Shown here: positions 1 to 64,000 of the stretch, piece after piece
Layout: every line of letters begins with the position of its first letter
Numbering within the stretch: the stretch's first letter is position 1
Assembly: GCF_007625075.1 (NCBI RefSeq)
Contig: NZ_QMIE01000007.1
Coordinates: 62,338 to 126,337 of the forward strand
Origin: Oceanidesulfovibrio indonesiensis
GTDB taxonomy: Bacteria; Desulfobacterota; Desulfovibrionia; Desulfovibrionales; Desulfovibrionaceae
Length of the DNA stretch: 64,000 bases
Direction of reading: 5' to 3'
Notes under the pieces: model-generated
The model's input: only the letters and a program-made list of their open reading frames with translations
What the model was told of the DNA's origin: nothing
The model's database searches: none
Made by a program: the position numbers and the translations under genes

Positions 1-148
1 CCCACAGCTCGGGCGCGAAGCGCTCCCGATCCAGACGCCGGGCAAGCTCGATGGTCTGGCGCTGCGTGCCGCCGAAATCGAGATCCTGGAGCAACAGGGC
101 GAGGGAGAGCGGTCCGCCCTCCGGCGCCCCACTCCTGTGAACAACCAT
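1..148 (-). CDS. Glycosyltransferase, N-terminal fragment (cut by window edge)
   Basis: The ATG at 148 on the minus strand opens a frame that stays open to the window edge, about 49 residues. It contains LLLQDLDFGGTQRQ followed by an ELARRLDRERF-like helix, the usual opening of GT-B (GT4-type) glycosyltransferases with the FGGTQR substrate loop. A GAGGG ribosome site lies 10 bases upstream, inside the end of the radical SAM gene, and the start is only 13 bases after that gene's stop, so the two are probably cotranscribed. Family and fold are inferred from this short N-terminal piece; donor and acceptor sugars cannot be told. Confidence 0.6.
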   Translation of the reverse strand, partial: MVVHRSGAPEGGPLSLALLLQDLDFGGTQRQTIELARRLDRERFAPELW

Positions 149-161
149 GGAATCAGCGCCC

Positions 162-1373
162 TCAGTACCCCATCAAACCGCAACAGCGGCTGCACACCGG
201 CATCAGCCCGTCCTGGGAGATGGACTTGCGGAACTGCCTGAAGCGATCCGAGTTCCAGATTTCCGTGATGGTCTGTTCCTTGATGTTGCCTACGACGTAG
301 TCGTGGTAGTCGCGGCACGGCGAGATATCGCCGTTGGAATCGATCTCCACCACCTGGAAGATGGAAATGCACTCATCGTAGCCAAAGCGCTCGGAATGGT
401 CGGTGTAGTATTTCTCGATGTCTTCTTCGCCGTCGAGGTTGGGGATGAAGATGACCGGCGGGTTGTTGAAGCCCTTGGAGCGCTCGCGCAACTCGGTGAA
501 CTGCTCGGCGAGGGCTTTGTAGTCCTGCGGGGTCCAGCCGCCGATCCAGCCGCGGTGCAACTCCGGCTCGAAGCCGAAACGGCGCTCGAAATCTTTGGTG
601 TGCAGATCGGCGCGCTCTTCCGTGATCCACCATGCCGGGTAGAACACGCAGAGGTCGACCTTGTCCTTGAATGCCTCGTAGATGTCCACGAGATGCGCGG
701 CGTTGTCGCGGGAAACCGTGGTCAGGGAGGCGATGAGCGGCAGGGGCGACTTGGCGCGGGCGCGGGCAGCATGCAGGGCGTCGATCCCGTCGTTGATGGA
801 CTGGAAGCTGTTGATGCCCGAGGCGCGGCGGATGGAGTTGTGCAACTCCTCGTTATGGCCGTCCACGGATATCTGGCACAGGTACATGGAGGAATCGACG
901 ATGCGGTCCGCGTACTGCGCCAGGCGCGTGCCGTTGGTGGCGATGGACGTGGGCATCTTCAACTCTTTGGCTGTCTCCAGCAGGTCGAGCCAGCCTTCGT
1001 ACATGGTGGGCTCGCCGCCCCAGAGATACAGGATGGGCCGGTGGCCGTGCTCGGCAAGATCGTGCAACAGAGCCTGATAGCGCTCCACCGGGACCTCGCA
1101 CTTCTTGAGCTCCTTGAGGTTCTTGCCGTGGAGAAAGCCGTGCTCGCCCCACTGGCCGCACATGATGCAGCGCAGGTTGCACAGGTCCGTGATGCGGATG
1201 CTGACCTGGCGGATCTTGTTCGCCTCGCCTTCCCCGCCTTTTGGGCCCAACTGATTGAAGAACGTCTTTTCCAGCTGCAGGCTGGCGAGCTTGGAGTAAA
1301 TCCAGGGGTACTTGTACAGGCGGGATGCGAGTCTCAGTATGGAGCCGCAACCGATAGTGCTGCGTTTGGACAT
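162..1373 (-). CDS. Radical SAM protein with SPASM-like C-terminus
   Basis: A 403-residue protein. Residues 65-72 carry the CxxxCxxC cluster motif (CNLRCIMC) that binds the [4Fe-4S] cluster reducing S-adenosylmethionine; YLWGGEPTMY and a SISVDG-like strand follow as expected for the radical SAM barrel. The C-terminal ~80 residues hold further cysteines (SPCRDYHDY and CSRCCGLMGY at the very end), as in SPASM domains with auxiliary clusters. The reading frame is open farther upstream, but the ATG at 1373 has AAAGGA in front and gives the normal family N-terminus. It is followed closely by a glycosyltransferase, which suggests modification of a glycan or glycosylated product. The substrate is unknown. 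Confidence 0.85.
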   Translation of the reverse strand: MSKRSTIGCGSILRLASRLYKYPWIYSKLASLQLEKTFFNQLGPKGGEGEANKIRQVSIRITDLCNLRCIMCGQWGEHGFLHGKNLKELKKCEVPVERYQALLHDLAEHGHRPILYLWGGEPTMYEGWLDLLETAKELKMPTSIATNGTRLAQYADRIVDSSMYLCQISVDGHNEELHNSIRRASGINSFQSINDGIDALHAARARAKSPLPLIASLTTVSRDNAAHLVDIYEAFKDKVDLCVFYPAWWITEERADLHTKDFERRFGFEPELHRGWIGGWTPQDYKALAEQFTELRERSKGFNNPPVIFIPNLDGEEDIEKYYTDHSERFGYDECISIFQVVEIDSNGDISPCRDYHDYVVGNIKEQTITEIWNSDRFRQFRKSISQDGLMPVCSRCCGLMGY

Positions 1374-1719
1374 AGGTGTACTGGTATCCTTTCGGAGATT
1401 GGTGGCGCTCGGCCGCGCTTCTGCGCACGGGATGCCCGGCCAGGGCTCGGGGAACGCGGGGGAGCGCCCGTGGTTCCACAGTGTTGCTCGAAAAACGGAA
1501 CGCCGCCGTGAAACTACCATGAACGACCGCAGTGGAGTATACGGCAATCCGGCGGCGAGGGTCATGTACCGCGACCCGCCACGCACGTCAATTCATGTTC
1601 GCTTTCCGGCACACAACGACGGCTCCTTCGCGTTCCGCAGCTGTTTGGCACTTGTCGAGCCCCGCATTCATGCGTTAACGTCCCGAATTCCGCACCTGAT
1701 TCACCCACATCGAACCACC
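1374..1719. other. Divergent intergenic region, no gene seen
   Basis: 346 bases separate the divergently read radical SAM gene and the dehydrogenase gene. Frames are open across it on both strands, but they have no ribosome site and no family-like sequence, so I read them as overhang of the flanking genes. A candidate promoter for the radical SAM gene is listed separately. I see no clear promoter for the plus-strand gene. Confidence 0.6.
1536..1565 (-). promoter_or_regulatory. Candidate sigma70-type promoter for radical SAM gene
   Basis: On the minus strand ATGACC (1565-1560) and TATACT (1541-1536) are separated by 18 bases, matching 4 of 6 and 5 of 6 consensus positions. It would leave a leader of roughly 155 bases before the ATG at 1373. 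The support is sequence resemblance only. Confidence 0.35.
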
Positions 1720-2949
1720 ATGCTCGCACTCGTCTATCGTAAATCAGTCCCGCGCTATCTGGCTTCGGCCGGGGCGGGAAAGCTCATGCGCCGCCGATTC
1801 CTGCCGGCGCTGGCGCCCGTGGCGCTGAGGGACATCCCGTTCGACCGCTCCACTCTCGATACGCGCGGTCTCGGCCCGGAGTGGCTCATTCTCAAAGTGC
1901 GCATGTGCGGCATCTGCGGTTCCGACCTCAATCTGCTGCGCGGCGCCGAGTCGTATCTTATGGAACCCTACGGCTCCTTCCCCATCGGCATGGGCCACGA
2001 AATCGTGGCTGAAGTGGTGGACGCGCCGGATGGTTCCGGGTTTTCCGCGGGCGAACGCGTCGTGGTGGAACCCACCCTGCATTGCGCCATACGCGGCTTG
2101 CCGCCGTGCCGGTTCTGCCAGCAGGGCGACTGGAACCTTTGCGAGAATTTCACCGACGGCATTTTGCCCGCCGGTCCGGGCATCGGCTTCAACTCCGCCA
2201 CCGGCGGCGGCATGGCCGAAGCCGTGGCCGCGCACCCGCTGCAATGTCTGCGCGTGCCGGACTCCATGCCCGACGAAACCGCCGTGCTGGCCGACGCCAT
2301 GGCCTCCGCCCTGCAACCTGTGCTGGAAAACCGCCCTGCCGACGAGGATACGGTTATCGTATACGGCATGGGCGTCATCGGCCAGTTTCTGGTGCGCTCG
2401 CTACGCGCCGTGGGCTCCAGGGCGCGGGTCGTCGCTGTGGCGCGGCATCGTTTCCAGGCCGAGCTGGCCACGGCCGGCGGCGCGGACCAGGTGCTCATGA
2501 GCCCGACCCGCAGGGAACTCGGCGCTGCCGTGGGCGCGCGTTTTCTGCCCACCACCCTGGCCGGCGGCAACCTTGAAGGCGGGGCCGATATTTTTTATGA
2601 TTGCGTGGGAAGCCCACGTTCCCTGCAGGAAGGGCTAGTGAGCCTGCGCGGCCGGGGACGATACGTCATGGTCGGCACTGCCGGCACCGCCGGCGGCGTG
2701 GACATTTCCAGCCTGTGGTTCCGCGAACTCACCATGACCGGCTCGGTCTACTACGGCCACGGGGAGTACAACGGCGAACGGCGACGCACTTACGAACTCG
2801 CACTTGAGTTCCTCGGCGACCCGGCTTTTCCCACGAGCGGCCTGCTCACCCATACGTACCCTCTGCCTGAATGGCGCCGCGCCTTCCAGACCGTATTCGA
2901 CAAGCGCGGCTCCGGCAGCATGAAGGTCGCCTTCGACATGCGCGGCTGA
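1720..2949 (+). CDS. Zinc-dependent medium-chain alcohol dehydrogenase family protein
   Basis: A 409-residue protein of the MDR (GroES-like plus Rossmann) superfamily. The sequence shows the catalytic-zinc motif MCGICGSD, then GMGHE, then a structural-zinc lobe (HC...CRFCQQGDWNLC), and the cofactor-binding loop VYGMGVIGQF in the second half. It probably oxidises an alcohol or polyol with NAD(P); the substrate cannot be read. About 55 residues precede the MDR core, longer than usual. I chose the ATG at 1720 because upstream residues in the same open frame look like intergenic DNA, but no strong ribosome site is visible, so the start is uncertain. A deacetylase-like gene follows 46 bases downstream. 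Confidence 0.85.
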   Translation: MLALVYRKSVPRYLASAGAGKLMRRRFLPALAPVALRDIPFDRSTLDTRGLGPEWLILKVRMCGICGSDLNLLRGAESYLMEPYGSFPIGMGHEIVAEVVDAPDGSGFSAGERVVVEPTLHCAIRGLPPCRFCQQGDWNLCENFTDGILPAGPGIGFNSATGGGMAEAVAAHPLQCLRVPDSMPDETAVLADAMASALQPVLENRPADEDTVIVYGMGVIGQFLVRSLRAVGSRARVVAVARHRFQAELATAGGADQVLMSPTRRELGAAVGARFLPTTLAGGNLEGGADIFYDCVGSPRSLQEGLVSLRGRGRYVMVGTAGTAGGVDISSLWFRELTMTGSVYYGHGEYNGERRRTYELALEFLGDPAFPTSGLLTHTYPLPEWRRAFQTVFDKRGSGSMKVAFDMRG

Positions 2950-2995
2950 GCCCTTAACGGTTCGGCTGAGATCACCTTTTCCTAAGGATACTTAC

Positions 2996-3931
2996 GTGAA
3001 GCTCGTCATCAGCATAGACGTCGAAGAAGAAGGCTTGTTTTCCGGCAAATACTCCCGAACTCCCCCCGGGGTGCGCAACGTGTCGCACCTCGATGCGCTC
3101 AATTTCGTATACGACGAGTTCGGTTTTCCCCTCACCCTGCTCACCAGCTATCAGGTGGCCCAGGACGACGCGGCGAGCGACATGCTCATCCGCATGCGCG
3201 AGGAACGCGGCGCCGAGATAGGCGCGCACCTGCATCCCTGGAACACCCCGCCCCTGGAGGACGTCGGTCCCGAGCCCGTGCGCAGCGACGCCATGCCAAT
3301 GGATATTCTGCGCGCCAAGATGGCCACGCTTTTCGACTCGCTGGAACAGCGCTTCGGCAAGCCGGCCACCTCGTTCCGCATGGGCCGGTGGGATTTCGGC
3401 GCGCAGGTCGAGCAGCTGCTGCCCGAGTTCGGCATTCTGGTGGACGCCAGCCATGCGCCCCTGCGCCACGCCCGGGGCGGGCCGGACCGTTTCCTCACAC
3501 CGTCCTACGACCCATACCTGCTGCCGGCCGTGGGCGACTATCCCCGCGTGACCGAAGCGCCGCTGACCATGCTGCCCGTCATGCCCATCACCGCGCGCTG
3601 CACCCATACTTTCGCGCGGCTCATGCCCAAGACGATTCGGGAATCCATTCTGGCCAACTACAGCGCCGTGGCCGCCGCCGGCATTCAGCCCGTGTGGTAT
3701 CCCTCCACGTCCATGCGCTGGGCCGCCCGGCTGCACCGCCGCCGCGGGGGCAATGTGCTCGTCATGTTCCTGCATTCCTCGGAACTCATGCCCGGCCACA
3801 GCCCCAACTTCCCCAACCAGGAGGCCGTGGACCGCCTCGTGGAGAAGATCCGCCATTTCCTCGGCTGGCTTACCCAGTCCGGCCCCATCCAGGGCGTGAC
3901 CTTGAGCGAACTGCACAAGCGCGCCGACTAA
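2996..3931 (+). CDS. Polysaccharide deacetylase-like (NodB-fold) protein
   Basis: 311 residues beginning with GTG, preceded by AAGGA at a 7-base spacing. The N-terminus KLVISIDVEEEG places the acidic metal ligand in the first strand, as in NodB-type deacetylases; GAHLHPW supplies the HxH pair, and SFRMGRWDFG matches the substrate-side loop. The C-terminal MFLHSSELMPG motif is typical of deacetylase-like proteins found in surface-glycan loci. No signal peptide is seen, so it may act in the cytoplasm on a precursor. Its place beside a dehydrogenase, a glycosyltransferase and a radical SAM enzyme suggests glycan or lipid-linked sugar modification, which is inference. Confidence 0.75.
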   Translation: MKLVISIDVEEEGLFSGKYSRTPPGVRNVSHLDALNFVYDEFGFPLTLLTSYQVAQDDAASDMLIRMREERGAEIGAHLHPWNTPPLEDVGPEPVRSDAMPMDILRAKMATLFDSLEQRFGKPATSFRMGRWDFGAQVEQLLPEFGILVDASHAPLRHARGGPDRFLTPSYDPYLLPAVGDYPRVTEAPLTMLPVMPITARCTHTFARLMPKTIRESILANYSAVAAAGIQPVWYPSTSMRWAARLHRRRGGNVLVMFLHSSELMPGHSPNFPNQEAVDRLVEKIRHFLGWLTQSGPIQGVTLSELHKRAD

Positions 3932-3958
3932 CCCCGAAACAAACGAGGCAGCGCCACC

Positions 3959-4258
3959 ATGGCCGAAAATATCGACGATATTACAATTGATTACGAAGAG
4001 GACGGCATTCTCGTCGTCAAGGAGCTCGACAAGGAGATCCTCACCCGCGGCGGCTGGACCACCATCCTCTTCCGCTACCAGGAATGGGACCGCAAGACCG
4101 AGGACTATGGCCCGGAGAAGTACGCCATCCGCCGCTACCGCAAGATGCACGGCGAGTTCCGCCAGCAGTCAAAGTTCGTCATCTCCAACCAGGACCAGGC
4201 CCGCAAGATCATCGACACACTGGCCAAGTGGCTGGACGAGTCCGAGCGCGGCGAGTAG
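3959..4258 (+). CDS. Conserved hypothetical, PC4/p15-like pattern
   Basis: A 99-residue soluble acidic protein whose ATG has GAGG 10 bases upstream, 27 bases after the deacetylase gene. The sequence alternates short strands (GILVVKELDKEIL, GWTTILFRYQEW, KYAIRRYRKM) and ends in a helix (DQARKIIDTLAKWL). That order, with strands and a WTTI/FR core followed by a C-terminal helix, recalls the PC4/p15 single-stranded-DNA-binding fold, but the similarity is weak and made by eye. It may equally be an unrelated family of small proteins. No function is assigned. Confidence 0.65.
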   Translation: MAENIDDITIDYEEDGILVVKELDKEILTRGGWTTILFRYQEWDRKTEDYGPEKYAIRRYRKMHGEFRQQSKFVISNQDQARKIIDTLAKWLDESERGE

Positions 4259-4367
4259 CCCGGCGGCGGCTTCGGCCCGCCATTTTTGGTCCGGACGCCT
4301 CTCTTCCTTCCGGCACTGCTTGACGCCGTGGCTGCTTCCCGCCACAGTCATGGCAAGGAGGCGCGGC

Positions 4368-4607
4368 GTGCCGGACTTCTACTACCCCATCTATCCTTCC
4401 ATGCGTGTGGGCGGCGGCCCGGAGCCGTACCTGTACAGCGCCGCCGACCAGGCCGCGTCCAACGCCATGGCCGATGCGCGCGTCAAAGGAGAGGTGGCGG
4501 CCGTGGAGAGTTCCTACATGCGGCGTGGCCTGTGGGAGCCTGCGCATCCGCCCCGCGCCCTCACCGAGACGGACGCCGTGGGCGGCATCGTGGATGGGGT
4601 CGTATAG
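4368..4607 (+). CDS. Small hypothetical protein, 79 aa
   Basis: A GTG at 4368 is preceded by an ideal AAGGAGG (4355-4361) at 6-base spacing; a further ATG upstream at 4350 has no such site. The product starts MPDFYYPIYPSMR and has a Gly/Pro-rich stretch, an Ala-rich helix (AADQAASNAMADARVKGE) and a proline-containing tail ending in GGIVDGVV. No signal peptide, membrane segment or known motif is seen. It lies between the PC4-like gene and the aminotransferase gene in the same direction. The ribosome site and codon pattern make it likely real; its function is unknown. Confidence 0.6.
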   Translation: MPDFYYPIYPSMRVGGGPEPYLYSAADQAASNAMADARVKGEVAAVESSYMRRGLWEPAHPPRALTETDAVGGIVDGVV

Positions 4608-4747
4608 GGTTGGATGTCACTGCACCGACCATCACGCGCCGTTCGCTCTCCTGTCTCCTGACCGTCTCCGATCCTTTTCTCGCTGTTGCCCGCATTCTTC
4701 TCCTGGTGTAGATGGGTTTTCTTTTCCACACCATCAGGAGACTCCCG

Positions 4748-5893
4748 ATGCTGCCCAACCAACGCGGCCTTTTCGATATTCCGGACGACGTCGCCTATCT
4801 GAACTGCGCCTTCACCTCCCCGCTGCTCAACACGGCCCGGGCCGCGGCAGAGAAAGCGCTGCACGTCAAGGCCCACCCCTGGGGGCTCACGCCAAAGCAC
4901 TTCATCGAGTCAATGGAGACGAACCGCGCGCTCTTCGCCCGCCTTGCCAGTTGCGCGGCCGACGACGTTGCCATCGTGCCCGCCACATCCTACGGCGTCG
5001 CCACAGCCGCGCGAAACCTGACTCCGCAGCCTGGCGAGCGCATCCTCATGCTCGCCGAACAGTTTCCCTCCCACGTATACTCCTGGCGCAGGCTCGCCGC
5101 CCAGACCGGCGCCGTCATCGAGACGATTCCCCGACAGGAGGACCACGACTGGACCCGCGCCGTGCTCGACGCTTTCGACCACGGACCCCGCGTGGCCATA
5201 GCCGCCCTGCCGCCCTGCCACTGGACCGACGGCACCCGCGTGGATCTCGTCCGCGTGGGGGAGCGCTGCCGCGAGTCCGGCGCCGCCCTCGTCATCGACG
5301 CCACCCAGGCCATGGGCGCTTCCCATGTGGACGTCTCTGCGATCCAGCCGGACTTCCTGGTCACGGCATCGCACAAATGGATGCTCGGCGCGTACGGTTA
5401 CGGATTTCTTTACGTGGCGCCGCAGCACCAGAACGGTGAGCCCCTTGAGGAAAACTACCTTTCCCGCGCCGGCAGCGAGGACTTCTCCCGGCTCGTGGAC
5501 TACCGCGACGACTACCAGCCGGGCGCGCGGCGTTTCGACGTGGGCGAGGCCTCCATGTTCCAGCTCGCCCCGGTAGCCGAGGCCGGCATCACCCAGATCC
5601 TCGCCTGGAGTCTCCCGGCCCTTGTCGACACTCTCGCCGCCACCACCGAAAAGGTTGCCCAACGCGCTGCCGCTCTCGGCTTGCGTGTCGCCCCGCGCGC
5701 CAGTCGGTCGCCCCACATGCTCGGGCTCGGCCTGCCAGCCGGCAGGGACACGTCCGCTCTGCTCTCGGCCCTGGCCGCCGAGCAGGTCTTCGTCTCCATC
5801 CGCGGCTCCAGTGTCCGCGTGGCCCCGCATCTCTACACCTCGGAACAGGATATCGAAACGTTCTTCACCGTGCTCGAACGATTTCTCCGATAA
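4748..5893 (+). CDS. Aminotransferase class V-fold PLP enzyme
   Basis: 381 residues. The ATG at 4748 has AGGAG at 7 bases. The N-terminus AYLNCAFTSPL, the VIDATQAMGA strand with the cofactor-binding aspartate, and the PLP-lysine motif TASHKWMLGAYGYG identify a fold-type I enzyme of the class V group (cysteine desulfurase/isopenicillin-N-epimerase-like). The C-terminal ISIRGSSVRVAPHLYTSEQDI is the usual small-domain ending. The active-site cysteine loop of true NifS/SufS desulfurases is not evident, so the substrate could be an amino acid other than cysteine. It is the last plus-strand gene of this cluster and converges on the NHL-like gene. Confidence 0.85.
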   Translation: MLPNQRGLFDIPDDVAYLNCAFTSPLLNTARAAAEKALHVKAHPWGLTPKHFIESMETNRALFARLASCAADDVAIVPATSYGVATAARNLTPQPGERILMLAEQFPSHVYSWRRLAAQTGAVIETIPRQEDHDWTRAVLDAFDHGPRVAIAALPPCHWTDGTRVDLVRVGERCRESGAALVIDATQAMGASHVDVSAIQPDFLVTASHKWMLGAYGYGFLYVAPQHQNGEPLEENYLSRAGSEDFSRLVDYRDDYQPGARRFDVGEASMFQLAPVAEAGITQILAWSLPALVDTLAATTEKVAQRAAALGLRVAPRASRSPHMLGLGLPAGRDTSALLSALAAEQVFVSIRGSSVRVAPHLYTSEQDIETFFTVLERFLR

Positions 5894-5953
5894 CGCAGCC
5901 GTACCGATAGACCATGCGTTGGCCGGTGGGGAAGCTCCCGGAGTTTCGTCTGT

Positions 5954-6451
5954 TCATTGACAGGCATCCGTCCGCAGCATCCTGACCACCTCGCCGCTGC
6001 CGGCAAGGCTCACGATGAAGTTGCCGTCGCGATCCACGGCGATGCCCGCCGGTCCGGGCAACCCCTGCGCCGCCAGGGTGCAGCGGCCGTCCTGGGCGAT
6101 GCGGTAAACGTTCCCGGCCGCCGGAGCCGCGGCGTATACGCTGCCGTCCGGCGCGGCGGCAAGAACCAGCGGCGCTGGCAGGCCGTCTGCGACCGCGCTC
6201 ACGTCGCCATCCGGGCTTATCATGACGATGCTGCCCTGCGCGGCCACATAGTGGTTTCCCCGAGGGCCGCATACGATGGAACCTGGCGCGTCCAGGCCGC
6301 GCGCGAGTGCTTTGCTGACGTAGCCGGCGTGGCTCCCGGCTCCTGCGCCTGCCTCTGATTCCTGCCTGTCCGCACACCACGCCGCGGAAAACAGCGCGAG
6401 TACGAATACGATGCCCAGCATGGTCGATGTGTTGTATTGGCGCCTGGTCAT
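5954..6451 (-). CDS. Secreted NHL/SMP-30-like beta-propeller fragment protein
   Basis: 165 residues, with GGAGGG 7 bases before the ATG. An N-terminal signal segment (MLGIVFVLALFSAAWCA) predicts export, possibly with cysteine lipidation at the C, though the lipobox is poor. The mature part holds about three repeats of the form GLPxPxxLAAAPDGSVYAAA and GPAGIAVDRDGNFIVS, typical of NHL or SMP-30-type blades. Three blades are too few for a closed propeller, so the protein may be a degenerate or oligomerising member. It converges on the aminotransferase gene. Confidence 0.7.
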   Translation of the reverse strand: MTRRQYNTSTMLGIVFVLALFSAAWCADRQESEAGAGAGSHAGYVSKALARGLDAPGSIVCGPRGNHYVAAQGSIVMISPDGDVSAVADGLPAPLVLAAAPDGSVYAAAPAAGNVYRIAQDGRCTLAAQGLPGPAGIAVDRDGNFIVSLAGSGEVVRMLRTDACQ

Positions 6452-6596
6452 GGTGTTCCCTCCTTATCAATGGCGGGAAAGAAATTTTCCTCCTTCGTCG
6501 CCGGAAGACGCCGTCCCTCCGCTCCCCCTGCCATGGAATCACTGATCCCCGGTACCCAAATGCTGAGTCCAGAGAGCAACGTTCCCCCGGCGGCGG

Positions 6597-6619
6597 AGTC
6601 GAGGGACGGAGCCTCGACT
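6597..6619 (-). other. Stem-loop downstream of CMD-family gene
   Basis: AGTCGAGG (6597-6604) and CCTCGACT (6612-6619) form a perfect 8-bp stem with a 7-base loop, 11 bases after the CMD-family gene's stop. There is no T-run on either side, so it is at best a weak or factor-dependent terminator. Confidence 0.4.
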
Positions 6620-6629
6620 ACGGGAGAGA

Positions 6630-7085
6630 TCACTCTTCCTCCATGGCCGCAAAGACGTCGCCGGTGGCGAACAACGCGTTGAGCGCCGTGGGAAAACCGC
6701 AGTACACGGCAGCCTGGATGACGAGTTCGATGATTTCGTTGCGCGTGAGGCCGGCGCGCAAGGCCGCGCGCACATGGACCTTGAACTGAGGCCAGGCCGA
6801 CTGGGCAGCCAGGGCGGTAAGCGCGGCTATTTCCCGATCGCGCAGGGAGAGGCCTGGCCGGGCGTAGACATCGCCGAACGCGAATTCCACCAGATAGCGC
6901 GCCAGGTCCGGACTCACGGCTTCCACTGCGGCGAGCACCTCGGCGCCGCCGTGGCCGTCCACGCGGGCGAGATTGGCCAGACCGCGCATATGGCGCTCGG
7001 ATTGATCTTCCGGCGCCTGGTGACCGGCGCTGCTGCGCGAGCCGGGATACGATGCGGACGCCGAAGAATCGGGATTTCTGTTCAT
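6630..7085 (-). CDS. Carboxymuconolactone decarboxylase family protein (PcaC-like)
   Basis: 151 residues; the ATG at 7085 follows GGAGG at a 5-base spacing. The core reads DREIAALTALAA, FKVHVRAALRAGLTRNEIIE and QAAVYCGFPTALNAL. These match the helical CMD family, specifically the gamma-carboxymuconolactone decarboxylase branch with HVRAAL and AVYCG, rather than the CxxC-bearing AhpD peroxidases. No other gene for protocatechuate breakdown is nearby, so a role as such a decarboxylase is not supported. It is divergent from a LysR gene across about 116 bases and is the likely target of that regulator. Confidence 0.8.
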   Translation of the reverse strand: MNRNPDSSASASYPGSRSSAGHQAPEDQSERHMRGLANLARVDGHGGAEVLAAVEAVSPDLARYLVEFAFGDVYARPGLSLRDREIAALTALAAQSAWPQFKVHVRAALRAGLTRNEIIELVIQAAVYCGFPTALNALFATGDVFAAMEEE

Positions 7086-7179
7086 GACTACCTCCATGGA
7101 CGGTTCAAGGTTCATTCTCCACGAGGCGAGCATGGAACCACCGCCTTACATATGTCCAATATATATTTACACCAGGATT

Positions 7180-7196
7180 GATATTTTATAGATATC
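7180..7196. promoter_or_regulatory. Candidate LysR operator in divergent region
   Basis: GATAT (7180-7184) and ATATC (7192-7196) are inverted around 7 bases and contain a T-N11-A pattern, the core of LysR-type sites. It ends 5 bases before the LysR gene's start codon, in an AT-rich stretch between the LysR and CMD-family genes, and could serve autorepression. Confidence 0.35.
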
Positions 7197-7201
7197 GACA
7201 G

Positions 7202-8092
7202 ATGGACATTCGACAGCTTACCTACTTCGTGGCCGTGGCTGAGGAAGGACATTTCGGACGGGCGGCCGAACGCGTGCACATTGCCCAGCCGCCGCTCAGC
7301 CAGCAGATCAAGAAACTGGAGGACGAGCTCGGTGTGCGGTTGTTCGACCGTACGAGCCGACGCGTCGCGCTGACCCGCGCCGGCGAGGTTTTATATGAGC
7401 GGGCCGTGGACATCCTCTCCCGCATGCATGCTGCCGAGGAGCAACTGAGGGCTATGGCAGAGGGGCGCCGGGGCAGGTTGTCCGTGGGGTTCGTGGGGCC
7501 GGCCATGGAGAGCCGGCTGCCGGAGGCGGTGCGCGCCTACCGGGAGGCGCGGCCGGACGTGACGCTCACGCTGAAGCAGCTCAGCACCATGCAGCAGTTG
7601 GAACTCGTGGCGGAGGGGCAACTGGATGTGGGCTTCGTACGCCTTTTCGACGAGCAGCCCGCATTAATGGAGCGGCGTCTTTTTTTGCAGGAAGAGTACG
7701 TTCTGGCCGTGCCCCAGGCGCACCCCCTGGCGCAGGACGCAGGGCCTGTCCAGCTGGCAGCGCTGGCCGGGGAATCATGGATCGTCTTCCCCCGGGAGTC
7801 CGGCCCCAAGCTGTATGATGCGATCATGGACGCCTGCCGTCAGGAGGGGTTCACCCCGCGCATCGTTCAGGAAACTCTAGGGAAACAGACCACGGCGGCG
7901 CTCGTCGCCGCAGGCATGGGAATATCGCTTCTGCCCCGCGGCACCACGTTATCGCGGCCGGGACTGGTGACGCGAGAGATCGAAGGGCCGCTGCCCCTGA
8001 TGGAGATTTGGGCTGTATGGCGCACAGGAAACGACGCGGCAACGGTGCACGAGTTCCTGGACGCCGTGGGCGCCGAAGCCGGCTGGGTGTGA
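7202..8092 (+). CDS. LysR-family transcriptional regulator
   Basis: 296 residues. Residues 1-60 form the winged helix-turn-helix (MDIRQLTYFVAVAEEGHFGRA, then AQPPLSQQIKKLE and LGVRLFDRTSR), followed by the linker helix and a periplasmic-binding-like effector domain with GRRGRLSVGFVG and LDVGFVRL. The close match to the CatR/CbnR/BenM branch in the first 60 residues fits regulation of aromatic or related metabolism. The ATG at 7202 gives the canonical MDIRQL start. It is divergent from the CMD-family gene, which it probably controls; the inducer is unknown. Confidence 0.9.
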   Translation: MDIRQLTYFVAVAEEGHFGRAAERVHIAQPPLSQQIKKLEDELGVRLFDRTSRRVALTRAGEVLYERAVDILSRMHAAEEQLRAMAEGRRGRLSVGFVGPAMESRLPEAVRAYREARPDVTLTLKQLSTMQQLELVAEGQLDVGFVRLFDEQPALMERRLFLQEEYVLAVPQAHPLAQDAGPVQLAALAGESWIVFPRESGPKLYDAIMDACRQEGFTPRIVQETLGKQTTAALVAAGMGISLLPRGTTLSRPGLVTREIEGPLPLMEIWAVWRTGNDAATVHEFLDAVGAEAGWV

Positions 8093-8132
8093 CCCAGACC
8101 GCGTAAACCGAACGGCTCTTTTTCCTGATGCG

Positions 8133-8546
8133 CTACCAACGGAAAACGGCTCGGGTCACGCCGCTGCGGACCTCGACGTTTTCCGACCTGTCCACGCCGT
8201 TCAGCGAAGCGGTGATGGCGTAGGATCCGGCCGGCAGTCTGGCCAGGAGCCACGGGCCATCGACTGTGGTGTCGATGACTACGCCCTGCCCCTGAATGCG
8301 CACCGCGGCGCCGGCCACGTAGGCGCGTCCGCCCTGGGCGAACTCGAGCTTGAGGTTGTAGTCCGGCAGGGCGCGGGTCATGGCCGTTCGCTCATCCTTG
8401 CCGAAACCGCCGGTCACGTAGGGAGCGCTGCCTTGCGCACTGGTCTCCACGCTCACGGCGAGAGCCGGCAGTGATGCGAGAAAGGCCACGAGAAAAAGGG
8501 GTGCGAGGATGATCGCTGCAGATTGTAGCCATCGGGTTGCAATCAT
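8133..8546 (-). CDS. Secreted carboxypeptidase-regulatory-like domain protein
   Basis: 137 residues; the ATG at 8546 has GGAGG at 8 bases. A signal segment (AAIILAPLFLVAFLASLPALA) is followed by a beta-sandwich of the carboxypeptidase-regulatory-like type: YNLKLEFAQGGRAYVAGAAV, then GPWLLARLPAGSYAI. Proteins of this kind are found in the periplasm of many proteobacteria without a known role. It converges on the LysR gene, with 40 bases between their stop codons. Confidence 0.7.
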   Translation of the reverse strand: MIATRWLQSAAIILAPLFLVAFLASLPALAVSVETSAQGSAPYVTGGFGKDERTAMTRALPDYNLKLEFAQGGRAYVAGAAVRIQGQGVVIDTTVDGPWLLARLPAGSYAITASLNGVDRSENVEVRSGVTRAVFRW

Positions 8547-8829
8547 GTCGTCGTCCTCCTGGTTTGAGCTGCCCATTGCGCCAAGACGTGCAAAACAATG
8601 AGCTTATAGCCAGTATAAAAAAACTAGCAGAGGGAAATGCCGCCGTAAAGTGAAAATTCGCACAAGTCCGGGGATATTCAGGGTGACCAATGCGGCTGGC
8701 TCATCCTCCTTGCCTGCGGGCGTCATGATCGGCTACATAGAGGCATTGCCTGGATTGTTCGGAGCAGTCCCGAGGTTGTGCGGGCTGCCCGAAATCTTCA
8801 AATCAATCACCTTGCAACAAGGGGATTCC

Positions 8830-10650
8830 ATGAAGTTCGTTCTCTGGCGCACCATCGCGACATTTCTTCTCTTGACGTTCCTCATGGCGGGCACGGCCCA
8901 TGCCGAGCGGAGGCATGCTTTGTCCCTGCACTCGGAGCCCAAGTACGGTCCGGAGTTCACCCATTTCGACTATGTGAATCCGAACGCTCCGAAAGGCGGT
9001 CTGGTTCGCTTTGGCTCGATCGGTTCCTACGACAACTTCAATCCCTTCATCATCAAAGGCATCTCAGCCGACGGCCTGGGCCTCGTCTACGATATGCTCA
9101 CCGTCAAGTCGGATGACGAACCCTTCACCGAATACGGCCTTATCGCCGAATCCATGGAGGTCGCTCCGGATAACACATCGGTGACTTTCCACCTGAGACC
9201 GGAAGCCAAATTCGCTGACGGCGAGCCCGTGACCGCGGGCGACGTGGAGTTTACCTTCCACACGCTCGTGGACAAGGGCAGCCCGCTTTACAAGCGCTAC
9301 TATGCGGATGTGAAGAACGTGGTCGTGGAAGACGAGCATACGGTGCGGTTCGAATTCATCAGCGGCCAGAATCCGGAGTTGCCGCTCATCCTGGGCCAGC
9401 TTCCCGTGTTGCCGAGGCACTTCTGGGAGGGCAAGCAGTTCGACGCCGTGAACCTGGACGTGCCGCTCGGCAGCGGACCGTACGAGTTGAGCAGCTTCAA
9501 GACCGGCTCCCATGTGGTGTACACCCTGCGCGACGATTACTGGGGCAAGGACCTGCCCGTGAACAGAGGCCGCAACAATTTCGGCACTGTGCGCTACGAC
9601 TACTACCGCGACGACACCATCGCCATCGAGGCGCTCAAGGCCGGGGAGTTCGACTACCGGCAGGAACGCATCGCCAAGGCCTGGGCCACCGCGTACAAGG
9701 GGCCGCCCTTCGACAGGGGCCACATCGTGATGGAGGAGATCCCCCACTCGCTGTCCGGCGGCATGCAGGGGTTCGTCATGAACACCCGTCGCGATGTGTT
9801 CAGGGATCCGCGCGTGCGCTACGCCATGAACTTCGCATTTGATTTCGAGTGGACGAACAAGAACCTGTTCTATGACCAGTACGCGCGCACGGAGAGCTAC
9901 TTCTCCAACTCGGATCTCGCCTCCACAGGCCTGCCGTCCCAAGCGGAACTGAAGCTGCTGGAACCCTTCCGCGGCAAAATTCCCGAAGAGGTTTTCACCA
10001 CCGAGTACAAAGCCCCGAAAACTGACGGCAGCGGCAATGTCCGCGAGAACCTGCGCGCCGCACTGCAGTTGCTTTCAGAAGCCGGATACACCCTGGAAAA
10101 CGGCGTGCAGACCAAGGACGGCAAGAAGCTCGAAATCGAACTGCTCATGCGAGACCCGGCCTTCGAACGCATCGTGCTGCCGTACATCCGCAACCTGGAG
10201 CGCATCGGCGTGAAGGTCACGCCGCGGATGGTCGACGACTCCCAGTACATAAATCGTCTGAACGCATACGATTTCGACATGACCACGGCGGTGCTGCCGC
10301 AATCCAACTCTCCGGGCAACGAGCAGCGCTACATGTTCTCTTCCGAAGCGGCTGGCACGCCCGGCGCCCGCAACTACATGGGCGTCCAGAATGAGGCTGT
10401 GGACGCGCTCATCGAGAGCATTATCAACGCGGACAGCCGCGAGGCGCTTATAACCGCATGCCGGGCCATGGATCGCGTGCTGCTGTGGGGCCATTACGTG
10501 GTGCCGCAGTGGCATACGGGCTATTTCCGGCTGGCGTACTGGGATCTGCTGGAACGGCCGGGCGACAACCCGCCTTATGGTCTCGATCTCTTCAGCTGGT
10601 GGATCGATCCGGAGAAAGCCGAAGCGATCCGCGCGGTTCGGGGCAAGTAG
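8830..10650 (+). CDS. yejA: Oligopeptide/microcin C ABC transporter substrate-binding protein
   Basis: 606 residues, family 5 extracellular solute-binding protein. A signal peptide ends at AGTAHA near residue 25; the mature N-terminus [12 protein letters not shown], with [12 protein letters not shown] and YDNFNPF, is the YejA pattern. It captures peptides in the periplasm for the membrane pair encoded next. AAGGGG lies 5 bases before the ATG at 8830; the frame is open 60 codons farther upstream without a better start. It heads yejABEF, whose genes follow with gaps of 26, 4 and 3 bases, so one transcript is expected. Confidence 0.93.
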
Positions 10651-10676
10651 AACAGCACGCACTGAACGCGTCCGCC

Positions 10677-11780
10677 ATGACCTCCTACATCATCCGCCGT
10701 CTGCTGCTCATGGTTCCCACGCTCATCGGGATCATGACGGTGAACTTCTTCATCATCCAGGCCGCGCCAGGCGGCCCCGTGGAGCAGATGATAACCCGCC
10801 TTGAGCAAACCGAGGTGGGCGCGCTATCGCGCGTAGGCGCCGGCGCCGGCGGCGGGGAGATATCCGGACCATCCGCCGGCGATTCATCAGGCAAATCCAC
10901 CTACCGCGGCGCGCAGGGACTGGACCCTGAACTGGTCAAGGACCTCGAAAAGCTCTACGGATTCGACAAGCCGATGCTCGAGCGCTACATGATGATGCTC
11001 GGGAATTACGCGCAGTTCGACTTCGGTGAGAGCTTCTTCCGCGGCCGGCCCGTGACCACGCTGATCATGGAGCGATTGCCGGTGTCCATCTCGCTCGGGC
11101 TGTGGTCCACGCTCATCATCTACGCCATATCCATTCCACTGGGCATAACCAAGGCCGTGCGCCACGGTTCAAAGTTCGATGTCTGGTCCAGCTTCGCCGT
11201 GGTGGTGGGCTACGCCATCCCGGGCTTCCTGTTCGCCATCCTGCTGGTGGTGCTGTTCGCCGGAGGCAGCTACTTCAAGCTGTTCCCTCTGCGCGGGCTG
11301 GTCTCTCCCCACTGGGAGGATCTCTCCCTGATCAAGCAGGTGCTGGACTACCTGTGGCACATGGTTCTGCCGGTCACGGCGCTGTCCATAGGCGGCTTCG
11401 CCACGCTCACCATGCTCACCAAGAACTCGTTCCTGGACGAAGTGAACAAGCTCTATGTGGTCACGGCCCGGGCCAAGGGACTGACTGAGCGACGGATTCT
11501 GTACGGCCACGTGTTCCGCAACGCCATGCTCATCATCATCGCCGGCTTTCCCGGCGCGTTCATCTCGCTCTTCTTCACGGGGGCGCTGATCATCGAGGTC
11601 ATATTCTCGCTGGACGGACTCGGCCTGCTCGGCTTCGAATCCACCCTGCAGCGCGACTATCCGGTTATGTTCGGCACGCTGTACATCTTCAGCCTGCTCG
11701 GGCTGTTCATCAAACTGGTCAGTGACATCACCTACACCATGGTGGACCCACGCATCGACTTCGAGTCCAGAGGGAGCTAG
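10677..11780 (+). CDS. yejB: Peptide ABC transporter permease YejB
   Basis: 367 residues, DppB/OppB-type inner-membrane permease. TM1 lies in [19 protein letters not shown], a long periplasmic segment follows, and the remaining helices surround the conserved cytoplasmic coupling loop [23 protein letters not shown]. The insertion between TM1 and the core (about residues 45-80, Gly/Ser-rich) is usual for YejB. It pairs with YejE to form the channel fed by YejA and powered by YejF. Confidence 0.93.
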
Positions 11781-11784
11781 GATC

Positions 11785-12822
11785 GTGGCGGCCATCCTCA
11801 ACCCCATCCAGCGCCGGCGCTGGCAGGCTTTCAAGGCAAACCGCAGGGGCTACGTCTCGCTGTGGCTGTTCCTGTTCCTGTTCATCATGAGCCTCGGCGC
11901 CGAGGTCATCTCCAACGACAAGCCGCTGCTCGTCCGCTTTCAGGGCGAGTTCTACGTGCCGATCCTCAGGTCGTACCCGGAAACGACCTTCGGCGGCATT
12001 TTTCCTACAGAAGCAAAATATCGCGACCCGTACGTGCGGGAACTCATCGAGGCCGACGGCTGGATGCTCTGGCCGCTCGTGCCCTACAACTACAAGACCA
12101 TCAATTACGACCTGCCGCAACCGGCGCCCAGTCCGCCCACTTGGGAAAACCTCCTGGGCACGGACGACCAGGGCCGGGACATCCTGGCGCGGGTCATCTA
12201 CGGTTTCCGCATCTCGGTGCTGTTCGGTCTGGTGCTCACCGTGGCGAGCTCCGCCGTAGGCATCGTGGTGGGCGCGCTGCAAGGTTACCACGGCGGCTGG
12301 GTGGATATCCTGGGCCAACGGTTCATGGAGATATGGCAGGGTCTGCCGGTGCTCTTTCTGCTCATCATCCTGTCCAGCTTTGTGCAGCCCAACTTCTGGT
12401 GGCTGCTGGGAATCATGCTGCTGTTCAGCTGGATGGCCCTGGTGGATCTGGTGCGCGCGGAATTTCTGCGCGGCCGCAATCTGGAATACGTGCTGGCTGC
12501 GCGGGCGCTGGGCCTTTCGGATCGGGTCATCATGTTCAAGCATATCCTGCCTAACGCCATGGTCTCCACCGTGACGTTCATGCCGTTCATCCTCAGCGGC
12601 TCCATCACCACGCTCACCGCTCTGGATTTCCTGGGCTTCGGACTGCCCATCGGATCGCCGAGCCTGGGCGAACTGCTTTCCCAGGGCAAGGCGAACCTGC
12701 AGGCGCCGTGGATCGGCTTCACCGCGTTCATCACGCTGGCGGTGATGCTCTCGCTGCTCGTGTTCATCGGCGAAGGGTTGCGCGATGCGCTGGACCCACG
12801 CCACGAAGCGGGGAGAGGTTAG
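11785..12822 (+). CDS. yejE: Peptide ABC transporter permease YejE
   Basis: 345 residues beginning with GTG at 11785, with AGGGAG 8 bases upstream and only 4 bases after yejB. The N-terminus NPIQRRRWQAFKANRRGYVSLW and TM1 are typical of YejE, as are LLGTDDQGRDILARVIYGFRIS and the coupling helix AARALGLSDRVIMFKHILPNAM. About six membrane segments are seen. It is the second permease of the YejABEF importer. Confidence 0.93.
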   Translation: MAAILNPIQRRRWQAFKANRRGYVSLWLFLFLFIMSLGAEVISNDKPLLVRFQGEFYVPILRSYPETTFGGIFPTEAKYRDPYVRELIEADGWMLWPLVPYNYKTINYDLPQPAPSPPTWENLLGTDDQGRDILARVIYGFRISVLFGLVLTVASSAVGIVVGALQGYHGGWVDILGQRFMEIWQGLPVLFLLIILSSFVQPNFWWLLGIMLLFSWMALVDLVRAEFLRGRNLEYVLAARALGLSDRVIMFKHILPNAMVSTVTFMPFILSGSITTLTALDFLGFGLPIGSPSLGELLSQGKANLQAPWIGFTAFITLAVMLSLLVFIGEGLRDALDPRHEAGRG

Positions 12823-12825
12823 GCC

Positions 12826-14433
12826 GTGCCCCCCATCGTCACCATCGAAGACCTCTCCGTGTCCTTCGTCAGCGGCCAGCGCACGGTGGAAGCGGTCAAG
12901 GGCGTCTCCATGGAGGTGGAACGCGGCACCACCCACGCACTGGTCGGCGAGTCCGGCTCGGGCAAGTCCGTCACCGCCATGTCAATCCTGCGGCTTTTGA
13001 ATCCGCGGATCGTGCGCTACCCGACCGGCCGTATTTTTTTCGAAGACCAGGAGATGCTCACCGCTCCGGAATCCACGCTGCGGAAAATCCGGGGCAACCG
13101 GGTCGGCGTGGTCTTCCAGGAGCCCATGAGTTCCCTCAACCCGCTGCACACGGTGGAACGCCAGATAGGCGAGGTCCTGCAGCTGCACCGCGGCATGTCT
13201 GCAGAATCGGTCAGAAAGCGAACCGTCGAGCTTCTGGACCACGTGGGCATCCGCGACCCCGAGGAACGTCTTTCATCCTACCCGCACGAACTTTCCGGCG
13301 GCCAGCGCCAGCGCGTGATGATAGCCATGGCCGTGGCCAACGAGCCGGACCTGCTCATCGCGGACGAGCCCACCACCGCTCTGGACGTGACCGTGCAACG
13401 CAAGGTCATGGAATTGCTCGACCAGCTGCGCCGTGAAATGGGGATGACCATGCTGCTCATCACGCACGATCTGTCCATCGTCAGGCGCTGGTCCGAGCGG
13501 GTGAGCGTGATGCGCCATGGGAAGATTGTGGAGCACGGAACCGTGGACCAGGTGTTCGAACATCCCGAGCGCGAGTACACGAAGATGCTCACGTCCACGG
13601 AGGCCGGGGAGCCCCCGCCCCCCCCGGCGGCCGCGCCCGAGGCGATCCTCTCCTGCGACGACCTCAAGGTCTGGTTCCCTATCAAAAAGGGGGTGCTCAA
13701 GAAGACCGTGGGGCACATCAAGGCCGTGGACGGGGTGTCCGTCGCGGTGAAGAAGGGACTTTCCCTGGGCCTCGTGGGCGAGTCCGGCTCCGGCAAAACA
13801 ACCCTCGGCCTCGCGCTGCTGCGGCTCAACTCTTCGGACGGCCCCATCCTGTTTCACGAAACGCGGCTGGACGGTCTTTCACAGAAAGAGATGCGCCCCT
13901 ACCGCAAACGGCTCCAGGTTGTCTTCCAGGACCCCTTCGGCTCATTGTCCCCGCGGCTCACCGTGAGCGCCATCGTGGAGGAAGGGCTGATCGTGCAGGG
14001 CGTTCCTCCGAAAGAGCGTGAGGAGCGCGTGGTGCGCGTGCTGGACGAAGTGGGCTTGGATGCCGGGGACCGCCATCGCTACCCCCACGAATTTTCCGGC
14101 GGCCAACGGCAGCGCATCGCCATCGCGCGGGGCCTGGCGCTGGACCCAGAAGTGCTCGTGCTGGACGAGCCGACATCCTCGCTGGACCGTTCCGTACAAT
14201 TCCAGGTGCTGGAGCTGTTGCGCCGGCTGCAGGCCGAGCGCGGTCTGGCCTACCTGTTCATCACCCACGACCTCAAGCTGGTGCAGGCGCTTTGCCACGA
14301 AGTCGTGGTCATGCGCGGCGGCGCCATCGTGGAACAGGGACCCACCCTGGAGCTTTTCGAAAATCCAAGGACAGACTACACCCGCGAGCTCGTGGAGGCG
14401 GCCTTTGTCGGAAGGAGGCAACCAACGGACTAG
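12826..14433 (+). CDS. yejF: Peptide ABC transporter ATP-binding protein YejF (double NBD)
   Basis: 535 residues with two fused nucleotide-binding domains. Walker A motifs are GESGSGKS at 41-48 and GESGSGKT at 318-325; ABC signatures are LSGGQRQRVMIA and FSGGQRQRIAIA; Walker B motifs are LLIADEPTT and LVLDEPTS. Both sites look intact. It starts with GTG 3 bases after yejE and completes the yejABEF peptide importer, known in enterobacteria for uptake of microcin C and short peptides. Confidence 0.93.
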   Translation: MPPIVTIEDLSVSFVSGQRTVEAVKGVSMEVERGTTHALVGESGSGKSVTAMSILRLLNPRIVRYPTGRIFFEDQEMLTAPESTLRKIRGNRVGVVFQEPMSSLNPLHTVERQIGEVLQLHRGMSAESVRKRTVELLDHVGIRDPEERLSSYPHELSGGQRQRVMIAMAVANEPDLLIADEPTTALDVTVQRKVMELLDQLRREMGMTMLLITHDLSIVRRWSERVSVMRHGKIVEHGTVDQVFEHPEREYTKMLTSTEAGEPPPPPAAAPEAILSCDDLKVWFPIKKGVLKKTVGHIKAVDGVSVAVKKGLSLGLVGESGSGKTTLGLALLRLNSSDGPILFHETRLDGLSQKEMRPYRKRLQVVFQDPFGSLSPRLTVSAIVEEGLIVQGVPPKEREERVVRVLDEVGLDAGDRHRYPHEFSGGQRQRIAIARGLALDPEVLVLDEPTSSLDRSVQFQVLELLRRLQAERGLAYLFITHDLKLVQALCHEVVVMRGGAIVEQGPTLELFENPRTDYTRELVEAAFVGRRQPTD

Positions 14434-14596
14434 CCGCCGCAATGCCCGGGCCTGAGGAAGGCGTGGCGATTTTCGCGCATTCCTCCTCTACAGGCGTGCA
14501 ATATTGTGCTACCGTTGCGATGTGTCGCGTTCTTGGGCGCACGCTGACAGGATGACGAACCGCACCATCTGCAAAAAATATCCACCGGGTAACATT

Positions 14597-15823
14597 ATGG
14601 AACGCCTGCCGATCGAAAAGCAAACCATCTATACGCTGCTTGAGTTCTACGAGCTCATGGCCAAGACCCGCGAGGTCAAGAAGGCCATGGCCGAAGACAT
14701 CTTCGCCGGCCGCCCCGGCATGGAAAACGGACGCCAGGACCTCAAAAACGCGCTGGACACCCTCCTTGAAATTCCCAGGGACGGAGCAGACCCCGCAGGG
14801 TTGCGGCAGATTCTGACCCTGGACGGCAAGGCCGTCGCCGTGGACCTTGTTTATGAAAAGACCGAACTTCTCAAGGACCTGCAGTTCATCGACCATGACG
14901 AGCCTGCATTCGTGGAGTTTCTCGGCACCATCCACCCGGATTTCGAAAAGCATGTGAACCAGGGCGTAGAGCTTCTGCAAGGCAAGCGGTTCCGCGCGTT
15001 CATCACGGACCGAGACGGTACGGTGAACAACTATTGCGGCCGCTACCGCTCCTCCATCCAGTCGCTGTACAACGCCGTGTTCCTCGCCCGATTCGCCAAG
15101 AACGCCTGCGAGTACCCCATACTGCTCACGTCGGCGCCGCTGGCCTCGCCCGGCGTGGTGGACGTGAGCGTGATGCCCACAGGCGCAATGATTCTGGCCG
15201 CCTCCAAGGGCAGGGAGTACCTCGGGCTGGACGGCCGGCGCCACGCCTACCACATCGAGGAAGAAAAACAGGCTGTGCTCGACGCTTTCAATGAGAGGAT
15301 AGCATCGCTCCTCCAGGAGCCGGAAAAGAGCAAATTCACGCTCATCGGCTCAGGTTTGCAGTTCAAGTTCGGCCAGACCACCATCGCACGGCAGGACATC
15401 TCCCGTTCGATCAGCGAGGAAGAGTCCCTCGCCCTGCTCCGGGAAATCGAGGATCTGGTGGGCTTCATCGACCCGGACGGCCAGCACCTGCGCATCGAGG
15501 ACACCGGGCTGGACGTGGAGGTCATCCTCACCTTCGAAACGGCGGAAGGCACGCTCAAGGATTTTGACAAGGGCGACTCGGTCCGCTACCTCGATGCAAC
15601 ATTGGGAATCCAGATGGACAAGGGGCCGCACCTCGTCTGCGGCGATACGCTTTCCGACCTGCCCATGCTCGAAACCGCCATGCAGAAGAATCCTGACGAG
15701 ACATACGGCGTGTTCGTCACGAAAAATCCGGAACTGGACGCCAGAGTGCGCGAGATATGCCCACGCAGCGTGGTGGTGCCACAGCCCGACATGCTCGTGA
15801 CCATGCTGGGCCGGCTGGCGTAA
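14597..15823 (+). CDS. HAD-superfamily sugar phosphatase (trehalose-6-phosphate-phosphatase-like)
   Basis: 408 residues. HAD motif I is ITDRDGTVNNY (D138 and D140), motif II is LLTSAPL, and motif IV is LVCGDTLSDLPML; an inserted cap lies between them. The type-IIB-like cap and the following GH65 gene suggest a sugar phosphatase near trehalose-phosphate phosphatases, but the first ~130 helical residues (LLEFYELMAKTREVKKAM) are unusual. Its place directly upstream of a disaccharide phosphorylase suggests a joint role in storage or osmolyte sugar turnover. The start is uncertain: the ATG at 14597 has a weak ribosome site, and another ATG lies at 14552. Confidence 0.75.
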   Translation: MERLPIEKQTIYTLLEFYELMAKTREVKKAMAEDIFAGRPGMENGRQDLKNALDTLLEIPRDGADPAGLRQILTLDGKAVAVDLVYEKTELLKDLQFIDHDEPAFVEFLGTIHPDFEKHVNQGVELLQGKRFRAFITDRDGTVNNYCGRYRSSIQSLYNAVFLARFAKNACEYPILLTSAPLASPGVVDVSVMPTGAMILAASKGREYLGLDGRRHAYHIEEEKQAVLDAFNERIASLLQEPEKSKFTLIGSGLQFKFGQTTIARQDISRSISEEESLALLREIEDLVGFIDPDGQHLRIEDTGLDVEVILTFETAEGTLKDFDKGDSVRYLDATLGIQMDKGPHLVCGDTLSDLPMLETAMQKNPDETYGVFVTKNPELDARVREICPRSVVVPQPDMLVTMLGRLA

Positions 15824-16004
15824 CAGATATGACAGGGGGCAGAAAAATCCTTTTTTCGCTTCCCGGCAACAAGGACGGCCACGCCTCTGGCGGGGCTTCG
15901 CGGCGTACGCCGCGGGAGCGCAAGTCCGCACCACTCTGCGCTCCCGGCAATAGATTCGCATACCATGCTGAGCACTACGATAGCCGAAGAGAGGAAGGGT
16001 AGTT

Positions 16005-19000
16005 ATGACCGCTGAAGTCTGTAAGGGAATCATCTTCGACCTGGACGGAGTCATCACCGGCACGGCCAAGGTCCACTCCAAGTCGTGGGAGAAGATGTTC
16101 AATGAATTCCTCAAGACATATGCAGAACGTGAGGACAGACCTTTCCTGCCGTTCGACCCCAAGGACGATTACCTCCAGTATGTGGACGGCAAGCCCCGCT
16201 ACCAGGGCGTGAAGAGCTTCCTGCAGTCTCGCGGCATCGACCTGCCCTTCGGCAGCCCGGACGATCCCAGCGACAAGGAAACCGTCTGCGGCCTGGGCAA
16301 TCGCAAAAACGACATTTTCCGGGAAATTATCCAGGAGCAAGGCCCCGAAGTATTCGAGACCTCGGTGCGGTTCATCAAGGCGCTCAAGGAAGAAGGCATC
16401 CGCGTGGGCGTCGCGTCCTCCAGCCGCAACTGTCGGCTTATCCTTGAGCAGGCAGGGCTTATGGAGTTGTTTGAGACGCGCGTGGACGGCGAGGTCTCTG
16501 CCGAGCTCAAGCTCCAGGGCAAGCCCAATCCGGACATCTTCGTCACCGCCGCGCAGAATATGAACCTCAGACCTGCCCAGTGCGTTGTGGTGGAGGACGC
16601 CATCAGCGGCGTGCAGGCTGGCCATGCGGGAAACTTCGGCCTGGTGCTCGGCGTTGCGCGCGACGTGGACGGCAAGCTTCTGGAACGGTTCGGAGCGGAC
16701 ATCGTGGTGCGCGACCTTGGCGAAATCACGGTGTCCGACGTGCGCGAATGGTTCCGCAAAGGTCTGCTGGAAGACGGTTGGAACCTCCATTACGAAGGCT
16801 TCGACCCCGGCGATGAAAAACTGCGTGAAACCCTGACCGCCGTGGGCAATGGCGTGGTGGGCACCCGCGGCGCCTTCGAGGGCGAATCCGCCGGGTTCCA
16901 CTACTACCCCGGCACGTACATCGCCGGCGTGTTCAACAAACTGCCCAGCGAGGTGCACGGCCGAACTATCTACAACAATGATTTCGTCAATTGTCCCAAC
17001 TGGCTACTCGTTGAGTTCAAAATTGGCAACGGCGAGTACGTCAGTCCCATGTCGCTGGAGATTATGAGCTATCACCAGAACCTGGACATGCGGCGCGCCA
17101 TCCTGGAACGGATCATAGTGTGCAAGGACAACCTCGGGCGCATCACCCGCATCCATACAGGACGCATCGCCTCCATGGCCGAGCCGGGCCTGCTCTGCCT
17201 GCACTACGACATCACGCCCATCAACTACTCCGCGCCCATCACAGTCCGCTCTTCGCTGGACGGCAACGTCATCAACGACAACGTGGCGCGCTACAGGCAG
17301 CTGGCCTCGCGGCATCTCGAGTTCGTCAACTCCGGGCCGGCCGAGGACGGCGAGTCCATCTACCTGCATGTGCGCACCAACAGCTCCAAATATGAAATCG
17401 TGATGCAGGCCAAGACGCAGGTCTACGAGGAGCGCGACCGCCTGGAACTGGACAAGAGGCTCGTCACGGATATGGCCCGCATCGGCGAGGAGATGGTCAT
17501 TCCGGCCAAGGAGAACCGCACGTACCGTGTGGAAAAGCTCGTGGGACTTGCCACCAGCCTGCACGAAATCATGGAAGGCGTCTCCTCCCTGCGCGAAGAG
17601 GCGTCACGCTGGATGAACAAGGCCCATTCGTTCCACAATGCACTCGGGCCGCACGTGCGCGCATGGGAAGCGCTGTGGGACAAGTGCGACATCCAGATCC
17701 GCGGCGATCGCTTCTCGCAAAAGTCCTCGAGACTGCACATGTACCACCTGCTCGTCACTGCCTCGCCCCACAACCGGATACTCGATGCGGGCATGCCTGC
17801 CCGCGGCCTGCACGGCGAATCCTATCGCGGCCACATCTTCTGGGACGAAATATACATCATGCCGTTTTATGACCTCCACCTTCCGGACGTCGCCCAGGCC
17901 TTGCTCCTCTACCGCTACCATCGCCTCGGCCCGGCCATGGAGTACGCCCGCCAGAACGGATACGAAGGAGCCATGTTTCCCTGGCAGACAGCCGACGACG
18001 GCTACGAGGAGACACAGGAGCTGCATTACAACCCCCAGAGCGACGACTGGGGGCCGGACCTCTCCAGAAGGCAGCGCCACGTCTCCATCGCCGTGTTCTA
18101 CAATGTCTGGCGTTATGCGTACTCGACCAACGACACCCAGTTCCTGGCCGAGTACGGAGCCGAGATGATGCTCCAGATCGCCCGGTTCTGGGGATCCATC
18201 GCCCATTACGACAAGAACACCGGCCGCTACCACATCGAAGGCGTCATGGGCCCTGATGAGTTCCACGAGAAGCTCCCGGGGTCGGAAGAACTCGGACTCA
18301 AAGACAACGCCTACACGAACATCATGACTGTCTGGCTCCTGGAAAAGGCGCTCTCACTGCTCGACACGGGCATCATTTCGCCGGAAACCATGCACAAGCT
18401 TGAAGAATCGGGATTCAGTCAGCAGGACGTGCAGAAGTGGCGCGACATGATCACCAAGATGAACGTGATCATCACGGACGAGGGCATCATCAGCCAGTTC
18501 GACGGTTACATGGACCTCGACGAGCTCGACTGGGAGGACTACCGCAAGCGCTACTACTCCGTGGCGCGCATGGATCGCATCCTCAAGGCCGAAGGCGACT
18601 CTCCGGACCACTACAAGGTGGCCAAGCAGGCAGACGTGCTCATGACCTACTACCTGCTGGAACCCGACGAGGTCTCGCGCATCCTCGCACAACTCGGCTA
18701 CCAAACAGGCGACCCCATCGACCTGCTCAAAAAGAATTACCACTACTACGTGGCGCGCACCTCCCACGGCTCCACGCTCTCCAAGATAGTCCACACGGTC
18801 ATCGCCTGCTACGTGCACGGCTGCGACCAGGCCTGGCAGTGGTTCAAGGAGGCCATGGAGTCCGATATCTACGACACCCAGGGCGGCACCACCACCGAAG
18901 GCATTCATAGCGGGGTCATGGCCGGCACCATAGAGGCGATCAGCCGCTACTTCGCCGGAGTGGACCTTTCCAGCGACATCGTCCATATCCATCCCAGTCT

Positions 19001-19184
19001 GCCGGACCACTGGACAAACCTTTCCTTCAAGCTGCTCTGGAAAAACACCTGGTACGGCTTCCGCATCACCCAGGAGAAAGTAGCCGTGCGCGTAGAGGGC
19101 AAGGGCCACCGCTCCATCCACGTGCGCGTCAAGGACACCGACCTCACTCTTGCGCCCGGCGAGGAGCAGGAAGTCCGGTACTGA
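16005..19184 (+). CDS. Fused beta-phosphoglucomutase / GH65 disaccharide phosphorylase
   Basis: 1059 residues, with GAGGAAGGG before the ATG. Residues ~5-240 are a HAD phosphomutase: FDLDGVITGTAKVHSKSWE, with IRVGVASSSRNC and a VVVEDAISGVQAG motif IV. Residues ~265-1059 are a glycoside hydrolase family 65 protein: the catalytic acid lies in GVMGPDEFHE (E752 by count), phosphate-binding motifs are HGSTLSK and TTEGIHSGVMAGT, and a C-terminal beta domain closes it. The phosphorylase would split trehalose, kojibiose or a relative with phosphate to glucose and beta-glucose-1-phosphate, which the mutase would convert to glucose-6-phosphate. Canonical mutases have an aspartate where GVITG has its last glycine, so mutase activity should be confirmed. 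Confidence 0.9.
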   Translation: MTAEVCKGIIFDLDGVITGTAKVHSKSWEKMFNEFLKTYAEREDRPFLPFDPKDDYLQYVDGKPRYQGVKSFLQSRGIDLPFGSPDDPSDKETVCGLGNRKNDIFREIIQEQGPEVFETSVRFIKALKEEGIRVGVASSSRNCRLILEQAGLMELFETRVDGEVSAELKLQGKPNPDIFVTAAQNMNLRPAQCVVVEDAISGVQAGHAGNFGLVLGVARDVDGKLLERFGADIVVRDLGEITVSDVREWFRKGLLEDGWNLHYEGFDPGDEKLRETLTAVGNGVVGTRGAFEGESAGFHYYPGTYIAGVFNKLPSEVHGRTIYNNDFVNCPNWLLVEFKIGNGEYVSPMSLEIMSYHQNLDMRRAILERIIVCKDNLGRITRIHTGRIASMAEPGLLCLHYDITPINYSAPITVRSSLDGNVINDNVARYRQLASRHLEFVNSGPAEDGESIYLHVRTNSSKYEIVMQAKTQVYEERDRLELDKRLVTDMARIGEEMVIPAKENRTYRVEKLVGLATSLHEIMEGVSSLREEASRWMNKAHSFHNALGPHVRAWEALWDKCDIQIRGDRFSQKSSRLHMYHLLVTASPHNRILDAGMPARGLHGESYRGHIFWDEIYIMPFYDLHLPDVAQALLLYRYHRLGPAMEYARQNGYEGAMFPWQTADDGYEETQELHYNPQSDDWGPDLSRRQRHVSIAVFYNVWRYAYSTNDTQFLAEYGAEMMLQIARFWGSIAHYDKNTGRYHIEGVMGPDEFHEKLPGSEELGLKDNAYTNIMTVWLLEKALSLLDTGIISPETMHKLEESGFSQQDVQKWRDMITKMNVIITDEGIISQFDGYMDLDELDWEDYRKRYYSVARMDRILKAEGDSPDHYKVAKQADVLMTYYLLEPDEVSRILAQLGYQTGDPIDLLKKNYHYYVARTSHGSTLSKIVHTVIACYVHGCDQAWQWFKEAMESDIYDTQGGTTTEGIHSGVMAGTIEAISRYFAGVDLSSDIVHIHPSLPDHWTNLSFKLLWKNTWYGFRITQEKVAVRVEGKGHRSIHVRVKDTDLTLAPGEEQEVRY

Positions 19185-19573
19185 CCTCCGTTGGCGTCTC
19201 CGCCGAACCAGCGCGAGCGGCTTTCGAGTTGAAGATCGAAGCGTGCCTCGAATATCCTGCGGAGGGCGCAACTTTTGAGCCAGTGCAAGCATCAAGGGCT
19301 TTTCGGGTAAAAACGGTGAAAGATATGTGAAAGTCCTTGCAAAAATGAGCGCCCCCCTTGCGCCAATCGTGCTCAGGGTGTATTTATTAAAGATTGTCCA
19401 CTCAACTCATACAAATTAAATGCCATTTTTCTTATTTTCCAGTTTACAAAAAATTAACCAATGTAGTAGAAAAGACGTACACGCAGTGGGCGCGTGATTT
19501 CTCCTTCGCCTGCCGATGCTGGGGCGGAGGGGGGGAACGATTCAGAAACCGTTGATATTCTCGGAGGTTAAGG
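19185..19573 (+). other. AT-rich leader/promoter region of vWA-OmpA gene
   Basis: 389 bases without a gene. The stretch 19370-19490 is markedly AT-rich against its GC-rich surroundings, as expected for a strong promoter region. One possible promoter is TTGCGC (19358-19363) with TATTTA (19381-19386) at 17 bases, but other AT-rich hexamers compete. Nearer the gene, CCTTCGCC (19504-19511) can pair with GGCGGAGG (19524-19531) as an 8-bp stem with one wobble, placing a hairpin in the 5' leader. The leader would be about 180 bases long. Confidence 0.45.
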
Positions 19574-20596
19574 ATGTACAAGAAATCTTTCGTACGCATC
19601 ATGCTTCTGCTGTTGGCCGTGACCTTCATGGCCGTGCCTGCCGAAGCGAAGTGGAAAAAGGTCCCCAAGGTCGACAACTTCATCCTCTTCCAGGACTACT
19701 CCGGCTCCATGGCCATGCACCATGAGGCCTACAAGCAGGTGAAGATCGCCATGTCCAAAAAGGTGCTCAATCGCCTCAACGAGATGACACCCGAACTGGG
19801 CTACAATGCTTCCCTGCACACCTTCGCTCCGTTTGCGGAGATGCTCGCCATGGGCCCCTACGACAAGTCCGCGATGAGCTCCGCCATCGGCAAGATCCAG
19901 ACCGACTACCCGATCTTCGGACGCCTGACCCCCATGGGTCCCGGCATTGCCGAGCTTCGCCCGGTCCTGGACAACCTCTCCGGCAAGACCGCCATCATCA
20001 TGCTTTCTGATGGCCGCCACAACAAAGGTGTCGATCCCGTTGCCGAAGCGACCGCCATCTACAACAGCTACCCCAACGTGTGCTTCCACGTGATTTCCTT
20101 TGCCGAGAATGACTACGGCCGGGAGATCCTGGAGTCCATCGCCGCCCTGAACGACTGCTCCTGCGGCGTCATCGAAGGCGCGCAGCTCATGGAAGACGAC
20201 GTCGCCCTTGAAGACTTCCTGAAGTGCGCTCTGTACGACCTCGTGAACGTGTGTGACTCCGAAGTCATCATGTTCCGCTCCATCCAGTTCGACTTCGACC
20301 GCTCCTTCATCCGCGATGACATGCGGCCCATCCTCGACGAGGCTGCCCAGATCATCCTGGAGAACGACTGCAACTACGAGCTGGCTGGTCACACCTGTAA
20401 CATCGGCACCGAGCAGTACAACCAGGGCCTCTCCGAGCGCCGCGCCGCTTCCGTCAAGGACTACCTGGTCGGCCGGGGTGTCGATTCCGCGAAGCTCACC
20501 ACCGTTGGTTACGGCGAGCTGCAGCCCAAGTACGACAACTCCACTCGCGAAGGCCGCCGCCTGAACCGCCGCGTGGAGATCCGCGTGCTTCCCTAG
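19574..20596 (+). CDS. Exported vWA-domain protein with C-terminal OmpA domain
   Basis: 340 residues with GGAGG and AAGG before the ATG. Signal peptide MYKKSFVRIMLLLLAVTF...AEA. Residues ~30-215 form a von Willebrand A domain with an intact MIDAS: FQDYSGSM (DxSxS), the threonine in GRLTPMGPG and the aspartate in MLSDGRHN. Residues ~225-340 form an OmpA peptidoglycan-binding domain: IQFDFDRSFI, LAGHTCNIGT, YNQGLSERRA and GYGELQPKYDN, RLNRRVEIRV. Four cysteines cluster between the domains. It would be anchored to peptidoglycan or the outer membrane and bind a protein ligand through the metal site. Strong codon bias, a strong ribosome site and a perfect terminator suggest high expression. Confidence 0.88.
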   Translation: MYKKSFVRIMLLLLAVTFMAVPAEAKWKKVPKVDNFILFQDYSGSMAMHHEAYKQVKIAMSKKVLNRLNEMTPELGYNASLHTFAPFAEMLAMGPYDKSAMSSAIGKIQTDYPIFGRLTPMGPGIAELRPVLDNLSGKTAIIMLSDGRHNKGVDPVAEATAIYNSYPNVCFHVISFAENDYGREILESIAALNDCSCGVIEGAQLMEDDVALEDFLKCALYDLVNVCDSEVIMFRSIQFDFDRSFIRDDMRPILDEAAQIILENDCNYELAGHTCNIGTEQYNQGLSERRAASVKDYLVGRGVDSAKLTTVGYGELQPKYDNSTREGRRLNRRVEIRVLP

Positions 20597-20617
20597 CTGA
20601 CACAATCAGCATAACGT

Positions 20618-20652
20618 CCCAGCGGCGCCTCGCGCCGCTGGGATTCTTTTTT
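20618..20652 (+). terminator. Rho-independent terminator after vWA-OmpA gene
   Basis: A perfect 11-bp stem, CCCAGCGGCGC / GCGCCGCTGGG, with loop CTC, is followed by ATTCTTTTTT. It lies 22 bases after the stop codon and before the TolA-like gene, so the vWA-OmpA gene is probably a single-gene transcript. Confidence 0.93.
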
Positions 20653-20672
20653 GGAAGAGGTTGGAGACGTTC

Positions 20673-21941
20673 ATGACCCGGACTCGATGCCTTACCTACA
20701 GTCTGCTTCTCATGGCCCTTTTGCTCGCCCCCTGCGGAGTCTACGCTCAGGACTCTCCAGCCCCCTCTTCCTCTTCGCAGTCGCCGCCGGCAGACGGCGC
20801 CGGCGCATTTTCAGCACCCGGCAGCGCACGAGCCGTTCCGCACAGCGCCGCCGAACGGGCCGTCCATCCATCAGAACGAACCGCGCACACTGGCGATATC
20901 CCCCAGGCGCAAGCTCCTTCGAAAATTTCCGCCGCCACGCCGGATGCTGGAATTCAATCCTTGATTCCCGAGCCGCAGACCACGGCCCCTGCCCCAGATA
21001 TTTCCTTTCCGGTCGAGACCGCGCTGGATGATCTGCTGACGCCGGAAATGCGCACATCTCTCCTGCCGAAGCGTCCCACCGAAGCGCTCCCGTACTACGT
21101 CGACACATCGCCGTTTGATGAAAACGCCGTGCGCGAACTCGCCGCCCAGGTCGCTGCCCGGGAAGCCCGCCGCATTGCCGAACTTGAACGCAAGGCCGAG
21201 GAAGAACGCCTGCGCAAAGAGGCCGAGGCCAAACGCATCGCCGAGCAGAAACGCAAGGAAGAAGAAGCCAAGCGCCAGGCTGAAGCCGAGCGTAAGCAAA
21301 AGGAAGAAGCCGAACGCAAAAAAGCCGAAGAGGAGCGCCAGCGCAAAGAAGCCGAGGCAAAACGCCTGGCCGAAGAACAACGCAAGGCCGAGGAGGCGAA
21401 ACAGGTTGCCGAAAAGCAGCCCGAGCCCACGCCGGCTCCTACGCCCGAACCCGAGGCGCAACCTGCCCAAAAGGAGGACGAGCAAACTCAGGTCGCCCTC
21501 GCTCCGGTACCCGCACCAGCCACCAGGAAACCTTCTCCCCCCGTCACCCGGCCCGGCGCCAGGCTCGAAACCGATCCGGCCGTGCTCGCCGATCCAAAAG
21601 CCGCAAAGGCCCTCGAACAGTTCAAGCATTTTGCTCTCGAATGGATAGCCAAAAACAACCGGACCTACGTCAAAGGAACTCGCGACAATATCAAGGTCAC
21701 GGAGCAAGGCGGCATGTATGTTGCGCAATACATGACATCCGAGCCCAGCTCGCTCGAAACGCTCGTGAAGCCCTCCGAATACGATCACACCCCGTTCATC
21801 GGCGTCATGCGTTACGAGGAAAAGCTGTACCGCGCGGAAGGCGCCACGCCCGAGGCGGCAAAGAGCGGCACCTTCGAAGAAATCGACTCCACCCGCATTA
21901 CGGAAATTTTCCGCTACGCGAAGAACAAGTGGCAATATTGA
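20673..21941 (+). CDS. TolA-like exported coiled-coil protein with unknown C-terminal domain
   Basis: 422 residues; ATG at 20673 with GGAG 6 bases upstream. A signal peptide or anchor (LTYSLLLMALLLAPCGVYA) precedes a Ser/Pro/Ala-rich stretch. Residues ~150-255 are an uninterrupted Lys/Glu/Ala/Arg helix with repeats such as RKEAEAKRIAEQKRKEEEAK, then a Pro-rich linker. Residues ~310-422 form a compact domain (FKHFALEWIAKNNRTYVKG, FIGVMRYEEKLYRAEG, ITEIFRYAKNKWQY) that I do not recognise. The architecture resembles TolA, but the C-terminal domain is not the TolA fold by eye, and no tolB/tolQ/tolR gene is near. Confidence 0.75.
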   Translation: MTRTRCLTYSLLLMALLLAPCGVYAQDSPAPSSSSQSPPADGAGAFSAPGSARAVPHSAAERAVHPSERTAHTGDIPQAQAPSKISAATPDAGIQSLIPEPQTTAPAPDISFPVETALDDLLTPEMRTSLLPKRPTEALPYYVDTSPFDENAVRELAAQVAAREARRIAELERKAEEERLRKEAEAKRIAEQKRKEEEAKRQAEAERKQKEEAERKKAEEERQRKEAEAKRLAEEQRKAEEAKQVAEKQPEPTPAPTPEPEAQPAQKEDEQTQVALAPVPAPATRKPSPPVTRPGARLETDPAVLADPKAAKALEQFKHFALEWIAKNNRTYVKGTRDNIKVTEQGGMYVAQYMTSEPSSLETLVKPSEYDHTPFIGVMRYEEKLYRAEGATPEAAKSGTFEEIDSTRITEIFRYAKNKWQY

Positions 21942-22010
21942 GCGAACCGTCTTGACGCAATGCTCGCGCTGGAGTATGGCTATATTCTAGGCCTAAGCGC
22001 CACAATTGAG

Positions 22011-22026
22011 GTTCATTATCATTCTC
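22011..22026. promoter_or_regulatory. Candidate Fur/PerR-like operator before peroxiredoxin gene
   Basis: On the minus strand 22026-22011 reads GAGAATGATAATGAAC; its first 14 bases match 12 of 14 positions of the Fur consensus half GATAATGATAATCA. It lies 34 bases before the start of a peroxide-detoxifying gene, a usual place for a Fur-family (PerR) site. Confidence 0.35.
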
Positions 22027-22059
22027 TGAACTCAAGCCACATATTTTAGGAGATCGACC

Positions 22060-22698
22060 ATGACATGTGACACACCCCACCACGAGCACCACCACCAGCC
22101 CATTGAGCACGCCAAAATCGGCAAGCCCGTCAAGGACTTCACCATGGATGTCTTTGATCCGGAAGAAGGCGGTTTCGGCGAGGTTTCCCTGCAGAGCCTC
22201 AAGGATCAGAAAAAGTGGGTCATCCTCTTCTTCTACCCGGCGGACTTTACTTTCGTATGCCCCACGGAGCTGGCCGACCTCGCTGAAAAGCATGCCCAGC
22301 TCAAGGCCATGAATTGTGAAGTGCTCTCTGTCTCCACGGACACCAAGTTCGTTCATCTTGCATGGAAAAATGACGAGCAGTTGCTGAAGAACGTGAAGTA
22401 CAAGATGGCCGCCGATCCCACCGGCAAGGTCTCACGCTACTTCGGCGTATACGATTGCGATACCGGTGTGGCTGATCGCGGCACCTTTATCATCAACCCT
22501 GAGGGCCTCCTCGTGGGCTCCGAGATCAGCTACCACAATGTGGGCCGAAACGCGGATGAGCTGGTGCGCAAGATGGAAGCAAGCATTTACCTGCAGGATC
22601 ACCCGAACGAGGCATGTCCGGCCAAATGGACCGCGGGCCAGAAAACCCTGACCCCCTCCGAAAAACTTGTGGGCAAGGTAGGACAGGAACTCGCATAG
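22060..22698 (+). CDS. 2-Cys peroxiredoxin (AhpC/Prx1 type)
   Basis: 212 residues with AGGAG before the ATG. The peroxidatic cysteine C67 lies in DFTFVCPTE, and the resolving cysteine C186 in NEACPAKW, so it is a typical 2-Cys enzyme reducing hydrogen peroxide and organic peroxides with thiols from thioredoxin or AhpF. The C-terminal tail TPSEKLVGKV matches the AhpC branch. An N-terminal extension rich in histidine (HHEHHHQ) precedes the core and might bind metal. No reductase gene is adjacent; the gene stands alone between its own promoter region and a convergent terminator. Confidence 0.93.
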   Translation: MTCDTPHHEHHHQPIEHAKIGKPVKDFTMDVFDPEEGGFGEVSLQSLKDQKKWVILFFYPADFTFVCPTELADLAEKHAQLKAMNCEVLSVSTDTKFVHLAWKNDEQLLKNVKYKMAADPTGKVSRYFGVYDCDTGVADRGTFIINPEGLLVGSEISYHNVGRNADELVRKMEASIYLQDHPNEACPAKWTAGQKTLTPSEKLVGKVGQELA

Positions 22699-22723
22699 CG
22701 TTCCGCCACTGATTCTGTTCGAA

Positions 22724-22762
22724 AAAACGCCGCGGCTCCTTCCACAGGCGCCGCGGCTTTTC
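22724..22762. terminator. Bidirectional terminator between convergent genes
   Basis: The self-complementary GCCGCGGC at 22729-22736 and again at 22750-22757 forms an 8-bp stem. It is followed by TTTT on the plus strand and by a run of six T on the minus strand. It can end both the peroxiredoxin transcript and the convergent ferredoxin transcript. Confidence 0.8.
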
Positions 22763-22790
22763 GATTGCGAGGCAGGGGGCTGACGGACGC

Positions 22791-22997
22791 CTACTCCTCG
22801 ACAACATCCTCCATCTCAATGCAATCTTCGGGACAATAGGCGCACAATTCGCGGGCAAGGTCCTCGTCCACGTATTCGATTTTTTGCATTAACATGCCGG
22901 TATCCTGATCGATCTCGAAGCACTCCGGAGCGAGGGATACGCACGCCTCGCACATTTTGCATCCACCGGGGCTGAAGCTGACGCGCTTCTTGCTCAC
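22791..22997 (-). CDS. Small ferredoxin, single [4Fe-4S] type
   Basis: 68 residues starting with GTG at 22997 after an ideal AAGGAG at 6 bases. Cysteines C13, C16 and C19 (CKMCEAC) together with C55 of the CP pair (YCPEDC) are the ligands expected for one [4Fe-4S] cluster; C26, C52 and C59 are extra and could form a disulfide as in some Desulfovibrio ferredoxins. The acidic tail (IEMEDVVEE) is typical. It carries electrons at low potential; the partner is not shown by its neighbours. It is divergent from the AI-2E-family gene across 108 bases. Confidence 0.88.
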   Translation of the reverse strand: MSKKRVSFSPGGCKMCEACVSLAPECFEIDQDTGMLMQKIEYVDEDLARELCAYCPEDCIEMEDVVEE

Positions 22998-23105
22998 TTG
23001 GCTCTCCTTGTTATAAAGCCGAAAACGTAGCCACTTTGACGTATTCCTTTGGTTCGATTCACTCTCATTTACTATAAATAAGACGCGACCACACGGAAGG
23101 AAGGC

Positions 23106-24413
23106 ATGGACGATCAAAAAAACAACGTCAACAGCTCCGGGGACAAGTCGCAAGACACCAACGGCATCGAGCGCCTCGGCAACTTCTTTGCCCGCGGCAC
23201 CCGGCCGTTCCTTCTCATCATCCTTTTCTTCTCGCTGTATCTTGCGTTCAGCATCCTCAAGCCTTTCCTGTCCACCATCATTTTCGCCATCATCCTTGCA
23301 GCTCTGGCCTATCCGGTCCATAAGCGACTGGTCAGCACATTCCGCGGCAAAAAAAACCTGGCGGCTCTCACCACGGTTTTGCTGCTCACCCTTGTCATCG
23401 TGCTGCCGCTGTTTCTTGTCGGCTCGGCCATGGTCAGCCAGGGCTTGGATTTCGTGGCGACAGTGCGCAAATGGATCGACGCTGGCGGCATGGACCAACT
23501 GACGGACCGTTCGATCATCGACAGGACACTCCTGTGGGTGGACACGAACCTGCCCTTCGTGGAACTGAGAAACATTGATTTCCAAAGCGGCCTGCTCGCG
23601 CTGACGCAGCGGCTTTCCGAGCAATTCCTCAAGCAGGGATACGAGGTTGTCGGCAACTTTGCCAGCCTCGTGATGCGCTTCATGATCATGATCTTCATCG
23701 CCTTCTACCTCGTGCGCGACGGCGGCGAGATGGTCAAGGCCGTCAAACACCTCTCCCCATTGCGGGAACGCCAGGAAGACCGCATTTTCACCAAGGTCCG
23801 GGCCGTGGCGCGTTCCGTGCTCATGGGGTCCATGCTCACCGCAGCTCTGCAAGGCTTCGCCGCAGCCATCGGTCTGGCCATAGTGGGCGTGCCGGCCATT
23901 TTCTGGGGCACGATGATCGCCTTCAGCTCGCTCATCCCGGTCATCGGAACGGCGCTCTTCTGGGTGCCCATCACCGGCTACCTGGTGCTCACCGGCGCTT
24001 ACACATCCGCTATTTTTTTCGGCCTGTGGTGCGCCATCGTTGTGGGATCCATCGACAATTTCGTTCGTCCCTACCTCATGCGCGGCGAAGGCGGCATGTC
24101 TCCCTTCTACGTATTCCTCGCCATCGTCGGCGGCATCCAGGTATTCGGCCTTGCCGGTCTGCTCTACGGACCGCTCATCATCGGTTTCGCCATGGTCATG
24201 CTGCTCATCTACGAGGAAGAGTTCCGCGAGGTGCTGCTGGAGACCGAAACCGACGCCGGCGAAGGCCCGGAGATAATACGCGCCCTGGCTCCCATCGACG
24301 CCGTTCAAGGCACTCCAGCCACGGAGACCTCGGACGAGGAAAACGGACAGAGAACTGTCGACACGCCCGAGCATGATTCCGGATCCACCGGCGGCTGCAA
24401 GGCCGGAGGATAG
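23106..24413 (+). CDS. AI-2E family (PerM/YdiK) membrane transporter
   Basis: 435 residues, GGAAGGAAGG before the ATG. Two N-terminal membrane pairs (LLIILFFSLYLAFSIL, TIIFAIILAALAYP and TVLLLTLVIVLPLFL), a soluble loop, then the C-terminal set with the family signature WGTMIAFSSLIPVIGTALFW and SIDNFVRPYLMRG. About eight helices. Members are implicated in export of autoinducer-2 or in sodium/proton exchange; the substrate here is unknown. The ~70-residue hydrophilic, acidic C-terminal tail is longer than usual. Confidence 0.88.
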   Translation: MDDQKNNVNSSGDKSQDTNGIERLGNFFARGTRPFLLIILFFSLYLAFSILKPFLSTIIFAIILAALAYPVHKRLVSTFRGKKNLAALTTVLLLTLVIVLPLFLVGSAMVSQGLDFVATVRKWIDAGGMDQLTDRSIIDRTLLWVDTNLPFVELRNIDFQSGLLALTQRLSEQFLKQGYEVVGNFASLVMRFMIMIFIAFYLVRDGGEMVKAVKHLSPLRERQEDRIFTKVRAVARSVLMGSMLTAALQGFAAAIGLAIVGVPAIFWGTMIAFSSLIPVIGTALFWVPITGYLVLTGAYTSAIFFGLWCAIVVGSIDNFVRPYLMRGEGGMSPFYVFLAIVGGIQVFGLAGLLYGPLIIGFAMVMLLIYEEEFREVLLETETDAGEGPEIIRALAPIDAVQGTPATETSDEENGQRTVDTPEHDSGSTGGCKAGG

Positions 24414-24488
24414 TCGATCCCGCCAGAAGAAACGAAGCACCAGGATTTTCTGCTCGCGGTAATAATCACATGAGCGCACTCCGGAATA

Positions 24489-24517
24489 CTGTCGTGCTTG
24501 GAGTTTTATTCCGTCGT
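24489..24517 (+). promoter_or_regulatory. Candidate PHO-box-like repeat upstream of alkaline phosphatase
   Basis: CTGTCGT at 24489-24495 and CCGTCGT at 24511-24517 are exactly 22 bases (two helical turns) apart, similar to PhoB half-sites (consensus CTGTCAT at 11-base steps); the intermediate repeat at +11 is not conserved. The site lies about 160 bases before the alkaline phosphatase gene. Support is modest. Confidence 0.3.
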
Positions 24518-24674
24518 CACGATCATGCAATCATGTTTTCACCGAGCCGCCCAAAACATGCCATGCAATTGTCATCCTCCTCCTGCATCTGAAGAAGGCG
24601 AAAGATCGCCGTGCAGCCTGTCGGGGCTGCAGTGAGTCCGCACAACCCGAATACATGCATGGAGGAACAAAGGG

Positions 24675-26183
24675 ATGTACACCATGAAACGCATGACCGC
24701 CCGGAGCATCGCGCTCCTCGTCGCGTTCGTTCTGCTGACCGCAGCGCCGGCTCTGGCCAAATCCTCGTTCTACGAGGGCAAGCCGGCCAAGTATGTTTTC
24801 CTCTTCATCGGCGACGGCATGGGCCTGCCGCAAAAAGCCGCCACCGAGCAGTTCGCCGGCAAGCAGTTGGTGCTTGACCAGTTCCCGGCCCAAGGCATCA
24901 CCACCACGTTCGCCGCCGATCGTTTCATCACAGGCTCCGCCGCCGCCACGGCCATGGCCGCCGGAGTGAAGACCAACATCGGCATGCTCGGAATGACTCC
25001 CGATCAGAAAAAGGTCAAAAATATCGCCCAACTCGCCAAAGAACAGGGCAAAAAGGTCGGCATCATCTCCAGCGTGTCCATAGACCACGCGACCCCGGCC
25101 GCGTTCTACTCCCACGTGCCCAAGCGCTCCATGTACCATGAGATCGACCACGCCCTGGCCGAGAGCGGCTTCGACTTCTTCGGAGGCGGAGGCCTGAAGG
25201 ACCCCGAGGGCAAGCGCCTGCTCAAGAAGGACCCCAACGCCAAAACCCTGGGCGACGCCATGGCCAAGATCAAGGATAACGGCTACCAGATCGTGACGGA
25301 GAAGGAATCCTTCATGAGCCTCAAACCTGGGGCCGGCAAAATCCTTGCGTATAACGAATGGCTCCAGGACTCCGAAGCCCTGCCCTACCACATGGACAAC
25401 CGGCCCCAGGACATTACCCTGCCCGAGTTCACCGAGAAGGCCATCGAACTGCTGGACAACGACAATGGCTTCTTCATCATGGTGGAAGGCGGCAAGATCG
25501 ACTGGGCCTGCCACGCAAACGACGCCGCCGCTGCGGTGATGGACACCATTGCTTTTGACGAGGCCGTGCAGAAGGCCGTTGCCTTTGCCGAGAAGCATCC
25601 CGGCGAGGTGCTCATTGTGGTCTCCGGCGACCACGAGTGCGGCGGCCTGGCCATCGGCTTTGCCGGCACCAAGTACGACACCGACTTCCAGGTACTCGGC
25701 AACCAGAAGATTTCTTACACCAAATTCGACCAGGACGTACTGGACGGCTTCAAGGGCTCTTTCAATGAACTGAAGCCGTTGATCACCGAGAACTTCGGGC
25801 TCAAGTTCGAAGGCGACCCAAAGGCCGATCCGCTGGTGCTTACCGACTACCAGAAGCAGCTTCTGGAGAAGGCTTTCGAGCAGACCATGAAGGGCGAAAA
25901 GGAGCGTGCCGAGAGCGAGGAGACCTTCCTTCTCTACGGCGGCTACAACCCGCTTTCCATCAAGATCACCCACATTCTGAACAACAAGGCCGGTCTCGGC
26001 TGGACCTCCTACTCCCACACCGGCGTGCCTGTCGGCACCTCCGCCATGGGCGTGGGTGCGGACACCTTCAACGGCTACTACGAAAACACCGACGTCGCCA
26101 AAAAAATCATGGCCGTCATGGGTCTGGAAGCCAAGGTCTACGCCATGGACGACGATTCTCCGGCCAAGGTTGCGGTCAAGTAA
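24675..26183 (+). CDS. phoA: Alkaline phosphatase (PhoA-type)
   Basis: 502 residues. A signal peptide (SIALLVAFVLLTAAPALA) directs export to the periplasm. Metal and catalytic motifs are all present: FIGDGMG (D47), the nucleophile serine in ITGSAAATA (S88), SIDHATPAAFY, FMVEGGKIDWACH, VSGDHECGG and YSHTGVPV. It would release phosphate from organic phosphomonoesters outside the cytoplasm. Two in-frame ATGs (24675, 24684) are possible; the first has GGAGG 9 bases upstream. A PHO-like repeat upstream and phoBR elsewhere in the window suggest phosphate-starvation control. The product has only a few cysteines, so the E. coli disulfides are not conserved. Confidence 0.93.
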   Translation: MYTMKRMTARSIALLVAFVLLTAAPALAKSSFYEGKPAKYVFLFIGDGMGLPQKAATEQFAGKQLVLDQFPAQGITTTFAADRFITGSAAATAMAAGVKTNIGMLGMTPDQKKVKNIAQLAKEQGKKVGIISSVSIDHATPAAFYSHVPKRSMYHEIDHALAESGFDFFGGGGLKDPEGKRLLKKDPNAKTLGDAMAKIKDNGYQIVTEKESFMSLKPGAGKILAYNEWLQDSEALPYHMDNRPQDITLPEFTEKAIELLDNDNGFFIMVEGGKIDWACHANDAAAAVMDTIAFDEAVQKAVAFAEKHPGEVLIVVSGDHECGGLAIGFAGTKYDTDFQVLGNQKISYTKFDQDVLDGFKGSFNELKPLITENFGLKFEGDPKADPLVLTDYQKQLLEKAFEQTMKGEKERAESEETFLLYGGYNPLSIKITHILNNKAGLGWTSYSHTGVPVGTSAMGVGADTFNGYYENTDVAKKIMAVMGLEAKVYAMDDDSPAKVAVK

Positions 26184-26206
26184 CTTCGGCTGTCCTCTGC
26201 TGTCCG

Positions 26207-26237
26207 GGGGACGGGGCACGTGCCCCGTCCCCTTTTT
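26207..26237 (+). terminator. Rho-independent terminator after alkaline phosphatase
   Basis: A perfect 26-base palindrome with 13-base arms (GGGGACGGGGCAC / GTGCCCCGTCCCC) is followed by TTTTT. It lies 24 bases after the stop codon and ends 29 bases before the YibE/F gene, so the two genes are transcribed separately or by readthrough. Confidence 0.92.
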
Positions 26238-26265
26238 CTGTATCCCACAACTCGCCGGAGCCACT

Positions 26266-27381
26266 GTGCGACACACCCGTTACGACTCCATACTGGTCAT
26301 CGTTTTCGCTGTTCTCTCGACCGCTCTCTATTTCATGCCTACCGGTTTCGAAGGCGCCCAACCCGCAAACGCTCTGCGGGTTCGTGGTGAGATTGTCGAG
26401 GTAGACAACAGCGAGGTCCAGCGACTCGGCATGATCAAAAAGGGCCACCAGACCATCGTCGTCCGCATTCTGAATGGCGACCATGAAGGCGAAGAGCACG
26501 AAACGGCCAACCAGCTGATGGGGCGGATGGACCTGGACAAGCTCTACGCAGTGGGCGATACGGCCCTTGTTGTGCTTTCCGAGAACGATGCCGGCGAGAT
26601 CACCTTCGTCAATGCGCAGGACCATTACCGGCTCGGACTCGAGGTGCTGCTGCTCGGCCTCTTTGCCGTGCTGCTCGTGGCCTTTGGCGGATGGACGGGC
26701 CTGAAGGCCCTGCTTTCATTCGTTTTCGCCGCGCTTTTGCTCTGGAAAGGACTCGTTCCTGCCCTGCTCAAGGGATACGATCCCATCTGGGTTTCCCTGG
26801 GCGTGGTCGCGCTGCTCGCGGCGGTGGTCATCTTCCTGGTGGCCGGCGTCACGCGCAAGGGCATGGCCGCCTTCATCGGCGCATTTCTCGGCGTGCTCAC
26901 CAGCTGTTTGATGGCTTGGTACTTCACCCACGAATTCCACCTGCACGGCGCCGTGCTGCCCTTCGCGGAAACGTTGCTCTACTCCGGCTTCGGGCATCTG
27001 GACCTCGTGCGCATCTACATCGCCGCGGTCTTCATCGCAGCTTCCGGCGCGGTAATGGACCTCGCCATGGACGTGGCCGCCTCCATGCACGAGGTAGTGG
27101 AGAAGAAACCGGACATCTCCAGAATCGAGGCGCTCAAGTCCGGCATGCGCGTGGGCCGCGCCGTGGTCGGCACCATGACCACAACCCTGCTGCTCGCCTA
27201 CTCGGGCGGCTTCATTACTCTGCTCATGGCCTTCATGGCCCAGGGCATACCGCTGGCCAACATGTTCAACCTCGTTTACGTGGCAGCCGAAGTCCTCAAG
27301 ACCCTGGTGGGGAGCTTCGGACTCGTTACCGTGGCCCCGTTCACGGCTTTGGTGGGCGCGTTCATCTTCGTACGCAAATAG
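26266..27381 (+). CDS. YibE/F-like integral membrane protein
   Basis: 371 residues starting with GTG at 26266, with GGAG 5 bases upstream. One N-terminal helix (SILVIVFAVLSTALYFM) is followed by a ~90-residue soluble beta-rich segment (VRGEIVEVDNSEV) and about seven further membrane helices. FVAGVTRKGMAAFIGAFLG and AASGAVMDLAMDVAASMHEV match the YibE/F family, some members of which have a role in lactococcal or Gram-positive transport; biochemical function is unknown. Its short distance from the alkaline phosphatase terminator suggests its own promoter overlaps that region. Confidence 0.8.
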   Translation: MRHTRYDSILVIVFAVLSTALYFMPTGFEGAQPANALRVRGEIVEVDNSEVQRLGMIKKGHQTIVVRILNGDHEGEEHETANQLMGRMDLDKLYAVGDTALVVLSENDAGEITFVNAQDHYRLGLEVLLLGLFAVLLVAFGGWTGLKALLSFVFAALLLWKGLVPALLKGYDPIWVSLGVVALLAAVVIFLVAGVTRKGMAAFIGAFLGVLTSCLMAWYFTHEFHLHGAVLPFAETLLYSGFGHLDLVRIYIAAVFIAASGAVMDLAMDVAASMHEVVEKKPDISRIEALKSGMRVGRAVVGTMTTTLLLAYSGGFITLLMAFMAQGIPLANMFNLVYVAAEVLKTLVGSFGLVTVAPFTALVGAFIFVRK

Positions 27382-27401
27382 CGCAGGAAACCCGAAAGCG
27401 C

Positions 27402-27441
27402 GGAAAGCCCCATGGGACGTCCGAAGGGGCTTTCCTTTTTT
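27402..27441 (+). terminator. Rho-independent terminator after YibE/F gene
   Basis: GGAAAGCCCC (27402-27411) pairs perfectly with GGGGCTTTCC (27426-27435), with a 14-base loop, followed by six T. It lies 20 bases after the stop codon. Confidence 0.9.
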
Positions 27442-27496
27442 CGGCTGGATCGATACAAGAACCTCTTTCCGATCCGGCAACCTGCGACCAGCTTCC

Positions 27497-28678
27497 ATGA
27501 CCCCAGTTCCTCCGTACGATTTCCGCCGTGCCTTTCCGTGGCTTGCATTCGTCACAGGACTGTTTTTTCTCAATTTCCTCACGCGGGTGATCTTCTCCCC
27601 GCTCATGCTCGACATCGAGAGAGACCTCGGCATCCACCACGCCCAGGCTGGCCGGCTCTATCTCGTTTTTTCCGTAGGCTACGCCGTCAGTCTCTTCGCT
27701 TCCGGGTTCATCTCAACACGCATTCGCCATCGTACAGTCATTTCGGTGTCGGCTGTGGCCGTGGGCATATCGTTCATCGCCATCGCCATGACCCGGACCT
27801 ACCTGGAACTCTCGCTCGGGCTCCTGGCGTTCGGCCTGGCTGGCGGCCTGTACCTGCCCTCAGGCATAGCCGCACTGACCTCTCTGGTGCGCGAAAAGGA
27901 TTATGGCAAAGCGTTTTCCGTGCACGAGCTGGCGCCGAACCTCAGTCTCTTCCTTGCGCCTGTGCTCGCCGTGCTTCTGCTGGACCACATGAGCTGGCGC
28001 GACATGCTCGCGTATATCGGCCTGATCAGCATCGTGACCGGAGCGCTGTTTCAGTGGAAAGGCCGCGGCGGCGACGAGACCGGCCGTTCTCCTGATATCG
28101 AGCTCATCGGATCGTTTGTCCGCGCCCGCCAGTTCTGGGGGTTGTTGCTGCTGTTTTTCATCGCGGTTGGCGCGAGCTTCGCGCCGTACTCCGTCATGCC
28201 GCTGTATCTGGTGGACGAACGCGGACTTTCCGAAAATTGGGCGCAACAGTTGCTGGCCATTTCCAGGATAACCGGTCCGATAGGCGCCGTGCTGTCCGGC
28301 TGGCTCTCGGACCGACTCGGCCCGGGGCGAACCATCTCGCTCTATCTCGTATTCTGCGGCGGTTCCACTATGGCGCTCGGCCTGGCGCAGGGCGGATTCC
28401 TCACGGCAGCCGTCATCCTGCAGGCATTGTCGTCCGTCATGTTTTTTCCGGCCGGCTTCTCACTGTTGTCAAAAGTATTTCCTTCAGACGTACGGAGCAT
28501 GGCCATTTCCTGCATCATTCCGGCGGCGTTCATTCTGGGCAACGGTCTGGCCCCGTCCCTGCTGGGCTGGGCCGGGCATCATGGCGCTTTCGATATCGGA
28601 TTCATATGCCAGGGGGGATTCATGCTCCTCGGTTTGATCGTCATTCCATTGTTGCGGGAACGGTTGGATACGGTGTAA
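27497..28678 (+). CDS. Major facilitator superfamily transporter
   Basis: 393 residues with about 12 hydrophobic helices in two halves. The loop between helices 2 and 3 (GFISTRIRHRTVI) and its counterpart in the second half (GWLSDRLGPGRTI) are the MFS A-like motifs; LAGGLYLPSGIAAL resembles the helix 4-5 region of anion/sugar-phosphate porters. The substrate is not evident. The ATG at 27497 gives MTPVPPYDFRRAFPW, but no strong ribosome site is seen. It probably has its own promoter after the preceding terminator. Confidence 0.85.
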   Translation: MTPVPPYDFRRAFPWLAFVTGLFFLNFLTRVIFSPLMLDIERDLGIHHAQAGRLYLVFSVGYAVSLFASGFISTRIRHRTVISVSAVAVGISFIAIAMTRTYLELSLGLLAFGLAGGLYLPSGIAALTSLVREKDYGKAFSVHELAPNLSLFLAPVLAVLLLDHMSWRDMLAYIGLISIVTGALFQWKGRGGDETGRSPDIELIGSFVRARQFWGLLLLFFIAVGASFAPYSVMPLYLVDERGLSENWAQQLLAISRITGPIGAVLSGWLSDRLGPGRTISLYLVFCGGSTMALGLAQGGFLTAAVILQALSSVMFFPAGFSLLSKVFPSDVRSMAISCIIPAAFILGNGLAPSLLGWAGHHGAFDIGFICQGGFMLLGLIVIPLLRERLDTV

Positions 28679-28747
28679 GCAGTAATCCTATACACATCGT
28701 AACGCGCGGCAGAGGCGCTGCGCCAAGCCTTGACCCGGGGGGGCGTC

Positions 28748-29407
28748 ATGGGTTGGGACAAGATGGACTTGCCCATCGGACACGAGATGTTGGTCCAGTT
28801 CGAGGGCGAAAAAGCCAGATTCAAAAGCGCATATTACGGACAGAAACCCGAAGAGTTTCTCATAATCCAAATGCCCGGCATTCCCGGGATTCGCGAAAAA
28901 CTGCTGAACGGCAGTGGCCTTGTCATCCGCTATTTCGTAAGCGGACGCGTATACGGCTTCAAGGCGCACTCCATGGGCCATGTAGTCCGGCCGTGCCCTC
29001 TCATTTTCCTGTCGTACCCCCACTCCGTTGAATCCCTGAACCTGCGGCAGAACGAGCGGGTGAACACATTTCTGGACGCGCAGGGCACCATTGACGATGT
29101 GACCATGCAAGGCGTCATCCTGGATCTGAGCGCGGGCGGGTGCATGCTCATGGTGAACCGCTCAACCGGCGTCTCCTGGCCCAATCTGGACCCTGGCCAG
29201 ATCATTCACCTGGAATTCGCGCTGGGCAAAAACGAAGAACCTCTCAGAATTCTCTCCCAGACCATCAGTGCGCGCAAGGACCCGGAGCGCATACGGCTCG
29301 GCATCAAATTCATTCTCAATACCGAAAAGGAGGCTGATGCGGCTGCCGTCAAGAAACTGGAAAAATACATCGGCACAATCTCCGGATTCCTGCGCGGGGA
29401 GTTTTGA
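28748..29407 (+). CDS. PilZ-domain protein, YcgR-like
   Basis: 219 residues. Residues ~1-90 form a YcgR-N-type beta domain (LPIGHEMLVQFEGEKARFKSA). Residues ~95-215 form a PilZ domain whose cyclic-di-GMP motifs are visible: NLRQNERV (RxxxR) and ILDLSAGGCML (D/NxSxxG). In enterobacteria YcgR binds the flagellar motor and slows it when cyclic-di-GMP is high. Here no flagellar gene is near, but the next gene encodes an EAL-HDOD protein. The ATG at 28748 has a G-run 4 bases upstream; the frame opens at a TTG 18 bases earlier. Confidence 0.85.
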   Translation: MGWDKMDLPIGHEMLVQFEGEKARFKSAYYGQKPEEFLIIQMPGIPGIREKLLNGSGLVIRYFVSGRVYGFKAHSMGHVVRPCPLIFLSYPHSVESLNLRQNERVNTFLDAQGTIDDVTMQGVILDLSAGGCMLMVNRSTGVSWPNLDPGQIIHLEFALGKNEEPLRILSQTISARKDPERIRLGIKFILNTEKEADAAAVKKLEKYIGTISGFLRGEF

Positions 29408-29585
29408 CGGCGGATTTCTGTGCAGACTTCGCATGTCGACTTAGAATATGATTCATAGCACTAAGGTGTACACGCCGTTCTTCCGCGGCATCACCCCCGT
29501 GGCCCTGCTGGAGGAATGGCCGCCCCTGTAGGCTGGAAACGAAACTTTTTCCGCCACAGCAACAACGAACCGTACTCGACGCCTG

Positions 29586-29608
29586 CTCGGGTCGTGCGGA
29601 GACCCGAG
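29586..29608 (+). promoter_or_regulatory. Stem-loop in leader of HDOD gene
   Basis: CTCGGGTC (29586-29593) and GACCCGAG (29601-29608) form a perfect 8-bp stem with a 7-base loop. It ends 33 bases before the ribosome site of the HDOD gene and is not followed by a T-run, so it is more likely a leader structure than a terminator. Confidence 0.4.
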
Positions 29609-29651
29609 ACGGCGTTTGTGCTGTCCCCGATCCGCACATTTGGAGGCCACC

Positions 29652-30884
29652 ATTCTTACGGTCGACTCGTTCCAACCCATCTTCGTCGCCAGGCAGACCA
29701 TATACGATGGCCAACGGCGCCCCTGGGGGTACAAGCTTTTTTTCCGCGGCAGCCTCGACGCGCAGTCGGCGGATATCGATGACCCCGACAGGGCTACGGC
29801 GAACGTCATTGCGGACGGATTCTACCTGGCGCAGCAGGGAATAGAGCCCGGTAAAAAAATATTATTCAACATTCCCAATGGCTTGCTCCGCAAGTCCATG
29901 GCTCAGGCTTTTCCGCCCCAACAGGTCATCCCGCAGTTGGACAAGTCGAGCAATCCGGATGCGGCGATCACAGCCGCAGCGCAGCAACTCAAAGATGCGG
30001 GCTATCCCGTGGCCGTGAGCCTGCCCTGCTACGATTCCCTGCTCAAGCTCGCCGATGTCATCATCCTGGACATCCTGGGCCGCAAGGAAGGTGAGATCGC
30101 AGCCGTGGTGCAGAAGCTCAAACGATACCCCGGCATCCTGCTCGCCATGAAAATCGAAGAGCAACAGCAGTTCGACCTGGCCCGGGGCCTCGGCTTCCGG
30201 CTGTTCCAGGGCTTCTATTTCTCCAAGCCGGTGCTGTTGCCCGGTCGCAAAATTTCCCCGGCGGCCTCGGCAAGACTCAAGCTCATCCAGGAGTTGTCCA
30301 GCAGCGATTTCGACCTGGCCTCTCTGGCCGCCACGATTTCCAGCGATCCTTCGCTCAGTTATCGCCTCCTCAAGTTCATCAACTCGATCGCCTTCTCCCT
30401 GCCAAACAAGATTCGATCCATCCAGCAGGCCATAGCGCTGATCGGGCAGCATCAGCTTCGCCAGTGGCTCATGGCCGTCACCCTGTCCGACCTTGACACG
30501 AAGATCGCCAGTGAAGATCATTACTTCACGTCGATTCAGCGCGCCCGTTTCCTGGAGCTTCTGGCCGAGTGCATGCCCGATCCGCCGTTTTCCAAGGAGA
30601 CCATGTCGCTGATCGGGCTTTTTTCCATGCTCGACGTTCTTTTGGGCCAGACCATGCTGGAGATCCTCGAACAGTTCCCACTTGAGGACAATGTGGTGCG
30701 CACGCTCACACGGGAAGACCCCGAGACATCGCAATGGCTGACTCTGGCAGAATCCGTGGAGAACGGTAGGTGGAACGAGGTGGACGCCCTTCTTGCGCGC
30801 CACGGCCTCAGCCTGACGCAGGCGGCGGTGAGCTACAACATGTCCATGATCTGGGCAAACGAGGTCATGGGCAGCGCCGCCTGA
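29652..30884 (+). CDS. HDOD-domain protein with degenerate EAL domain (YuxH-type), probable ATT start
   Basis: About 410 residues. The N-terminal half is a degenerate EAL domain: FVARQTIYDGQ, GYKLFFRG (catalytic Glu of E-x-L replaced by Lys), ILFNIPNGLL and FQGFYFSKP. The C-terminal half is an HDOD domain (LASLAATISSDPSLSYRLLKFINS). The family has no phosphodiesterase activity and acts in signalling, often near chemotaxis or cyclic-di-GMP genes; a YcgR-like gene precedes it. The only strong ribosome site, GGAGG at 29642-29646, is 5 bases before ATT at 29652, in frame and giving the expected N-terminus; in-frame TTGs at 29616 and 29640 lack a ribosome site. Confidence 0.85.
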   Translation: MLTVDSFQPIFVARQTIYDGQRRPWGYKLFFRGSLDAQSADIDDPDRATANVIADGFYLAQQGIEPGKKILFNIPNGLLRKSMAQAFPPQQVIPQLDKSSNPDAAITAAAQQLKDAGYPVAVSLPCYDSLLKLADVIILDILGRKEGEIAAVVQKLKRYPGILLAMKIEEQQQFDLARGLGFRLFQGFYFSKPVLLPGRKISPAASARLKLIQELSSSDFDLASLAATISSDPSLSYRLLKFINSIAFSLPNKIRSIQQAIALIGQHQLRQWLMAVTLSDLDTKIASEDHYFTSIQRARFLELLAECMPDPPFSKETMSLIGLFSMLDVLLGQTMLEILEQFPLEDNVVRTLTREDPETSQWLTLAESVENGRWNEVDALLARHGLSLTQAAVSYNMSMIWANEVMGSAA

Positions 30885-30907
30885 GCATCGTGTTTCTGGA
30901 TTAGACG

Positions 30908-30943
30908 ACGGCGCCGTCATCCAGTGACGGCGCCGTTTTTTTT
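30908..30943 (+). terminator. Rho-independent terminator after HDOD gene
   Basis: ACGGCGCCGTCA (30908-30919) and TGACGGCGCCGT (30925-30936) form a perfect 12-bp stem with a 5-base loop, running into eight T. It separates the HDOD gene from the Smr gene. Confidence 0.93.
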
Positions 30944-30973
30944 CATGCATTTTCATCACGAACGAGCCGCACC

Positions 30974-31717
30974 ATGTCTGCCAAGAAAATTCGCACCTTC
31001 AAGGATCTGGACAAGTCGCAATTCCCCAAGTCGCCCAAGAAAAAACGCGGGGGCAAGCTGCCCCCTCCTCCCCCGCAGCCGGTCGAGGAGGCCATGCGCA
31101 AGGAACCGGACGAGACCACTCTGTTTTGCAACGCCATGCAGGACGTCAAGCCGCTGGACGGCGAGCGCAAGAGCCGAACAGCGCCCATCTGCGATGCGCC
31201 GTCGGAGACGGCTCCGCCCAAAACTCGCGCCGACGACGACCACGAGGTGAAGAAGCGGTTGATGGACCTCGTGAGCGGGAAGCTCGAATTCTCGCTGGAG
31301 TACTCGGAAGAGTTCATCCAGGGCCACGTGAAGGGGTTGGACCTCAAGCTGCTGGGACGCCTGAAGGCCGGGGCCTACAGCCCGGAAGCACATCTCGACC
31401 TGCACGGCATGACCCTGGAGCAGGCATACGACAACATGGTGGACTTCATCCGTCGCCACTACCTGGAAGGGCACAGAACCGTTTTGCTCATTCCGGGGCG
31501 TGGCCGGAACTCACCCGAAGGCCGCTCAATACTTCGGCAGGCCGTGCAGACATGGCTCACACGCGATCCTTTCAAGCGCGTGGTCCTGGCTTTCTGCACG
31601 GCGCGGCCGCAGCACGGCGGGGCCGGCGCTCTTTACGTGCTGCTGCGCAAACACCGCAAGGCTGAAGGAAAAATTGTCTGGGATCGCGTTCCTGCGAACA
31701 TAGAAAGCTTCGAATAG
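30974..31717 (+). CDS. Smr-domain protein
   Basis: 247 residues. The N-terminal ~110 residues are basic, Pro-rich and probably disordered (PKKKRGGKLPPPPPQP). The Smr domain spans ~135-235: HLDLHGMTLEQAYDNM carries the LDLHG motif, VLLIPGRGRNSPEG the TGxG-like loop, and AFCTARPQHGGAGALYVLL the C-terminal strand. Smr domains nick or cut DNA or RNA; stand-alone versions are linked to ribosome rescue or repair. It is alone between two terminators. The ATG at 30974 has only a weak ribosome site. Confidence 0.88.
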   Translation: MSAKKIRTFKDLDKSQFPKSPKKKRGGKLPPPPPQPVEEAMRKEPDETTLFCNAMQDVKPLDGERKSRTAPICDAPSETAPPKTRADDDHEVKKRLMDLVSGKLEFSLEYSEEFIQGHVKGLDLKLLGRLKAGAYSPEAHLDLHGMTLEQAYDNMVDFIRRHYLEGHRTVLLIPGRGRNSPEGRSILRQAVQTWLTRDPFKRVVLAFCTARPQHGGAGALYVLLRKHRKAEGKIVWDRVPANIESFE

Positions 31718-31941
31718 CCTTCGCACGTCTCGAAACACGGACCAACAGCGTCCATAATTATGGACTAATGAGACTCACAGCCCAATAGCTATCAGGCATC
31801 CGGGGCATTTGATCCCTGGCTCCGGCTAGTGCATGCTGCTCCCGCCGGACTCGCTGCTGCGGATGCGTGCAGCCCTTTCTGTATGATGTCCGTCTTTGCC
31901 GAGACCCGGCGATTCAAGTATTTGTATTTCATATGAACACG

Positions 31942-31977
31942 AAAAGCCCGCCGGTCGGAAGACACGGCGGGCTTTTT
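31942..31977. terminator. Bidirectional terminator between Smr gene and proC
   Basis: AAAAGCCCGCC (31942-31952) pairs with GGCGGGCTTTT (31966-31976). The plus strand continues as TTTTT, and the minus strand ends in TTTTC. It lies 26 bases after the proC stop on the minus strand and about 225 bases after the Smr gene. The intervening 31718-31941 shows no gene. Confidence 0.85.
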
Positions 31978-32003
31978 CGTTGTGGTATTTGTGGGAGCTT
32001 CGT

Positions 32004-32804
32004 CTACTCGCCAAGCTCCCTGCTGCGCCGGCAGGCTGCGGTGATCGCTTCCACGATTGCGGCCCGCACGGCTTTCTGGTCGAACACGTTTGTCGCCTCC
32101 ACGGTGACGCCGCCGGGCGATGTCACCATTTCGCGCAGGTCGCACAGGTGGCGGCCGGTCTGCTCGGCCAGCCTGCTCGACCCGCTGAACAGGCCGCGCA
32201 CCATATCCAGCGCCTTGGGCCGCGGCAATCCGAGGGTGACTCCAGCTTCCACCATGGCGTCCATCATGTAGAACACATACGCAGGGCCGGAACCGGCAAC
32301 CGCCGTAAACGCGTCGAAGTACTCCTCCTCCAGCACGAACGTCTTGCCCAGAGCAGAGAACATATCGAGCACAGTCTGCTTCTGCGCTTCGGCCAGGTCC
32401 GGGTCGTCGAGACACACGGCGAACATGCCCGCCTGCACCATGGCCGGCGTGTTCGGCATGATGCGCACCACCGGACAGCTTCCGCTGGAGTACTCCTTGA
32501 GCTGTCTGAGCGTGACACCTGCGGCGATGGAAATGAGCGCCTGTCCGGGACGGAGCCGCGGCGCCAGATCCTTGAGCATGGTCGGCACCTGATGCGGCTT
32601 GACCGCAACAAGGATGTACTCCACGTTCCGAACCATCTCCCGCGCGGAATCGGACGGTTGCGCATCGCATTCTGCGCACACGGTTTTCAGCCGATGCACA
32701 TCCGAATCCACGCCATGGAGCGCGAGTCCCTGCATGCCGGAAAGGCCACGCAGAATCGCCGCCCCCATGTTGCCACAGCCTATGCAGCCCAGACTTGTAT
32801 CCAT
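32004..32804 (-). CDS. proC: Pyrroline-5-carboxylate reductase
   Basis: 266 residues. The nucleotide-binding loop is GCIGCGNMGAAIL at the N-terminus; later motifs are VAVKPHQV, MPNTPAMV, AVAGSGPAYVF and the signature MVTSPGGVTVEA near the C-terminus. It catalyses the last step of proline synthesis, reducing 1-pyrroline-5-carboxylate with NAD(P)H. Its ATG is a single base after the ndk stop codon, so translation is probably coupled, and a good terminator follows its stop codon. Confidence 0.93.
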   Translation of the reverse strand: MDTSLGCIGCGNMGAAILRGLSGMQGLALHGVDSDVHRLKTVCAECDAQPSDSAREMVRNVEYILVAVKPHQVPTMLKDLAPRLRPGQALISIAAGVTLRQLKEYSSGSCPVVRIMPNTPAMVQAGMFAVCLDDPDLAEAQKQTVLDMFSALGKTFVLEEEYFDAFTAVAGSGPAYVFYMMDAMVEAGVTLGLPRPKALDMVRGLFSGSSRLAEQTGRHLCDLREMVTSPGGVTVEATNVFDQKAVRAAIVEAITAACRRSRELGE

Positions 32805-32805
32805 G

Positions 32806-33225
32806 CTATCCTACCATCTCCAATCGGTTGAAGAAGTACGAAATCTCAACAGCGGCCGTTTCGGGACCATCCGAACCATGCACTGTGTTTTTCTCCACGT
32901 CCAGGGCGAAAAGTTTGCGGATCGTGCCCTCGTCCGCGTTGTCAGGGTTGGTCGCGCCCATGAGCTTGCGATAGCGGGCGATGGCGTCGTCGCCTTCCAG
33001 CGCGGCCACCACCACCGGACCGGAACACATGAAATCGGTGAGGCTGTCAAAGAACGGGCGCTCGCGATGCACGGCGTAGAAGCCCTGGGCCTGCTCTTTG
33101 GTCATGTGGATCATCTTCATGGCCACCACTTTCAGGCCCTCGTCCTGAATCATTTTCAGAACGGCTCCGGTCAGATTGCGCTCCACGGCATCCGGCTTGA
33201 TGATGGAAAGAGTACGTTCGGACAT
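32806..33225 (-). CDS. ndk: Nucleoside diphosphate kinase
   Basis: 139 residues, the normal length. [18 protein letters not shown] is the family N-terminus, the phosphorylated histidine lies in [12 protein letters not shown], and IRKLFALD is also typical. It transfers phosphate from ATP to other nucleoside diphosphates. The ATG at 33225 is preceded by AGGTGA. It ends one base before proC and follows the YibQ-type gene on the same strand. Confidence 0.95.
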
Positions 33226-33280
33226 GATCGTTTCACCTCGTATGGTCGTTGGAAAGAAAAAAACGGCGTCCCGGTTGCTG

Positions 33281-34681
33281 CTACCGGGTTTCGGGACTTT
33301 TTTCAACGCGCGCATGGCTGCTTGTGCCGGATGCGACCAATGTGGCCAGATTGACCGGAGTTACGGACCCGTCGCGCGTCTGAACCCATTCGCGCAGACC
33401 GGCCAATGTTTCCGGAAACGGGTGGCCAATCGCCACGGCTTGCCCTTTCTTCTGCGCGATGCGCTCCGCCTTGATCAACTGGTGCAGCACGGAGCGTTTG
33501 CTGCGCACCACGTCAAGAAATACGTCACGTGTGTTGCTTGGCACGCCCAGGGATTTGGCCATGCTGCGGAACACTGATCTCGGGTGGGTCAGGCTGTCAA
33601 GCGCCATGAGCCCGCGCGCCTTGAGCACACGCGCCACCGCGGCCGTGCCATTGCCGTCCTGCGTAAAACGCGAGCCCATATGGTTGTTCAGGCCTACCGC
33701 GCCGGGAACGAGGTCCAGATTTGCGGACACCGTTGCCTCGATTTCTTCAGGCGTCATGCGAACATAGACCGCGCCTGGGCCGGGCTGCATCTTGGGATAC
33801 GCCACGGGCTCCATGGGCTGATGCACGATGATTTCCATGCCGGCTTCCCGGGCGATGGAGGCGACTTCCCGCACGTGGCTCGCACGCGGCCATATGGCAA
33901 ATGTTATGGGGATGCCCAGATCGACCAGATCCCGCGCAAAGGATGGGCTTTCCCCAAGATCATCGATGACCACCACGATTTTGGGGCCTTTGACAGCGAG
34001 AAAATGGTCCGGACCGGGCACGATGTCTTCTCGCCGGAAGAAATCGAGCTCATGGGTCGGCCGCTGCAACACCGCGATACGCCATGTGGTGGCATTGACC
34101 TGCTCAAGAACGGCTTCGTCGGCCCAGAACTCCAGAAGCGGCTTCAGATTCTCGACAAAACCCTCGGGCCCTTCGTCAAGAATCAGGTCGAGGCGCTGGA
34201 AATGATGCTCCACACCGCCCCGGGAGCGCGTCTCCACATGGTCCAGGCGCATGCGATCGGATTCATAGCCGAGTTGGAGCATGTTCTGGATAAGCGCATA
34301 ATCCACACGCTTGATGGACTCCTCCAGCGGTCCGCCCAAGGCCTCCTCATACGGCAGCGCGTCGCCGGCCGGGGGGGCGGTCGCCTTTTCCACTTCCCCG
34401 GACGGACGTTTGGCCACATCGCGTCGAACGGTAGCGTTTTCGGCAGGGGGGGTATCAGGACGCCGGCCGCTGCCGCCGGCCTCTTCCACAGGTCTGAACA
34501 ACAAAAATGCGACCACGAGTATGACGAGACACGGCAGCCAGATGAAAAACGCGCGTTTGAAAAGGCGGGAGCCTGCAGCAGCGTCGCGACAGGATTCGGG
34601 ATCCTGTTCCGTTTGGACCGCAGCTCTGCCGGCAATCGGACTCTCATCCTCCGGTCGGTTTTCTGCTGGTTCCTGCGGCAT
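33281..34681 (-). CDS. Divergent polysaccharide deacetylase family protein (YibQ-type)
   Basis: 466 residues. One membrane anchor ([17 protein letters not shown], about residues 47-63) follows a short cytoplasmic N-terminus; a Pro/Thr/Ala-rich stretch and a helical segment lead to the catalytic-type domain from ~240: [52 protein letters not shown] and AIGHPFPET. These are the motifs of the divergent deacetylase family that includes E. coli YibQ. In many proteobacteria it is linked, as here, to envC and an S41 protease. Activity is unproven. A weak ribosome site makes the exact start uncertain. Confidence 0.85.
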
Positions 34682-34715
34682 GGCGTCGGGGATCTATCCG
34701 CGTGGAGTGCGGAAG

Positions 34716-34753
34716 AAAACGACTCCGGGAACCGTTGTGATCCCCGGAGTCGT
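34716..34753 (-). terminator. Rho-independent terminator after S41 protease gene
   Basis: On the minus strand ACGACTCCGGG (34753-34743) pairs with CCCGGAGTCGT (34729-34719), followed by TTTTC. It lies 11 bases after the S41 protease stop and before the YibQ-type gene, so the downstream genes probably depend on readthrough or on a promoter within this gap. Confidence 0.8.
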
Positions 34754-34764
34754 CGGATGGATTA

Positions 34765-36018
34765 TCAATAGAAGGCCTTCATTGCCGGGAGGTTCTTAAC
34801 GAACTTGAGCGCGATGCGCAGCTGGTTGTCGTTCTCCATGAGCGTCTGGACTTCCTTGGTGTATTTGCCTTCTTCCTGCTTGGTATTGCCGTTCTGGAGG
34901 TGGCGGGAGAGATAGCTCTCGCGCATGGTGAAGGCGTCCCACTCGTTTTCGGTGCTCATTGGGATAAGCAGATCGGGCTTGATGCCCTCGGCCTGGATGG
35001 AGCGGCCGTTCGGCGTGTAGTACAAGGCTGTTGTCAGCTTCATGCCGCCGCCGTCCGAGAGGGGGATGATGGTCTGGACCGAGCCTTTGCCGAATGTGGG
35101 CTCTCCTATGACCAGGGCGCGGTTGTGATCCTGCAAGGCGCCTGCCACGATTTCGGAGGCCGAAGCGGAACCGGCGTTGATGAGCACCACGAGGTTGGTG
35201 TCCAGGTCCGTGGACTGGGCGCGGGCCACGAAGTCCTTGCGGGAGGATTCGCTGCGGCCTTGAATATACACGATCTTGCCTTCAGCGAGGAACGCGTCTG
35301 AGACGTCCACAGCCTGATCGAGCAGACCGCCGGGGTTGTCGCGCAAATCGAGCACGATGCCATCCAGCGGCCCCTTCTTCCTGGCGTCGGCAATGGCGTC
35401 CTGCATTTCCTCCGTGGTGTGCTCGTTGAATTTGGTGAGCCGGAGGTACAGGTAGCCGGGCTCCAGGATATGCGACTTCACGCTGTCGATGGCGATGGTG
35501 TCGCGCACTATGACCACACGCTCGGGGGTCTTGGTGTTACGGTGCAGAATGGTCAGCACGACCTCGCTGCCCTTGGGCCCGCGGATCATCTTCACCGCGT
35601 CCATGAGAGACATGTCCTGGGTGGAAACTTCATCGATTTCCAGAATGACGTCGCCGCTCTTCAGGCCGGCGCGGTGGGCCGGAGAATCCTCGATAGGCGA
35701 GACCACCACGAGGCGGCCGTTTTTCATGCTGATTTCAATGCCGATTCCGGAGAACTCGCCGGTGGTCTGCACCTGCATCTCCGAGAACGCCTCTTTATCC
35801 ATATAGGCGGAATGAGGGTCGAGCTCCTGGAGCATTCCCTTCACCGCGCCGTCCACCAGCTCTTTACGATTCACGTCGCGGACATAGTAGGTTTCCACCA
35901 TGTCCATGACCTGGCTGAACCGCTTGAGCGGATCGTATCGGTTGCCGTCCTGGGCGGCTGCGGGACCCGCCAGACACAGGACGAGAAGCAAAGAAACGAA
36001 GAATAATTGCCGTCGCAT
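34765..36018 (-). CDS. S41 family C-terminal processing peptidase (CtpA-like)
   Basis: 417 residues; ATG at 36018 with GGAGG at 8 bases. A signal peptide (LFFVSLLLVLCLAGPAAA) is followed by a dimerisation segment, a PDZ domain (~85-165, GIGIEISMKNGRLVVVSPI) and the S41 core. The catalytic serine is in NAGSASASEIVAGAL and the lysine in TFGKGSVQ, so the Ser-Lys dyad is intact. In the periplasm it would trim proteins from their C-termini, commonly peptidoglycan-linked factors. Its neighbour envC upstream and the YibQ-type gene downstream form a common cell-envelope trio. Confidence 0.92.
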   Translation of the reverse strand: MRRQLFFVSLLLVLCLAGPAAAQDGNRYDPLKRFSQVMDMVETYYVRDVNRKELVDGAVKGMLQELDPHSAYMDKEAFSEMQVQTTGEFSGIGIEISMKNGRLVVVSPIEDSPAHRAGLKSGDVILEIDEVSTQDMSLMDAVKMIRGPKGSEVVLTILHRNTKTPERVVIVRDTIAIDSVKSHILEPGYLYLRLTKFNEHTTEEMQDAIADARKKGPLDGIVLDLRDNPGGLLDQAVDVSDAFLAEGKIVYIQGRSESSRKDFVARAQSTDLDTNLVVLINAGSASASEIVAGALQDHNRALVIGEPTFGKGSVQTIIPLSDGGGMKLTTALYYTPNGRSIQAEGIKPDLLIPMSTENEWDAFTMRESYLSRHLQNGNTKQEEGKYTKEVQTLMENDNQLRIALKFVKNLPAMKAFY

Positions 36019-36110
36019 GGGAGAAGCCTCCGAATTATCCGAAGCTTGGATGCCAAGCATATGAATGTGCCGTCGAGCCGCCAGACGCGACCCTGGCACG
36101 ATAATGGTCA

Positions 36111-37445
36111 TCAATTCAAGGATGCAAGCCAAGCTTTTGGATTAATAGCTTTTTGGTGAAAACGCAATTCAAAATAAAGACCGGGTCCTTTCAGTTCAGG
36201 GAAATATCCAGCTCTGCCGATAACTTGACCCGAATCAACCTCCTCGCCGACTTCCACACTGGTCTCGGCGAGGTACGCATACAGACTGAAATATTCTTCG
36301 CCGTGCACAAGAATGACAACCTTGCCGTATCCGCGCAAGGTATCACTGTGCACAACTTTACCCCAGGCCACTGCGTGCACCTGTTCTCGTTCGAAAACGG
36401 AAAGCCCCAGACCGCGATGCGGCGGATCCGCATTTTCCTTGAAGCTCAGACGAAGATTGCCACGCTCCACGGGCCAGGGCAGCTTCCCCTTGAGTCCGCC
36501 GATGGCCTTCCGGCCTGACAGTGACGGCATGGGCTTGGGTTCGAACTCTGCCCGCGCTTCCTCGAGCGCGGTCCGCAGACGCTCCTGTTCGGCACGACGC
36601 GCCGCCTCGGCCTGCTTCCGTTCTTCTTCCGCCTGGCGTTCGGCTTCGGCCTTGAGCCGCTCTTCTTCCGCCTGACGGGCAGCCTCGGCCTGGCGTTTCT
36701 CTTCTTCCTCCTTGCGGCGCGCCTCATCGGCCTTGCGCTCGGCCTCACGCTTCAGCTTATACTCCATATCCTGGATGGCGGCGAGGATCTGTTCGAGTTC
36801 CTCTTCGGCGGAGAGCTTTTCCTTACGCACTTCGGCGATTCGCCGTTGAAACTCGATCCGTGCGCCCAGGAGCCGATCCTTGTCCTGGTTGATGGATGCC
36901 AGCTCGGCGCGAGCCTTTTCAGCCGCCTGCTTCTGCTCTTCCAGGGTGTTCCGGAGCGCTGCGTTCTGCTGCCCGATCTCCTGCATCTTGGAGCCGGCGC
37001 GCTCGTACAACGCAGCAAGCCAGGTGAACTCGCGATCGGCCTGATCCCACGTCTCCATGGCGCGTCCGCGCTGGGTGGTGTTGAGTACATGGATGGGCCA
37101 CAACTTGCGCAGCAGTTCGGTCAGCTCCTTGGAGGTCTCTTCCCGCTGCGCCTGGAGCGCCTCGCGTTTGTGGTCGATGTCCGCCTCGACCTGCTCCAGG
37201 CCGGCGAGCGCTTTTTCCTTCTCGGCTATGGCCTGCTCCAGGACCTTCATCTCGTCTTCCACAGTGGCGAGGTCCTTGTGCAGGGCCCGCTCCTGTTCCG
37301 TAAGCTCCGCCACCGCGGCCTTGGTGGCCTTGGCCTCCTCCTTCAGCTCTTCCTGGGCCAGGGAGAACGACGCGATGAACGCCGCCGCGAGCAGCCCGGT
37401 GACAACGAAAAGGAAGGGTTTCAGAAAATTGCGCATGAAAACCAT
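36111..37445 (-). CDS. envC: Murein hydrolase activator EnvC-like (degenerate M23)
   Basis: 444 residues. A signal/anchor segment (FLFVVTGLLAAAFIASFSLA) is followed by a long coiled coil (~30-310), partly of Lys/Glu/Ala repeats (RQAEEERLKAEAERQAEEER), and a C-terminal LytM/M23 domain (~330-444). In that domain the metal ligands of active M23 peptidases are not in place: PHRGLGLSVFE lacks the HxxxD spacing and LYFELRF lacks the HxH pair. That fits EnvC-type activators, which stimulate amidases at the septum instead of cutting murein. It starts 6 bases after the glycosylase stop; ATGs at 37445 and 37436 are both possible. Confidence 0.85.
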   Translation of the reverse strand: MVFMRNFLKPFLFVVTGLLAAAFIASFSLAQEELKEEAKATKAAVAELTEQERALHKDLATVEDEMKVLEQAIAEKEKALAGLEQVEADIDHKREALQAQREETSKELTELLRKLWPIHVLNTTQRGRAMETWDQADREFTWLAALYERAGSKMQEIGQQNAALRNTLEEQKQAAEKARAELASINQDKDRLLGARIEFQRRIAEVRKEKLSAEEELEQILAAIQDMEYKLKREAERKADEARRKEEEEKRQAEAARQAEEERLKAEAERQAEEERKQAEAARRAEQERLRTALEEARAEFEPKPMPSLSGRKAIGGLKGKLPWPVERGNLRLSFKENADPPHRGLGLSVFEREQVHAVAWGKVVHSDTLRGYGKVVILVHGEEYFSLYAYLAETSVEVGEEVDSGQVIGRAGYFPELKGPGLYFELRFHQKAINPKAWLASLN

Positions 37446-37451
37446 GACCGC

Positions 37452-38141
37452 TTACGGGAGAAACGGCTCCAACGGACAGCCTTCGTTGCAGCGGGGGGCC
37501 TTCTTCCTGCACCAGCCGTTGCCCACATGCACGAGCTGCGCATGAAATTCGTTGTACACGGCCGTCCTTGGCTCCAGCCGGTCCATGAAGTATTCCCGCA
37601 GCTCATCGTAGGACACATCTTCCGGCACGAGGCCGTGGCGGTTGGCGATCCGCGCAGTATAGGCGTCCACCACGAAAGTGGGCAGGTCGAGCGCATAGCA
37701 GAGAATGGAATCCGCCGTCTCCGGCCCCACGCCCCGCACGCCGAGCAGTCTGGTTCGCGCGTCCTCCAGTTCCATGTCGGCAAGGGCCGCCAGATCCATG
37801 CCGCACTCCTCGGCAATGAAGCGCACCAGGTTCTTGAGCCGGCCAGCCTTGAGCCGATAGTAGCCCGCGGGTCGGATCAATTCGGCGAGGCGCGCCTCCT
37901 CCATTTCGTGGAGGGTCGCCGCATCCAGAACGTCGGCGTCCCTGAGGTTGTCGATGGCGCGCTTCACATTGGCCCAGTTGGTGTTCTGGGTCAGGACGGC
38001 GCCGACCGCCACTTCGAAGGGGGTATCGGCCGGCCACCAGCGCATGGGGCCGAGGGCCTGGGCCATGGCGTGCTGCCAGGCCGCGAAACCGTCGAGAGAC
38101 TGGCCGAGAGATTGGGCAAGGGGTTGCGTGCGTGTCACCAT
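37452..38141 (-). CDS. HhH-GPD DNA glycosylase (endonuclease III / MagIII-like)
   Basis: 229 residues from the ATG at 38141; the frame continues to a TTG at 38174. The core shows WWPADTPFEVAVGAVLTQNT, the helix-hairpin-helix LLGVRGVGPETADSIL and the catalytic-aspartate strand FVVDAYTARI. WWP followed by LTQNT resembles the 3-methyladenine glycosylase III branch more than classic endonuclease III. The C-terminus has only three clustered cysteines (C-x6-C-x3-C), not the C-x6-C-x2-C-x5-C of a normal [4Fe-4S] loop, so the cluster may be absent. It would remove damaged bases from DNA. Confidence 0.85.
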   Translation of the reverse strand: MVTRTQPLAQSLGQSLDGFAAWQHAMAQALGPMRWWPADTPFEVAVGAVLTQNTNWANVKRAIDNLRDADVLDAATLHEMEEARLAELIRPAGYYRLKAGRLKNLVRFIAEECGMDLAALADMELEDARTRLLGVRGVGPETADSILCYALDLPTFVVDAYTARIANRHGLVPEDVSYDELREYFMDRLEPRTAVYNEFHAQLVHVGNGWCRKKAPRCNEGCPLEPFLP

Positions 38142-38267
38142 GGATTCCCGGAACGTCCGCACAACTGCCGCCAAAGCGACCGCAGACGTTGAGGAATCAA
38201 ATAACGCGTCGCCGGCACGCTGGCAACCGGCGGTGCGCAGAATAAACGATTCGTAAGGGGGTTTTTG

Positions 38268-39260
38268 CTACGAGAGCCGCCAGAACAGCGCCACCCATTC
38301 GTCGCTCACCTGCTCCTGCCCCGTTCCCAGCAGCGGTTCGTAGGCTGCGCGAACCTGATCGGCCTGGGTGGTGAGCAGTCCCGAAAGGATCAGTGAGCCG
38401 CCCGGAGCGACGCGCGCGGCAATGCGGTCGGCCAGCGCCACCAGCGGACCGGCCAGGATGTTCGCGAACACGAGGTCGAAGCGCTCATCACCCGCCAACT
38501 CGGATACGGCGTCGCGCGCCACGAAGGTCTCCGCACTATGCGCAAAACCCGCGGCGTTCTCCGGCCGTTCCTCGAACGCCCATTCACCAGAGGAGTCGGC
38601 CGTACGCATCGCAGACAAGGACCCTTCGGCGAGCTGGAAGACGTCCGCCACGTCGTTGAGCTGCGCGTTCTCGTGCGCGTTCTCGATGGCCAGAGGGTCG
38701 ATATCCACGCCCACGCCGGAAAGGCCGAGTCTGGCCGCGCCTATGCCAAGAATGCCGGAGCCAGTGCCCACATCCAGAAAACGCTGTCCCTTCCGAACAG
38801 CACCGTGTCGGTAGAGGTTCGAGAGAACCTCCAGGCACAGCGCCGTGGTTGGATGGTGCCCGGTGCCGAAGGCAGTCTTGGGTTCGATGATGATGGGGAT
38901 GCGCCCCGCCACCCTGCCCTGCTCGGCTTCCTCGGCCATCCAGGGCGCCACGATGATGAAATCCTCGCCGCAGGTGACGGCGTTGAAGTACTCGCGCCAG
39001 GCCAGGGCCCAGTCACGCCGGGGCACTGCTTCCACGGCAACGGAAACGTGCTCCCACAGCGCGCGGATGTGCCCCGCCACGCGGGTGGCGTGCTCTAGTT
39101 TTTCGAAGTGCAGGCGAAAGCGCTTGAAGCCTTCGGAGAGGTCGGTCTCTTCCCAGCCGAACGGCGCTTCGTCGAAGAGTTCGGCCGTGACGAGGTCGTC
39201 CATGTCCACGGGCGCGACGATGTCCACACGATGGATGAATTGCTGATCCGGAGCTGTCAT
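38268..39260 (-). CDS. prmA: Ribosomal protein L11 methyltransferase
   Basis: 330 residues. The N-terminal substrate-recognition domain is followed by a class I methyltransferase: AFGTGHHPTTALCLE, the SAM-binding FLDVGTGSGILGI, GVDIDPLAI and the post-I motif VFANILAGPLV. These are the PrmA hallmarks; it methylates lysines and the N-terminus of L11. An insert of about 40 residues (TADSSGEWAFEERPENAAG) lies between the GVDIDP and ANIL motifs. The gene follows the amino-acid ABC permease gene by 36 bases. Confidence 0.92.
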   Translation of the reverse strand: MTAPDQQFIHRVDIVAPVDMDDLVTAELFDEAPFGWEETDLSEGFKRFRLHFEKLEHATRVAGHIRALWEHVSVAVEAVPRRDWALAWREYFNAVTCGEDFIIVAPWMAEEAEQGRVAGRIPIIIEPKTAFGTGHHPTTALCLEVLSNLYRHGAVRKGQRFLDVGTGSGILGIGAARLGLSGVGVDIDPLAIENAHENAQLNDVADVFQLAEGSLSAMRTADSSGEWAFEERPENAAGFAHSAETFVARDAVSELAGDERFDLVFANILAGPLVALADRIAARVAPGGSLILSGLLTTQADQVRAAYEPLLGTGQEQVSDEWVALFWRLS

Positions 39261-39296
39261 GAGAAATGCACCATGCGGGCCGCGTGGCCCGGCTAG

Positions 39297-39992
39297 CTAG
39301 CGTCCGCGCGCCTGATAGCGTGCCAGTTGCTTTTCGAGCCGGCGGCTGGCCGAGGTGAGCGCGTAACAGATGACGAAGTACATGACCGCAATGGTCGCGA
39401 AGATTTCCGTGGGAGCGACCAGGGTGCGGTTATTGATCTGCGTGGCCGCGCGGGTGAGTTCCAGCACGCCGATGATGTAGGCCAGCGAGGTGTCCTTGGT
39501 CAGGCTGACGAACTGGTTGACGAAGGACGGAATCATGTTGCGCAGGGCCTGCGGCAGGATGATGTAGCGCATCGCCTGGATATGGGTGAGGCCGGTGCCG
39601 CGGGCGGCTTCCATCTGGCCGCGAGGCAGCGCCATCACGCCGGCGCGCACGATCTCGGCGATGTAGGCCGATGTGAAGATGATGAATGCGATGAGCGCGG
39701 ACCACGTTTCCGGCAGCGTGTGCCCCAGGGCGATGGGGGCCAGGAAATAGAACCAGAAAATGAGCATGAGCAGCGGCACGCCGCGGACGACCTCGATATA
39801 CACCATGGCCGGCCAGCGCATGAGGCGCGAGTGGGCTATGCGCAACAGTCCCACGGCGAGGCCGAGCCAGAACGCCCCGAAGATGCCGGCGACGGCGAGG
39901 ACGATGGAGAGTGCGAGGCCTCCAAGCGGACCATCCGGGAAGGCTCCCCAGAGGAGATAGTCGAAGTTGTTCCAGACAACATCCCAACGCAT
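39297..39992 (-). CDS. Polar amino-acid ABC transporter permease (second)
   Basis: 231 residues of the HisM/GlnP permease family with about five membrane helices. The coupling segment is AARGTGLTHIQAMRYIILPQALRNMIPSFVNQF, and TSLAYIIGVLELTRAATQI follows as in family members. It forms the inner-membrane channel with the neighbouring permease; the gap between them is 24 bases. The closest visible resemblance is to glutamate/glutamine/aspartate systems. Confidence 0.92.
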   Translation of the reverse strand: MRWDVVWNNFDYLLWGAFPDGPLGGLALSIVLAVAGIFGAFWLGLAVGLLRIAHSRLMRWPAMVYIEVVRGVPLLMLIFWFYFLAPIALGHTLPETWSALIAFIIFTSAYIAEIVRAGVMALPRGQMEAARGTGLTHIQAMRYIILPQALRNMIPSFVNQFVSLTKDTSLAYIIGVLELTRAATQINNRTLVAPTEIFATIAVMYFVICYALTSASRRLEKQLARYQARGR

Positions 39993-40016
39993 GGCGATTA
40001 CGCTCTCCCTACCCTC

Positions 40017-40718
40017 TTACCAAGTGATTTGCCTGAGGAAGTATTTATTGTACTGGGTCACCGCAAAGCTCACGATCAGGGAAATGCACAGGTAGATGAG
40101 TGTGGAAACGGTGAACGCCTCGAAACCGTGGAACGTGTACGACTCGATCTGCCGCGCCATGTACGTAAGTTCCATCACGCCGATGGTCATGCAGAGCGAG
40201 GAGTTTTTGATGAGGTTCAGGAACTGCGAGATGAGCGGCGGAATGATGATCCGGAACGCCTGCGGCAGAATGACATAGCGCATCGCCTGGATGAAGGACA
40301 GTCCGGTCGCGCGCGAGCTCTCCAGCTGTGTTTTCGGAATGGAGAAGATGCCGGAACGGATTTCCTCGGCAATGAACGCGGACGTGTATACCGTGAGCGC
40401 AATGACGCCAGCTGCGAACTCGAAATCCTGTTGATAGAGCCACTGGTTCACCGCCTTGGGCAACACTGCGTCCGATCCGAAGTACCAGAAGAAGATCTGC
40501 ACGAGGAGCGGCGTATTGCGGAAGAACTCGGTAAAGGCGATGCTGAACCATTCCAGCGGCTTGATCTGTGAAAGCCGGAACACCGCGATGATCGTCCCCA
40601 AGAGCATGGAGAAAACGATGGAAATGGCGGATATCTTCAGAGTGACGAGCACACCCTGAACGATCCATTCGGCGTACTCGCCGGAGAGGACCAGGCCCCA
40701 ATTGAATTCGTAATTCAT
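40017..40718 (-). CDS. Polar amino-acid ABC transporter permease (first)
   Basis: 233 residues, HisQ/GltJ-type permease. The N-terminus YEFNWGLVLSGEYAEWIVQGVLVTLKISAIS leads into about five helices; FRNTPLLVQIFFWYFG and the coupling motif SSRATGLSFIQAMRYVILPQAFR are typical of glutamate/aspartate permeases. It works with the second permease, the ATPase and the binding protein encoded around it. Confidence 0.92.
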   Translation of the reverse strand: MNYEFNWGLVLSGEYAEWIVQGVLVTLKISAISIVFSMLLGTIIAVFRLSQIKPLEWFSIAFTEFFRNTPLLVQIFFWYFGSDAVLPKAVNQWLYQQDFEFAAGVIALTVYTSAFIAEEIRSGIFSIPKTQLESSRATGLSFIQAMRYVILPQAFRIIIPPLISQFLNLIKNSSLCMTIGVMELTYMARQIESYTFHGFEAFTVSTLIYLCISLIVSFAVTQYNKYFLRQITW

Positions 40719-40747
40719 CGCGATTCGTTCTGTTTTGGACGAAGGAG

Positions 40748-40769
40748 GGGGCGCCCGGAGGGGCGCCCC
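40748..40769 (-). other. Intercistronic stem-loop after binding-protein gene
   Basis: GGGGCGCCC (40748-40756) and GGGCGCCCC (40761-40769) form a perfect 9-bp GC stem with a GGAG loop, between the binding-protein gene and the first permease gene. There is no T-run. Such hairpins often stabilise the upstream mRNA and lower permease expression relative to the binding protein. Confidence 0.6.
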
Positions 40770-40783
40770 GAATCAATCAGAGC

Positions 40784-41602
40784 TTACGGCCACAGCTCCA
40801 TTTCCCAGTCGAGCGGCAGGTAGTAGTTGGTGCCTTCACCGAACCACTTGTCGTAGATCTTCTCGTAGTCGCCGCGCTTCCACATGTTGTTCAGAGCGAG
40901 GTTCACGGCGTCGCGCAGGTTGGATTCGTTCTCGGCCATTCCGATGCCGTAGGGCTCGGAGGAGATGTAGTCGCCCGCGATGACCCAGTTGTCCGGGTTT
41001 TCGTCGGAGTTCTTGAGGCCGAGCAGAATGGTGGAGTCGGTGGTCACAGCGGCAACCTTGCCCTGCTTGAGCGCGAGGAAGGCCTGCGGGTAACCCTCGA
41101 AGGAGATCACGGTGCTCTCGGGCTGTGCATCCTTGATGTTCTTCTCGGAGGTGGAGCCCTTGGCGGTGCCGACCTTCTTGCCGGCGAGATCGGCCACGGA
41201 CTCGATGCCGGCATCCTTGGCCACGAGAATCTTCTGACCATCCATGAAGTAGGTAATGGAGAAGTCGATGACTTCGTCACGCTCGAACTTGTGGGTCATG
41301 GTGGCGATGGCCAGGTCTATGGAACCCTGGGTAACCATGGGGATGCGCGTGGCAGAGGTCACGGGCTTGATGACGGGCTTCACGCCGAGCTCTTCGGCGA
41401 TGTAGTTGCACATGTCCACATCGAGGCCGACGAGCTGGTTGGTTTTCTCGTCCACAAATCCGAAGGGCACGACGGCGTCCTTCACGCCGCAAATGAGTTC
41501 GCCGCGCTCCTTGATTTGCTCGAGCTTGTCAGCGGACGCCACGGCGGCGAGACCGCAGACGAGGCTGACGACAACCATCATGGTGAAAAGACGTTTCAGC
41601 AT
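40784..41602 (-). CDS. Polar amino-acid ABC transporter substrate-binding protein
   Basis: 272 residues, family 3 solute-binding protein. The signal peptide (LFTMMVVVSLVCGLAAVASA) ends near residue 24. Core motifs are LDVDMCNYIAEELGV, IDLAIATMTHKFERDEVIDFS and VGTAKGSTSEKNI. The Arg-containing ATRIPM and D-rich loops fit binding of an acidic or polar amino acid such as glutamate or aspartate, which is inference. It lies between the ATPase gene and the permease genes. Confidence 0.92.
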   Translation of the reverse strand: MLKRLFTMMVVVSLVCGLAAVASADKLEQIKERGELICGVKDAVVPFGFVDEKTNQLVGLDVDMCNYIAEELGVKPVIKPVTSATRIPMVTQGSIDLAIATMTHKFERDEVIDFSITYFMDGQKILVAKDAGIESVADLAGKKVGTAKGSTSEKNIKDAQPESTVISFEGYPQAFLALKQGKVAAVTTDSTILLGLKNSDENPDNWVIAGDYISSEPYGIGMAENESNLRDAVNLALNNMWKRGDYEKIYDKWFGEGTNYYLPLDWEMELWP

Positions 41603-41661
41603 TCCATACCTCCCTGTTGGTTAAGTCACATCCTGTCGTGGGCGTAGCAACACCCCTGTGA

Positions 41662-42390
41662 CTACAAAATTTCTTTGAGGAACGCTTTGGTGCGCTCGTG
41701 CCGGGGGTTGGAGAAGAACTCGTTGGGCGGTCCCTGCTCCACGATCTGGCCGTCGTCCATGAAGATAATCTTGTCCGCGACTTCCCGCGCAAAGCCCATT
41801 TCATGGGTCACGCAGAGCATGGTCATGCCGTCGCGGGCCAGATCCTTCATGACGTTGAGCACCTCGTTGATCATCTCCGGGTCGAGCGCCGACGTCGGTT
41901 CATCGAAGAGCATGACTTTGGGCCGCATGGCCAGAGCGCGGGCGATGGCCACACGCTGCTGCTGGCCGCCCGAAAGCTCGGCCGGATATTTGCTGGCCTG
42001 TTCCACGATGCCGACACGCTCCAGAAGCTCCATGGCCTGGGCCTCGGCAGCTTTCTTGTCCCGGCCGCGAACTTTCATGGGAGCCAGCGTGATGTTCTTG
42101 ATGACAGTGAGATGGGGGTAGAGGTTGAACTGCTGAAAGACGATGCCGATCTCGGCGCGCAGTTCGTTGACGTCGAAATCCCCGCTGTGGATATCTTTGC
42201 CTTCCAGAAGGATATGCCCCTTCTGGAACTCCTCGAGACGGTTGATGCACCGTATAAACGTGGACTTTCCGGATCCGGACGGGCCACAGATGACGAGCAC
42301 TTCGCCACGCTCCACGGATTGCGAAATCCCCTGGAGTACGTGGAAATCCCCGAACCATTTGTGCACGTCTTGGCATTCGATCATGGCCAT
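41662..42390 (-). CDS. Polar amino-acid ABC transporter ATP-binding protein (GlnQ-type)
   Basis: 242 residues. Walker A is GPSGSGKS (36-43), the Q-loop [14 protein letters not shown], the signature [15 protein letters not shown], Walker [13 protein letters not shown] and the switch histidine CVTHEMGFA, all intact. The ATG at 42390 has AGGAAG upstream; an open extension to 42471 is not needed by the family. It is the first gene of a four-gene transporter operon and the first of a long minus-strand run reaching proC. Confidence 0.93.
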
Positions 42391-42584
42391 GACGAACGGC
42401 TTCCTCCTGAAGAAAACCCGGGGCGGCTGGCATGCCGCGAGAAACGTCCTCTCCGGGCGGCGTCGTTTCAAAGCGTCGTGTACGGCCGCAATATGCCACG
42501 GCCGCCATTCACAAGGATAGCACCCTCTAGACTCTCGGGCATGCCGCTGTCAAGAACGGACTTTTTGACAAAATTGAAACAGAC

Positions 42585-42602
42585 GGACACGCAACCGTGT
42601 CC
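42585..42602. promoter_or_regulatory. Inverted repeat 1 upstream of ABC operon
   Basis: GGACACG-CAAC-CGTGTCC is a perfect 7-bp dyad. It lies just upstream of the TTGACA hexamer of the presumed transporter promoter (minus strand), a position fitting an operator or activator site. No T-run follows, so it is not a clear terminator. Confidence 0.4.
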
Positions 42603-42626
42603 TAAAAGAGGCGAGATTGTCGAAAT

Positions 42627-42658
42627 CCCTGTTGTGTAAATCGATTACACACGCAGGG
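42627..42658. promoter_or_regulatory. Inverted repeat 2, compound operator-like dyad
   Basis: TGTGTAA (42633-42639) and TTACACA (42645-42651) are perfectly inverted around ATCGA, and a second layer, CCCTG (42627-42631) and CAGGG (42654-42658), extends the symmetry. A direct repeat ATTGTCGAA occurs on both sides (42616-42624 and 42670-42678). The form is that of an operator for a dimeric repressor or activator; the protein is not known. Confidence 0.45.
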
Positions 42659-42682
42659 TTCTGCTCAAAATTGTCGAAGGGT

Positions 42683-42694
42683 GTCTTTAAAGAC
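42683..42694. promoter_or_regulatory. Inverted repeat 3, 12-bp palindrome
   Basis: GTCTTTAAAGAC is a perfect 12-bp palindrome, the third dyad within 110 bases upstream of the amino-acid transporter operon. Confidence 0.35.
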
Positions 42695-43079
42695 GTGTGA
42701 AAAGAAATGAATCAGTCACGCCCAGTCATCCCAGATCGCGCCAGTAAGCGTATAGGGGCTTACAAAACCGCCGGCAGCGGACAACTGGAAATCCCAGGCG
42801 TAATCGATGCCCGTTTGGACAGGGCTGCCCAGATCGTCTGGTGGTATCCGGATGTCCCGGAGCCGTTCCGCATACGCCGGCTGAGAACTTTCATGTACCG
42901 CCTCCGCCGGCGCGCCCGTGCGTCCGCGGACGATGGACGCCGAGGTCTGATGCTCGGCGTTGCCAGCGGGACCAGGAGTGGGAACAATCTCATACATGGT
43001 GCAGGATTCCGGTTGGGTGCAGCATCGAATCCGCGCTTGGCGACAGAATACGCTCGGCCGTTATGGCCGGTTTCCCAAA

Positions 43080-43442
43080 TCAGTCGCTGTTCGCGGCTGC
43101 CGGCGTGAGCGAATATATCTCGTCGATGACGAGCAGGTCCTCCAGCACCATGAGTACGTGGCCGCGAACGGTGACGGAGGTGCGAGACTCAAGAGCATTG
43201 AGGAACTGCTGGCGAACCGGCGCGATGGTCTCCTCGCTTTTGATGTAGTATGTGTCGGAGTGGCCGACGATAACGTACGGAAACTCATACTCATCGCGAA
43301 CTTTCTCGCGTACACGGCTGGGTACGCCCTCGACGGTCAGGTCGAAGTCTCCGAGCGGCGCCAGGGCGGATGCAACTCCCGCAACGACGAACATTACGGC
43401 TACTGCGACAGAAAGAAGGACAGGAAGGCGGACTCGACGCAC
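43080..43442 (-). CDS. Small exported protein of unknown function
   Basis: 120 residues starting with GTG at 43442, after GAGGAG at a 7-base spacing. A signal peptide (LPVLLSVAVAVMFVVAGVASA) predicts export. The mature ~95 residues are beta-rich: FDLTVEGVPSRVREKVRDEY, FPYVIVGHSDTYYI, and TSVTVRGHVLMVLEDLLVID. This pattern suggests a small OB-like or beta-barrel domain, but I recognise no family. It lies 104 bases downstream of argD on the same strand and has no obvious partner. Confidence 0.65.
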   Translation of the reverse strand: MRRVRLPVLLSVAVAVMFVVAGVASALAPLGDFDLTVEGVPSRVREKVRDEYEFPYVIVGHSDTYYIKSEETIAPVRQQFLNALESRTSVTVRGHVLMVLEDLLVIDEIYSLTPAAANSD

Positions 43443-43546
43443 GGTTTTCTCCTCGCAATCTGATTTGCCATACCCATATCAGCTCGCCAAGCGTTGCGTC
43501 ACGGGCATTTCCCGGAAAAAAACGAGTCCGCCCCGTCTTCTCGCCA

Positions 43547-44743
43547 TTATGCGCTCAGAATATCACGCAGCGCATCAATGGTTGCATCAATGTCTTCCCG
43601 CGGGAGGATAAGCGGCGGCAGGAAGCGCAGCACTCGCTCCTGAGTGCAATTCGCCACGAAACCATGCGCCAGCAGGGCCTGCCACGCCCAGCCGGCGGGC
43701 TCCCTGAAAACCAGGCCGAGCATGAGGCCCACGCCGCGGGCTTCTTCCAGCGTGTCCGGAAACTCGTCCACCAGATCGTGGAGCTTGCCCAGAAAGTACT
43801 GTCCTTCGGTGCGCGTGCGTTGCACCAACTTGTCGTCCTGTATGATGCGCAGGACCTCCAGCGCGACAGCGGAAACCACGCCGCCGCCGCCGAAGGTGGT
43901 TGCGTGTGCTCCGGGAGCAAAGCCGCCCGCAACTTCGTCCGTGGTCACCATGGCGCCCATGGGCAGACCGTTGGCCAGGCCCTTGGCCAGGGTAACGATG
44001 TCCGGGGACACGCCGTAGTGCTGGTAGGCCATGAAGTTGCCGGTCCGGCCCATGCCTGTCTGTATCTCGTCCACCATGAGCAGCACGTCCTTGTCGCGGC
44101 AGATGCGCTCTACGGCCGCAACGTATTCCGTGGACATGGGCCGCACGCCTCCTTCGCCCTGCACCAGCTCCACGAGCACGGCCGCCGTTTTGCCGGTCAC
44201 GGCGTCGTCCAGCGCGGCCGGGTCATCCCACGGCACGGTGACGAACCCTTCCGGCAGGGGCTGGAAGTGCTCCTTGACCTTGCCCTGTCCGGTGGCGGTG
44301 AGGGTGGCCAGGGTACGACCGTGGAACGAGCCCTCCAGGGTCACCACCTCGTAGGCGTCGCGCTGCTTGACGGTGCGCATGTAGCGCCGCGCGAGCTTGA
44401 TGGCGGCTTCGTTGGCTTCGGCCCCGGAGTTGCACAGAAAGACCTTGTCCAGGCCCATGGCGCTGGTGAGCGCCTCGGCAAATTCGACCTGCTCTTCCTG
44501 ATAGAACAGGTTGGACACGTGGACGAGCTTCTGCGCCTGCTCGGCCATCACCCGCGCAAGCTCCGGCCGGCAGTGGCCGAGGTTGCATACGGCGATGCCC
44601 GCGAGAAGGTCCACGTACTCCCGGCCTTCGAAATCCGTGAGCCGGCAGCCCTCCGCCCGGGCCACGCCCAGGGGGTACCGGCCGTATGTGCTGCACAGAA
44701 CGCGTTCCGTACGCGCCTTGAGTGTATTGAACTGGTCGCTCAT
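43547..44743 (-). CDS. argD: Acetylornithine aminotransferase
   Basis: 398 residues; ATG at 44743 with GAGG upstream. Class III PLP aminotransferase motifs are LLAGIAVCNLGHCRPE, FLCNSGAEANEAAIKLAR, FHGRTLATL, LMVDEIQTGMGRTG and the PLP lysine in TLAKGLANGLPMGA. The branch is ArgD, which makes N-acetylornithine in arginine synthesis and often also acts as succinyldiaminopimelate aminotransferase. It follows dut by 110 bases on the same strand. Confidence 0.92.
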   Translation of the reverse strand: MSDQFNTLKARTERVLCSTYGRYPLGVARAEGCRLTDFEGREYVDLLAGIAVCNLGHCRPELARVMAEQAQKLVHVSNLFYQEEQVEFAEALTSAMGLDKVFLCNSGAEANEAAIKLARRYMRTVKQRDAYEVVTLEGSFHGRTLATLTATGQGKVKEHFQPLPEGFVTVPWDDPAALDDAVTGKTAAVLVELVQGEGGVRPMSTEYVAAVERICRDKDVLLMVDEIQTGMGRTGNFMAYQHYGVSPDIVTLAKGLANGLPMGAMVTTDEVAGGFAPGAHATTFGGGGVVSAVALEVLRIIQDDKLVQRTRTEGQYFLGKLHDLVDEFPDTLEEARGVGLMLGLVFREPAGWAWQALLAHGFVANCTQERVLRFLPPLILPREDIDATIDALRDILSA

Positions 44744-44853
44744 GCGTTCATACCTCATTGATGATTGTGGATCGTTGCCATACGAAAAACCCGACGCGCC
44801 GACGATGCCGGGGCGTAGCCGCCAGGGCGAATCCGGGAAACGCGAGCCGACGA

Positions 44854-45351
44854 TCAGACGCCCGTGTGCCCGAAGCCGCCCGCTCCTCGGTCGGTGTCGG
44901 AGAGCGTTTCGCTGGGCACTATGCGGGCTGCGAAGTACGGCAGGAACAGAAGCTGGGCGATGCGGTCGCCGTGCTGGATGGTGCGGGGCTCATCGGAGGT
45001 GTTGAGAAGCGAGCAGATGATCTCGCCGCGGTAGTCGGGGTCGATGACGCCGACGCCCTGGCTCACGGTGAGGCCCTTCTTGGCGCCCAGGCCGGAGCGC
45101 GAAAAGACGAAGCCGGCCACGCCGGGTGCGCCGATCTCGATGGCGATGCCCGTGGGCGCGGGGTAACGCTGGCCGGGCTCGATGGTCACGGCCTTGCCGG
45201 GCAGATCGGCCAGGCAGGCCTTGAGGTCCACACCAGCGGAAGCTGACGTGGCGTGGTTCAGGTCGTACCAGCCCGCCGCCTGCGCATACGGGCATCCTTC
45301 CTCGCGCAGGAACCGGACCCTGACCTCGATTTCGTGATGTTGCGGTTGCAT
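44854..45351 (-). CDS. dut: dUTP diphosphatase
   Basis: 165 residues; ATG at 45351 with GGGAG upstream. The trimeric dUTPase motifs are all visible: SAGVDLKA (1), SRSGLGAKKGLTV (2), GVGVIDPDYRGEI (3), RIAQLLFLP (4) and RGAGGFGHTG (5). It hydrolyses dUTP to dUMP, keeping uracil out of DNA. About 20 residues with an extra cysteine precede the usual N-terminus. It starts 64 bases after the CofD-like gene. Confidence 0.94.
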   Translation of the reverse strand: MQPQHHEIEVRVRFLREEGCPYAQAAGWYDLNHATSASAGVDLKACLADLPGKAVTIEPGQRYPAPTGIAIEIGAPGVAGFVFSRSGLGAKKGLTVSQGVGVIDPDYRGEIICSLLNTSDEPRTIQHGDRIAQLLFLPYFAARIVPSETLSDTDRGAGGFGHTGV

Positions 45352-45415
45352 TGTCGGACATTCTCCCTTTCGCGCACCACATAGCTGCCCACGCGCGCGA
45401 AAGCAAGGGATCGAA

Positions 45416-46627
45416 TCACACGATGGACAACAAATGCGCGAGAACCTTCTTCGGCGAAAGGAACGGCGGATTGTCGTCGTCCACCAGATCGGTGTCGATG
45501 ATTTCGATGCCCAGGCGGCGGATTCTCGGCAGATCCAGAGGCAGGGGGTACTCGCCGCGCCTGGTGTCCACGAGCATGAAGTTGAGGAGCTGGTCGCGAG
45601 CGCATTCATGGTCGCAGCTGCTCATCAGGGCATCCAGCAGCACGCGAACGCACCCGGAAAGCGACATGCCATGCTGCTCCGGATCGGGCGCCGAGTTTGG
45701 AATGTATATCTTGGGACAGTCGTTCCTGCTGATGCACGCGCCAACGCCTCTGGGCAGCAGGTTCGCGATGATGCTCGTGTAGAAGCTGCCCATGGGGTAA
45801 CAGATGAGTTCGGCCTTGCGTATGAGGTCGCTCACCTTGCTGCGTATCTGCACCTCGCAGGGTTCGGGCGTCCCTTCAGGCTCCAGGTCCCGCGTCAGAA
45901 ACAGCCGTTTGACGGGCGATGCGATAGGCGCGGTTTCCTTGCCCGTGATCAGGTGCTGTCCCACGATGCAGGAACCGTCGGCCATCTCGGCGGCGAGGTG
46001 CAGGTCTGCCGAACTCACGGGACGCACCGTGCCCTTCACGTCGACGAGCTTGGAGAAGAGATAGATGACCGGGTCGATGTGCCGGCCATAGTTGAAGTAC
46101 CCGCCCGCAAGGATGAGGTTGCCGATGGACGCGCCGCGCAGGTCGAACGTATCCGGCATGCACTCGGTGAAAAAGCGCAGATGGTTGCGGATGAGCTTGC
46201 GCATGGGATCATCCACCGCGATGATGAGCGGATGTTTGCCGTCGCGCAGGGCGAACAACTCTTCGCGCAGGGTGTCCCGGGGCTCGTTCTTGGGCAGCCG
46301 GTAGGCGAAAAGGTCGAAGATGGCCGAGTCCGAGCCGGGCAGGCGTTCCGAAAGAGCCATGAGCCGGTTGCGCATGTCGCCCACGGCGATCATGTTGAAA
46401 GCGCGGCGCAACTCGGCAGAACTGCCCCCGGAATCGAACGGCGTGATGATGTGGATGGAATTGTGCGTGTACCGAACCAGCCGGCGCGAAAAATCCTTGA
46501 GCGCAGTGCCGCCGGAGAAGAAAAGCACACGGGGTCCCAGCTCCGGGGAGCGTTCGTAGCGCGCGAGCTTGACCGGATCGGGCAGCGATACTGTATGGCA
46601 GACCTTGATCCGCTCGGATGACTTCAT
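45416..46627 (-). CDS. CofD/YvcK-like protein of GAK-type cluster
   Basis: 403 residues. The N-terminus VLFFSGGTALKDFSRRL, then PFDSGGSSAELRRAF and AVGDMRNRLMAL, correspond to the UPF0052/CofD superfamily motifs (GGT, DDGGSSGxLR, PPGDxRNxL); the later EAELICYPMGSFYTSII-like segment (AELICYPMGSFYTSI) also fits. CofD transfers a phospholactyl group in F420 synthesis and YvcK binds UDP-sugars; neither role can be assumed. It starts one base after the HprK-related kinase stop with GAGG upstream, so translation is coupled. In protein-family collections such a protein is listed as the CofD-like member of the GAK system. Confidence 0.85.
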   Translation of the reverse strand: MKSSERIKVCHTVSLPDPVKLARYERSPELGPRVLFFSGGTALKDFSRRLVRYTHNSIHIITPFDSGGSSAELRRAFNMIAVGDMRNRLMALSERLPGSDSAIFDLFAYRLPKNEPRDTLREELFALRDGKHPLIIAVDDPMRKLIRNHLRFFTECMPDTFDLRGASIGNLILAGGYFNYGRHIDPVIYLFSKLVDVKGTVRPVSSADLHLAAEMADGSCIVGQHLITGKETAPIASPVKRLFLTRDLEPEGTPEPCEVQIRSKVSDLIRKAELICYPMGSFYTSIIANLLPRGVGACISRNDCPKIYIPNSAPDPEQHGMSLSGCVRVLLDALMSSCDHECARDQLLNFMLVDTRRGEYPLPLDLPRIRRLGIEIIDTDLVDDDNPPFLSPKKVLAHLLSIV

Positions 46628-46628
46628 G

Positions 46629-47729
46629 CTATGCCTCGATCAGTGCGATGCATTTTTCGGCGGCGCGTTCGAAATCCACTCCGCCGGACAGCTCGTACAC
46701 CGGACAATTCTTCAGCAATTCCAGGTACGCTTCCTCGGAGAAGTCCGGCGCCACGGAATCCCCCGGACGGTAGAACAAACCCGGGGATTTCATGAACGCC
46801 GGCAGAAGGTCGTCGCGTCTGGCCAGGTTTACCTGGTTGACGATGAGTTCGCCCCCGCCGCGTTTCCAGTTGAGCAGGACGAGGCAGGACATGGGCGCGG
46901 CAAGCCGGAACCGCCCTTCTCCGAAGCACTCGTCGATGAAAGCGTCGTACTTGTGCTCCAGGGTCCACAGCTCGTTTTCCGGCATGGCTGCAAAGCGGTC
47001 GCGCTCCTCCTCGTCCATTACCGGCGTCAGGCTGGGGTTGTGCAACACGGTGCCGGGATTGATACGTGGCATCTTGGCAACCCCGTACATGACCAGCCCT
47101 GTTCTGGGGTCGCCCTCCGGTCCGCGCTTGACCATGAGCCTGTCGTTGGAGACGAAGTCCGTGTGCAGCCGCATCACATGCAGAGCCAGGGTGGACTTGC
47201 CCATGCCGGAGAACCCGGCGAAGGCCACGCCCTTCTCGCCCCTGGCCACGCCGGCCGCGTGGAACAGCAGGCTGTCGTGATCCAGTGTCCACTCGATGAA
47301 GCGGTTGTTGATGAAGTTGACGACCTGGTTGTCGTTCTCCAGGCACGGTCCGAACGCCACGTTCACGTCATCGCCGAACACGAAAAGCATTCCGGTAAGG
47401 CGCTTGCGCACGGCCCGTCCGTCCGGCAGCTGGACGTATTCTTCCTTTATTCTGGTCTTGCCCGGGTCCGGCTCTTTGGGGGTGAACTCCGCTCCCAGCG
47501 CTGCCGGCTCAGGGGCGGGAGCTTCCAGCGCATGGATCACGGTGTGGGCGTTGGGGCGTCCATTGGTCCGGAAGTCGCGAAAGTAGTCGCCGAGGTTGCG
47601 CAGGAGCTTTCCGGAGTCCGAGCGGACCTCGGTGACATAACCGCCGAAATCGAGATACAGCGAGCCCGCAATCTCGCGCCCGTCCAGCGCCGCATCCAGA
47701 AACGCTTTTGCCGAAGTCAGTGGCATCAT
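46629..47729 (-). CDS. HprK-related kinase B, GAK-type cluster
   Basis: 366 residues. A Walker A loop GFSGMGKST at 172-180, preceded by LLFHAAGVARG, and the following FVSNDRLMV match the HPr kinase/phosphorylase fold, whose P-loop is of the GxSGxGKS kind. The long N-terminal part and the C-terminal third are unlike true HprK, and no HPr gene is near, so the target is unknown. Its ATG overlaps the ATP-grasp stop codon as ATGA, and the next gene starts one base after it, so three products are probably made in fixed ratio. Confidence 0.87.
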   Translation of the reverse strand: MMPLTSAKAFLDAALDGREIAGSLYLDFGGYVTEVRSDSGKLLRNLGDYFRDFRTNGRPNAHTVIHALEAPAPEPAALGAEFTPKEPDPGKTRIKEEYVQLPDGRAVRKRLTGMLFVFGDDVNVAFGPCLENDNQVVNFINNRFIEWTLDHDSLLFHAAGVARGEKGVAFAGFSGMGKSTLALHVMRLHTDFVSNDRLMVKRGPEGDPRTGLVMYGVAKMPRINPGTVLHNPSLTPVMDEEERDRFAAMPENELWTLEHKYDAFIDECFGEGRFRLAAPMSCLVLLNWKRGGGELIVNQVNLARRDDLLPAFMKSPGLFYRPGDSVAPDFSEEAYLELLKNCPVYELSGGVDFERAAEKCIALIEA

Positions 47730-48607
47730 CGTCCGATTCTCCCGAGCACGTAGTCCACGTAGAGTTTGGCAGCGTCGATGCCGTTGGCGTCCCGAAGCCC
47801 GCGGAACCCGCCGAAGGCGGAAACCTCGAAAACCTTTGGGCCTTCCGGGGTTTCCACCACGTCCACGGAGGTGAAATCCAGCCCGAACAGGGCCTGCGCC
47901 CGATGCGCCAGCTCCAAGACCTCGGAATCCGGCTCATAGGCTTCGTAATGGCCGCCGGAGCGGGTGGTGGTGTTCCAGGAATCCTTGTTGCCGGCGCGGG
48001 CGTAGGTTGCCAGATACTCGCCGCCCAGGAAGGCAACGCCGAGGTCCTTGCCCGGATGCCTGACCATCTGCTGCAGGTACATGAACGGGTTGTGCTCCTG
48101 GAACGCCTCCACCCTGGCCCTGGCGTCCGGCTGGCCGTGCTCGATGACGAGCATGCCGCGGGCCTTGGTGGAGTAGATGGGCTTGAATACTGCGCGGCTG
48201 TAGCGTTTCAGAAAATCCATGGCTTCTTCCACGCTTTCGGTGAGCGCGGTGGGCGGCATGGGGATGCCGCCGGCAGCCAGTGTCACGGTGCAGCTCGTGC
48301 GGTCCAGCACGCGCAGGATAATCTCGGGATCGGAAAAGATGGGCACGCCGCAACGCTTGTTGAGATAGCGGAGGATCTCCAGCCTATCGAGCAGCAGCGG
48401 CGAATAGAACGGCCCGGCCTTCTTCACGATGACCGCGTCCATTTCGTGCAGGGGCTGGCCGGCTGCCCAGACTTCCTCACGTTCCAGATCCAGGGCCACG
48501 GTCTCCGGGTCCACCAGGCAGCGGAACCCGGTTTCTGCTTTCACGGTATCGGCAAGGAGCTCGGAGGACCAGCCCCCAGGCACGCCGAAGACGGCTACTT
48601 TTTTCAT
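47726..48607 (-). CDS. RimK-like ATP-grasp ligase, GAK-type cluster
   Basis: 293 residues. Regions typical of the ATP-grasp fold are seen: the N-terminal MKKVAVFGVPGGWSSELL, FKPIYSTKARGMLVIEH (central nucleotide-binding lysine strand), FMYLQQMVRHPGKDLGVAFLG and the C-terminal metal-binding strands SVDVVETPEGPKVFEVSAFGGF. It is close to RimK/glutathione-synthase-type ligases, which join a carboxylate to an amine through an acylphosphate. The substrate is unknown. Start and ribosome site are weak; a 130-base gap with a structured repeat separates it from the PhoU-kinase gene. Confidence 0.87.
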   Translation of the reverse strand: MKKVAVFGVPGGWSSELLADTVKAETGFRCLVDPETVALDLEREEVWAAGQPLHEMDAVIVKKAGPFYSPLLLDRLEILRYLNKRCGVPIFSDPEIILRVLDRTSCTVTLAAGGIPMPPTALTESVEEAMDFLKRYSRAVFKPIYSTKARGMLVIEHGQPDARARVEAFQEHNPFMYLQQMVRHPGKDLGVAFLGGEYLATYARAGNKDSWNTTTRSGGHYEAYEPDSEVLELAHRAQALFGLDFTSVDVVETPEGPKVFEVSAFGGFRGLRDANGIDAAKLYVDYVLGRIGR

Positions 48608-48650
48608 GGTCGCTTCGCAGTTGGTAACGGTTTAGAGCATCTCAGGCATG

Positions 48651-48736
48651 AAAATGTACTGAAGCTCTTATGCATTTGTCTGAAACAGGATGAAATCGTT
48701 TCAGACAGGAATCCTGTTTCAAGATGAAAATGCACT
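48651..48736. repeat. Structured AT-rich repeat element between PhoU-kinase and ATP-grasp genes
   Basis: Two perfect inverted pairs share one strand: GTCTGAAAC (48678-48686) with GTTTCAGAC (48698-48706), and TGAAACAGGAT (48681-48691) with ATCCTGTTTCA (48711-48721). Both cannot form at once. The near-identical ATGAAAATGTACT (48651-48663) and ATGAAAATGCACT (48724-48736) flank them. The composition is AT-richer than the genes. This looks like a mobile-type intergenic repeat or a conformational RNA switch inside the operon. Confidence 0.5.
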
Positions 48737-48737
48737 A

Positions 48738-50441
48738 CTAGTAGACCAGGGCGTCCTCGGACAGCACGAACTGATCCCAGGGATTCCCACGGTGGTCGAG
48801 CAGCTTTTCCAGCAGGTACACGCCGCGCAGAAACATATCCTTGGCGAAACGCGGATTGAGCTCGAACCGCGTGGACGTGATGAAGCTGCGGGCCAGGCCC
48901 AGAGCGAGCCGTGCATCGAAGGACGCGTCGCCATGCTCTGCGCCGTAACTCCTGGCGAAGTGATATATCCGCCTGGCTGCGCGATTCAACCGTGCGCGGC
49001 TGTAGAGATCGAACATCGGCAGCCGGAAGTTGGAGACGATATACACGGAAATGTCCTGCAGCGGATCGGCCAGCTTGGAGCGATGCAGATCGATGAAATG
49101 AATCTGCTGGGATTCGTGGTCGTAGACTATGTTATTGATGTTGAAATCCCCATGGATGAACACGGAGTACGGAGCCTCAAGCTCATCCTCAACGGCTTTC
49201 GCCGCCTCGAGCATGTGGGAGAACGAGGCGATCTCCAGCGAACCTATTGTCTTGGGTTGCCAGTCGAAATTGGGGTACAGCCGGAGCACGTCATCGAGAC
49301 GCGATTCGAGCTGTCTGATGAATCCGGATTTCATGGGCGCCATGGCCTGGGTGTGGTCCCAGACAGAAAGCAGGGTCTGTTCGAGAAGGAAAATAGCGTT
49401 TTCGACAATCTCTGCTTCGGCCGTGAGAACCACGTCCTGAAAAGTGCAGCCGCCAAGGTATTCCACGAGCATGGCGGCCTGGGAGCCGTCCACCTGATGA
49501 GCCAGCACTTTGGGCGGAAGGCCGGGCATGATGGAGTCCCAGCGGTTGATGTTCTCCATCTCCTGGATGATCTTCTTGCGATTGCCCTCCTTGAAGAGCA
49601 CGCCCGAAGCCTTGTCCACGCCGGGCTGTTTCTCGTCGCTCTCGGGAGCGCAGCCCTTTTCATTGGCCCGGTTCCGCGAGCGGTCCGTAACGAGTCCGAT
49701 GCGGCAGCCGGAGCGCGTGCCCCAGATGGAGTGGAACTCCACTTCGGACAAAGGCACCTCCACCCCGCTTTTGGCCAGCGTCTCGCGAAGGGCCTCGTAC
49801 TGGCGGATCTTGAACTTCTCGCCCAGGGCGGCGAAAATGATGGCCTCGCCGATGTTGAGCAGGGAGTCCCCCATACGCTCCAGATAGCGCAGTATGAGGT
49901 GGCTCGTGATGAGGTTCTCGGTCTCGCGGCCGGAACGCAATTCGTTCAGTATGCGGTCGAACTGGACCTTGTACAGGAAATCCAGTGTGAATTCGCTGCG
50001 GCAGATTTTGAAAGCCTGGGACATGTCCTGCTTGATCATGGCCGTATAGACCTGATTGAGCGCGGTGAGCACTGCCTCGAAAAACTTCGACAGATCGAAC
50101 CGTTTGATGAAATCCTTGTCCTTCAGGTACTCGGTCTGCTCAACGATGTTCACGGCGAAGTCGCCGATGCGCTCCAGATTGGAGGTCACGGTGATGGACG
50201 CGCGCAGGATGTCCACGGAACGAGGATTGCGCGAACCCGAGCGGTTGATCGCGGAGTAGCACTTGTTCTCGATCACGCTCTTCAGGTTGTCGATGTAGTC
50301 GTCGCGCGAGGTGACGGACTCGATGATCTTCGGGTCCATGGTATCGAGCACCCGCTGGGTATTCTCCACCTGCTTGACCACCTCGATCACCATGAAGCGC
50401 AGGTTCTCGGCGACTCCTTCCTTCTGGAGGACGTTTTCCAT
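48738..50441 (-). CDS. PhoU domain fused to aminoglycoside-phosphotransferase-like kinase
   Basis: 567 residues. Residues ~1-235 are two PhoU-type three-helix repeats (ITVTSNLERIGDFAVNIVEQ and LILRYLERMGDSLLNIGEAI, each with the ERxGD metal-binding core). Residues ~280-560 are an APH/choline-kinase-type domain with the catalytic loop FIHGDFNINNIVYD (H430, D432) and the metal loop IDLHRSKLADPLQD; both look active. I know of no common two-domain protein of this kind outside such clusters. It could tie a phosphotransfer reaction to the phosphate status sensed by PhoU-type domains. The start at 50441 has no good ribosome site. Confidence 0.87.
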   Translation of the reverse strand: MENVLQKEGVAENLRFMVIEVVKQVENTQRVLDTMDPKIIESVTSRDDYIDNLKSVIENKCYSAINRSGSRNPRSVDILRASITVTSNLERIGDFAVNIVEQTEYLKDKDFIKRFDLSKFFEAVLTALNQVYTAMIKQDMSQAFKICRSEFTLDFLYKVQFDRILNELRSGRETENLITSHLILRYLERMGDSLLNIGEAIIFAALGEKFKIRQYEALRETLAKSGVEVPLSEVEFHSIWGTRSGCRIGLVTDRSRNRANEKGCAPESDEKQPGVDKASGVLFKEGNRKKIIQEMENINRWDSIMPGLPPKVLAHQVDGSQAAMLVEYLGGCTFQDVVLTAEAEIVENAIFLLEQTLLSVWDHTQAMAPMKSGFIRQLESRLDDVLRLYPNFDWQPKTIGSLEIASFSHMLEAAKAVEDELEAPYSVFIHGDFNINNIVYDHESQQIHFIDLHRSKLADPLQDISVYIVSNFRLPMFDLYSRARLNRAARRIYHFARSYGAEHGDASFDARLALGLARSFITSTRFELNPRFAKDMFLRGVYLLEKLLDHRGNPWDQFVLSEDALVY

Positions 50442-50607
50442 GGATTCGGTACCATGCCCCTATATGGCCGTCGAAAAAGTAATCTTCTCTGGCTGTTCAA
50501 AAATGTTCGAATGCAGGTTGAAAAAGGATCAGGACCGAAGGATTTTTCCAGTTCGCAAGGGTATGTCTTCTTGATGAAGTGCTGCGAAAGGACGCTTTCG
50601 AAGTCTG

Positions 50608-50880
50608 CTATGAAGGTTCGACGACGAGCGGTTCTTCATCGGCCGAAGGATCCTCTTCGTCCTTCCAGCTGAACTTCAGGCTGAACTTGCGGAAATCACC
50701 CTTGCGCTTCGCCTCCACGTCGAATTTCACCAGCCCGCGAGGCTCCAGGACGAGTTCCTTGTTCTTGGTGGACAGCCGTATCTTTCCCTTTTCGAGCCCC
50801 TCGGTGACGGCCTTGAGGTACTTGAGCAGAGAGTCCAGGTCCTGCACGCTTTCGTGCTTGAAATTGATGTCGGATCCCAT
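50608..50880 (-). CDS. Amphi-Trp domain protein
   Basis: 90 residues. The pattern INFKHESVQDLDSLLKYLKAV, TEGLEKGKIRLS, LVLEPRGLVKFDVEA and FSLKFSWKDE matches the small amphi-Trp family, which alternates a helix with an amphipathic beta-sheet ending in a conserved tryptophan (W72). The tail is acidic. Its role is not known; homologues occur alone or with the GAK-type genes. The start lies 15 bases after the PHP-like gene, so the two are cotranscribed, and 166 bases separate it from the PhoU-kinase gene. Confidence 0.8.
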   Translation of the reverse strand: MGSDINFKHESVQDLDSLLKYLKAVTEGLEKGKIRLSTKNKELVLEPRGLVKFDVEAKRKGDFRKFSLKFSWKDEEDPSADEEPLVVEPS

Positions 50881-50895
50881 TGTGTGTCCCGTGTT

Positions 50896-52080
50896 CTAGT
50901 TGAGCCTCGCGGCGTACTCCCGGATGATCCGCTCGCGGTCCATGCCGGAGACCACCAGCTGCTTCCGGATAGCCATGTCGTCCCAGGCCGGTTGCAGGCC
51001 GATTTGGCGGTCGGCCTTTTCCGGGTCCTGGTGTTCCGGATCCTTGGCCTTTTCACCCATATGGCAGTCGTCGCCCATGAATACAAGCAGGGGGCGGGAA
51101 TTCGCGGTCCTGCTCTTGTTGTGGCGGTTGACCACGGTGATGAGAAACTCCGTGTATTCGCGCGACTGCGGGTTCCAGACCTCGTATCCGTCCACGTCGT
51201 AGTCGGCCAGCAGAATGGGCCAGAACTGCTCCGGGTGGGGAATGACGATGCCGGCGCCCAGGGATCGCGCTTCCTCGATGACCTCCGAGGCGCGGTAGAA
51301 GAACTTGAGAGAAAAGTCTTCCTTCACCTGCTTCTTGATCTCTTTGAGATAGACTTGCGTCCGCTCGATGACCTTGTCGCCGTACTCGTTGCGGAGCAGG
51401 TCGAACCAGTTGCGGATGAGCTTGTTCTTGACCATGTCGCGCGGGGTTTCGCGCCAGTTGTCTTCGAGCAGGGTCTTGAGCTTGCCGGTGAGGATGGATG
51501 CGAACTGGACGATGTCCAAGCCGGCGCCTGTACGGCCGGCCGCCTTCTGGCGCTGCTCCTCGCGGTAGGCCGCCGGGTTCATCACCGCGTCCATGAACTC
51601 GAAAAGCTGGCTGCCCCGGTACGTGAAGGTGTGCGAGAGCATGGACTTGAGCACATCGGCTCGTTCGTCGAGCCGTTCTTCCCTGAAATGCAAGAGCAGC
51701 TGGACCTTGCGGTTGAAGCCCCGGGAATAGCAATCCACCTCCACGCCGGAATGCCCGTTCCAGGACATGATCACGTTGTGCTGGGTCGGGATGATCAGGG
51801 ACTCCTGAACCTGCGGAAACATGGCCCGCACACGCTGGGCAATGAGATCCATGGGCACGAACTCCGGATGCCAGTGCACTGCCAGCACCTCGGTCTGCAT
51901 GGGATAGACCTGCTCGGGCGTGGCTATGCGGATGCGCTGCTCTTCGGTCAGCGCGGTGTCGATTATCCGAAAGAATCGCTCCCGGTCCGCGTCGTTTATC
52001 TCCGGGTCCACCTTGCTTACGTCCACCTGCAGACACTGCGGCGGCGTTTCGGATTTCACCAGTTCCATCTTGGTAGCCAT
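50896..52080 (-). CDS. PHP-like metal-binding protein of unknown function
   Basis: 394 residues from the ATG at 52080, with AGGAG at 6 bases. The arrangement of possible metal ligands recalls the PHP phosphoesterase fold: AVHWHPEF (H69, H71), WNGHSGVEVDC (H110, E114, D116), VIPHPEQFWPIL (H282), DVDGYEVWN (D297, E300), VNRHN (H320) and FMGDDCHMGE (D337, D338, H340). Between ~125 and 275 lies a helical stretch unlike typical PHP proteins. A phosphoesterase or nuclease role is plausible, not shown. It lies in the GAK-type operon between the XXXCH and amphi-Trp genes. Confidence 0.75.
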   Translation of the reverse strand: MATKMELVKSETPPQCLQVDVSKVDPEINDADRERFFRIIDTALTEEQRIRIATPEQVYPMQTEVLAVHWHPEFVPMDLIAQRVRAMFPQVQESLIIPTQHNVIMSWNGHSGVEVDCYSRGFNRKVQLLLHFREERLDERADVLKSMLSHTFTYRGSQLFEFMDAVMNPAAYREEQRQKAAGRTGAGLDIVQFASILTGKLKTLLEDNWRETPRDMVKNKLIRNWFDLLRNEYGDKVIERTQVYLKEIKKQVKEDFSLKFFYRASEVIEEARSLGAGIVIPHPEQFWPILLADYDVDGYEVWNPQSREYTEFLITVVNRHNKSRTANSRPLLVFMGDDCHMGEKAKDPEHQDPEKADRQIGLQPAWDDMAIRKQLVVSGMDRERIIREYAARLN

Positions 52081-52141
52081 ATATGCTCCTGCCGGCGCGT
52101 CGCAGCTCCGCCGATGCGAAACCACAGACGCCGTTCGGCGC

Positions 52142-52711
52142 TTACTTGTACCGGTCGTGGCATTCCTTCATGCTGTCGTAGAGGGCCTGCTGACGGGTTC
52201 GGGCGGCTTCCAGGTCCCCCTGTTCCACAGCCACGGCAAAGGCGTCCACAATTTCAAGGTATCTGGTGTAGAATTCCTCGCCCATGCCGGGATAGGTGCA
52301 CATCACCCGGCTGTCCTCGATGAACCGCTCCATGATCTGCCCACCCGGCAAAGAGCCGCCAAGGAGGGTCTGATAAATGGCCTTGAAATCGCTCTTCATG
52401 CGTTTCTTGAGATACTTGTACTTGGGCCTGCCGCCTTCGTCGATACCGTATCTTTCGGCAGCCTGGCACGGCGGACACTCGCATTCCGGCGCATGCTGCG
52501 GCTGCTCGTACTTGAGCTTGATCCTGGCTTTGTAGCCGCCTTCTTCCTGCTTGAGGGAGAGTGACAAGCTCCTGAACCCGTCGAGCGCCAGTTCCACATC
52601 GCCCATCGCAAGACACCCTTGGCGCATGCCCTCCGCGAGCTTCTCGAAAAAGTCCGGCGCTTCGTCCGCACCGACCATGAATTCATATTTCCGCTTGGAT
52701 TCCTGGGACAT
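52142..52711 (-). CDS. XXXCH-domain protein, GAK-type cluster
   Basis: 189 residues with GGAG before the ATG. The C-terminal segment ends ALYDSMKECHDRYK, the Cys-His pair that names the XXXCH domain. The N-terminal part (KYEFMVGADEAPDFFEKLAEGM, RSLSLSLKQEEGGYKARIKLKYE) resembles the amphi-Trp strand-helix-strand pattern. Between them lies a cysteine-rich linker (CECPPC) that might bind metal. It is the first gene of the apparent GAK-type operon, downstream of phoU, with a promoter candidate before it. Confidence 0.8.
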   Translation of the reverse strand: MSQESKRKYEFMVGADEAPDFFEKLAEGMRQGCLAMGDVELALDGFRSLSLSLKQEEGGYKARIKLKYEQPQHAPECECPPCQAAERYGIDEGGRPKYKYLKKRMKSDFKAIYQTLLGGSLPGGQIMERFIEDSRVMCTYPGMGEEFYTRYLEIVDAFAVAVEQGDLEAARTRQQALYDSMKECHDRYK

Positions 52712-52767
52712 GATGTGCTCCTTCCCGTTGCATGTACCGGTGAAAACCTATTCGTGCCAATCGTATC

Positions 52768-52795
52768 ACTATACGCACGGAAAAGGAAAATACAA
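52768..52795 (-). promoter_or_regulatory. Candidate sigma70 promoter of the GAK-type operon
   Basis: On the minus strand TTGTAT (52795-52790) and TATAGT (52773-52768) are 16 bases apart, matching 4 of 6 and 5 of 6 consensus positions. It lies about 57 bases before the XXXCH start codon and after phoU. A short inverted pair, AGGCTC / GAGCCT, overlaps its upstream side and may weakly end phoU transcription. Confidence 0.45.
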
Positions 52796-52843
52796 GGCTC
52801 AAAGCATGCAGTACACAGTTCGTCGAGCCTGCTGTTTCCTGCC

Positions 52844-53518
52844 TCAGAACCTGTGGCAGCGGTGCTTCACGTCCACGCCGTGCACGATGAATATGACGCA
52901 TTCGGCGATGTTCGTGGATAGGTCGCCCACTCGCTCCAGGGATCGGGACGCGAGGATGGAATGCACGGAACGCTCCACGGCCGGCGACTGCTGGACCATG
53001 TAGTCGATGAGATTGCGCAACACCGTCATGTCCAGCTCGTTGGCCTGCTCGTCAGCGGTGCAGACCTGGTCCGCCAGCTCGGAGTCGTCGTCCTTGAACG
53101 CCTTGATCGCCGTGCGCAGCATCTCCAGGCAGACTTGGCTGAGCTGCTCCAGCGGTTTGCTGAAGGGCAACGGCGGCCGGTGCGCGAGCAGCATGGAACG
53201 CTCGGAAATGTTTACAGCCTCATCGCCGATGCGTTCGAGGTTCACGATGATGCGCATGCAGCCGACTATGAAGCGCAGGTCCCGCGCCACAGGCTGCGCC
53301 AGGGCGAGCAGCCTGAGGGCGAACTCGTCGATCTCGCATTCGAGCTGGTTGATTTCGTAATCCTTGTCGATGACTTCCTGAGCCAGCTCGGAGTTGCGTT
53401 CCGTGAGCGCCCGCAGCGACTTGTCCAGGGCTTTCTCGGCGTAGGCCGCCATTTCGAGCACCTTCATCCGCAGGCTCGATATTTCCTGCTCCAGATGCGT
53501 CTGCATATTGATAGGCAT
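52844..53518 (-). CDS. phoU: Phosphate transport system regulator PhoU
   Basis: 224 residues with two PhoU repeats, each with the metal-binding core: MRIIVNLERIGDEAVNISER and SRSLERVGDLSTNIAECV. PhoU bridges the Pst transporter and PhoR and keeps the Pho regulon off when phosphate is plentiful. It lies 12 bases after pstB. The last residues (HGVDVKHRCHRF) are basic. A promoter candidate for the following cluster lies downstream. Confidence 0.94.
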   Translation of the reverse strand: MPINMQTHLEQEISSLRMKVLEMAAYAEKALDKSLRALTERNSELAQEVIDKDYEINQLECEIDEFALRLLALAQPVARDLRFIVGCMRIIVNLERIGDEAVNISERSMLLAHRPPLPFSKPLEQLSQVCLEMLRTAIKAFKDDDSELADQVCTADEQANELDMTVLRNLIDYMVQQSPAVERSVHSILASRSLERVGDLSTNIAECVIFIVHGVDVKHRCHRF

Positions 53519-53530
53519 ATCCGTATCTCC

Positions 53531-54289
53531 TTAACCGAAGCGTCCGGTGATATAATCTTCGGTCTGTTTTTTCTCGGGCCTGGTGAACATCTTTTCCGTG
53601 GGCCCCAACTCCACGAGCTTGCCCATGTAGAAGAACGCAGTGGTGTCCGAAACACGCGCAGCCTGCTGCATGCTGTGGGTCACGATGATGATCGTGTAAT
53701 TTTCCTTGAGCTCGTGAATGAGCTCCTCGATCTTCTGGGTCGCGATGGGGTCCAGCGCCGAGGCCGGCTCGTCCATGAGCAGCACCTCCGGATCCACGGC
53801 GATGGCCCGCGCGATGCACAGCCGTTGCTGCTGGCCGCCGGAGAGCCCCAGGGCCGAGGAGTGCAGCCGGTCCGAGACCTCGTCCCACAGCGCCGCACCC
53901 TTCAGGCTGCGCTCCACCTTGTGTTCGATAAACCGCTCGTCGCGCACGCCGTTGACCCGCAAGCCGTAGGCCACGTTGTCGTAAACGGATTTCGGAAACG
54001 GGTTGGGCTTCTGGAAGACCATCCCCACCCGCCGCCTGAGTTCCACCACATCCAGCCTGGGGCTGTAGATATCCTGATTGTCTATGCGAATCTCGCCCTC
54101 GACACGGGAGGAAGGAATGAGGTCGTTCATTCGGTTGAGGCAGCGCAGATACGTCGATTTGCCGCAGCCGGACGGTCCGATGAGGGCCGTAACCTGGTGT
54201 TCCGCGAACTCCAGGCTCACGTCGTGCAGCGCCTTGAAATCCCCGTAATAAAAGTCGAGGTTCGATGTGAACATCTTTACCGTGCTCAT
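53531..54289 (-). CDS. pstB: Phosphate ABC transporter ATP-binding protein PstB
   Basis: 252 residues. Walker A GPSGCGKS (38-45), signature [15 protein letters not shown], Walker [14 protein letters not shown] and the switch histidine [13 protein letters not shown] are intact, and [14 protein letters not shown] and [10 protein letters not shown] are PstB-specific. Its start overlaps the phoR stop by 4 bases. The other Pst genes (pstS, pstC, pstA) are not in the window, so PstB is separated from its membrane partners. Confidence 0.94.
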
Positions 54290-56274
54290 GATCTGTCTCG
54301 TATGCTCCGGGCTTTGGTTTCCCGATATTTCCCATCGGCCTCAGGGCGATCCGCGGCCGGCGCCGCATCGGATATGGCGCCGGTTTTCGGCACCGTGAAC
54401 ATGAAACATGATCCCGTGCCCGAGCCCGTCGGGCTCTCCACCCATAGCCTGCCTCCGAGCTTCTCCACAATATGCTTGCAGATGGCCAGCCCCAGCCCGG
54501 ACGACCCGGCGCCCTTGTTGGTGCGGTGCTTGTCCACGCGGTAGAAGCGCTCGAAGATGCGCTCCATGTCCCCGGCTGGAATGCCGGGGCCCTGGTCCTC
54601 CACACCGAACGTGACCATGCCGTTCTCTTCCTTGCTCCAAACTCGCGCGGCCAGGGAGGCGATATTCCCGGAGTGTGCGGCTCCCCTCTCGGGTTCGCTC
54701 TTCAGCCCGTACTTCATGGCGTTTTCCATGAGGTTTCGGAACACCTGCACGAGCCGGTCGAAATCCGCCATGACGGTCAACTCATCCGGCATATCCAGTT
54801 CCACGTACACGCCTTTTTCCCCGGCCGCCTGCTCGCATTCGCGCAGGGCCTGCGCCGCCGCTTTCACCGCATCCACCTTCCTGAGATCGAACGGCTTTTT
54901 GCCGCTTTCCAGACGGGTGAGGCTGAGCAGATCGTTGACCGTCTTGGCCATGTGGTTGGCGTGCTTGATGATGATTTCCAGAAAACTCTTCTGCCCTTCC
55001 GGTTTGGCCGTGCCCTGTTCCACGCCCAGCAGCAGGGTTTCGGCGTATCCCTTCACAGAGGTCAGCGGCGTGCGCAACTCGTGCGAGACGTTGGCCACGA
55101 AGTCGCGCCGGATGCGCTCCAGCCGGGAAAGCTCGCTGATGTCGTGGAAAACCACCACGAGACCGCCCTGCACGCCCTGCCCCCCCTGCCGGCGCATGGG
55201 CACTATGGTCACGTCGTACACGGCGTCGCGCACCGGCTCTATCTGCATGCGCACGGCCGTGGCGCCTTCCTCCCGGGAGTGCGCATCCACGGCCAGGGTG
55301 TCGTCGCAGGCGCGCTGGAGCTCCGGCGACAGGATCACCTCCAGCGGCCGTTTGCCCACGCAATCCGCAGCGTCCTGGAAAATATCCTCGAAAGCCCGAT
55401 TCACACTGCGTATGCGGCACTGGCTGTCGATGACCATGACGCCCTCGCGCATGGAATCGAGCACGGCCTGGAGCTGGGACTTCTGCTCCGTTATGGTGCG
55501 GATGTGGCTCTCGATGGATTGCGCCATGGAGTTGATGGACCTGGCCAGGGCGTCGAACTCCTTGCTCTTGAAAAAACCCAGGCGCTTCATGTAGTTGCCG
55601 GAGCCTATGGCCTCGGCCACGGCAATCGTTTCGCCCATGCAGCGCCACAGCCAGCGCACCAGGAAAAGGCTGAGCAACCCGGAGAGCAGCAGCGCTGCGG
55701 CAACCGCGATGTACATGCCGCTTTCGATGTCCTGGAGCCAGCCACCCGCCTCGTAGTGGGGCATGCCCAGCACCAGACGGCCAGGAGGCAATGCGCCGGA
55801 GCCGGACCAGGCGCCGGAGGCGAAAACCGCGTCGCCATGGAAGTATACCGAAGCGACGCGGACGTCCGGCACACCGAGATTCATGGTCGCAGGCGGCGTG
55901 TGTGATACTCCTTCGGACGGCAATGCGTTCGGGGTGGGAAAGCCGTTCGAAAGAATGGTGGACACGCCCAAATTCTCGCTGGAAGAAGCAAAAATGAGAT
56001 TGCTCGCTTCGTCGAACAGCGCCAGGCGGACCCGCAGGTTCCGGGCGGTGCTCTCCAGCCAGCCAAAAACCGGTGCTGCTTCAGGATCCTTTGCGTGTTC
56101 CCCCAGACCGGAGTGGATCAGATGGTACAACCGGCGGATTTCCAGGTCCGCGTTGTCCTTGAGCCCTTGTGTGAAGATCCGGTGCGTGTACCACGAAGGC
56201 ACCAGCAGACCGAGAAAGACCACAAGCAGAAAGGACGCGAGGACTCGCGAACGAAACGAAAAGCCGCCTCGCAT
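54286..56274 (-). CDS. phoR: Phosphate-regulon sensor histidine kinase PhoR-like
   Basis: 662 residues. TM1 (~11-28), a periplasmic segment of ~155 residues, TM2 (~187-207), a HAMP-like linker, a PAS domain (~262-385, [19 protein letters not shown]), then the kinase: phospho-acceptor H398 in [20 protein letters not shown]-box [10 protein letters not shown]-boxes DQGPGIPA and SSGLGLAI. The large periplasmic domain is longer than in E. coli PhoR. The tail after the kinase (~35 residues) is hydrophilic. It starts 6 bases after phoB and overlaps pstB, forming phoB-phoR-pstB-phoU. Confidence 0.92.
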
Positions 56275-56280
56275 GGACGA

Positions 56281-56964
56281 CTACTCCTTGAACCTGTAGC
56301 CGACGCCGCGAACTGTTTCCACATAGGGCGCATACGGACCGAGTTTCTGCCGCAGCCGGCGCACGTGGGTATCCACAGTGCGGGCGTATCCCTCGAACTC
56401 GTAGCCCCAGACAGTGTTGAGCAGCTGGTCCCGGGTCTGCACCCGGCCCTGGCGTTTCACCAGTTCAAAAAGCAGCTTGAACTCAGTGGCGGTGAGCTGA
56501 ACCTCCTCGCCGTCCACGTCCACGCGGTGGGCGTCGAGATCCACGGACAAGCCGTCTTTCTGCCACCTGGAACGCGGCGTCTCTTCCGGCTGGATTCGCT
56601 TCATGATCGCCTTGACCCGCAACAGCAGCTCGCGCGGGCTGAACGGCTTGATCACGTAGTCGTCCGCGCCCAACTCCAGGCCCACGATCCGATCCACCTC
56701 TTCGCCCCGCGCCGTGAGCATGATGACAGGGATGGACGAGGTTTCCTGCTTGCGCTTGAGTTCCTTGCACACCTCGAAGCCGTCCATGGACGGCAGCATG
56801 ATGTCCAGAATGATCAGCCCCGGCTGGCGGCGGCGGGCCTGCACCAGGCCCTCGTACCCGTCCGTGGCCGTGGACACCTCGTACCCGGCGCTTTCCAGGT
56901 TGAAGGTTAGCAGCTGCAGAATGTCTTCGTCGTCTTCGATTACGAGCACTTCGTCGTTTGCCAT
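56281..56964 (-). CDS. phoB: Response regulator PhoB-like (OmpR family)
   Basis: 227 residues. The receiver domain has the acidic pocket VIEDDED (E10, D11, D12), the phospho-acceptor D54 in IILDIMLPSMDG, the switch threonine in VIMLTARGE and the lysine in YVIKPFSPREL. The C-terminal winged helix (VQLTATEFKLLFELV, VDTHVRRLRQKLG, VRGVGYRF) binds DNA. With PhoR it activates phosphate-starvation genes. PHO-box-like repeats upstream suggest self-activation. Confidence 0.94.
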   Translation of the reverse strand: MANDEVLVIEDDEDILQLLTFNLESAGYEVSTATDGYEGLVQARRRQPGLIILDIMLPSMDGFEVCKELKRKQETSSIPVIMLTARGEEVDRIVGLELGADDYVIKPFSPRELLLRVKAIMKRIQPEETPRSRWQKDGLSVDLDAHRVDVDGEEVQLTATEFKLLFELVKRQGRVQTRDQLLNTVWGYEFEGYARTVDTHVRRLRQKLGPYAPYVETVRGVGYRFKE

Positions 56965-57006
56965 GTGTTTTCTCCCGACAATCCGTGCTTCTATGCACGC
57001 CGAATA

Positions 57007-57046
57007 ATGACAACATCATGGTTCTCGTGTGACAACTGTGTGACGA
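57007..57046 (-). promoter_or_regulatory. PHO-box-like repeat array upstream of phoB
   Basis: On the minus strand TCGTCAC (57046-57040), TTGTCAC (57035-57029) and TTGTCAT (57013-57007) start 11 and 22 bases apart, the helical phasing of PhoB half-sites (consensus CTGTCAT). The array lies 43-82 bases upstream of the phoB start codon. The half-site between the last two is not conserved. Confidence 0.55.
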
Positions 57047-57184
57047 AACCGAAAAAACACCGGAATTCCTGCCGTGTACGCCTCCTGCACCTGTTCGAAA
57101 TATTCCGACCAGCCCAGCCCCGCTATCTGGCCATGGTTCGATCCTTTTCTGCAGCGCAGCAATCGGAGGTCTTTCAACGAACTG

Positions 57185-57649
57185 CTACGGCATGGTGTTG
57201 CTCACCCGCAAGGCCTCGAACAACAATATTCCGGCCGCGGTGGACATGTTCAGGCTGCGCACGGCGTCGGTTATGGGGATGCGCACCGTGGGCTCGCCGG
57301 CGTACAGTTCCTCCGGCAGGCCGCGTGTTTCCGGGCCCAGCACGATGAAATCCGTGGCCCGGTAGTCGAAGTCGCAGTAGCTTGTCCCGCTGCGGCTCGT
57401 GCTGAACACCAGCCGGCAACCCTGATCACGCACGTGCTGTTTCAACGAGTCCCAGCCCGGCCACACGGTGAGCCGCACCCGCGGCCAGTAGTCCAGACCG
57501 GCGCGCTTGAGCTGCTTGTCGTCCAGGCTGAATCCCAGCGGCTCCACGAGGTGGAGGTCCACCCCGGCGCCGGCCGTGAGCCGCGCCACGTTGCCCGTGT
57601 TGGGCGGAATCTCCGGCTCGTAGAGCACGAGCGACGGTTTATGGGGCAT
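57185..57649 (-). CDS. trmL: tRNA (cytidine(34)-2'-O)-methyltransferase
   Basis: 154 residues, SpoU/TrmL-type SPOUT protein. Characteristic motifs are YEPEIPPNTGNVARL, FIVLGPETRGLP and IPITDAVRSLNMSTAAGI, which build the knot that binds S-adenosylmethionine. TrmL methylates the ribose of the wobble base in some leucine tRNAs. It starts 3 bases after the M3 peptidase gene and is followed by the phoB upstream region. The 220 bases between it and phoB hold the PHO-like array. Confidence 0.92.
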   Translation of the reverse strand: MPHKPSLVLYEPEIPPNTGNVARLTAGAGVDLHLVEPLGFSLDDKQLKRAGLDYWPRVRLTVWPGWDSLKQHVRDQGCRLVFSTSRSGTSYCDFDYRATDFIVLGPETRGLPEELYAGEPTVRIPITDAVRSLNMSTAAGILLFEALRVSNTMP

Positions 57650-57652
57650 GGC

Positions 57653-59452
57653 CTAGCCCTCGTCCGCCAGAGCCTGAAACCTCGCGGCGTCCTCTGCAGG
57701 ACCGGCCAGGGCGCGGCGCCAGAAGTCCTCCTGCGAGAGGTCCTCGCCCAGCGACATGCGTACGGCATCCTCGCTGGTGGCGCTGCCGGTGCATGCCAGA
57801 AATTCTTCGTAGGTGTCCGTGAATCTGTCCTTTTCCTTCGACGCCCGCTCCGCCAGACCGAGACTGAGCAGATAGCCGAAGGTGTAGGGGAAATTATAGA
57901 ATGACACCCCGGTGATGTAGAAGTGGAGCTTGGAGGACCAGAACATGGGGTCGAGTTCGTCCGGGTCCAGCACGTCCGGGAAGGCCGTGCGTTGCGCTTC
58001 CAGCATGAGCTCCCTGCACCGCGCCGCCGGGATTTCGCCTTGTTGCCGCTCCGTGTAGAAAGCGTGCTCGAAGATGTAGCGCATGCGGATGTCGCAGCAG
58101 AAAGCCGCGGCGTCGTCCAACCGGGCGCGCAGCACCTGGCGCTTCACCGAGGCCGGGGTGGCCGGATCATCCAGCAAGGCGTTCTGCACGAGCCGCTCGG
58201 CAAAGGTGGAGGCCGTCTCGGCCAGCGTCATGGGGTAGAGCGCGGCCAGGGGCCGCTTGTCCGCCAGAATGCGCGAATGAAACGCGTGGCCCAGCTCGTG
58301 CGCCAGGGTCTGCACGTCGCCCAGCGTGCCGCCGAAGGTCATGAACACGCGGGATTCGCGAGTCAGAAGCGAGGTTGTGCAGAACGCGCCGGGCCGCTTG
58401 CCGGGTCGCTTCTGCGCCTCCACGTGGCGCTTCTCCAGAGCCTCGCGGGCAAAGTCCGCCAGCCGGGGATACACCGCGTCGAAGGCGTCGACCACCAGGC
58501 CCGTGGCCTGCTCCCAGGTGTAATGCGGTTGCTCGCCGCCGGGCAACGGTGCCGCAAGATCATGAAAGCCGAGGCGTTCGCGTCCCAGCAGGTGCGCCTT
58601 GCGCCGCAGGTAATCGAGCACAGGTCCGCGGCCTTCGTCAACGGCGCGCCACATTGCCTCCAGCGTCCCCTGCGTGGTGGCCGCGCCGAACAGCGGCTCC
58701 ACCATGAAATCCTCCACCCCGCGGTGGCGATTCAGCGTGAGGCGCGTGCCGGCTATGGCGTTGAGCGCGGCGGCCGTCACATACTCCACGTTCTGCCAGG
58801 CGACGTTGGAGTTCAACAGCGCCTCGCGCCGCACCTCGGGGTCCGGACTTTGCAGCAGCTCGCGTTTCTGCGCCATGGGCACTTCACGCTCGCCCTCCTC
58901 CCCTGCGGTCATTGTGAAGGAAAGCCGGCCACTCAGGGTGTCGTAAAGCCGGCCCCAGGCGGAGATGCCGTCCACGCCCAGGTCCGAGGCCAGACGCTCT
59001 CGGTCCGTGTCCATGCGCCGTGACGCTTCTTCCTTGAGCCGCCCCAGAAAGTAGCCGCAGTCGGCCAGCTCAGGCCGAGCCGCCAGCGCCCGCACCGCTG
59101 TTTCGTCGGCCTCGCGGAACACCGCCATGACCGGCGCGAAGGCGCTGCGGAACCGCGCGCCTATCTGCGAGGCCCGGCCGCTCTCCTGCTGGTAGCGTTC
59201 GTTCTGCGCGTCCGTGGCCGCGAGGCAGCCTGCGTAGGACGACCAGTGCGAATATCGTGCGAGTATCGTCTCGTCGAGCAGGAACAGCTCCACCCACGGA
59301 TCGAGGTTGCCCGCTTCGAGCGTGGCCAACGATTCGGCGAGGCGCGCCAGCCCGTCGATGTCATCCTCGATGGACTGGATGTGCTCGCGATACTCCGGGC
59401 CGTCGAACTCGGGGAAAAAAGACGTCAGATCCCACTCGGGGGCGTTTGGCAT
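57653..59452 (-). CDS. M3 family oligoendopeptidase (PepF-type)
   Basis: 599 residues; the ATG at 59452 has AGGAG at 8 bases. The zinc motif is TLAHELGHAFHSRIL (HExxH variant HELGH), with the downstream glutamate in AETASTFAERL; SFYNFPYTFGYLLSLGL is the PepF/oligoendopeptidase F C-terminal region. It degrades peptides in the cytoplasm. The open frame extends 116 codons upstream without family-like residues. The gene is followed at 3 bases by trmL. Confidence 0.9.
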   Translation of the reverse strand: MPNAPEWDLTSFFPEFDGPEYREHIQSIEDDIDGLARLAESLATLEAGNLDPWVELFLLDETILARYSHWSSYAGCLAATDAQNERYQQESGRASQIGARFRSAFAPVMAVFREADETAVRALAARPELADCGYFLGRLKEEASRRMDTDRERLASDLGVDGISAWGRLYDTLSGRLSFTMTAGEEGEREVPMAQKRELLQSPDPEVRREALLNSNVAWQNVEYVTAAALNAIAGTRLTLNRHRGVEDFMVEPLFGAATTQGTLEAMWRAVDEGRGPVLDYLRRKAHLLGRERLGFHDLAAPLPGGEQPHYTWEQATGLVVDAFDAVYPRLADFAREALEKRHVEAQKRPGKRPGAFCTTSLLTRESRVFMTFGGTLGDVQTLAHELGHAFHSRILADKRPLAALYPMTLAETASTFAERLVQNALLDDPATPASVKRQVLRARLDDAAAFCCDIRMRYIFEHAFYTERQQGEIPAARCRELMLEAQRTAFPDVLDPDELDPMFWSSKLHFYITGVSFYNFPYTFGYLLSLGLAERASKEKDRFTDTYEEFLACTGSATSEDAVRMSLGEDLSQEDFWRRALAGPAEDAARFQALADEG

Positions 59453-59594
59453 ATAGTGTTCTCCTGGATATCTATATTGATCGATAAAAAGTCGGGGTTT
59501 CGGATTATCTGCCCTGAACTCAGACGAGGAGTCTTTGGAAAGGAGTACGGGGAAGAACCATTCTTCAGAAAGGTGGCCCGATACACCATTCTTC

Positions 59595-61973
59595 CTAAAG
59601 CATATCCAGTGGATCGAGGTCCAGAGTGATCTTGATGCCGGCCACGCTGCACACCTGGTCATGGAATGCGGCGTAGAGCCGGCGCACCGATGGCCAGTCC
59701 GCGGCTTTGAGCAGACATTGATAGCGACGCTTGCCGCGCAAACGAGGGATGGGGGCCGGAACCGGACCGAGAAACTGCGCGCCGATGGAACGAGCCACAT
59801 CCCGCGCGGGCTGGGCCAGGGTCGCGCCGAGCACGAGCGAATCGCTCACTGAGGGCGAGACCTCCAGGCGCACCAACCCGAGTTTGACGAACGGCGGGTA
59901 TTTGCGTTTGCGACGGCGTTCCAGCTCCTGGGTGAAGAACCCTTCGTAGTCGTTTTCCTGCACGTACTGCCAGCAGTAATGGTCCGGATTGCGGGTCTGG
60001 ATGAGCACGCAGCCCGGCCGCTCGCCACGGCCGGCGCGGCCAGCCACCTGCACGAGGAGTTGGAACGAACGTTCGGCGGCGCGGTAGTCCGGCAGGTTCA
60101 GACCCATGTCCGCATCGGCCGCCACCACGAGGGTGACATCAGGAAAGTGGTGACCCTTGGAGAGCATCTGCGTGCCCACGAGCACCTGCGCCTCTTTGCG
60201 CGCGAAAGCGTTGATAATGGCCTCCATGCGGCCGGGACGGCGGGTCGAATCGCGATCCAGCCGCAGCACTTCGCAGCCGCGCGGCAGTGCGGCGGACAGG
60301 GTTTCCTCCAACCGCTCGGTCCCCTCGCCCATGGGCAGATAGTCGGCCGAGCCGCACGTGGGACACAGCAGCGGATACGGCAGGCTGTCTCCGCAATAAT
60401 GGCAGATGAGCCGCTCACGGCCCTTGTGGTAGGTCAGGCCAATGTCGCAGTTCACGCATTTGGCGGTCTGCCCGCACTCCTTGCAATACATGAGCGGCGA
60501 GTACCCGCGGCGATTGAGCATGATGATGGCCTGGTCTCCGGCCTTCACCACTTCGCGCAGCCGCGCGGCGCTGTACGGCGCAAGCAGGGAATCGGTCGGC
60601 CCGATGCTGCGGATGTCCACCAGTTCCATGCTGGGCATGACCGCATCGCCGAACCGCTCGGAAAGTACGTGGTGCGGCAGCAGGCCGGACTGTGCGGCGT
60701 GGTAGGTCTTCACATCCGGCGTGGCGGAACCCAGAATGCATACGCCGCCGTGCTGGACGGCGAGAAAATGGGCGACTTCTTTGGCCTGGTAGCCGAGCCG
60801 CTCATCCTGTTTGAAAGAGGCGTCGTGCTCTTCGTCCAGGACCACTGCGCCCATTTCCCGCAGGGGCAAAAAAAGGGCCGAGCGCGTGCCCACCACCAGA
60901 TGCGGTCCCTGCTCGGTCGCCGCGCGCAGGAAATTGCGCTCGCGCTCCTTGGGCGGCTGATAACCGTGGTGGAAGATAACGTTCCTGTCCGGAAAAACTG
61001 CGCACACGGCCCGACGCAGATTGATGGCCAGGGCAACTTCCGGGGCCAGAAGCACCACGCTGCGCCCCCGCGCCAGGCAGGCCCGGGCCAGCTCCAGGTA
61101 CACCGCCGTCTTGCCGCTGCCGGTGACGCCGAACAGCAGGTGCGAGACCAGGCTGCCGTTGCCCCCGCCGTCCAGAGCTTTTTCGAAAGCGGCCAGGGCC
61201 GCGGCCTGTCCTTCCGAAAGATCGTAGCACACGCCGGAGTCCGCGGCGCAGCCCGTCTCATCCACGGCTTCGCAGAACGCCGGCTGGGGGCCGATAGTGA
61301 TGATTCCGCGATCAGCCAACGTATTCAGAACAGTAGATGTCTCGGGGCCGAGTTCCCTGGCAAGCACGGCGCGCGCCGTGGGGCCGCGGTCCCAGAGGTA
61401 TTCCAGGAGTGCGATCTGCCGCTTGGCCGAGGGGCGGACAGGCCATGGCGGATCCTTCACCACGCTGGCGTATTCCACGGCTGCCGCGGGCTCTATGGAT
61501 TTGGCCTCCATGTTGCCGGAGAGCCACAGCCGGGCAAGCTCCTTCTTGGCGGGGTCGTCCAGCTTGGCGAGTTCAGCGCTCTTGAGCCGGCGTGGGGCGC
61601 CGCCTTCGTACACCGTGTAGAGGATACGCGAGGTTTTGAGCCCGGCCGGGAGCATCTGGCCGAGGATGCGGCCTTCATATTCCATCTGCCGCAGGGCGAG
61701 GTTGCGGATCATGTCCAGATACGGCTCGGAAAAAAGCGGCGTGCGCTCCACGGGCCAGAGCACGGGTTTGAGGGCGTAGCCGGCGTCATCGGTCGGAGCC
61801 TCTGCCTCGCCGGAGAGCACCACGCCCAGCCGCATGCCGTTTCCCAGCGGGACAAGCACCCGCGTTCCCGGCAGCAGCGCCTCGAAAGGCAGCCATGCAG
61901 GTTGTTCGTAGGTGAGGTTGGCGTAGGGAGGACTTGCGAGGGCTACTCGGACTGGGCGTACGGGGCGCTTCAT
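59595..61973 (-). CDS. priA: Primosomal replication protein N' (PriA helicase)
   Basis: 792 residues. The N-terminal 3'-DNA-binding domain (VRVALASPPYANLTYEQP) is followed by a winged-helix part and an SF2 helicase: Walker A GVTGSGKTAVYLEL, DEEHDASFKQDE and a zinc-binding insert with paired cysteines (YCKECGQTAKCVNC and ICHYCGDSLPYPLLCPTCGS). QVAGRAGRGERPG is helicase motif VI. PriA restarts stalled replication forks. It follows galU by 77 bases, with a GC-rich hairpin between them. Confidence 0.94.
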   Translation of the reverse strand: MKRPVRPVRVALASPPYANLTYEQPAWLPFEALLPGTRVLVPLGNGMRLGVVLSGEAEAPTDDAGYALKPVLWPVERTPLFSEPYLDMIRNLALRQMEYEGRILGQMLPAGLKTSRILYTVYEGGAPRRLKSAELAKLDDPAKKELARLWLSGNMEAKSIEPAAAVEYASVVKDPPWPVRPSAKRQIALLEYLWDRGPTARAVLARELGPETSTVLNTLADRGIITIGPQPAFCEAVDETGCAADSGVCYDLSEGQAAALAAFEKALDGGGNGSLVSHLLFGVTGSGKTAVYLELARACLARGRSVVLLAPEVALAINLRRAVCAVFPDRNVIFHHGYQPPKERERNFLRAATEQGPHLVVGTRSALFLPLREMGAVVLDEEHDASFKQDERLGYQAKEVAHFLAVQHGGVCILGSATPDVKTYHAAQSGLLPHHVLSERFGDAVMPSMELVDIRSIGPTDSLLAPYSAARLREVVKAGDQAIIMLNRRGYSPLMYCKECGQTAKCVNCDIGLTYHKGRERLICHYCGDSLPYPLLCPTCGSADYLPMGEGTERLEETLSAALPRGCEVLRLDRDSTRRPGRMEAIINAFARKEAQVLVGTQMLSKGHHFPDVTLVVAADADMGLNLPDYRAAERSFQLLVQVAGRAGRGERPGCVLIQTRNPDHYCWQYVQENDYEGFFTQELERRRKRKYPPFVKLGLVRLEVSPSVSDSLVLGATLAQPARDVARSIGAQFLGPVPAPIPRLRGKRRYQCLLKAADWPSVRRLYAAFHDQVCSVAGIKITLDLDPLDML

Positions 61974-62006
61974 GCTCCGCGGGAGCCGCCGGGCAAGGCG
62001 GCCGGT

Positions 62007-62039
62007 GCCGCGGCGGCACCTTTACGGTTCCGCCGCGGC
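62007..62039 (-). other. GC-rich intercistronic hairpin between galU and priA
   Basis: GCCGCGGCGG (62007-62016) pairs with CCGCCGCGGC (62030-62039), a perfect 10-bp stem with a 13-base loop. It lies 12 bases after the galU stop and has no T-run, so it is more likely an mRNA-stabilising or attenuating hairpin than a full terminator. Confidence 0.5.
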
Positions 62040-62050
62040 GCGTTGAATGG

Positions 62051-62920
62051 TTACTTGCAGGAAAGAAGCTGCTGGAGACGATGGACGAGATCGTCGCGCA
62101 GGCTTTCATCCTGCAATGCAAAATAGATGTTCGCAGTGAGGTACTCCGCCCAGTCGCCGGCGTCAAACCGCTGGCCGCGCATGCGCACTGCAAGCAGGCG
62201 CGATTCCTTGGCCAGGGACTTGAGGGCGTCCGTGAGCTGGATCTCGCCGCCGTGGCCGGGTTCCACGCTTTCCAGGTGCTCGAATATCTCGGGCATGAGC
62301 ACGTAGCGCCCCACGATGGCCAGTCTTGACGGGGCTTCGCTCAACTTGGGTTTTTCCACGAGATCCCGCACACGGTACAGGCCGGGGGCGAACTCCTCGC
62401 CCTGGATGATGCCGTAGCGGCTCACCTTGTCCGGTGGCACCTCCATGACGCCGATGACGGGCAGCTTTTCGTCCATGACCACGTCGATGAGCTGCTTGAT
62501 GCCCGGCTCCATGCCGAACATGAGGTCATCGCCCACCATGATGGCGAAGGGATCGTTCTTGACCACTTCCTTGGCGCAAAGCACGGCGTGGCCCAGGCCC
62601 AGCTGCTTTTTCTGGCGCACGGAAATGATATTGACCATCTCCGCCACCTCGCGGACGGCCTGGAGATACTCAGTCTTGCCGGATTTTTCGAGCACGGACT
62701 CCAGCGACAGGTTGTAGTCGAAGTGGTCCTCGATGATTTTCTTGTTCTGGTTGTTGATGAAGATGACGTCCGTGAGGCCGGAATTCATGGCCTCTTCCAC
62801 AACATACTGCACCACCGGCTTGTTGTAGACCGGCAGCATTTCTTTGGGAATGTTCTTTGTAGCGGGCAGCGAACGGGTGCCCCAGCCCGCCACCGGTACG
62901 ACCACCTTCTTTATTTGCAT
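62051..62920 (-). CDS. galU: UTP--glucose-1-phosphate uridylyltransferase
   Basis: 289 residues, the usual length. The N-terminus KKVVVPVAGWGTRSLPATK and IPKEMLPVYNKP is the nucleotidyltransferase signature of GalU; PFAIMVGDDLMFG holds the metal-binding aspartate and VEKPKLSEAPS is also typical. It makes UDP-glucose from glucose-1-phosphate and UTP for cell-surface glycans. It is 256 bases after glmM, and priA follows. Confidence 0.94.
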   Translation of the reverse strand: MQIKKVVVPVAGWGTRSLPATKNIPKEMLPVYNKPVVQYVVEEAMNSGLTDVIFINNQNKKIIEDHFDYNLSLESVLEKSGKTEYLQAVREVAEMVNIISVRQKKQLGLGHAVLCAKEVVKNDPFAIMVGDDLMFGMEPGIKQLIDVVMDEKLPVIGVMEVPPDKVSRYGIIQGEEFAPGLYRVRDLVEKPKLSEAPSRLAIVGRYVLMPEIFEHLESVEPGHGGEIQLTDALKSLAKESRLLAVRMRGQRFDAGDWAEYLTANIYFALQDESLRDDLVHRLQQLLSCK

Positions 62921-63176
62921 TATCCGCGCTCCTCGAAGGTCTCATGTTTCTGCACGCGGCGGTTGACCCGCCCCCGCCGTAAAAGGCCTTTCAGGCAGGA
63001 TGGCTGCCGGGGCCCGTATTGGACTCGATCCGCTGGCCTTCAGTGTTCGCTATCCCGACAGACGCCCGGAATTCGAACGAAGGCCCTAATCTCTACGGTA
63101 CCATTTTCCTCTTGAATGGCAAGCATCCTGTGCATGAAGATGCCTCGGCAGGGCCTGCTCGGACGCATTGCTGCGG

Positions 63177-64000
63177 TTACTTCAGGCTGGTCTTCAGAGT
63201 CTGGGCCAGGGAGTTGGCCAGTTCCTCGACCAGATCGCGGTCTTCGCCCTCCACCATGACGCGGGCCACGGACTCAGTACCTGAGTAGCGCAACAGCACA
63301 CGGCCCCTGCCCTTGAGCTTTTCTTCGGCCGCTTTTTGGGCCTGGACCACGGCGTCCACCTGATCGAAGGGGATCTTACGCTCCACGTGCACGTTCAGAA
63401 GCACCTGCGGCAACAGATCCATGAGTTCAGCCAGTTCGGACAAAGGCTTGCCCTTGATGTTCATGAGTCGCATGAGCTGAAGCGCAGCAAGGATGCCGTC
63501 GCCCGTGGTCGCGTAGCGGTAGAAAATGAGGTGCCCGGACTGCTCGCCGCCAAAGGTCGCGCCTTCGCGCCGCATGGCTTCCACCACATGGCGGTCGCCC
63601 ACCGGCGTGCGCACCAGTTGGCCGCCATTGTCCTTCATGAACAGATCGAGCCCCATGTTGCTCATCACCGTGGCCACCAGCTTGCGTCCGGGCAACTCGT
63701 CACGTTCCATCATGTCGCGTGCGCACATGGCCATGATCTGGTCGCCGTCGAGTACGCGGCCTTTCTCGTCCACCACGATGAGCCGGTCCGCATCGCCGTC
63801 CAGCGCCAGACCGATGTCCGCGCCATGCTCGCGCACGTGATGCGCCACGACCTCCGGATAGAGGGAGCCGCATTTGTCGTTGATATTAAGTCCGTTGGGT
63901 TCGGTGCCAATCTTGATGACATCGGCGCCGAGTTCCTCGAATATGGGCGGCGCTACACGATAGGACGCGCCGTGGGCGCAGTCCAGCACCACCTTCATGC
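63177..64000 (-). CDS. glmM: Phosphoglucosamine mutase, C-terminal part (cut by window edge)
   Basis: The frame continues past the window edge; about 274 residues of the C-terminal two-thirds are seen. Motifs are [11 protein letters not shown] (metal-binding loop), [13 protein letters not shown] (sugar loop) and [18 protein letters not shown] (phosphate-binding loop). These identify GlmM, which converts glucosamine-6-phosphate to glucosamine-1-phosphate for peptidoglycan and lipopolysaccharide. The phosphoserine loop lies upstream of the visible part. The 256 bases after its stop show no gene and no clear terminator. Confidence 0.93.

Follow-up and report, generated by a model that had tools for sequence, protein, structure and literature searches.

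The GAK system has so far been known by its family names only (NCBIfam TIGR04354-TIGR04358), and these names carry no function. Seven consecutive GAK-type genes lie on the minus strand (45416-52711) of the window, the 64 kb stretch of Oceanidesulfovibrio indonesiensis DNA analysed here. A preliminary description of this DNA had recognised seven minus-strand genes, had noted a 4-base overlap and a 1-base gap among the last three, and had assigned the locus to the GAK system as one without established function. All seven ORFs were found at the positions given, as were the gap (46628) and the overlap (47726-47729), and searches against the GAK, amphi-Trp and XXXCH models placed five products of this one locus, the CofD-like, HprK-B, ATP-grasp, amphi-Trp and XXXCH proteins, far over the curated cut-offs of TIGR04354-TIGR04358 (Table 1), so that the five named families are common to the system and the window locus. 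A literature search likewise gave no described function. What we add are modules, residue conservation, folds and a phosphate link, the PHP protein, PhoU-APH and the connection to PhoB being derived from the loci compared here rather than from family names. The strongest clue, which the preliminary description had left unused, is the phosphate link, i.e., phoB-phoR-pstB-phoU directly upstream together with PhoB boxes. Scans of the surrounding DNA for other elements gave no Rfam match at the gathering threshold (40000-60000) and chance-like numbers of promoters (2 found versus 2.5 expected) and terminators (9 versus 7.0) between 45200 and 53700.

Table 1. Features of the GAK-type locus and of the phosphate genes next to it (window coordinates).
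Feature	Position	Strand	Evidence
CofD-like (GlmR/YvcK-type)	45416..46627	-	TIGR04357 532 bits, cut-off 340
HprK-related kinase B (HprK-B)	46629..47729	-	TIGR04355 492 bits, cut-off 200
ATP-grasp ligase, RimK/LysX/MptN type	47726..48607	-	TIGR04356 424 bits, cut-off 300; PDB profile matches are glutamate-type ligases
PhoU-APH (PhoU domain + APH-type kinase)	48738..50441	-	Pfam PhoU 90.6/23.5, APH 34.1/23.2
Amphi-Trp protein	50608..50880	-	TIGR04354 78 bits, cut-off 31
PHP-fold phosphoesterase-like protein	50896 to ~52080 (52125 in the longest ORF)	-	Predicted fold
XXXCH protein	52142..52711	-	TIGR04358 93 bits, cut-off 40
PhoU	52844..53518	-	TIGR02135 207 bits, cut-off 130
PstB	53531..54289	-	TIGR00972 417 bits, cut-off 343
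PhoR-like histidine kinase	54286..56274	-	HisKA + HATPase; NCBIfam PnpS/PhoR matches below equivalog cut-offs
PhoB-like response regulator	56281..56964	-	Response_reg + Trans_reg_C; name PhoB given by position
PhoB box	57029..57045	-	Perfect YGTNAC N5 YGTNAC; 5' end 81 nt before phoB start codon

The window thus carries the string phoB-phoR-pstB-phoU-GAK, with the PhoB box ahead of its first gene, phoB. The repeat of this box is the D. vulgaris consensus given in the accessible text of PMC3333781, where it is printed with a 4-bp spacer; the 5-bp spacer (YGTNAC N5 YGTNAC) is our choice, as spacers of 3-6 bp were scanned over all loci and only 5 was taken further. The site is the only one in the 64 kb, matching on both strands (0.24 matches expected; two or more in 5 of 100 shuffles), and the first GAK gene follows ~4.3 kb downstream of it, which counts against a Pho reading. 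Twenty operon heads at GAK-type loci could be scored (25 were listed and five failed the rule on upstream space or start position), and 8 of the 20 have a putative PhoB box with no more than one mismatch in the operon promoter region, compared to 3/164 other promoters of the same loci (p = 6e-7) and, in 40 control loci, 5/275 promoters (p = 1e-7). The controls comprise 20 loci of 20 kb (L118-L137, 3/180 promoters) from G012, G244, G141 and G148, of which G141 has CofD only, and XXXCH loci outside GAK clusters (L089-L108, 2/95, both perfect and just behind the XXXCH gene). When the window and L085, in both of which the box precedes phoB, were dropped, 6/18 heads were left (p = 9e-6), and with pairs collapsed 5/16 (p = 6e-5). 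Perfect boxes occur before phoB (window, L085) and before the PHP gene (L075) and, as a positive control, at 2831-2847 of G079:C67, the 5' end lying 97 nt before the first in-frame pstS start (2928). Raw perfect matches are alike in GAK loci (5, at 4 sites, in 561 kb) and controls (4, at 3 sites, in 585 kb), all three control sites being intergenic and two lying just behind stand-alone XXXCH genes (L095, L098); it is the position before GAK heads, not the raw number of sites, that makes up the box signal.

Several of these results weigh on the other side. Even with one mismatch allowed, 12/20 heads lack a box (including L067, L072, L078 and L081), among them every one of the seven scored from families other than f1 and f13, and this argues against the Pho reading, as does the fact that only the 11-bp period gave a signal. 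The f1/f13 subset (8/13 heads) was picked after the scan, and the all-lineage counts are therefore the ones to use. A box with the 4-bp spacer was absent from the window and present at 1/20 heads versus 2/180 control promoters, and a scan with the E. coli consensus Pho box gave nothing above background.

Phosphate genes were found near 11 of 30 GAK-type loci versus none of 40 control loci (p = 2.5e-5), the neighbour families and query sequences having been picked after the loci had been seen. According to the accessible portion of PMC3333781, pst, phoU, pta-ack and HD/EAL genes are among the targets of PhoB in D. vulgaris. Within our sample, L077 and L080 have a split GAK locus that encloses pta-ackA, and an EAL gene lies near L071, L076 and L113. 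The accessible part of a D. alaskensis phosphate-limitation paper (PMC5193443) names PhoU seven times, as a plain phoU homologue, and there CofD, PHP, HprK and ATP-grasp were not found. Taken together, the link between GAK and the Pho system is well supported.

The kinase, ligase and phosphotransferase-like activities previously proposed for this locus are plausible, since almost every residue that was mapped to, or would be expected in, the catalytic sites of the five enzymes is invariant in our alignments. Exceptions occur at three positions: the ATP-grasp metal site, which has a Ser, the first residue of the Asp pair of HprK and, in the CofD-like protein, the second Asp (Listeria GlmR D41). 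In PhoU-APH, the candidate residues K284, H430, D432, N437 and D451 are invariant (15/15). The PHP-like protein matches nothing in Pfam and NCBIfam at E <= 0.01, nor in the PDB by sequence, and it was its AF2 model (pLDDT 81.6) that bore out the earlier name: VIA-align superposed the model on the PHP phosphoesterases 3o0f (Z 12.5, rmsd 4.0, 234 aligned) and 2yb1 (Z 11.5) and on RNase AM (Z 11.7), each at an rmsd of about 4 over about 230 residues, with non-PHP rows at Z <= 4.5. Foldseek found nothing at E <= 0.001 (its lowest E was 9.9e-3) and is weak on its own, so that the assignment of a PHP fold to the predicted model rests on VIA-align. A long helical stretch at about 147-260 sets the protein apart from the PHP group. 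Seven residues of the 399-residue translation (H74, H76, E119, H136, H287, D343 and H345), candidate metal ligands assigned by motif, are invariant (15/15).

Because of the box counts, the perfect boxes and the phosphate neighbours, the resemblance of pta-ackA and EAL genes near GAK loci to the partly accessible list of D. vulgaris PhoB targets, the invariant candidate catalytic residues and the PHP fold, we favour, as a plausible yet tentative reading, that GAK is a Pho-regulon module moving phosphoryl groups on a small molecule or a small protein. We infer that scarce phosphate would lead PhoB to turn on this cytoplasmic module of the phosphate-starvation regulon, together with or beside the pst and pho genes, and we likewise infer which reactions take place, in what order, and that they share one small substrate (a metabolite or a small amphi-Trp protein). 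The APH kinase and HprK-B would add phosphate, the PhoU domain tied to the former could report phosphate status, transfer of a nucleotidyl or phospho group would fall to the GlmR/CofD-like protein, ligation of an amino acid via an acyl phosphate to the ATP-grasp enzyme, and removal of phosphate to the PHP enzyme. HprK/P removes phosphate with inorganic phosphate, and HprK-B could also do so. Placement in the Pho regulon makes GAK function simply testable and, if true, would mean that phosphate starvation in these anaerobes switches on an added enzymatic pathway.

HprK-B could instead serve signalling. It keeps the His, the Walker A motif and the second Asp of HprK/P (His157, Walker A and Asp196, invariant in 17/17) and its profile matches HprK chains in the PDB (best E 3e-5), but the first Asp of the Asp pair is Asn in 17/17, the score on TIGR00679 is 15.9 bits (cut-off 240), and the match spans only about 55 residues around Walker A. 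GAK might then be a protein-phosphorylation relay in which HprK-B phosphorylates HPr or an amphi-Trp protein, PhoU-APH reports phosphate status and the CofD-like protein acts not as an enzyme but as a regulator that senses a metabolite, a possibility that we consider real but doubtful. Consistent with such a relay, HPr scores over cut-off in 16/16 GAK genomes and canonical HprK in only 1/16, versus 76/233 genomes of the phylum (GAK genomes included, at most nine first-look candidates scored per genome), the catalytic features named above are retained, and binding of GlmR, a UDP-GlcNAc-binding accessory uridyltransferase, to a partner depends on UDP-GlcNAc (accessible text of PMC7525490). Against it stand the Asn in place of the first Asp, an amino-acid ligase and a PHP hydrolase that would be superfluous for signalling, and the finding that canonical HprK is also missing from 7/7 same-family g3 genomes without HprK-B. 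As this lack of HprK is lineage-wide, HprK-B as a substitute for the canonical enzyme, suggestive as the counts are, was rejected as an explanation in its own right and relegated to this alternative.

The module favoured here assigns enzymatic roles to the ATP-grasp and CofD-like proteins, whose relatives also invite comparison with cofactor synthesis. The GAK ATP-grasp resembles RimK/LysX/MptN over nearly its whole length, its profile being nearest alpha-L-glutamate ligases (7qyr, E 6.6e-25; MptN 137 bits) and K142, K148, D249 and E261 being invariant, but it falls under every listed cut-off except GAK's own and has Ser263 in the metal site, where Asn is usual. We considered whether the amphi-Trp protein might serve this ligase as a carrier of LysW type and rejected the idea, its C-termini being unconserved and lacking an invariant terminal Glu (16 aligned). 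The CofD-like profile matched only five PDB chains at E <= 0.01, all UPF0052-type, which we take to be the YvcK family, or 'hypothetical' (E 1e-18 to 1.5e-36). Its NCBIfam matches at the same threshold are TIGR04357 and TIGR01826 only, the latter at 122.4 bits (cut-off 196). One of the five chains, 2o2z, has been named a GlmR homologue (PMC10128056). D40 and N198 of Listeria GlmR align with D65 and N289, both invariant, whereas the D41 position is Ser in 16/16 GAK proteins (Asn in 2ppv), so that the D40/D41/N198 set is not complete in the CofD-like protein; Y265 and R301, the UDP-GlcNAc site of GlmR in the accessible text of PMC7525490, have no secure counterpart position in the alignment. By sequence, the protein is nearer GlmR/YvcK than the F420 CofD (2-phospho-L-lactate transferase), with which it shares Pfam family PF01933 (149 bits), but no F420-CofD equivalog, nor any chain so named, is among its matches at E <= 0.01.

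That GAK builds an F420-like cofactor or conjugate, by CofD-like transfer and then RimK/MptN-like glutamylation and unrelated to phosphate supply, is unlikely in our view. The glutamate-ligase kinship and the shared Pfam family speak for it, but the UPF0052-type matches include zero F420-CofD chains, CofD is missing in G037, nine genomes have it but neither HprK-B nor ATP-grasp, and the PhoB boxes would be left unexplained. F420 chemistry itself was discarded on the profile result, which gave UPF0052-type or hypothetical chains only. CofD genes outside GAK have pstS-, pstC-, pstA-, pstB- and phoU-like neighbours in L082, and a PiT transporter with DUF47 beside them in L084, L115 and L116, which speaks for the Pho reading.

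For the grouping of the genes, the preliminary description had proposed strict co-occurrence as the check. A scan of named genomes with short patterns gave at least four loci, of which L085 and L086 are clear relatives; genes in relatives' loci were called by a simple codon-usage script rather than a standard gene finder. In a sample of 247 genomes, all 15 with HprK-B fall within the 16 with ATP-grasp (hypergeometric p = 4e-23, kinship ignored), G042 being scored as a carrier of both although its CofD has a broken frame and scores under the cut-off. Strict co-occurrence held one way among HprK-B, ATP-grasp, PHP and PhoU-APH, each of the 16 ATP-grasp genomes having PHP and PhoU-APH (G052 was excluded from PhoU-APH because nothing but the PhoU part matched, with 97.7 bits over 5-244), and failed for CofD on the same nine genomes and on G037, which keeps the rest of GAK. 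The HprK-B genomes also carry amphi-Trp (15/15) and, over cut-off, CofD (13/15) and XXXCH (11/15), so that the named genes do not always occur together. Two separable modules emerge, PHP/amphi-Trp/PhoU-APH and ATP-grasp/HprK-B, with CofD looser. Since the order PHP, amphi-Trp, PhoU-APH, ATP-grasp, HprK-B, CofD recurs across several families of the phylum and HprK-B co-occurs with ATP-grasp, the grouping is more than chance.

These distributions also bear on whether the genes might be neighbours by history that serve separate pathways, which we regard as quite improbable: although family f76 has PHP, amphi-Trp and PhoU-APH without ATP-grasp and HprK-B, CofD stands alone elsewhere and amphi-Trp and XXXCH are common outside GAK, this would not account for the retained six-gene order, the 16/16 ATP-grasp genomes with PHP and PhoU-APH, or the correlated pairwise distances of the five enzymes (r 0.61-0.90, 11 loci), to which shared ancestry contributes in part.

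A bolder version of the Pho reading, and a long shot, is that PhoB controls the synthesis and breakdown, by GAK, of a so far unassigned compound that is rich in phosphorus and serves storage or signalling. The set of two kinases, PHP hydrolase, nucleotidyl/phospho-transferase-like protein and ATP-grasp enzyme would suit a pathway of this kind. The ATP-grasp fold also serves inositol pyrophosphate kinases. A candidate compound is glucose pentakis(diphosphate), reportedly present in granules of Desulfovibrio gigas, for which we know of no biosynthetic genes. The phrase 'glucose pentakis' was not found among the literature matches listed, nor were HprK, PhoU, polyphosphate, diphosphate or granule in the accessible part of the D. 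gigas genome paper (PMC4287179). An anti-phage defence system, which clustered kinases, nucleotide-type enzymes and small proteins of patchy distribution might evoke, is highly improbable, as 0/7 proteins matched PADLOC models at E <= 0.001 and the PhoB boxes and pst neighbours point another way.

The remaining member, the XXXCH protein, joins an N-terminal amphi-Trp-like part (18.8 bits, below cut-off), barely covered by the fold searches, to a C-terminal part predicted to form a cytochrome c'-like four-helix bundle, and no signal sequence was seen by eye. Its last two helices with CH-x-x-Y-K match cytochrome c' by profile (E 3.5e-5), and Foldseek gave the top cytochrome c' rows a probability of 1.00 (E >= 0.008), while a designed bundle was top in VIA-align (Z 13.1; cytochrome c' rows about 11.9). 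The CH is invariant (32/32) but has no Cys three places earlier, so that CXXCH is not formed, and, unlike in cytochrome c', the bundle is fused behind the amphi-Trp-like part. XXXCH is thus likely a cytochrome c' relative without the first heme Cys, and this likely origin and the relation of the CofD-like protein to GlmR offer two biochemical leads.

A preliminary description had assigned seven minus-strand genes of the window, encoding CofD-like, HprK-B (HprK-related kinase), ATP-grasp, PhoU-APH, amphi-Trp, PHP-like and XXXCH proteins, to the GAK system, and their coordinates, strand and spacing were borne out on the window. NCBIfam models placed five of the seven proteins in GAK families, each far over the curated cut-off, and the GAK membership of the cluster is secure. 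Pfam verified the PhoU-APH fusion, and the PHP-like protein had no family match in NCBIfam or Pfam at E <= 0.01. The cluster's immediate upstream neighbours, encoded on the same strand, are phoU, pstB, a phoR-like kinase gene and a phoB-like regulator gene, tightly packed together and separated from XXXCH by 132 nt. A dUTPase gene and a class III aminotransferase gene are the downstream neighbours. The nearest named relative among the matches listed is Desulfovibrio sp. isolate Madre1 (L085), whose HprK-B is 66% identical. Literature searches found no function for the GAK system, amphi-Trp, the HprK-related kinase or the XXXCH domain (sole match for 'XXXCH domain': one mention in an unrelated phage paper), nor for PhoU combined with ATP-grasp, CofD or related terms.

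Coordinates of the GAK genes, PhoB-box-like sites and neighbouring genes in the window and in compared loci (L numbers)
Locus	Coordinates	Strand	Feature
Window	45416-52711	minus	seven GAK genes
Window	57029-57045		perfect PhoB box
L075	12756-13643		metallo-beta-lactamase-fold gene
L111	9298-10227		metallo-beta-lactamase-fold gene
L112	10035-10946		metallo-beta-lactamase-fold gene
L075	13640-15280		carboxyltransferase-type gene
L072	1561-3237		carboxyltransferase-type gene
L071	15267-17606		EAL-GGDEF-CBS type gene
L076	3484-5838		EAL-GGDEF-CBS type gene
L113	6132-8192		EAL-GGDEF-CBS type gene
L095	5053-5069		perfect PhoB-box-like site
L098	4626-4642		perfect PhoB-box-like site
L104	4844-5134		XXXCH-only gene
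L105	4867-5157		XXXCH-only gene
L106	2794-3084		XXXCH-only gene
L144	4945-5220		amphi-Trp gene
L154	4943-5203		amphi-Trp gene

To determine if the genes co-occur, one sample of 247 phylum genomes was searched with every family. Curated cut-offs were passed by CofD in 22 genomes, HprK-B in 15, ATP-grasp in 16, XXXCH in 18 and amphi-Trp in 48, and profiles built here detected the PHP protein in 20 (E <= 1e-10) and PhoU-APH in 18 (one PhoU-only match excluded). ATP-grasp occurred in all 15 HprK-B genomes, and PHP plus PhoU-APH in all 16 ATP-grasp genomes; the expected co-occurrence held in one direction for these four families and failed for CofD, which is missing in genome G037, broken in G042 and present in nine genomes without HprK-B and ATP-grasp. 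ATP-grasp stands without HprK-B in G103 (on a 12.4-kb contig that also lacks CofD), PHP and PhoU-APH without ATP-grasp in G189 and G209, and PHP without PhoU-APH in G188 and G229. Two genomes, G184 and G244, have the cluster divided between separate locations: ATP-grasp, HprK-B, peroxiredoxin, pta, ackA and CofD stand at one, and a second HprK-B accompanies XXXCH, PHP, amphi-Trp and PhoU-APH at the other. Therefore, the GAK unit consists of two enzyme modules to which CofD is more loosely attached, and amphi-Trp and XXXCH are companions of wider spread. Across 11 loci, pairwise distances are correlated among the five enzymes (r 0.61 to 0.90; <=3/2000 permutations as high), as expected of a unit inherited together and also of shared ancestry. 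In the GAK locus L068, from G042, the PHP, PhoU-APH and CofD frames are broken (possibly by sequencing error), and ATP-grasp and HprK-B are open; this genome also has canonical HprK.

A perfect PhoB box (YGTNAC N5 YGTNAC; 11-bp period, 5-bp spacer) is the only one in the window, its 5' end lying 81 nt ahead of the start codon of phoB, a layout that recurs in L085 (82 nt); for the window GAK genes to come under it, transcription would have to run on from phoB. In other loci the box precedes the GAK genes themselves: L075 has a perfect box before PHP, and L065, L069, L076, L077 and L080 have one-mismatch boxes before the head gene. Across all lineages, a box with <=1 mismatch was found at 8/20 operon heads versus 3/164 other promoters of the same loci (p = 6e-7) and versus 3/180 and 2/95 promoters in two control sets (together 5/275, p = 1e-7). 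The enrichment persisted without the window and L085 (6/18, p = 9e-6) and when same-genus or similar pairs were collapsed (5/16, p = 6e-5), this last test being weakened by a wider control. As positive control, a perfect box was recovered in G079 with its 5' end 97 nt before a pstS-like start. Twelve of the 20 heads have no box at <=1 mismatch, including all seven tested beyond families f1 and f13; with the 4-bp spacer printed for D. vulgaris, frequency at heads was not above the control rate, an E. coli consensus scan yielded nothing above background, and perfect boxes, counted regardless of position, are not enriched in GAK loci relative to controls. Judged from sequence, membership of GAK in the Pho regulon is well supported in families f1 and f13. 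Two of the perfect control sites, in genomes of genus g108 without GAK, immediately follow XXXCH genes that stand alone (L095, L098).

The gene neighbourhoods were queried by tblastn in 30 loci with GAK or one module. Pst, PhoU, PiT, DUF47 or PhoH lay near 11 of them (the window, L071, L073, L075, L079, L082, L084, L085, L113, L115 and L116, with L084, L115 and L116 representing a single genus and CofD only) versus 0/40 control loci (585 kb; p = 2.5e-5), a comparison in which families and queries were taken from these very loci after inspection, pstC and pstA were named by position, and control loci were shorter on average. Three further loci (L077, L080, L109) have pta or ackA nearby. In the single genus, g3, a stand-alone GAK-type CofD has in its vicinity a gene with a 3'-5' exonuclease domain and a phosphate transporter pair, DUF47-PiT. 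Two family f13 genomes have carboxyltransferase-type genes, which we take to be 5-oxoprolinase-like, on the 5' side of the GAK genes. In D. vulgaris, PhoB recognises a box made of (c/t)GTnAC repeats, and its targets include pst, phoU, pta-ack and genes with HD/EAL domains (PMC3333781); genes of these types lie near GAK genes in other genomes compared.

The earlier proposal of a kinase, ligase and transferase pathway is plausible in view of alignments (15-17 sequences per family): apart from the exceptions given below, every residue with a mapped or expected catalytic role is invariant. The chemistry itself is inferred. Invariant in HprK-B are His157, Walker A (172-180) and Asp196, preceded by Asn195 in place of the Asp that precedes the second Asp in HprK. 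The APH part retains Lys284, His430, Asp432, Asn437 and Asp451, all presumably catalytic, and ATP-grasp retains Lys142, Lys148, Asp249 and Glu261, with Ser263 where Asn is usual. The PHP-like protein (399-residue numbering) retains His74, His76, Glu119, His136, His287, Asp343 and His345, to which we provisionally assign roles from PHP motifs. In CofD-like proteins, the invariant Asp65 and Asn289 align with Asp40 and Asn198 of Listeria GlmR, and Ser66 stands at its Asp41 (PMC10128056). The two kinases, the ligase, the GlmR-like transferase and the PHP hydrolase may act on a shared substrate, and a phosphoryl pathway on a small molecule or small protein fits best. HPr is encoded in 16/16 GAK genomes and canonical HprK in 1/16, versus 76/233 phylum genomes (<=9 first-look candidates scored per genome); this scarcity does not show that HprK-B replaces HprK, because 7/7 family-matched g3 genomes without HprK-B likewise have none.

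The predicted PHP-like model (mean pLDDT 81.6) matched PHP proteins by VIA-align, namely 3o0f (Z 12.5, rmsd 4.0 over 234 residues), RNase AM 9etk (Z 11.7) and 2yb1 (Z 11.5), with non-PHP rows at Z <= 4.5; taken by themselves, the Foldseek matches were weak (3e0f and 3o0f among them, best E 9.9e-3). A metallo-beta-lactamase-fold gene lies immediately 5' of PHP in three loci, and EAL-GGDEF-CBS type genes lie near PHP in three, two of these with a PhoB box (<=1 mismatch).

The XXXCH profile matched cytochrome c' in PDB (E 3.5e-5) across its final 44 positions, and its predicted model is a four-helix bundle (mean pLDDT 88.1). The best Foldseek rows are cytochrome c' (probability 1.00, but E >= 0.008); the best VIA-align row is a designed bundle (Z 13.1), with cytochrome c' at about 11.9, a score that helical bundles can also reach through arrangement alone. 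Because profile and fold matches combine, kinship with cytochrome c' is likely; the CXXCH of the latter would have turned into xxxCH, whose CH is invariant in 32/32 sequences. The window's genome shares with G244 and G184 a short XXXCH-only gene whose neighbours, named by eye, are ParA-like, ParB-like and RfaE-like, and amphi-Trp genes in G244 and G148 lie one gene from ParA-like ATPase genes (also named by eye).
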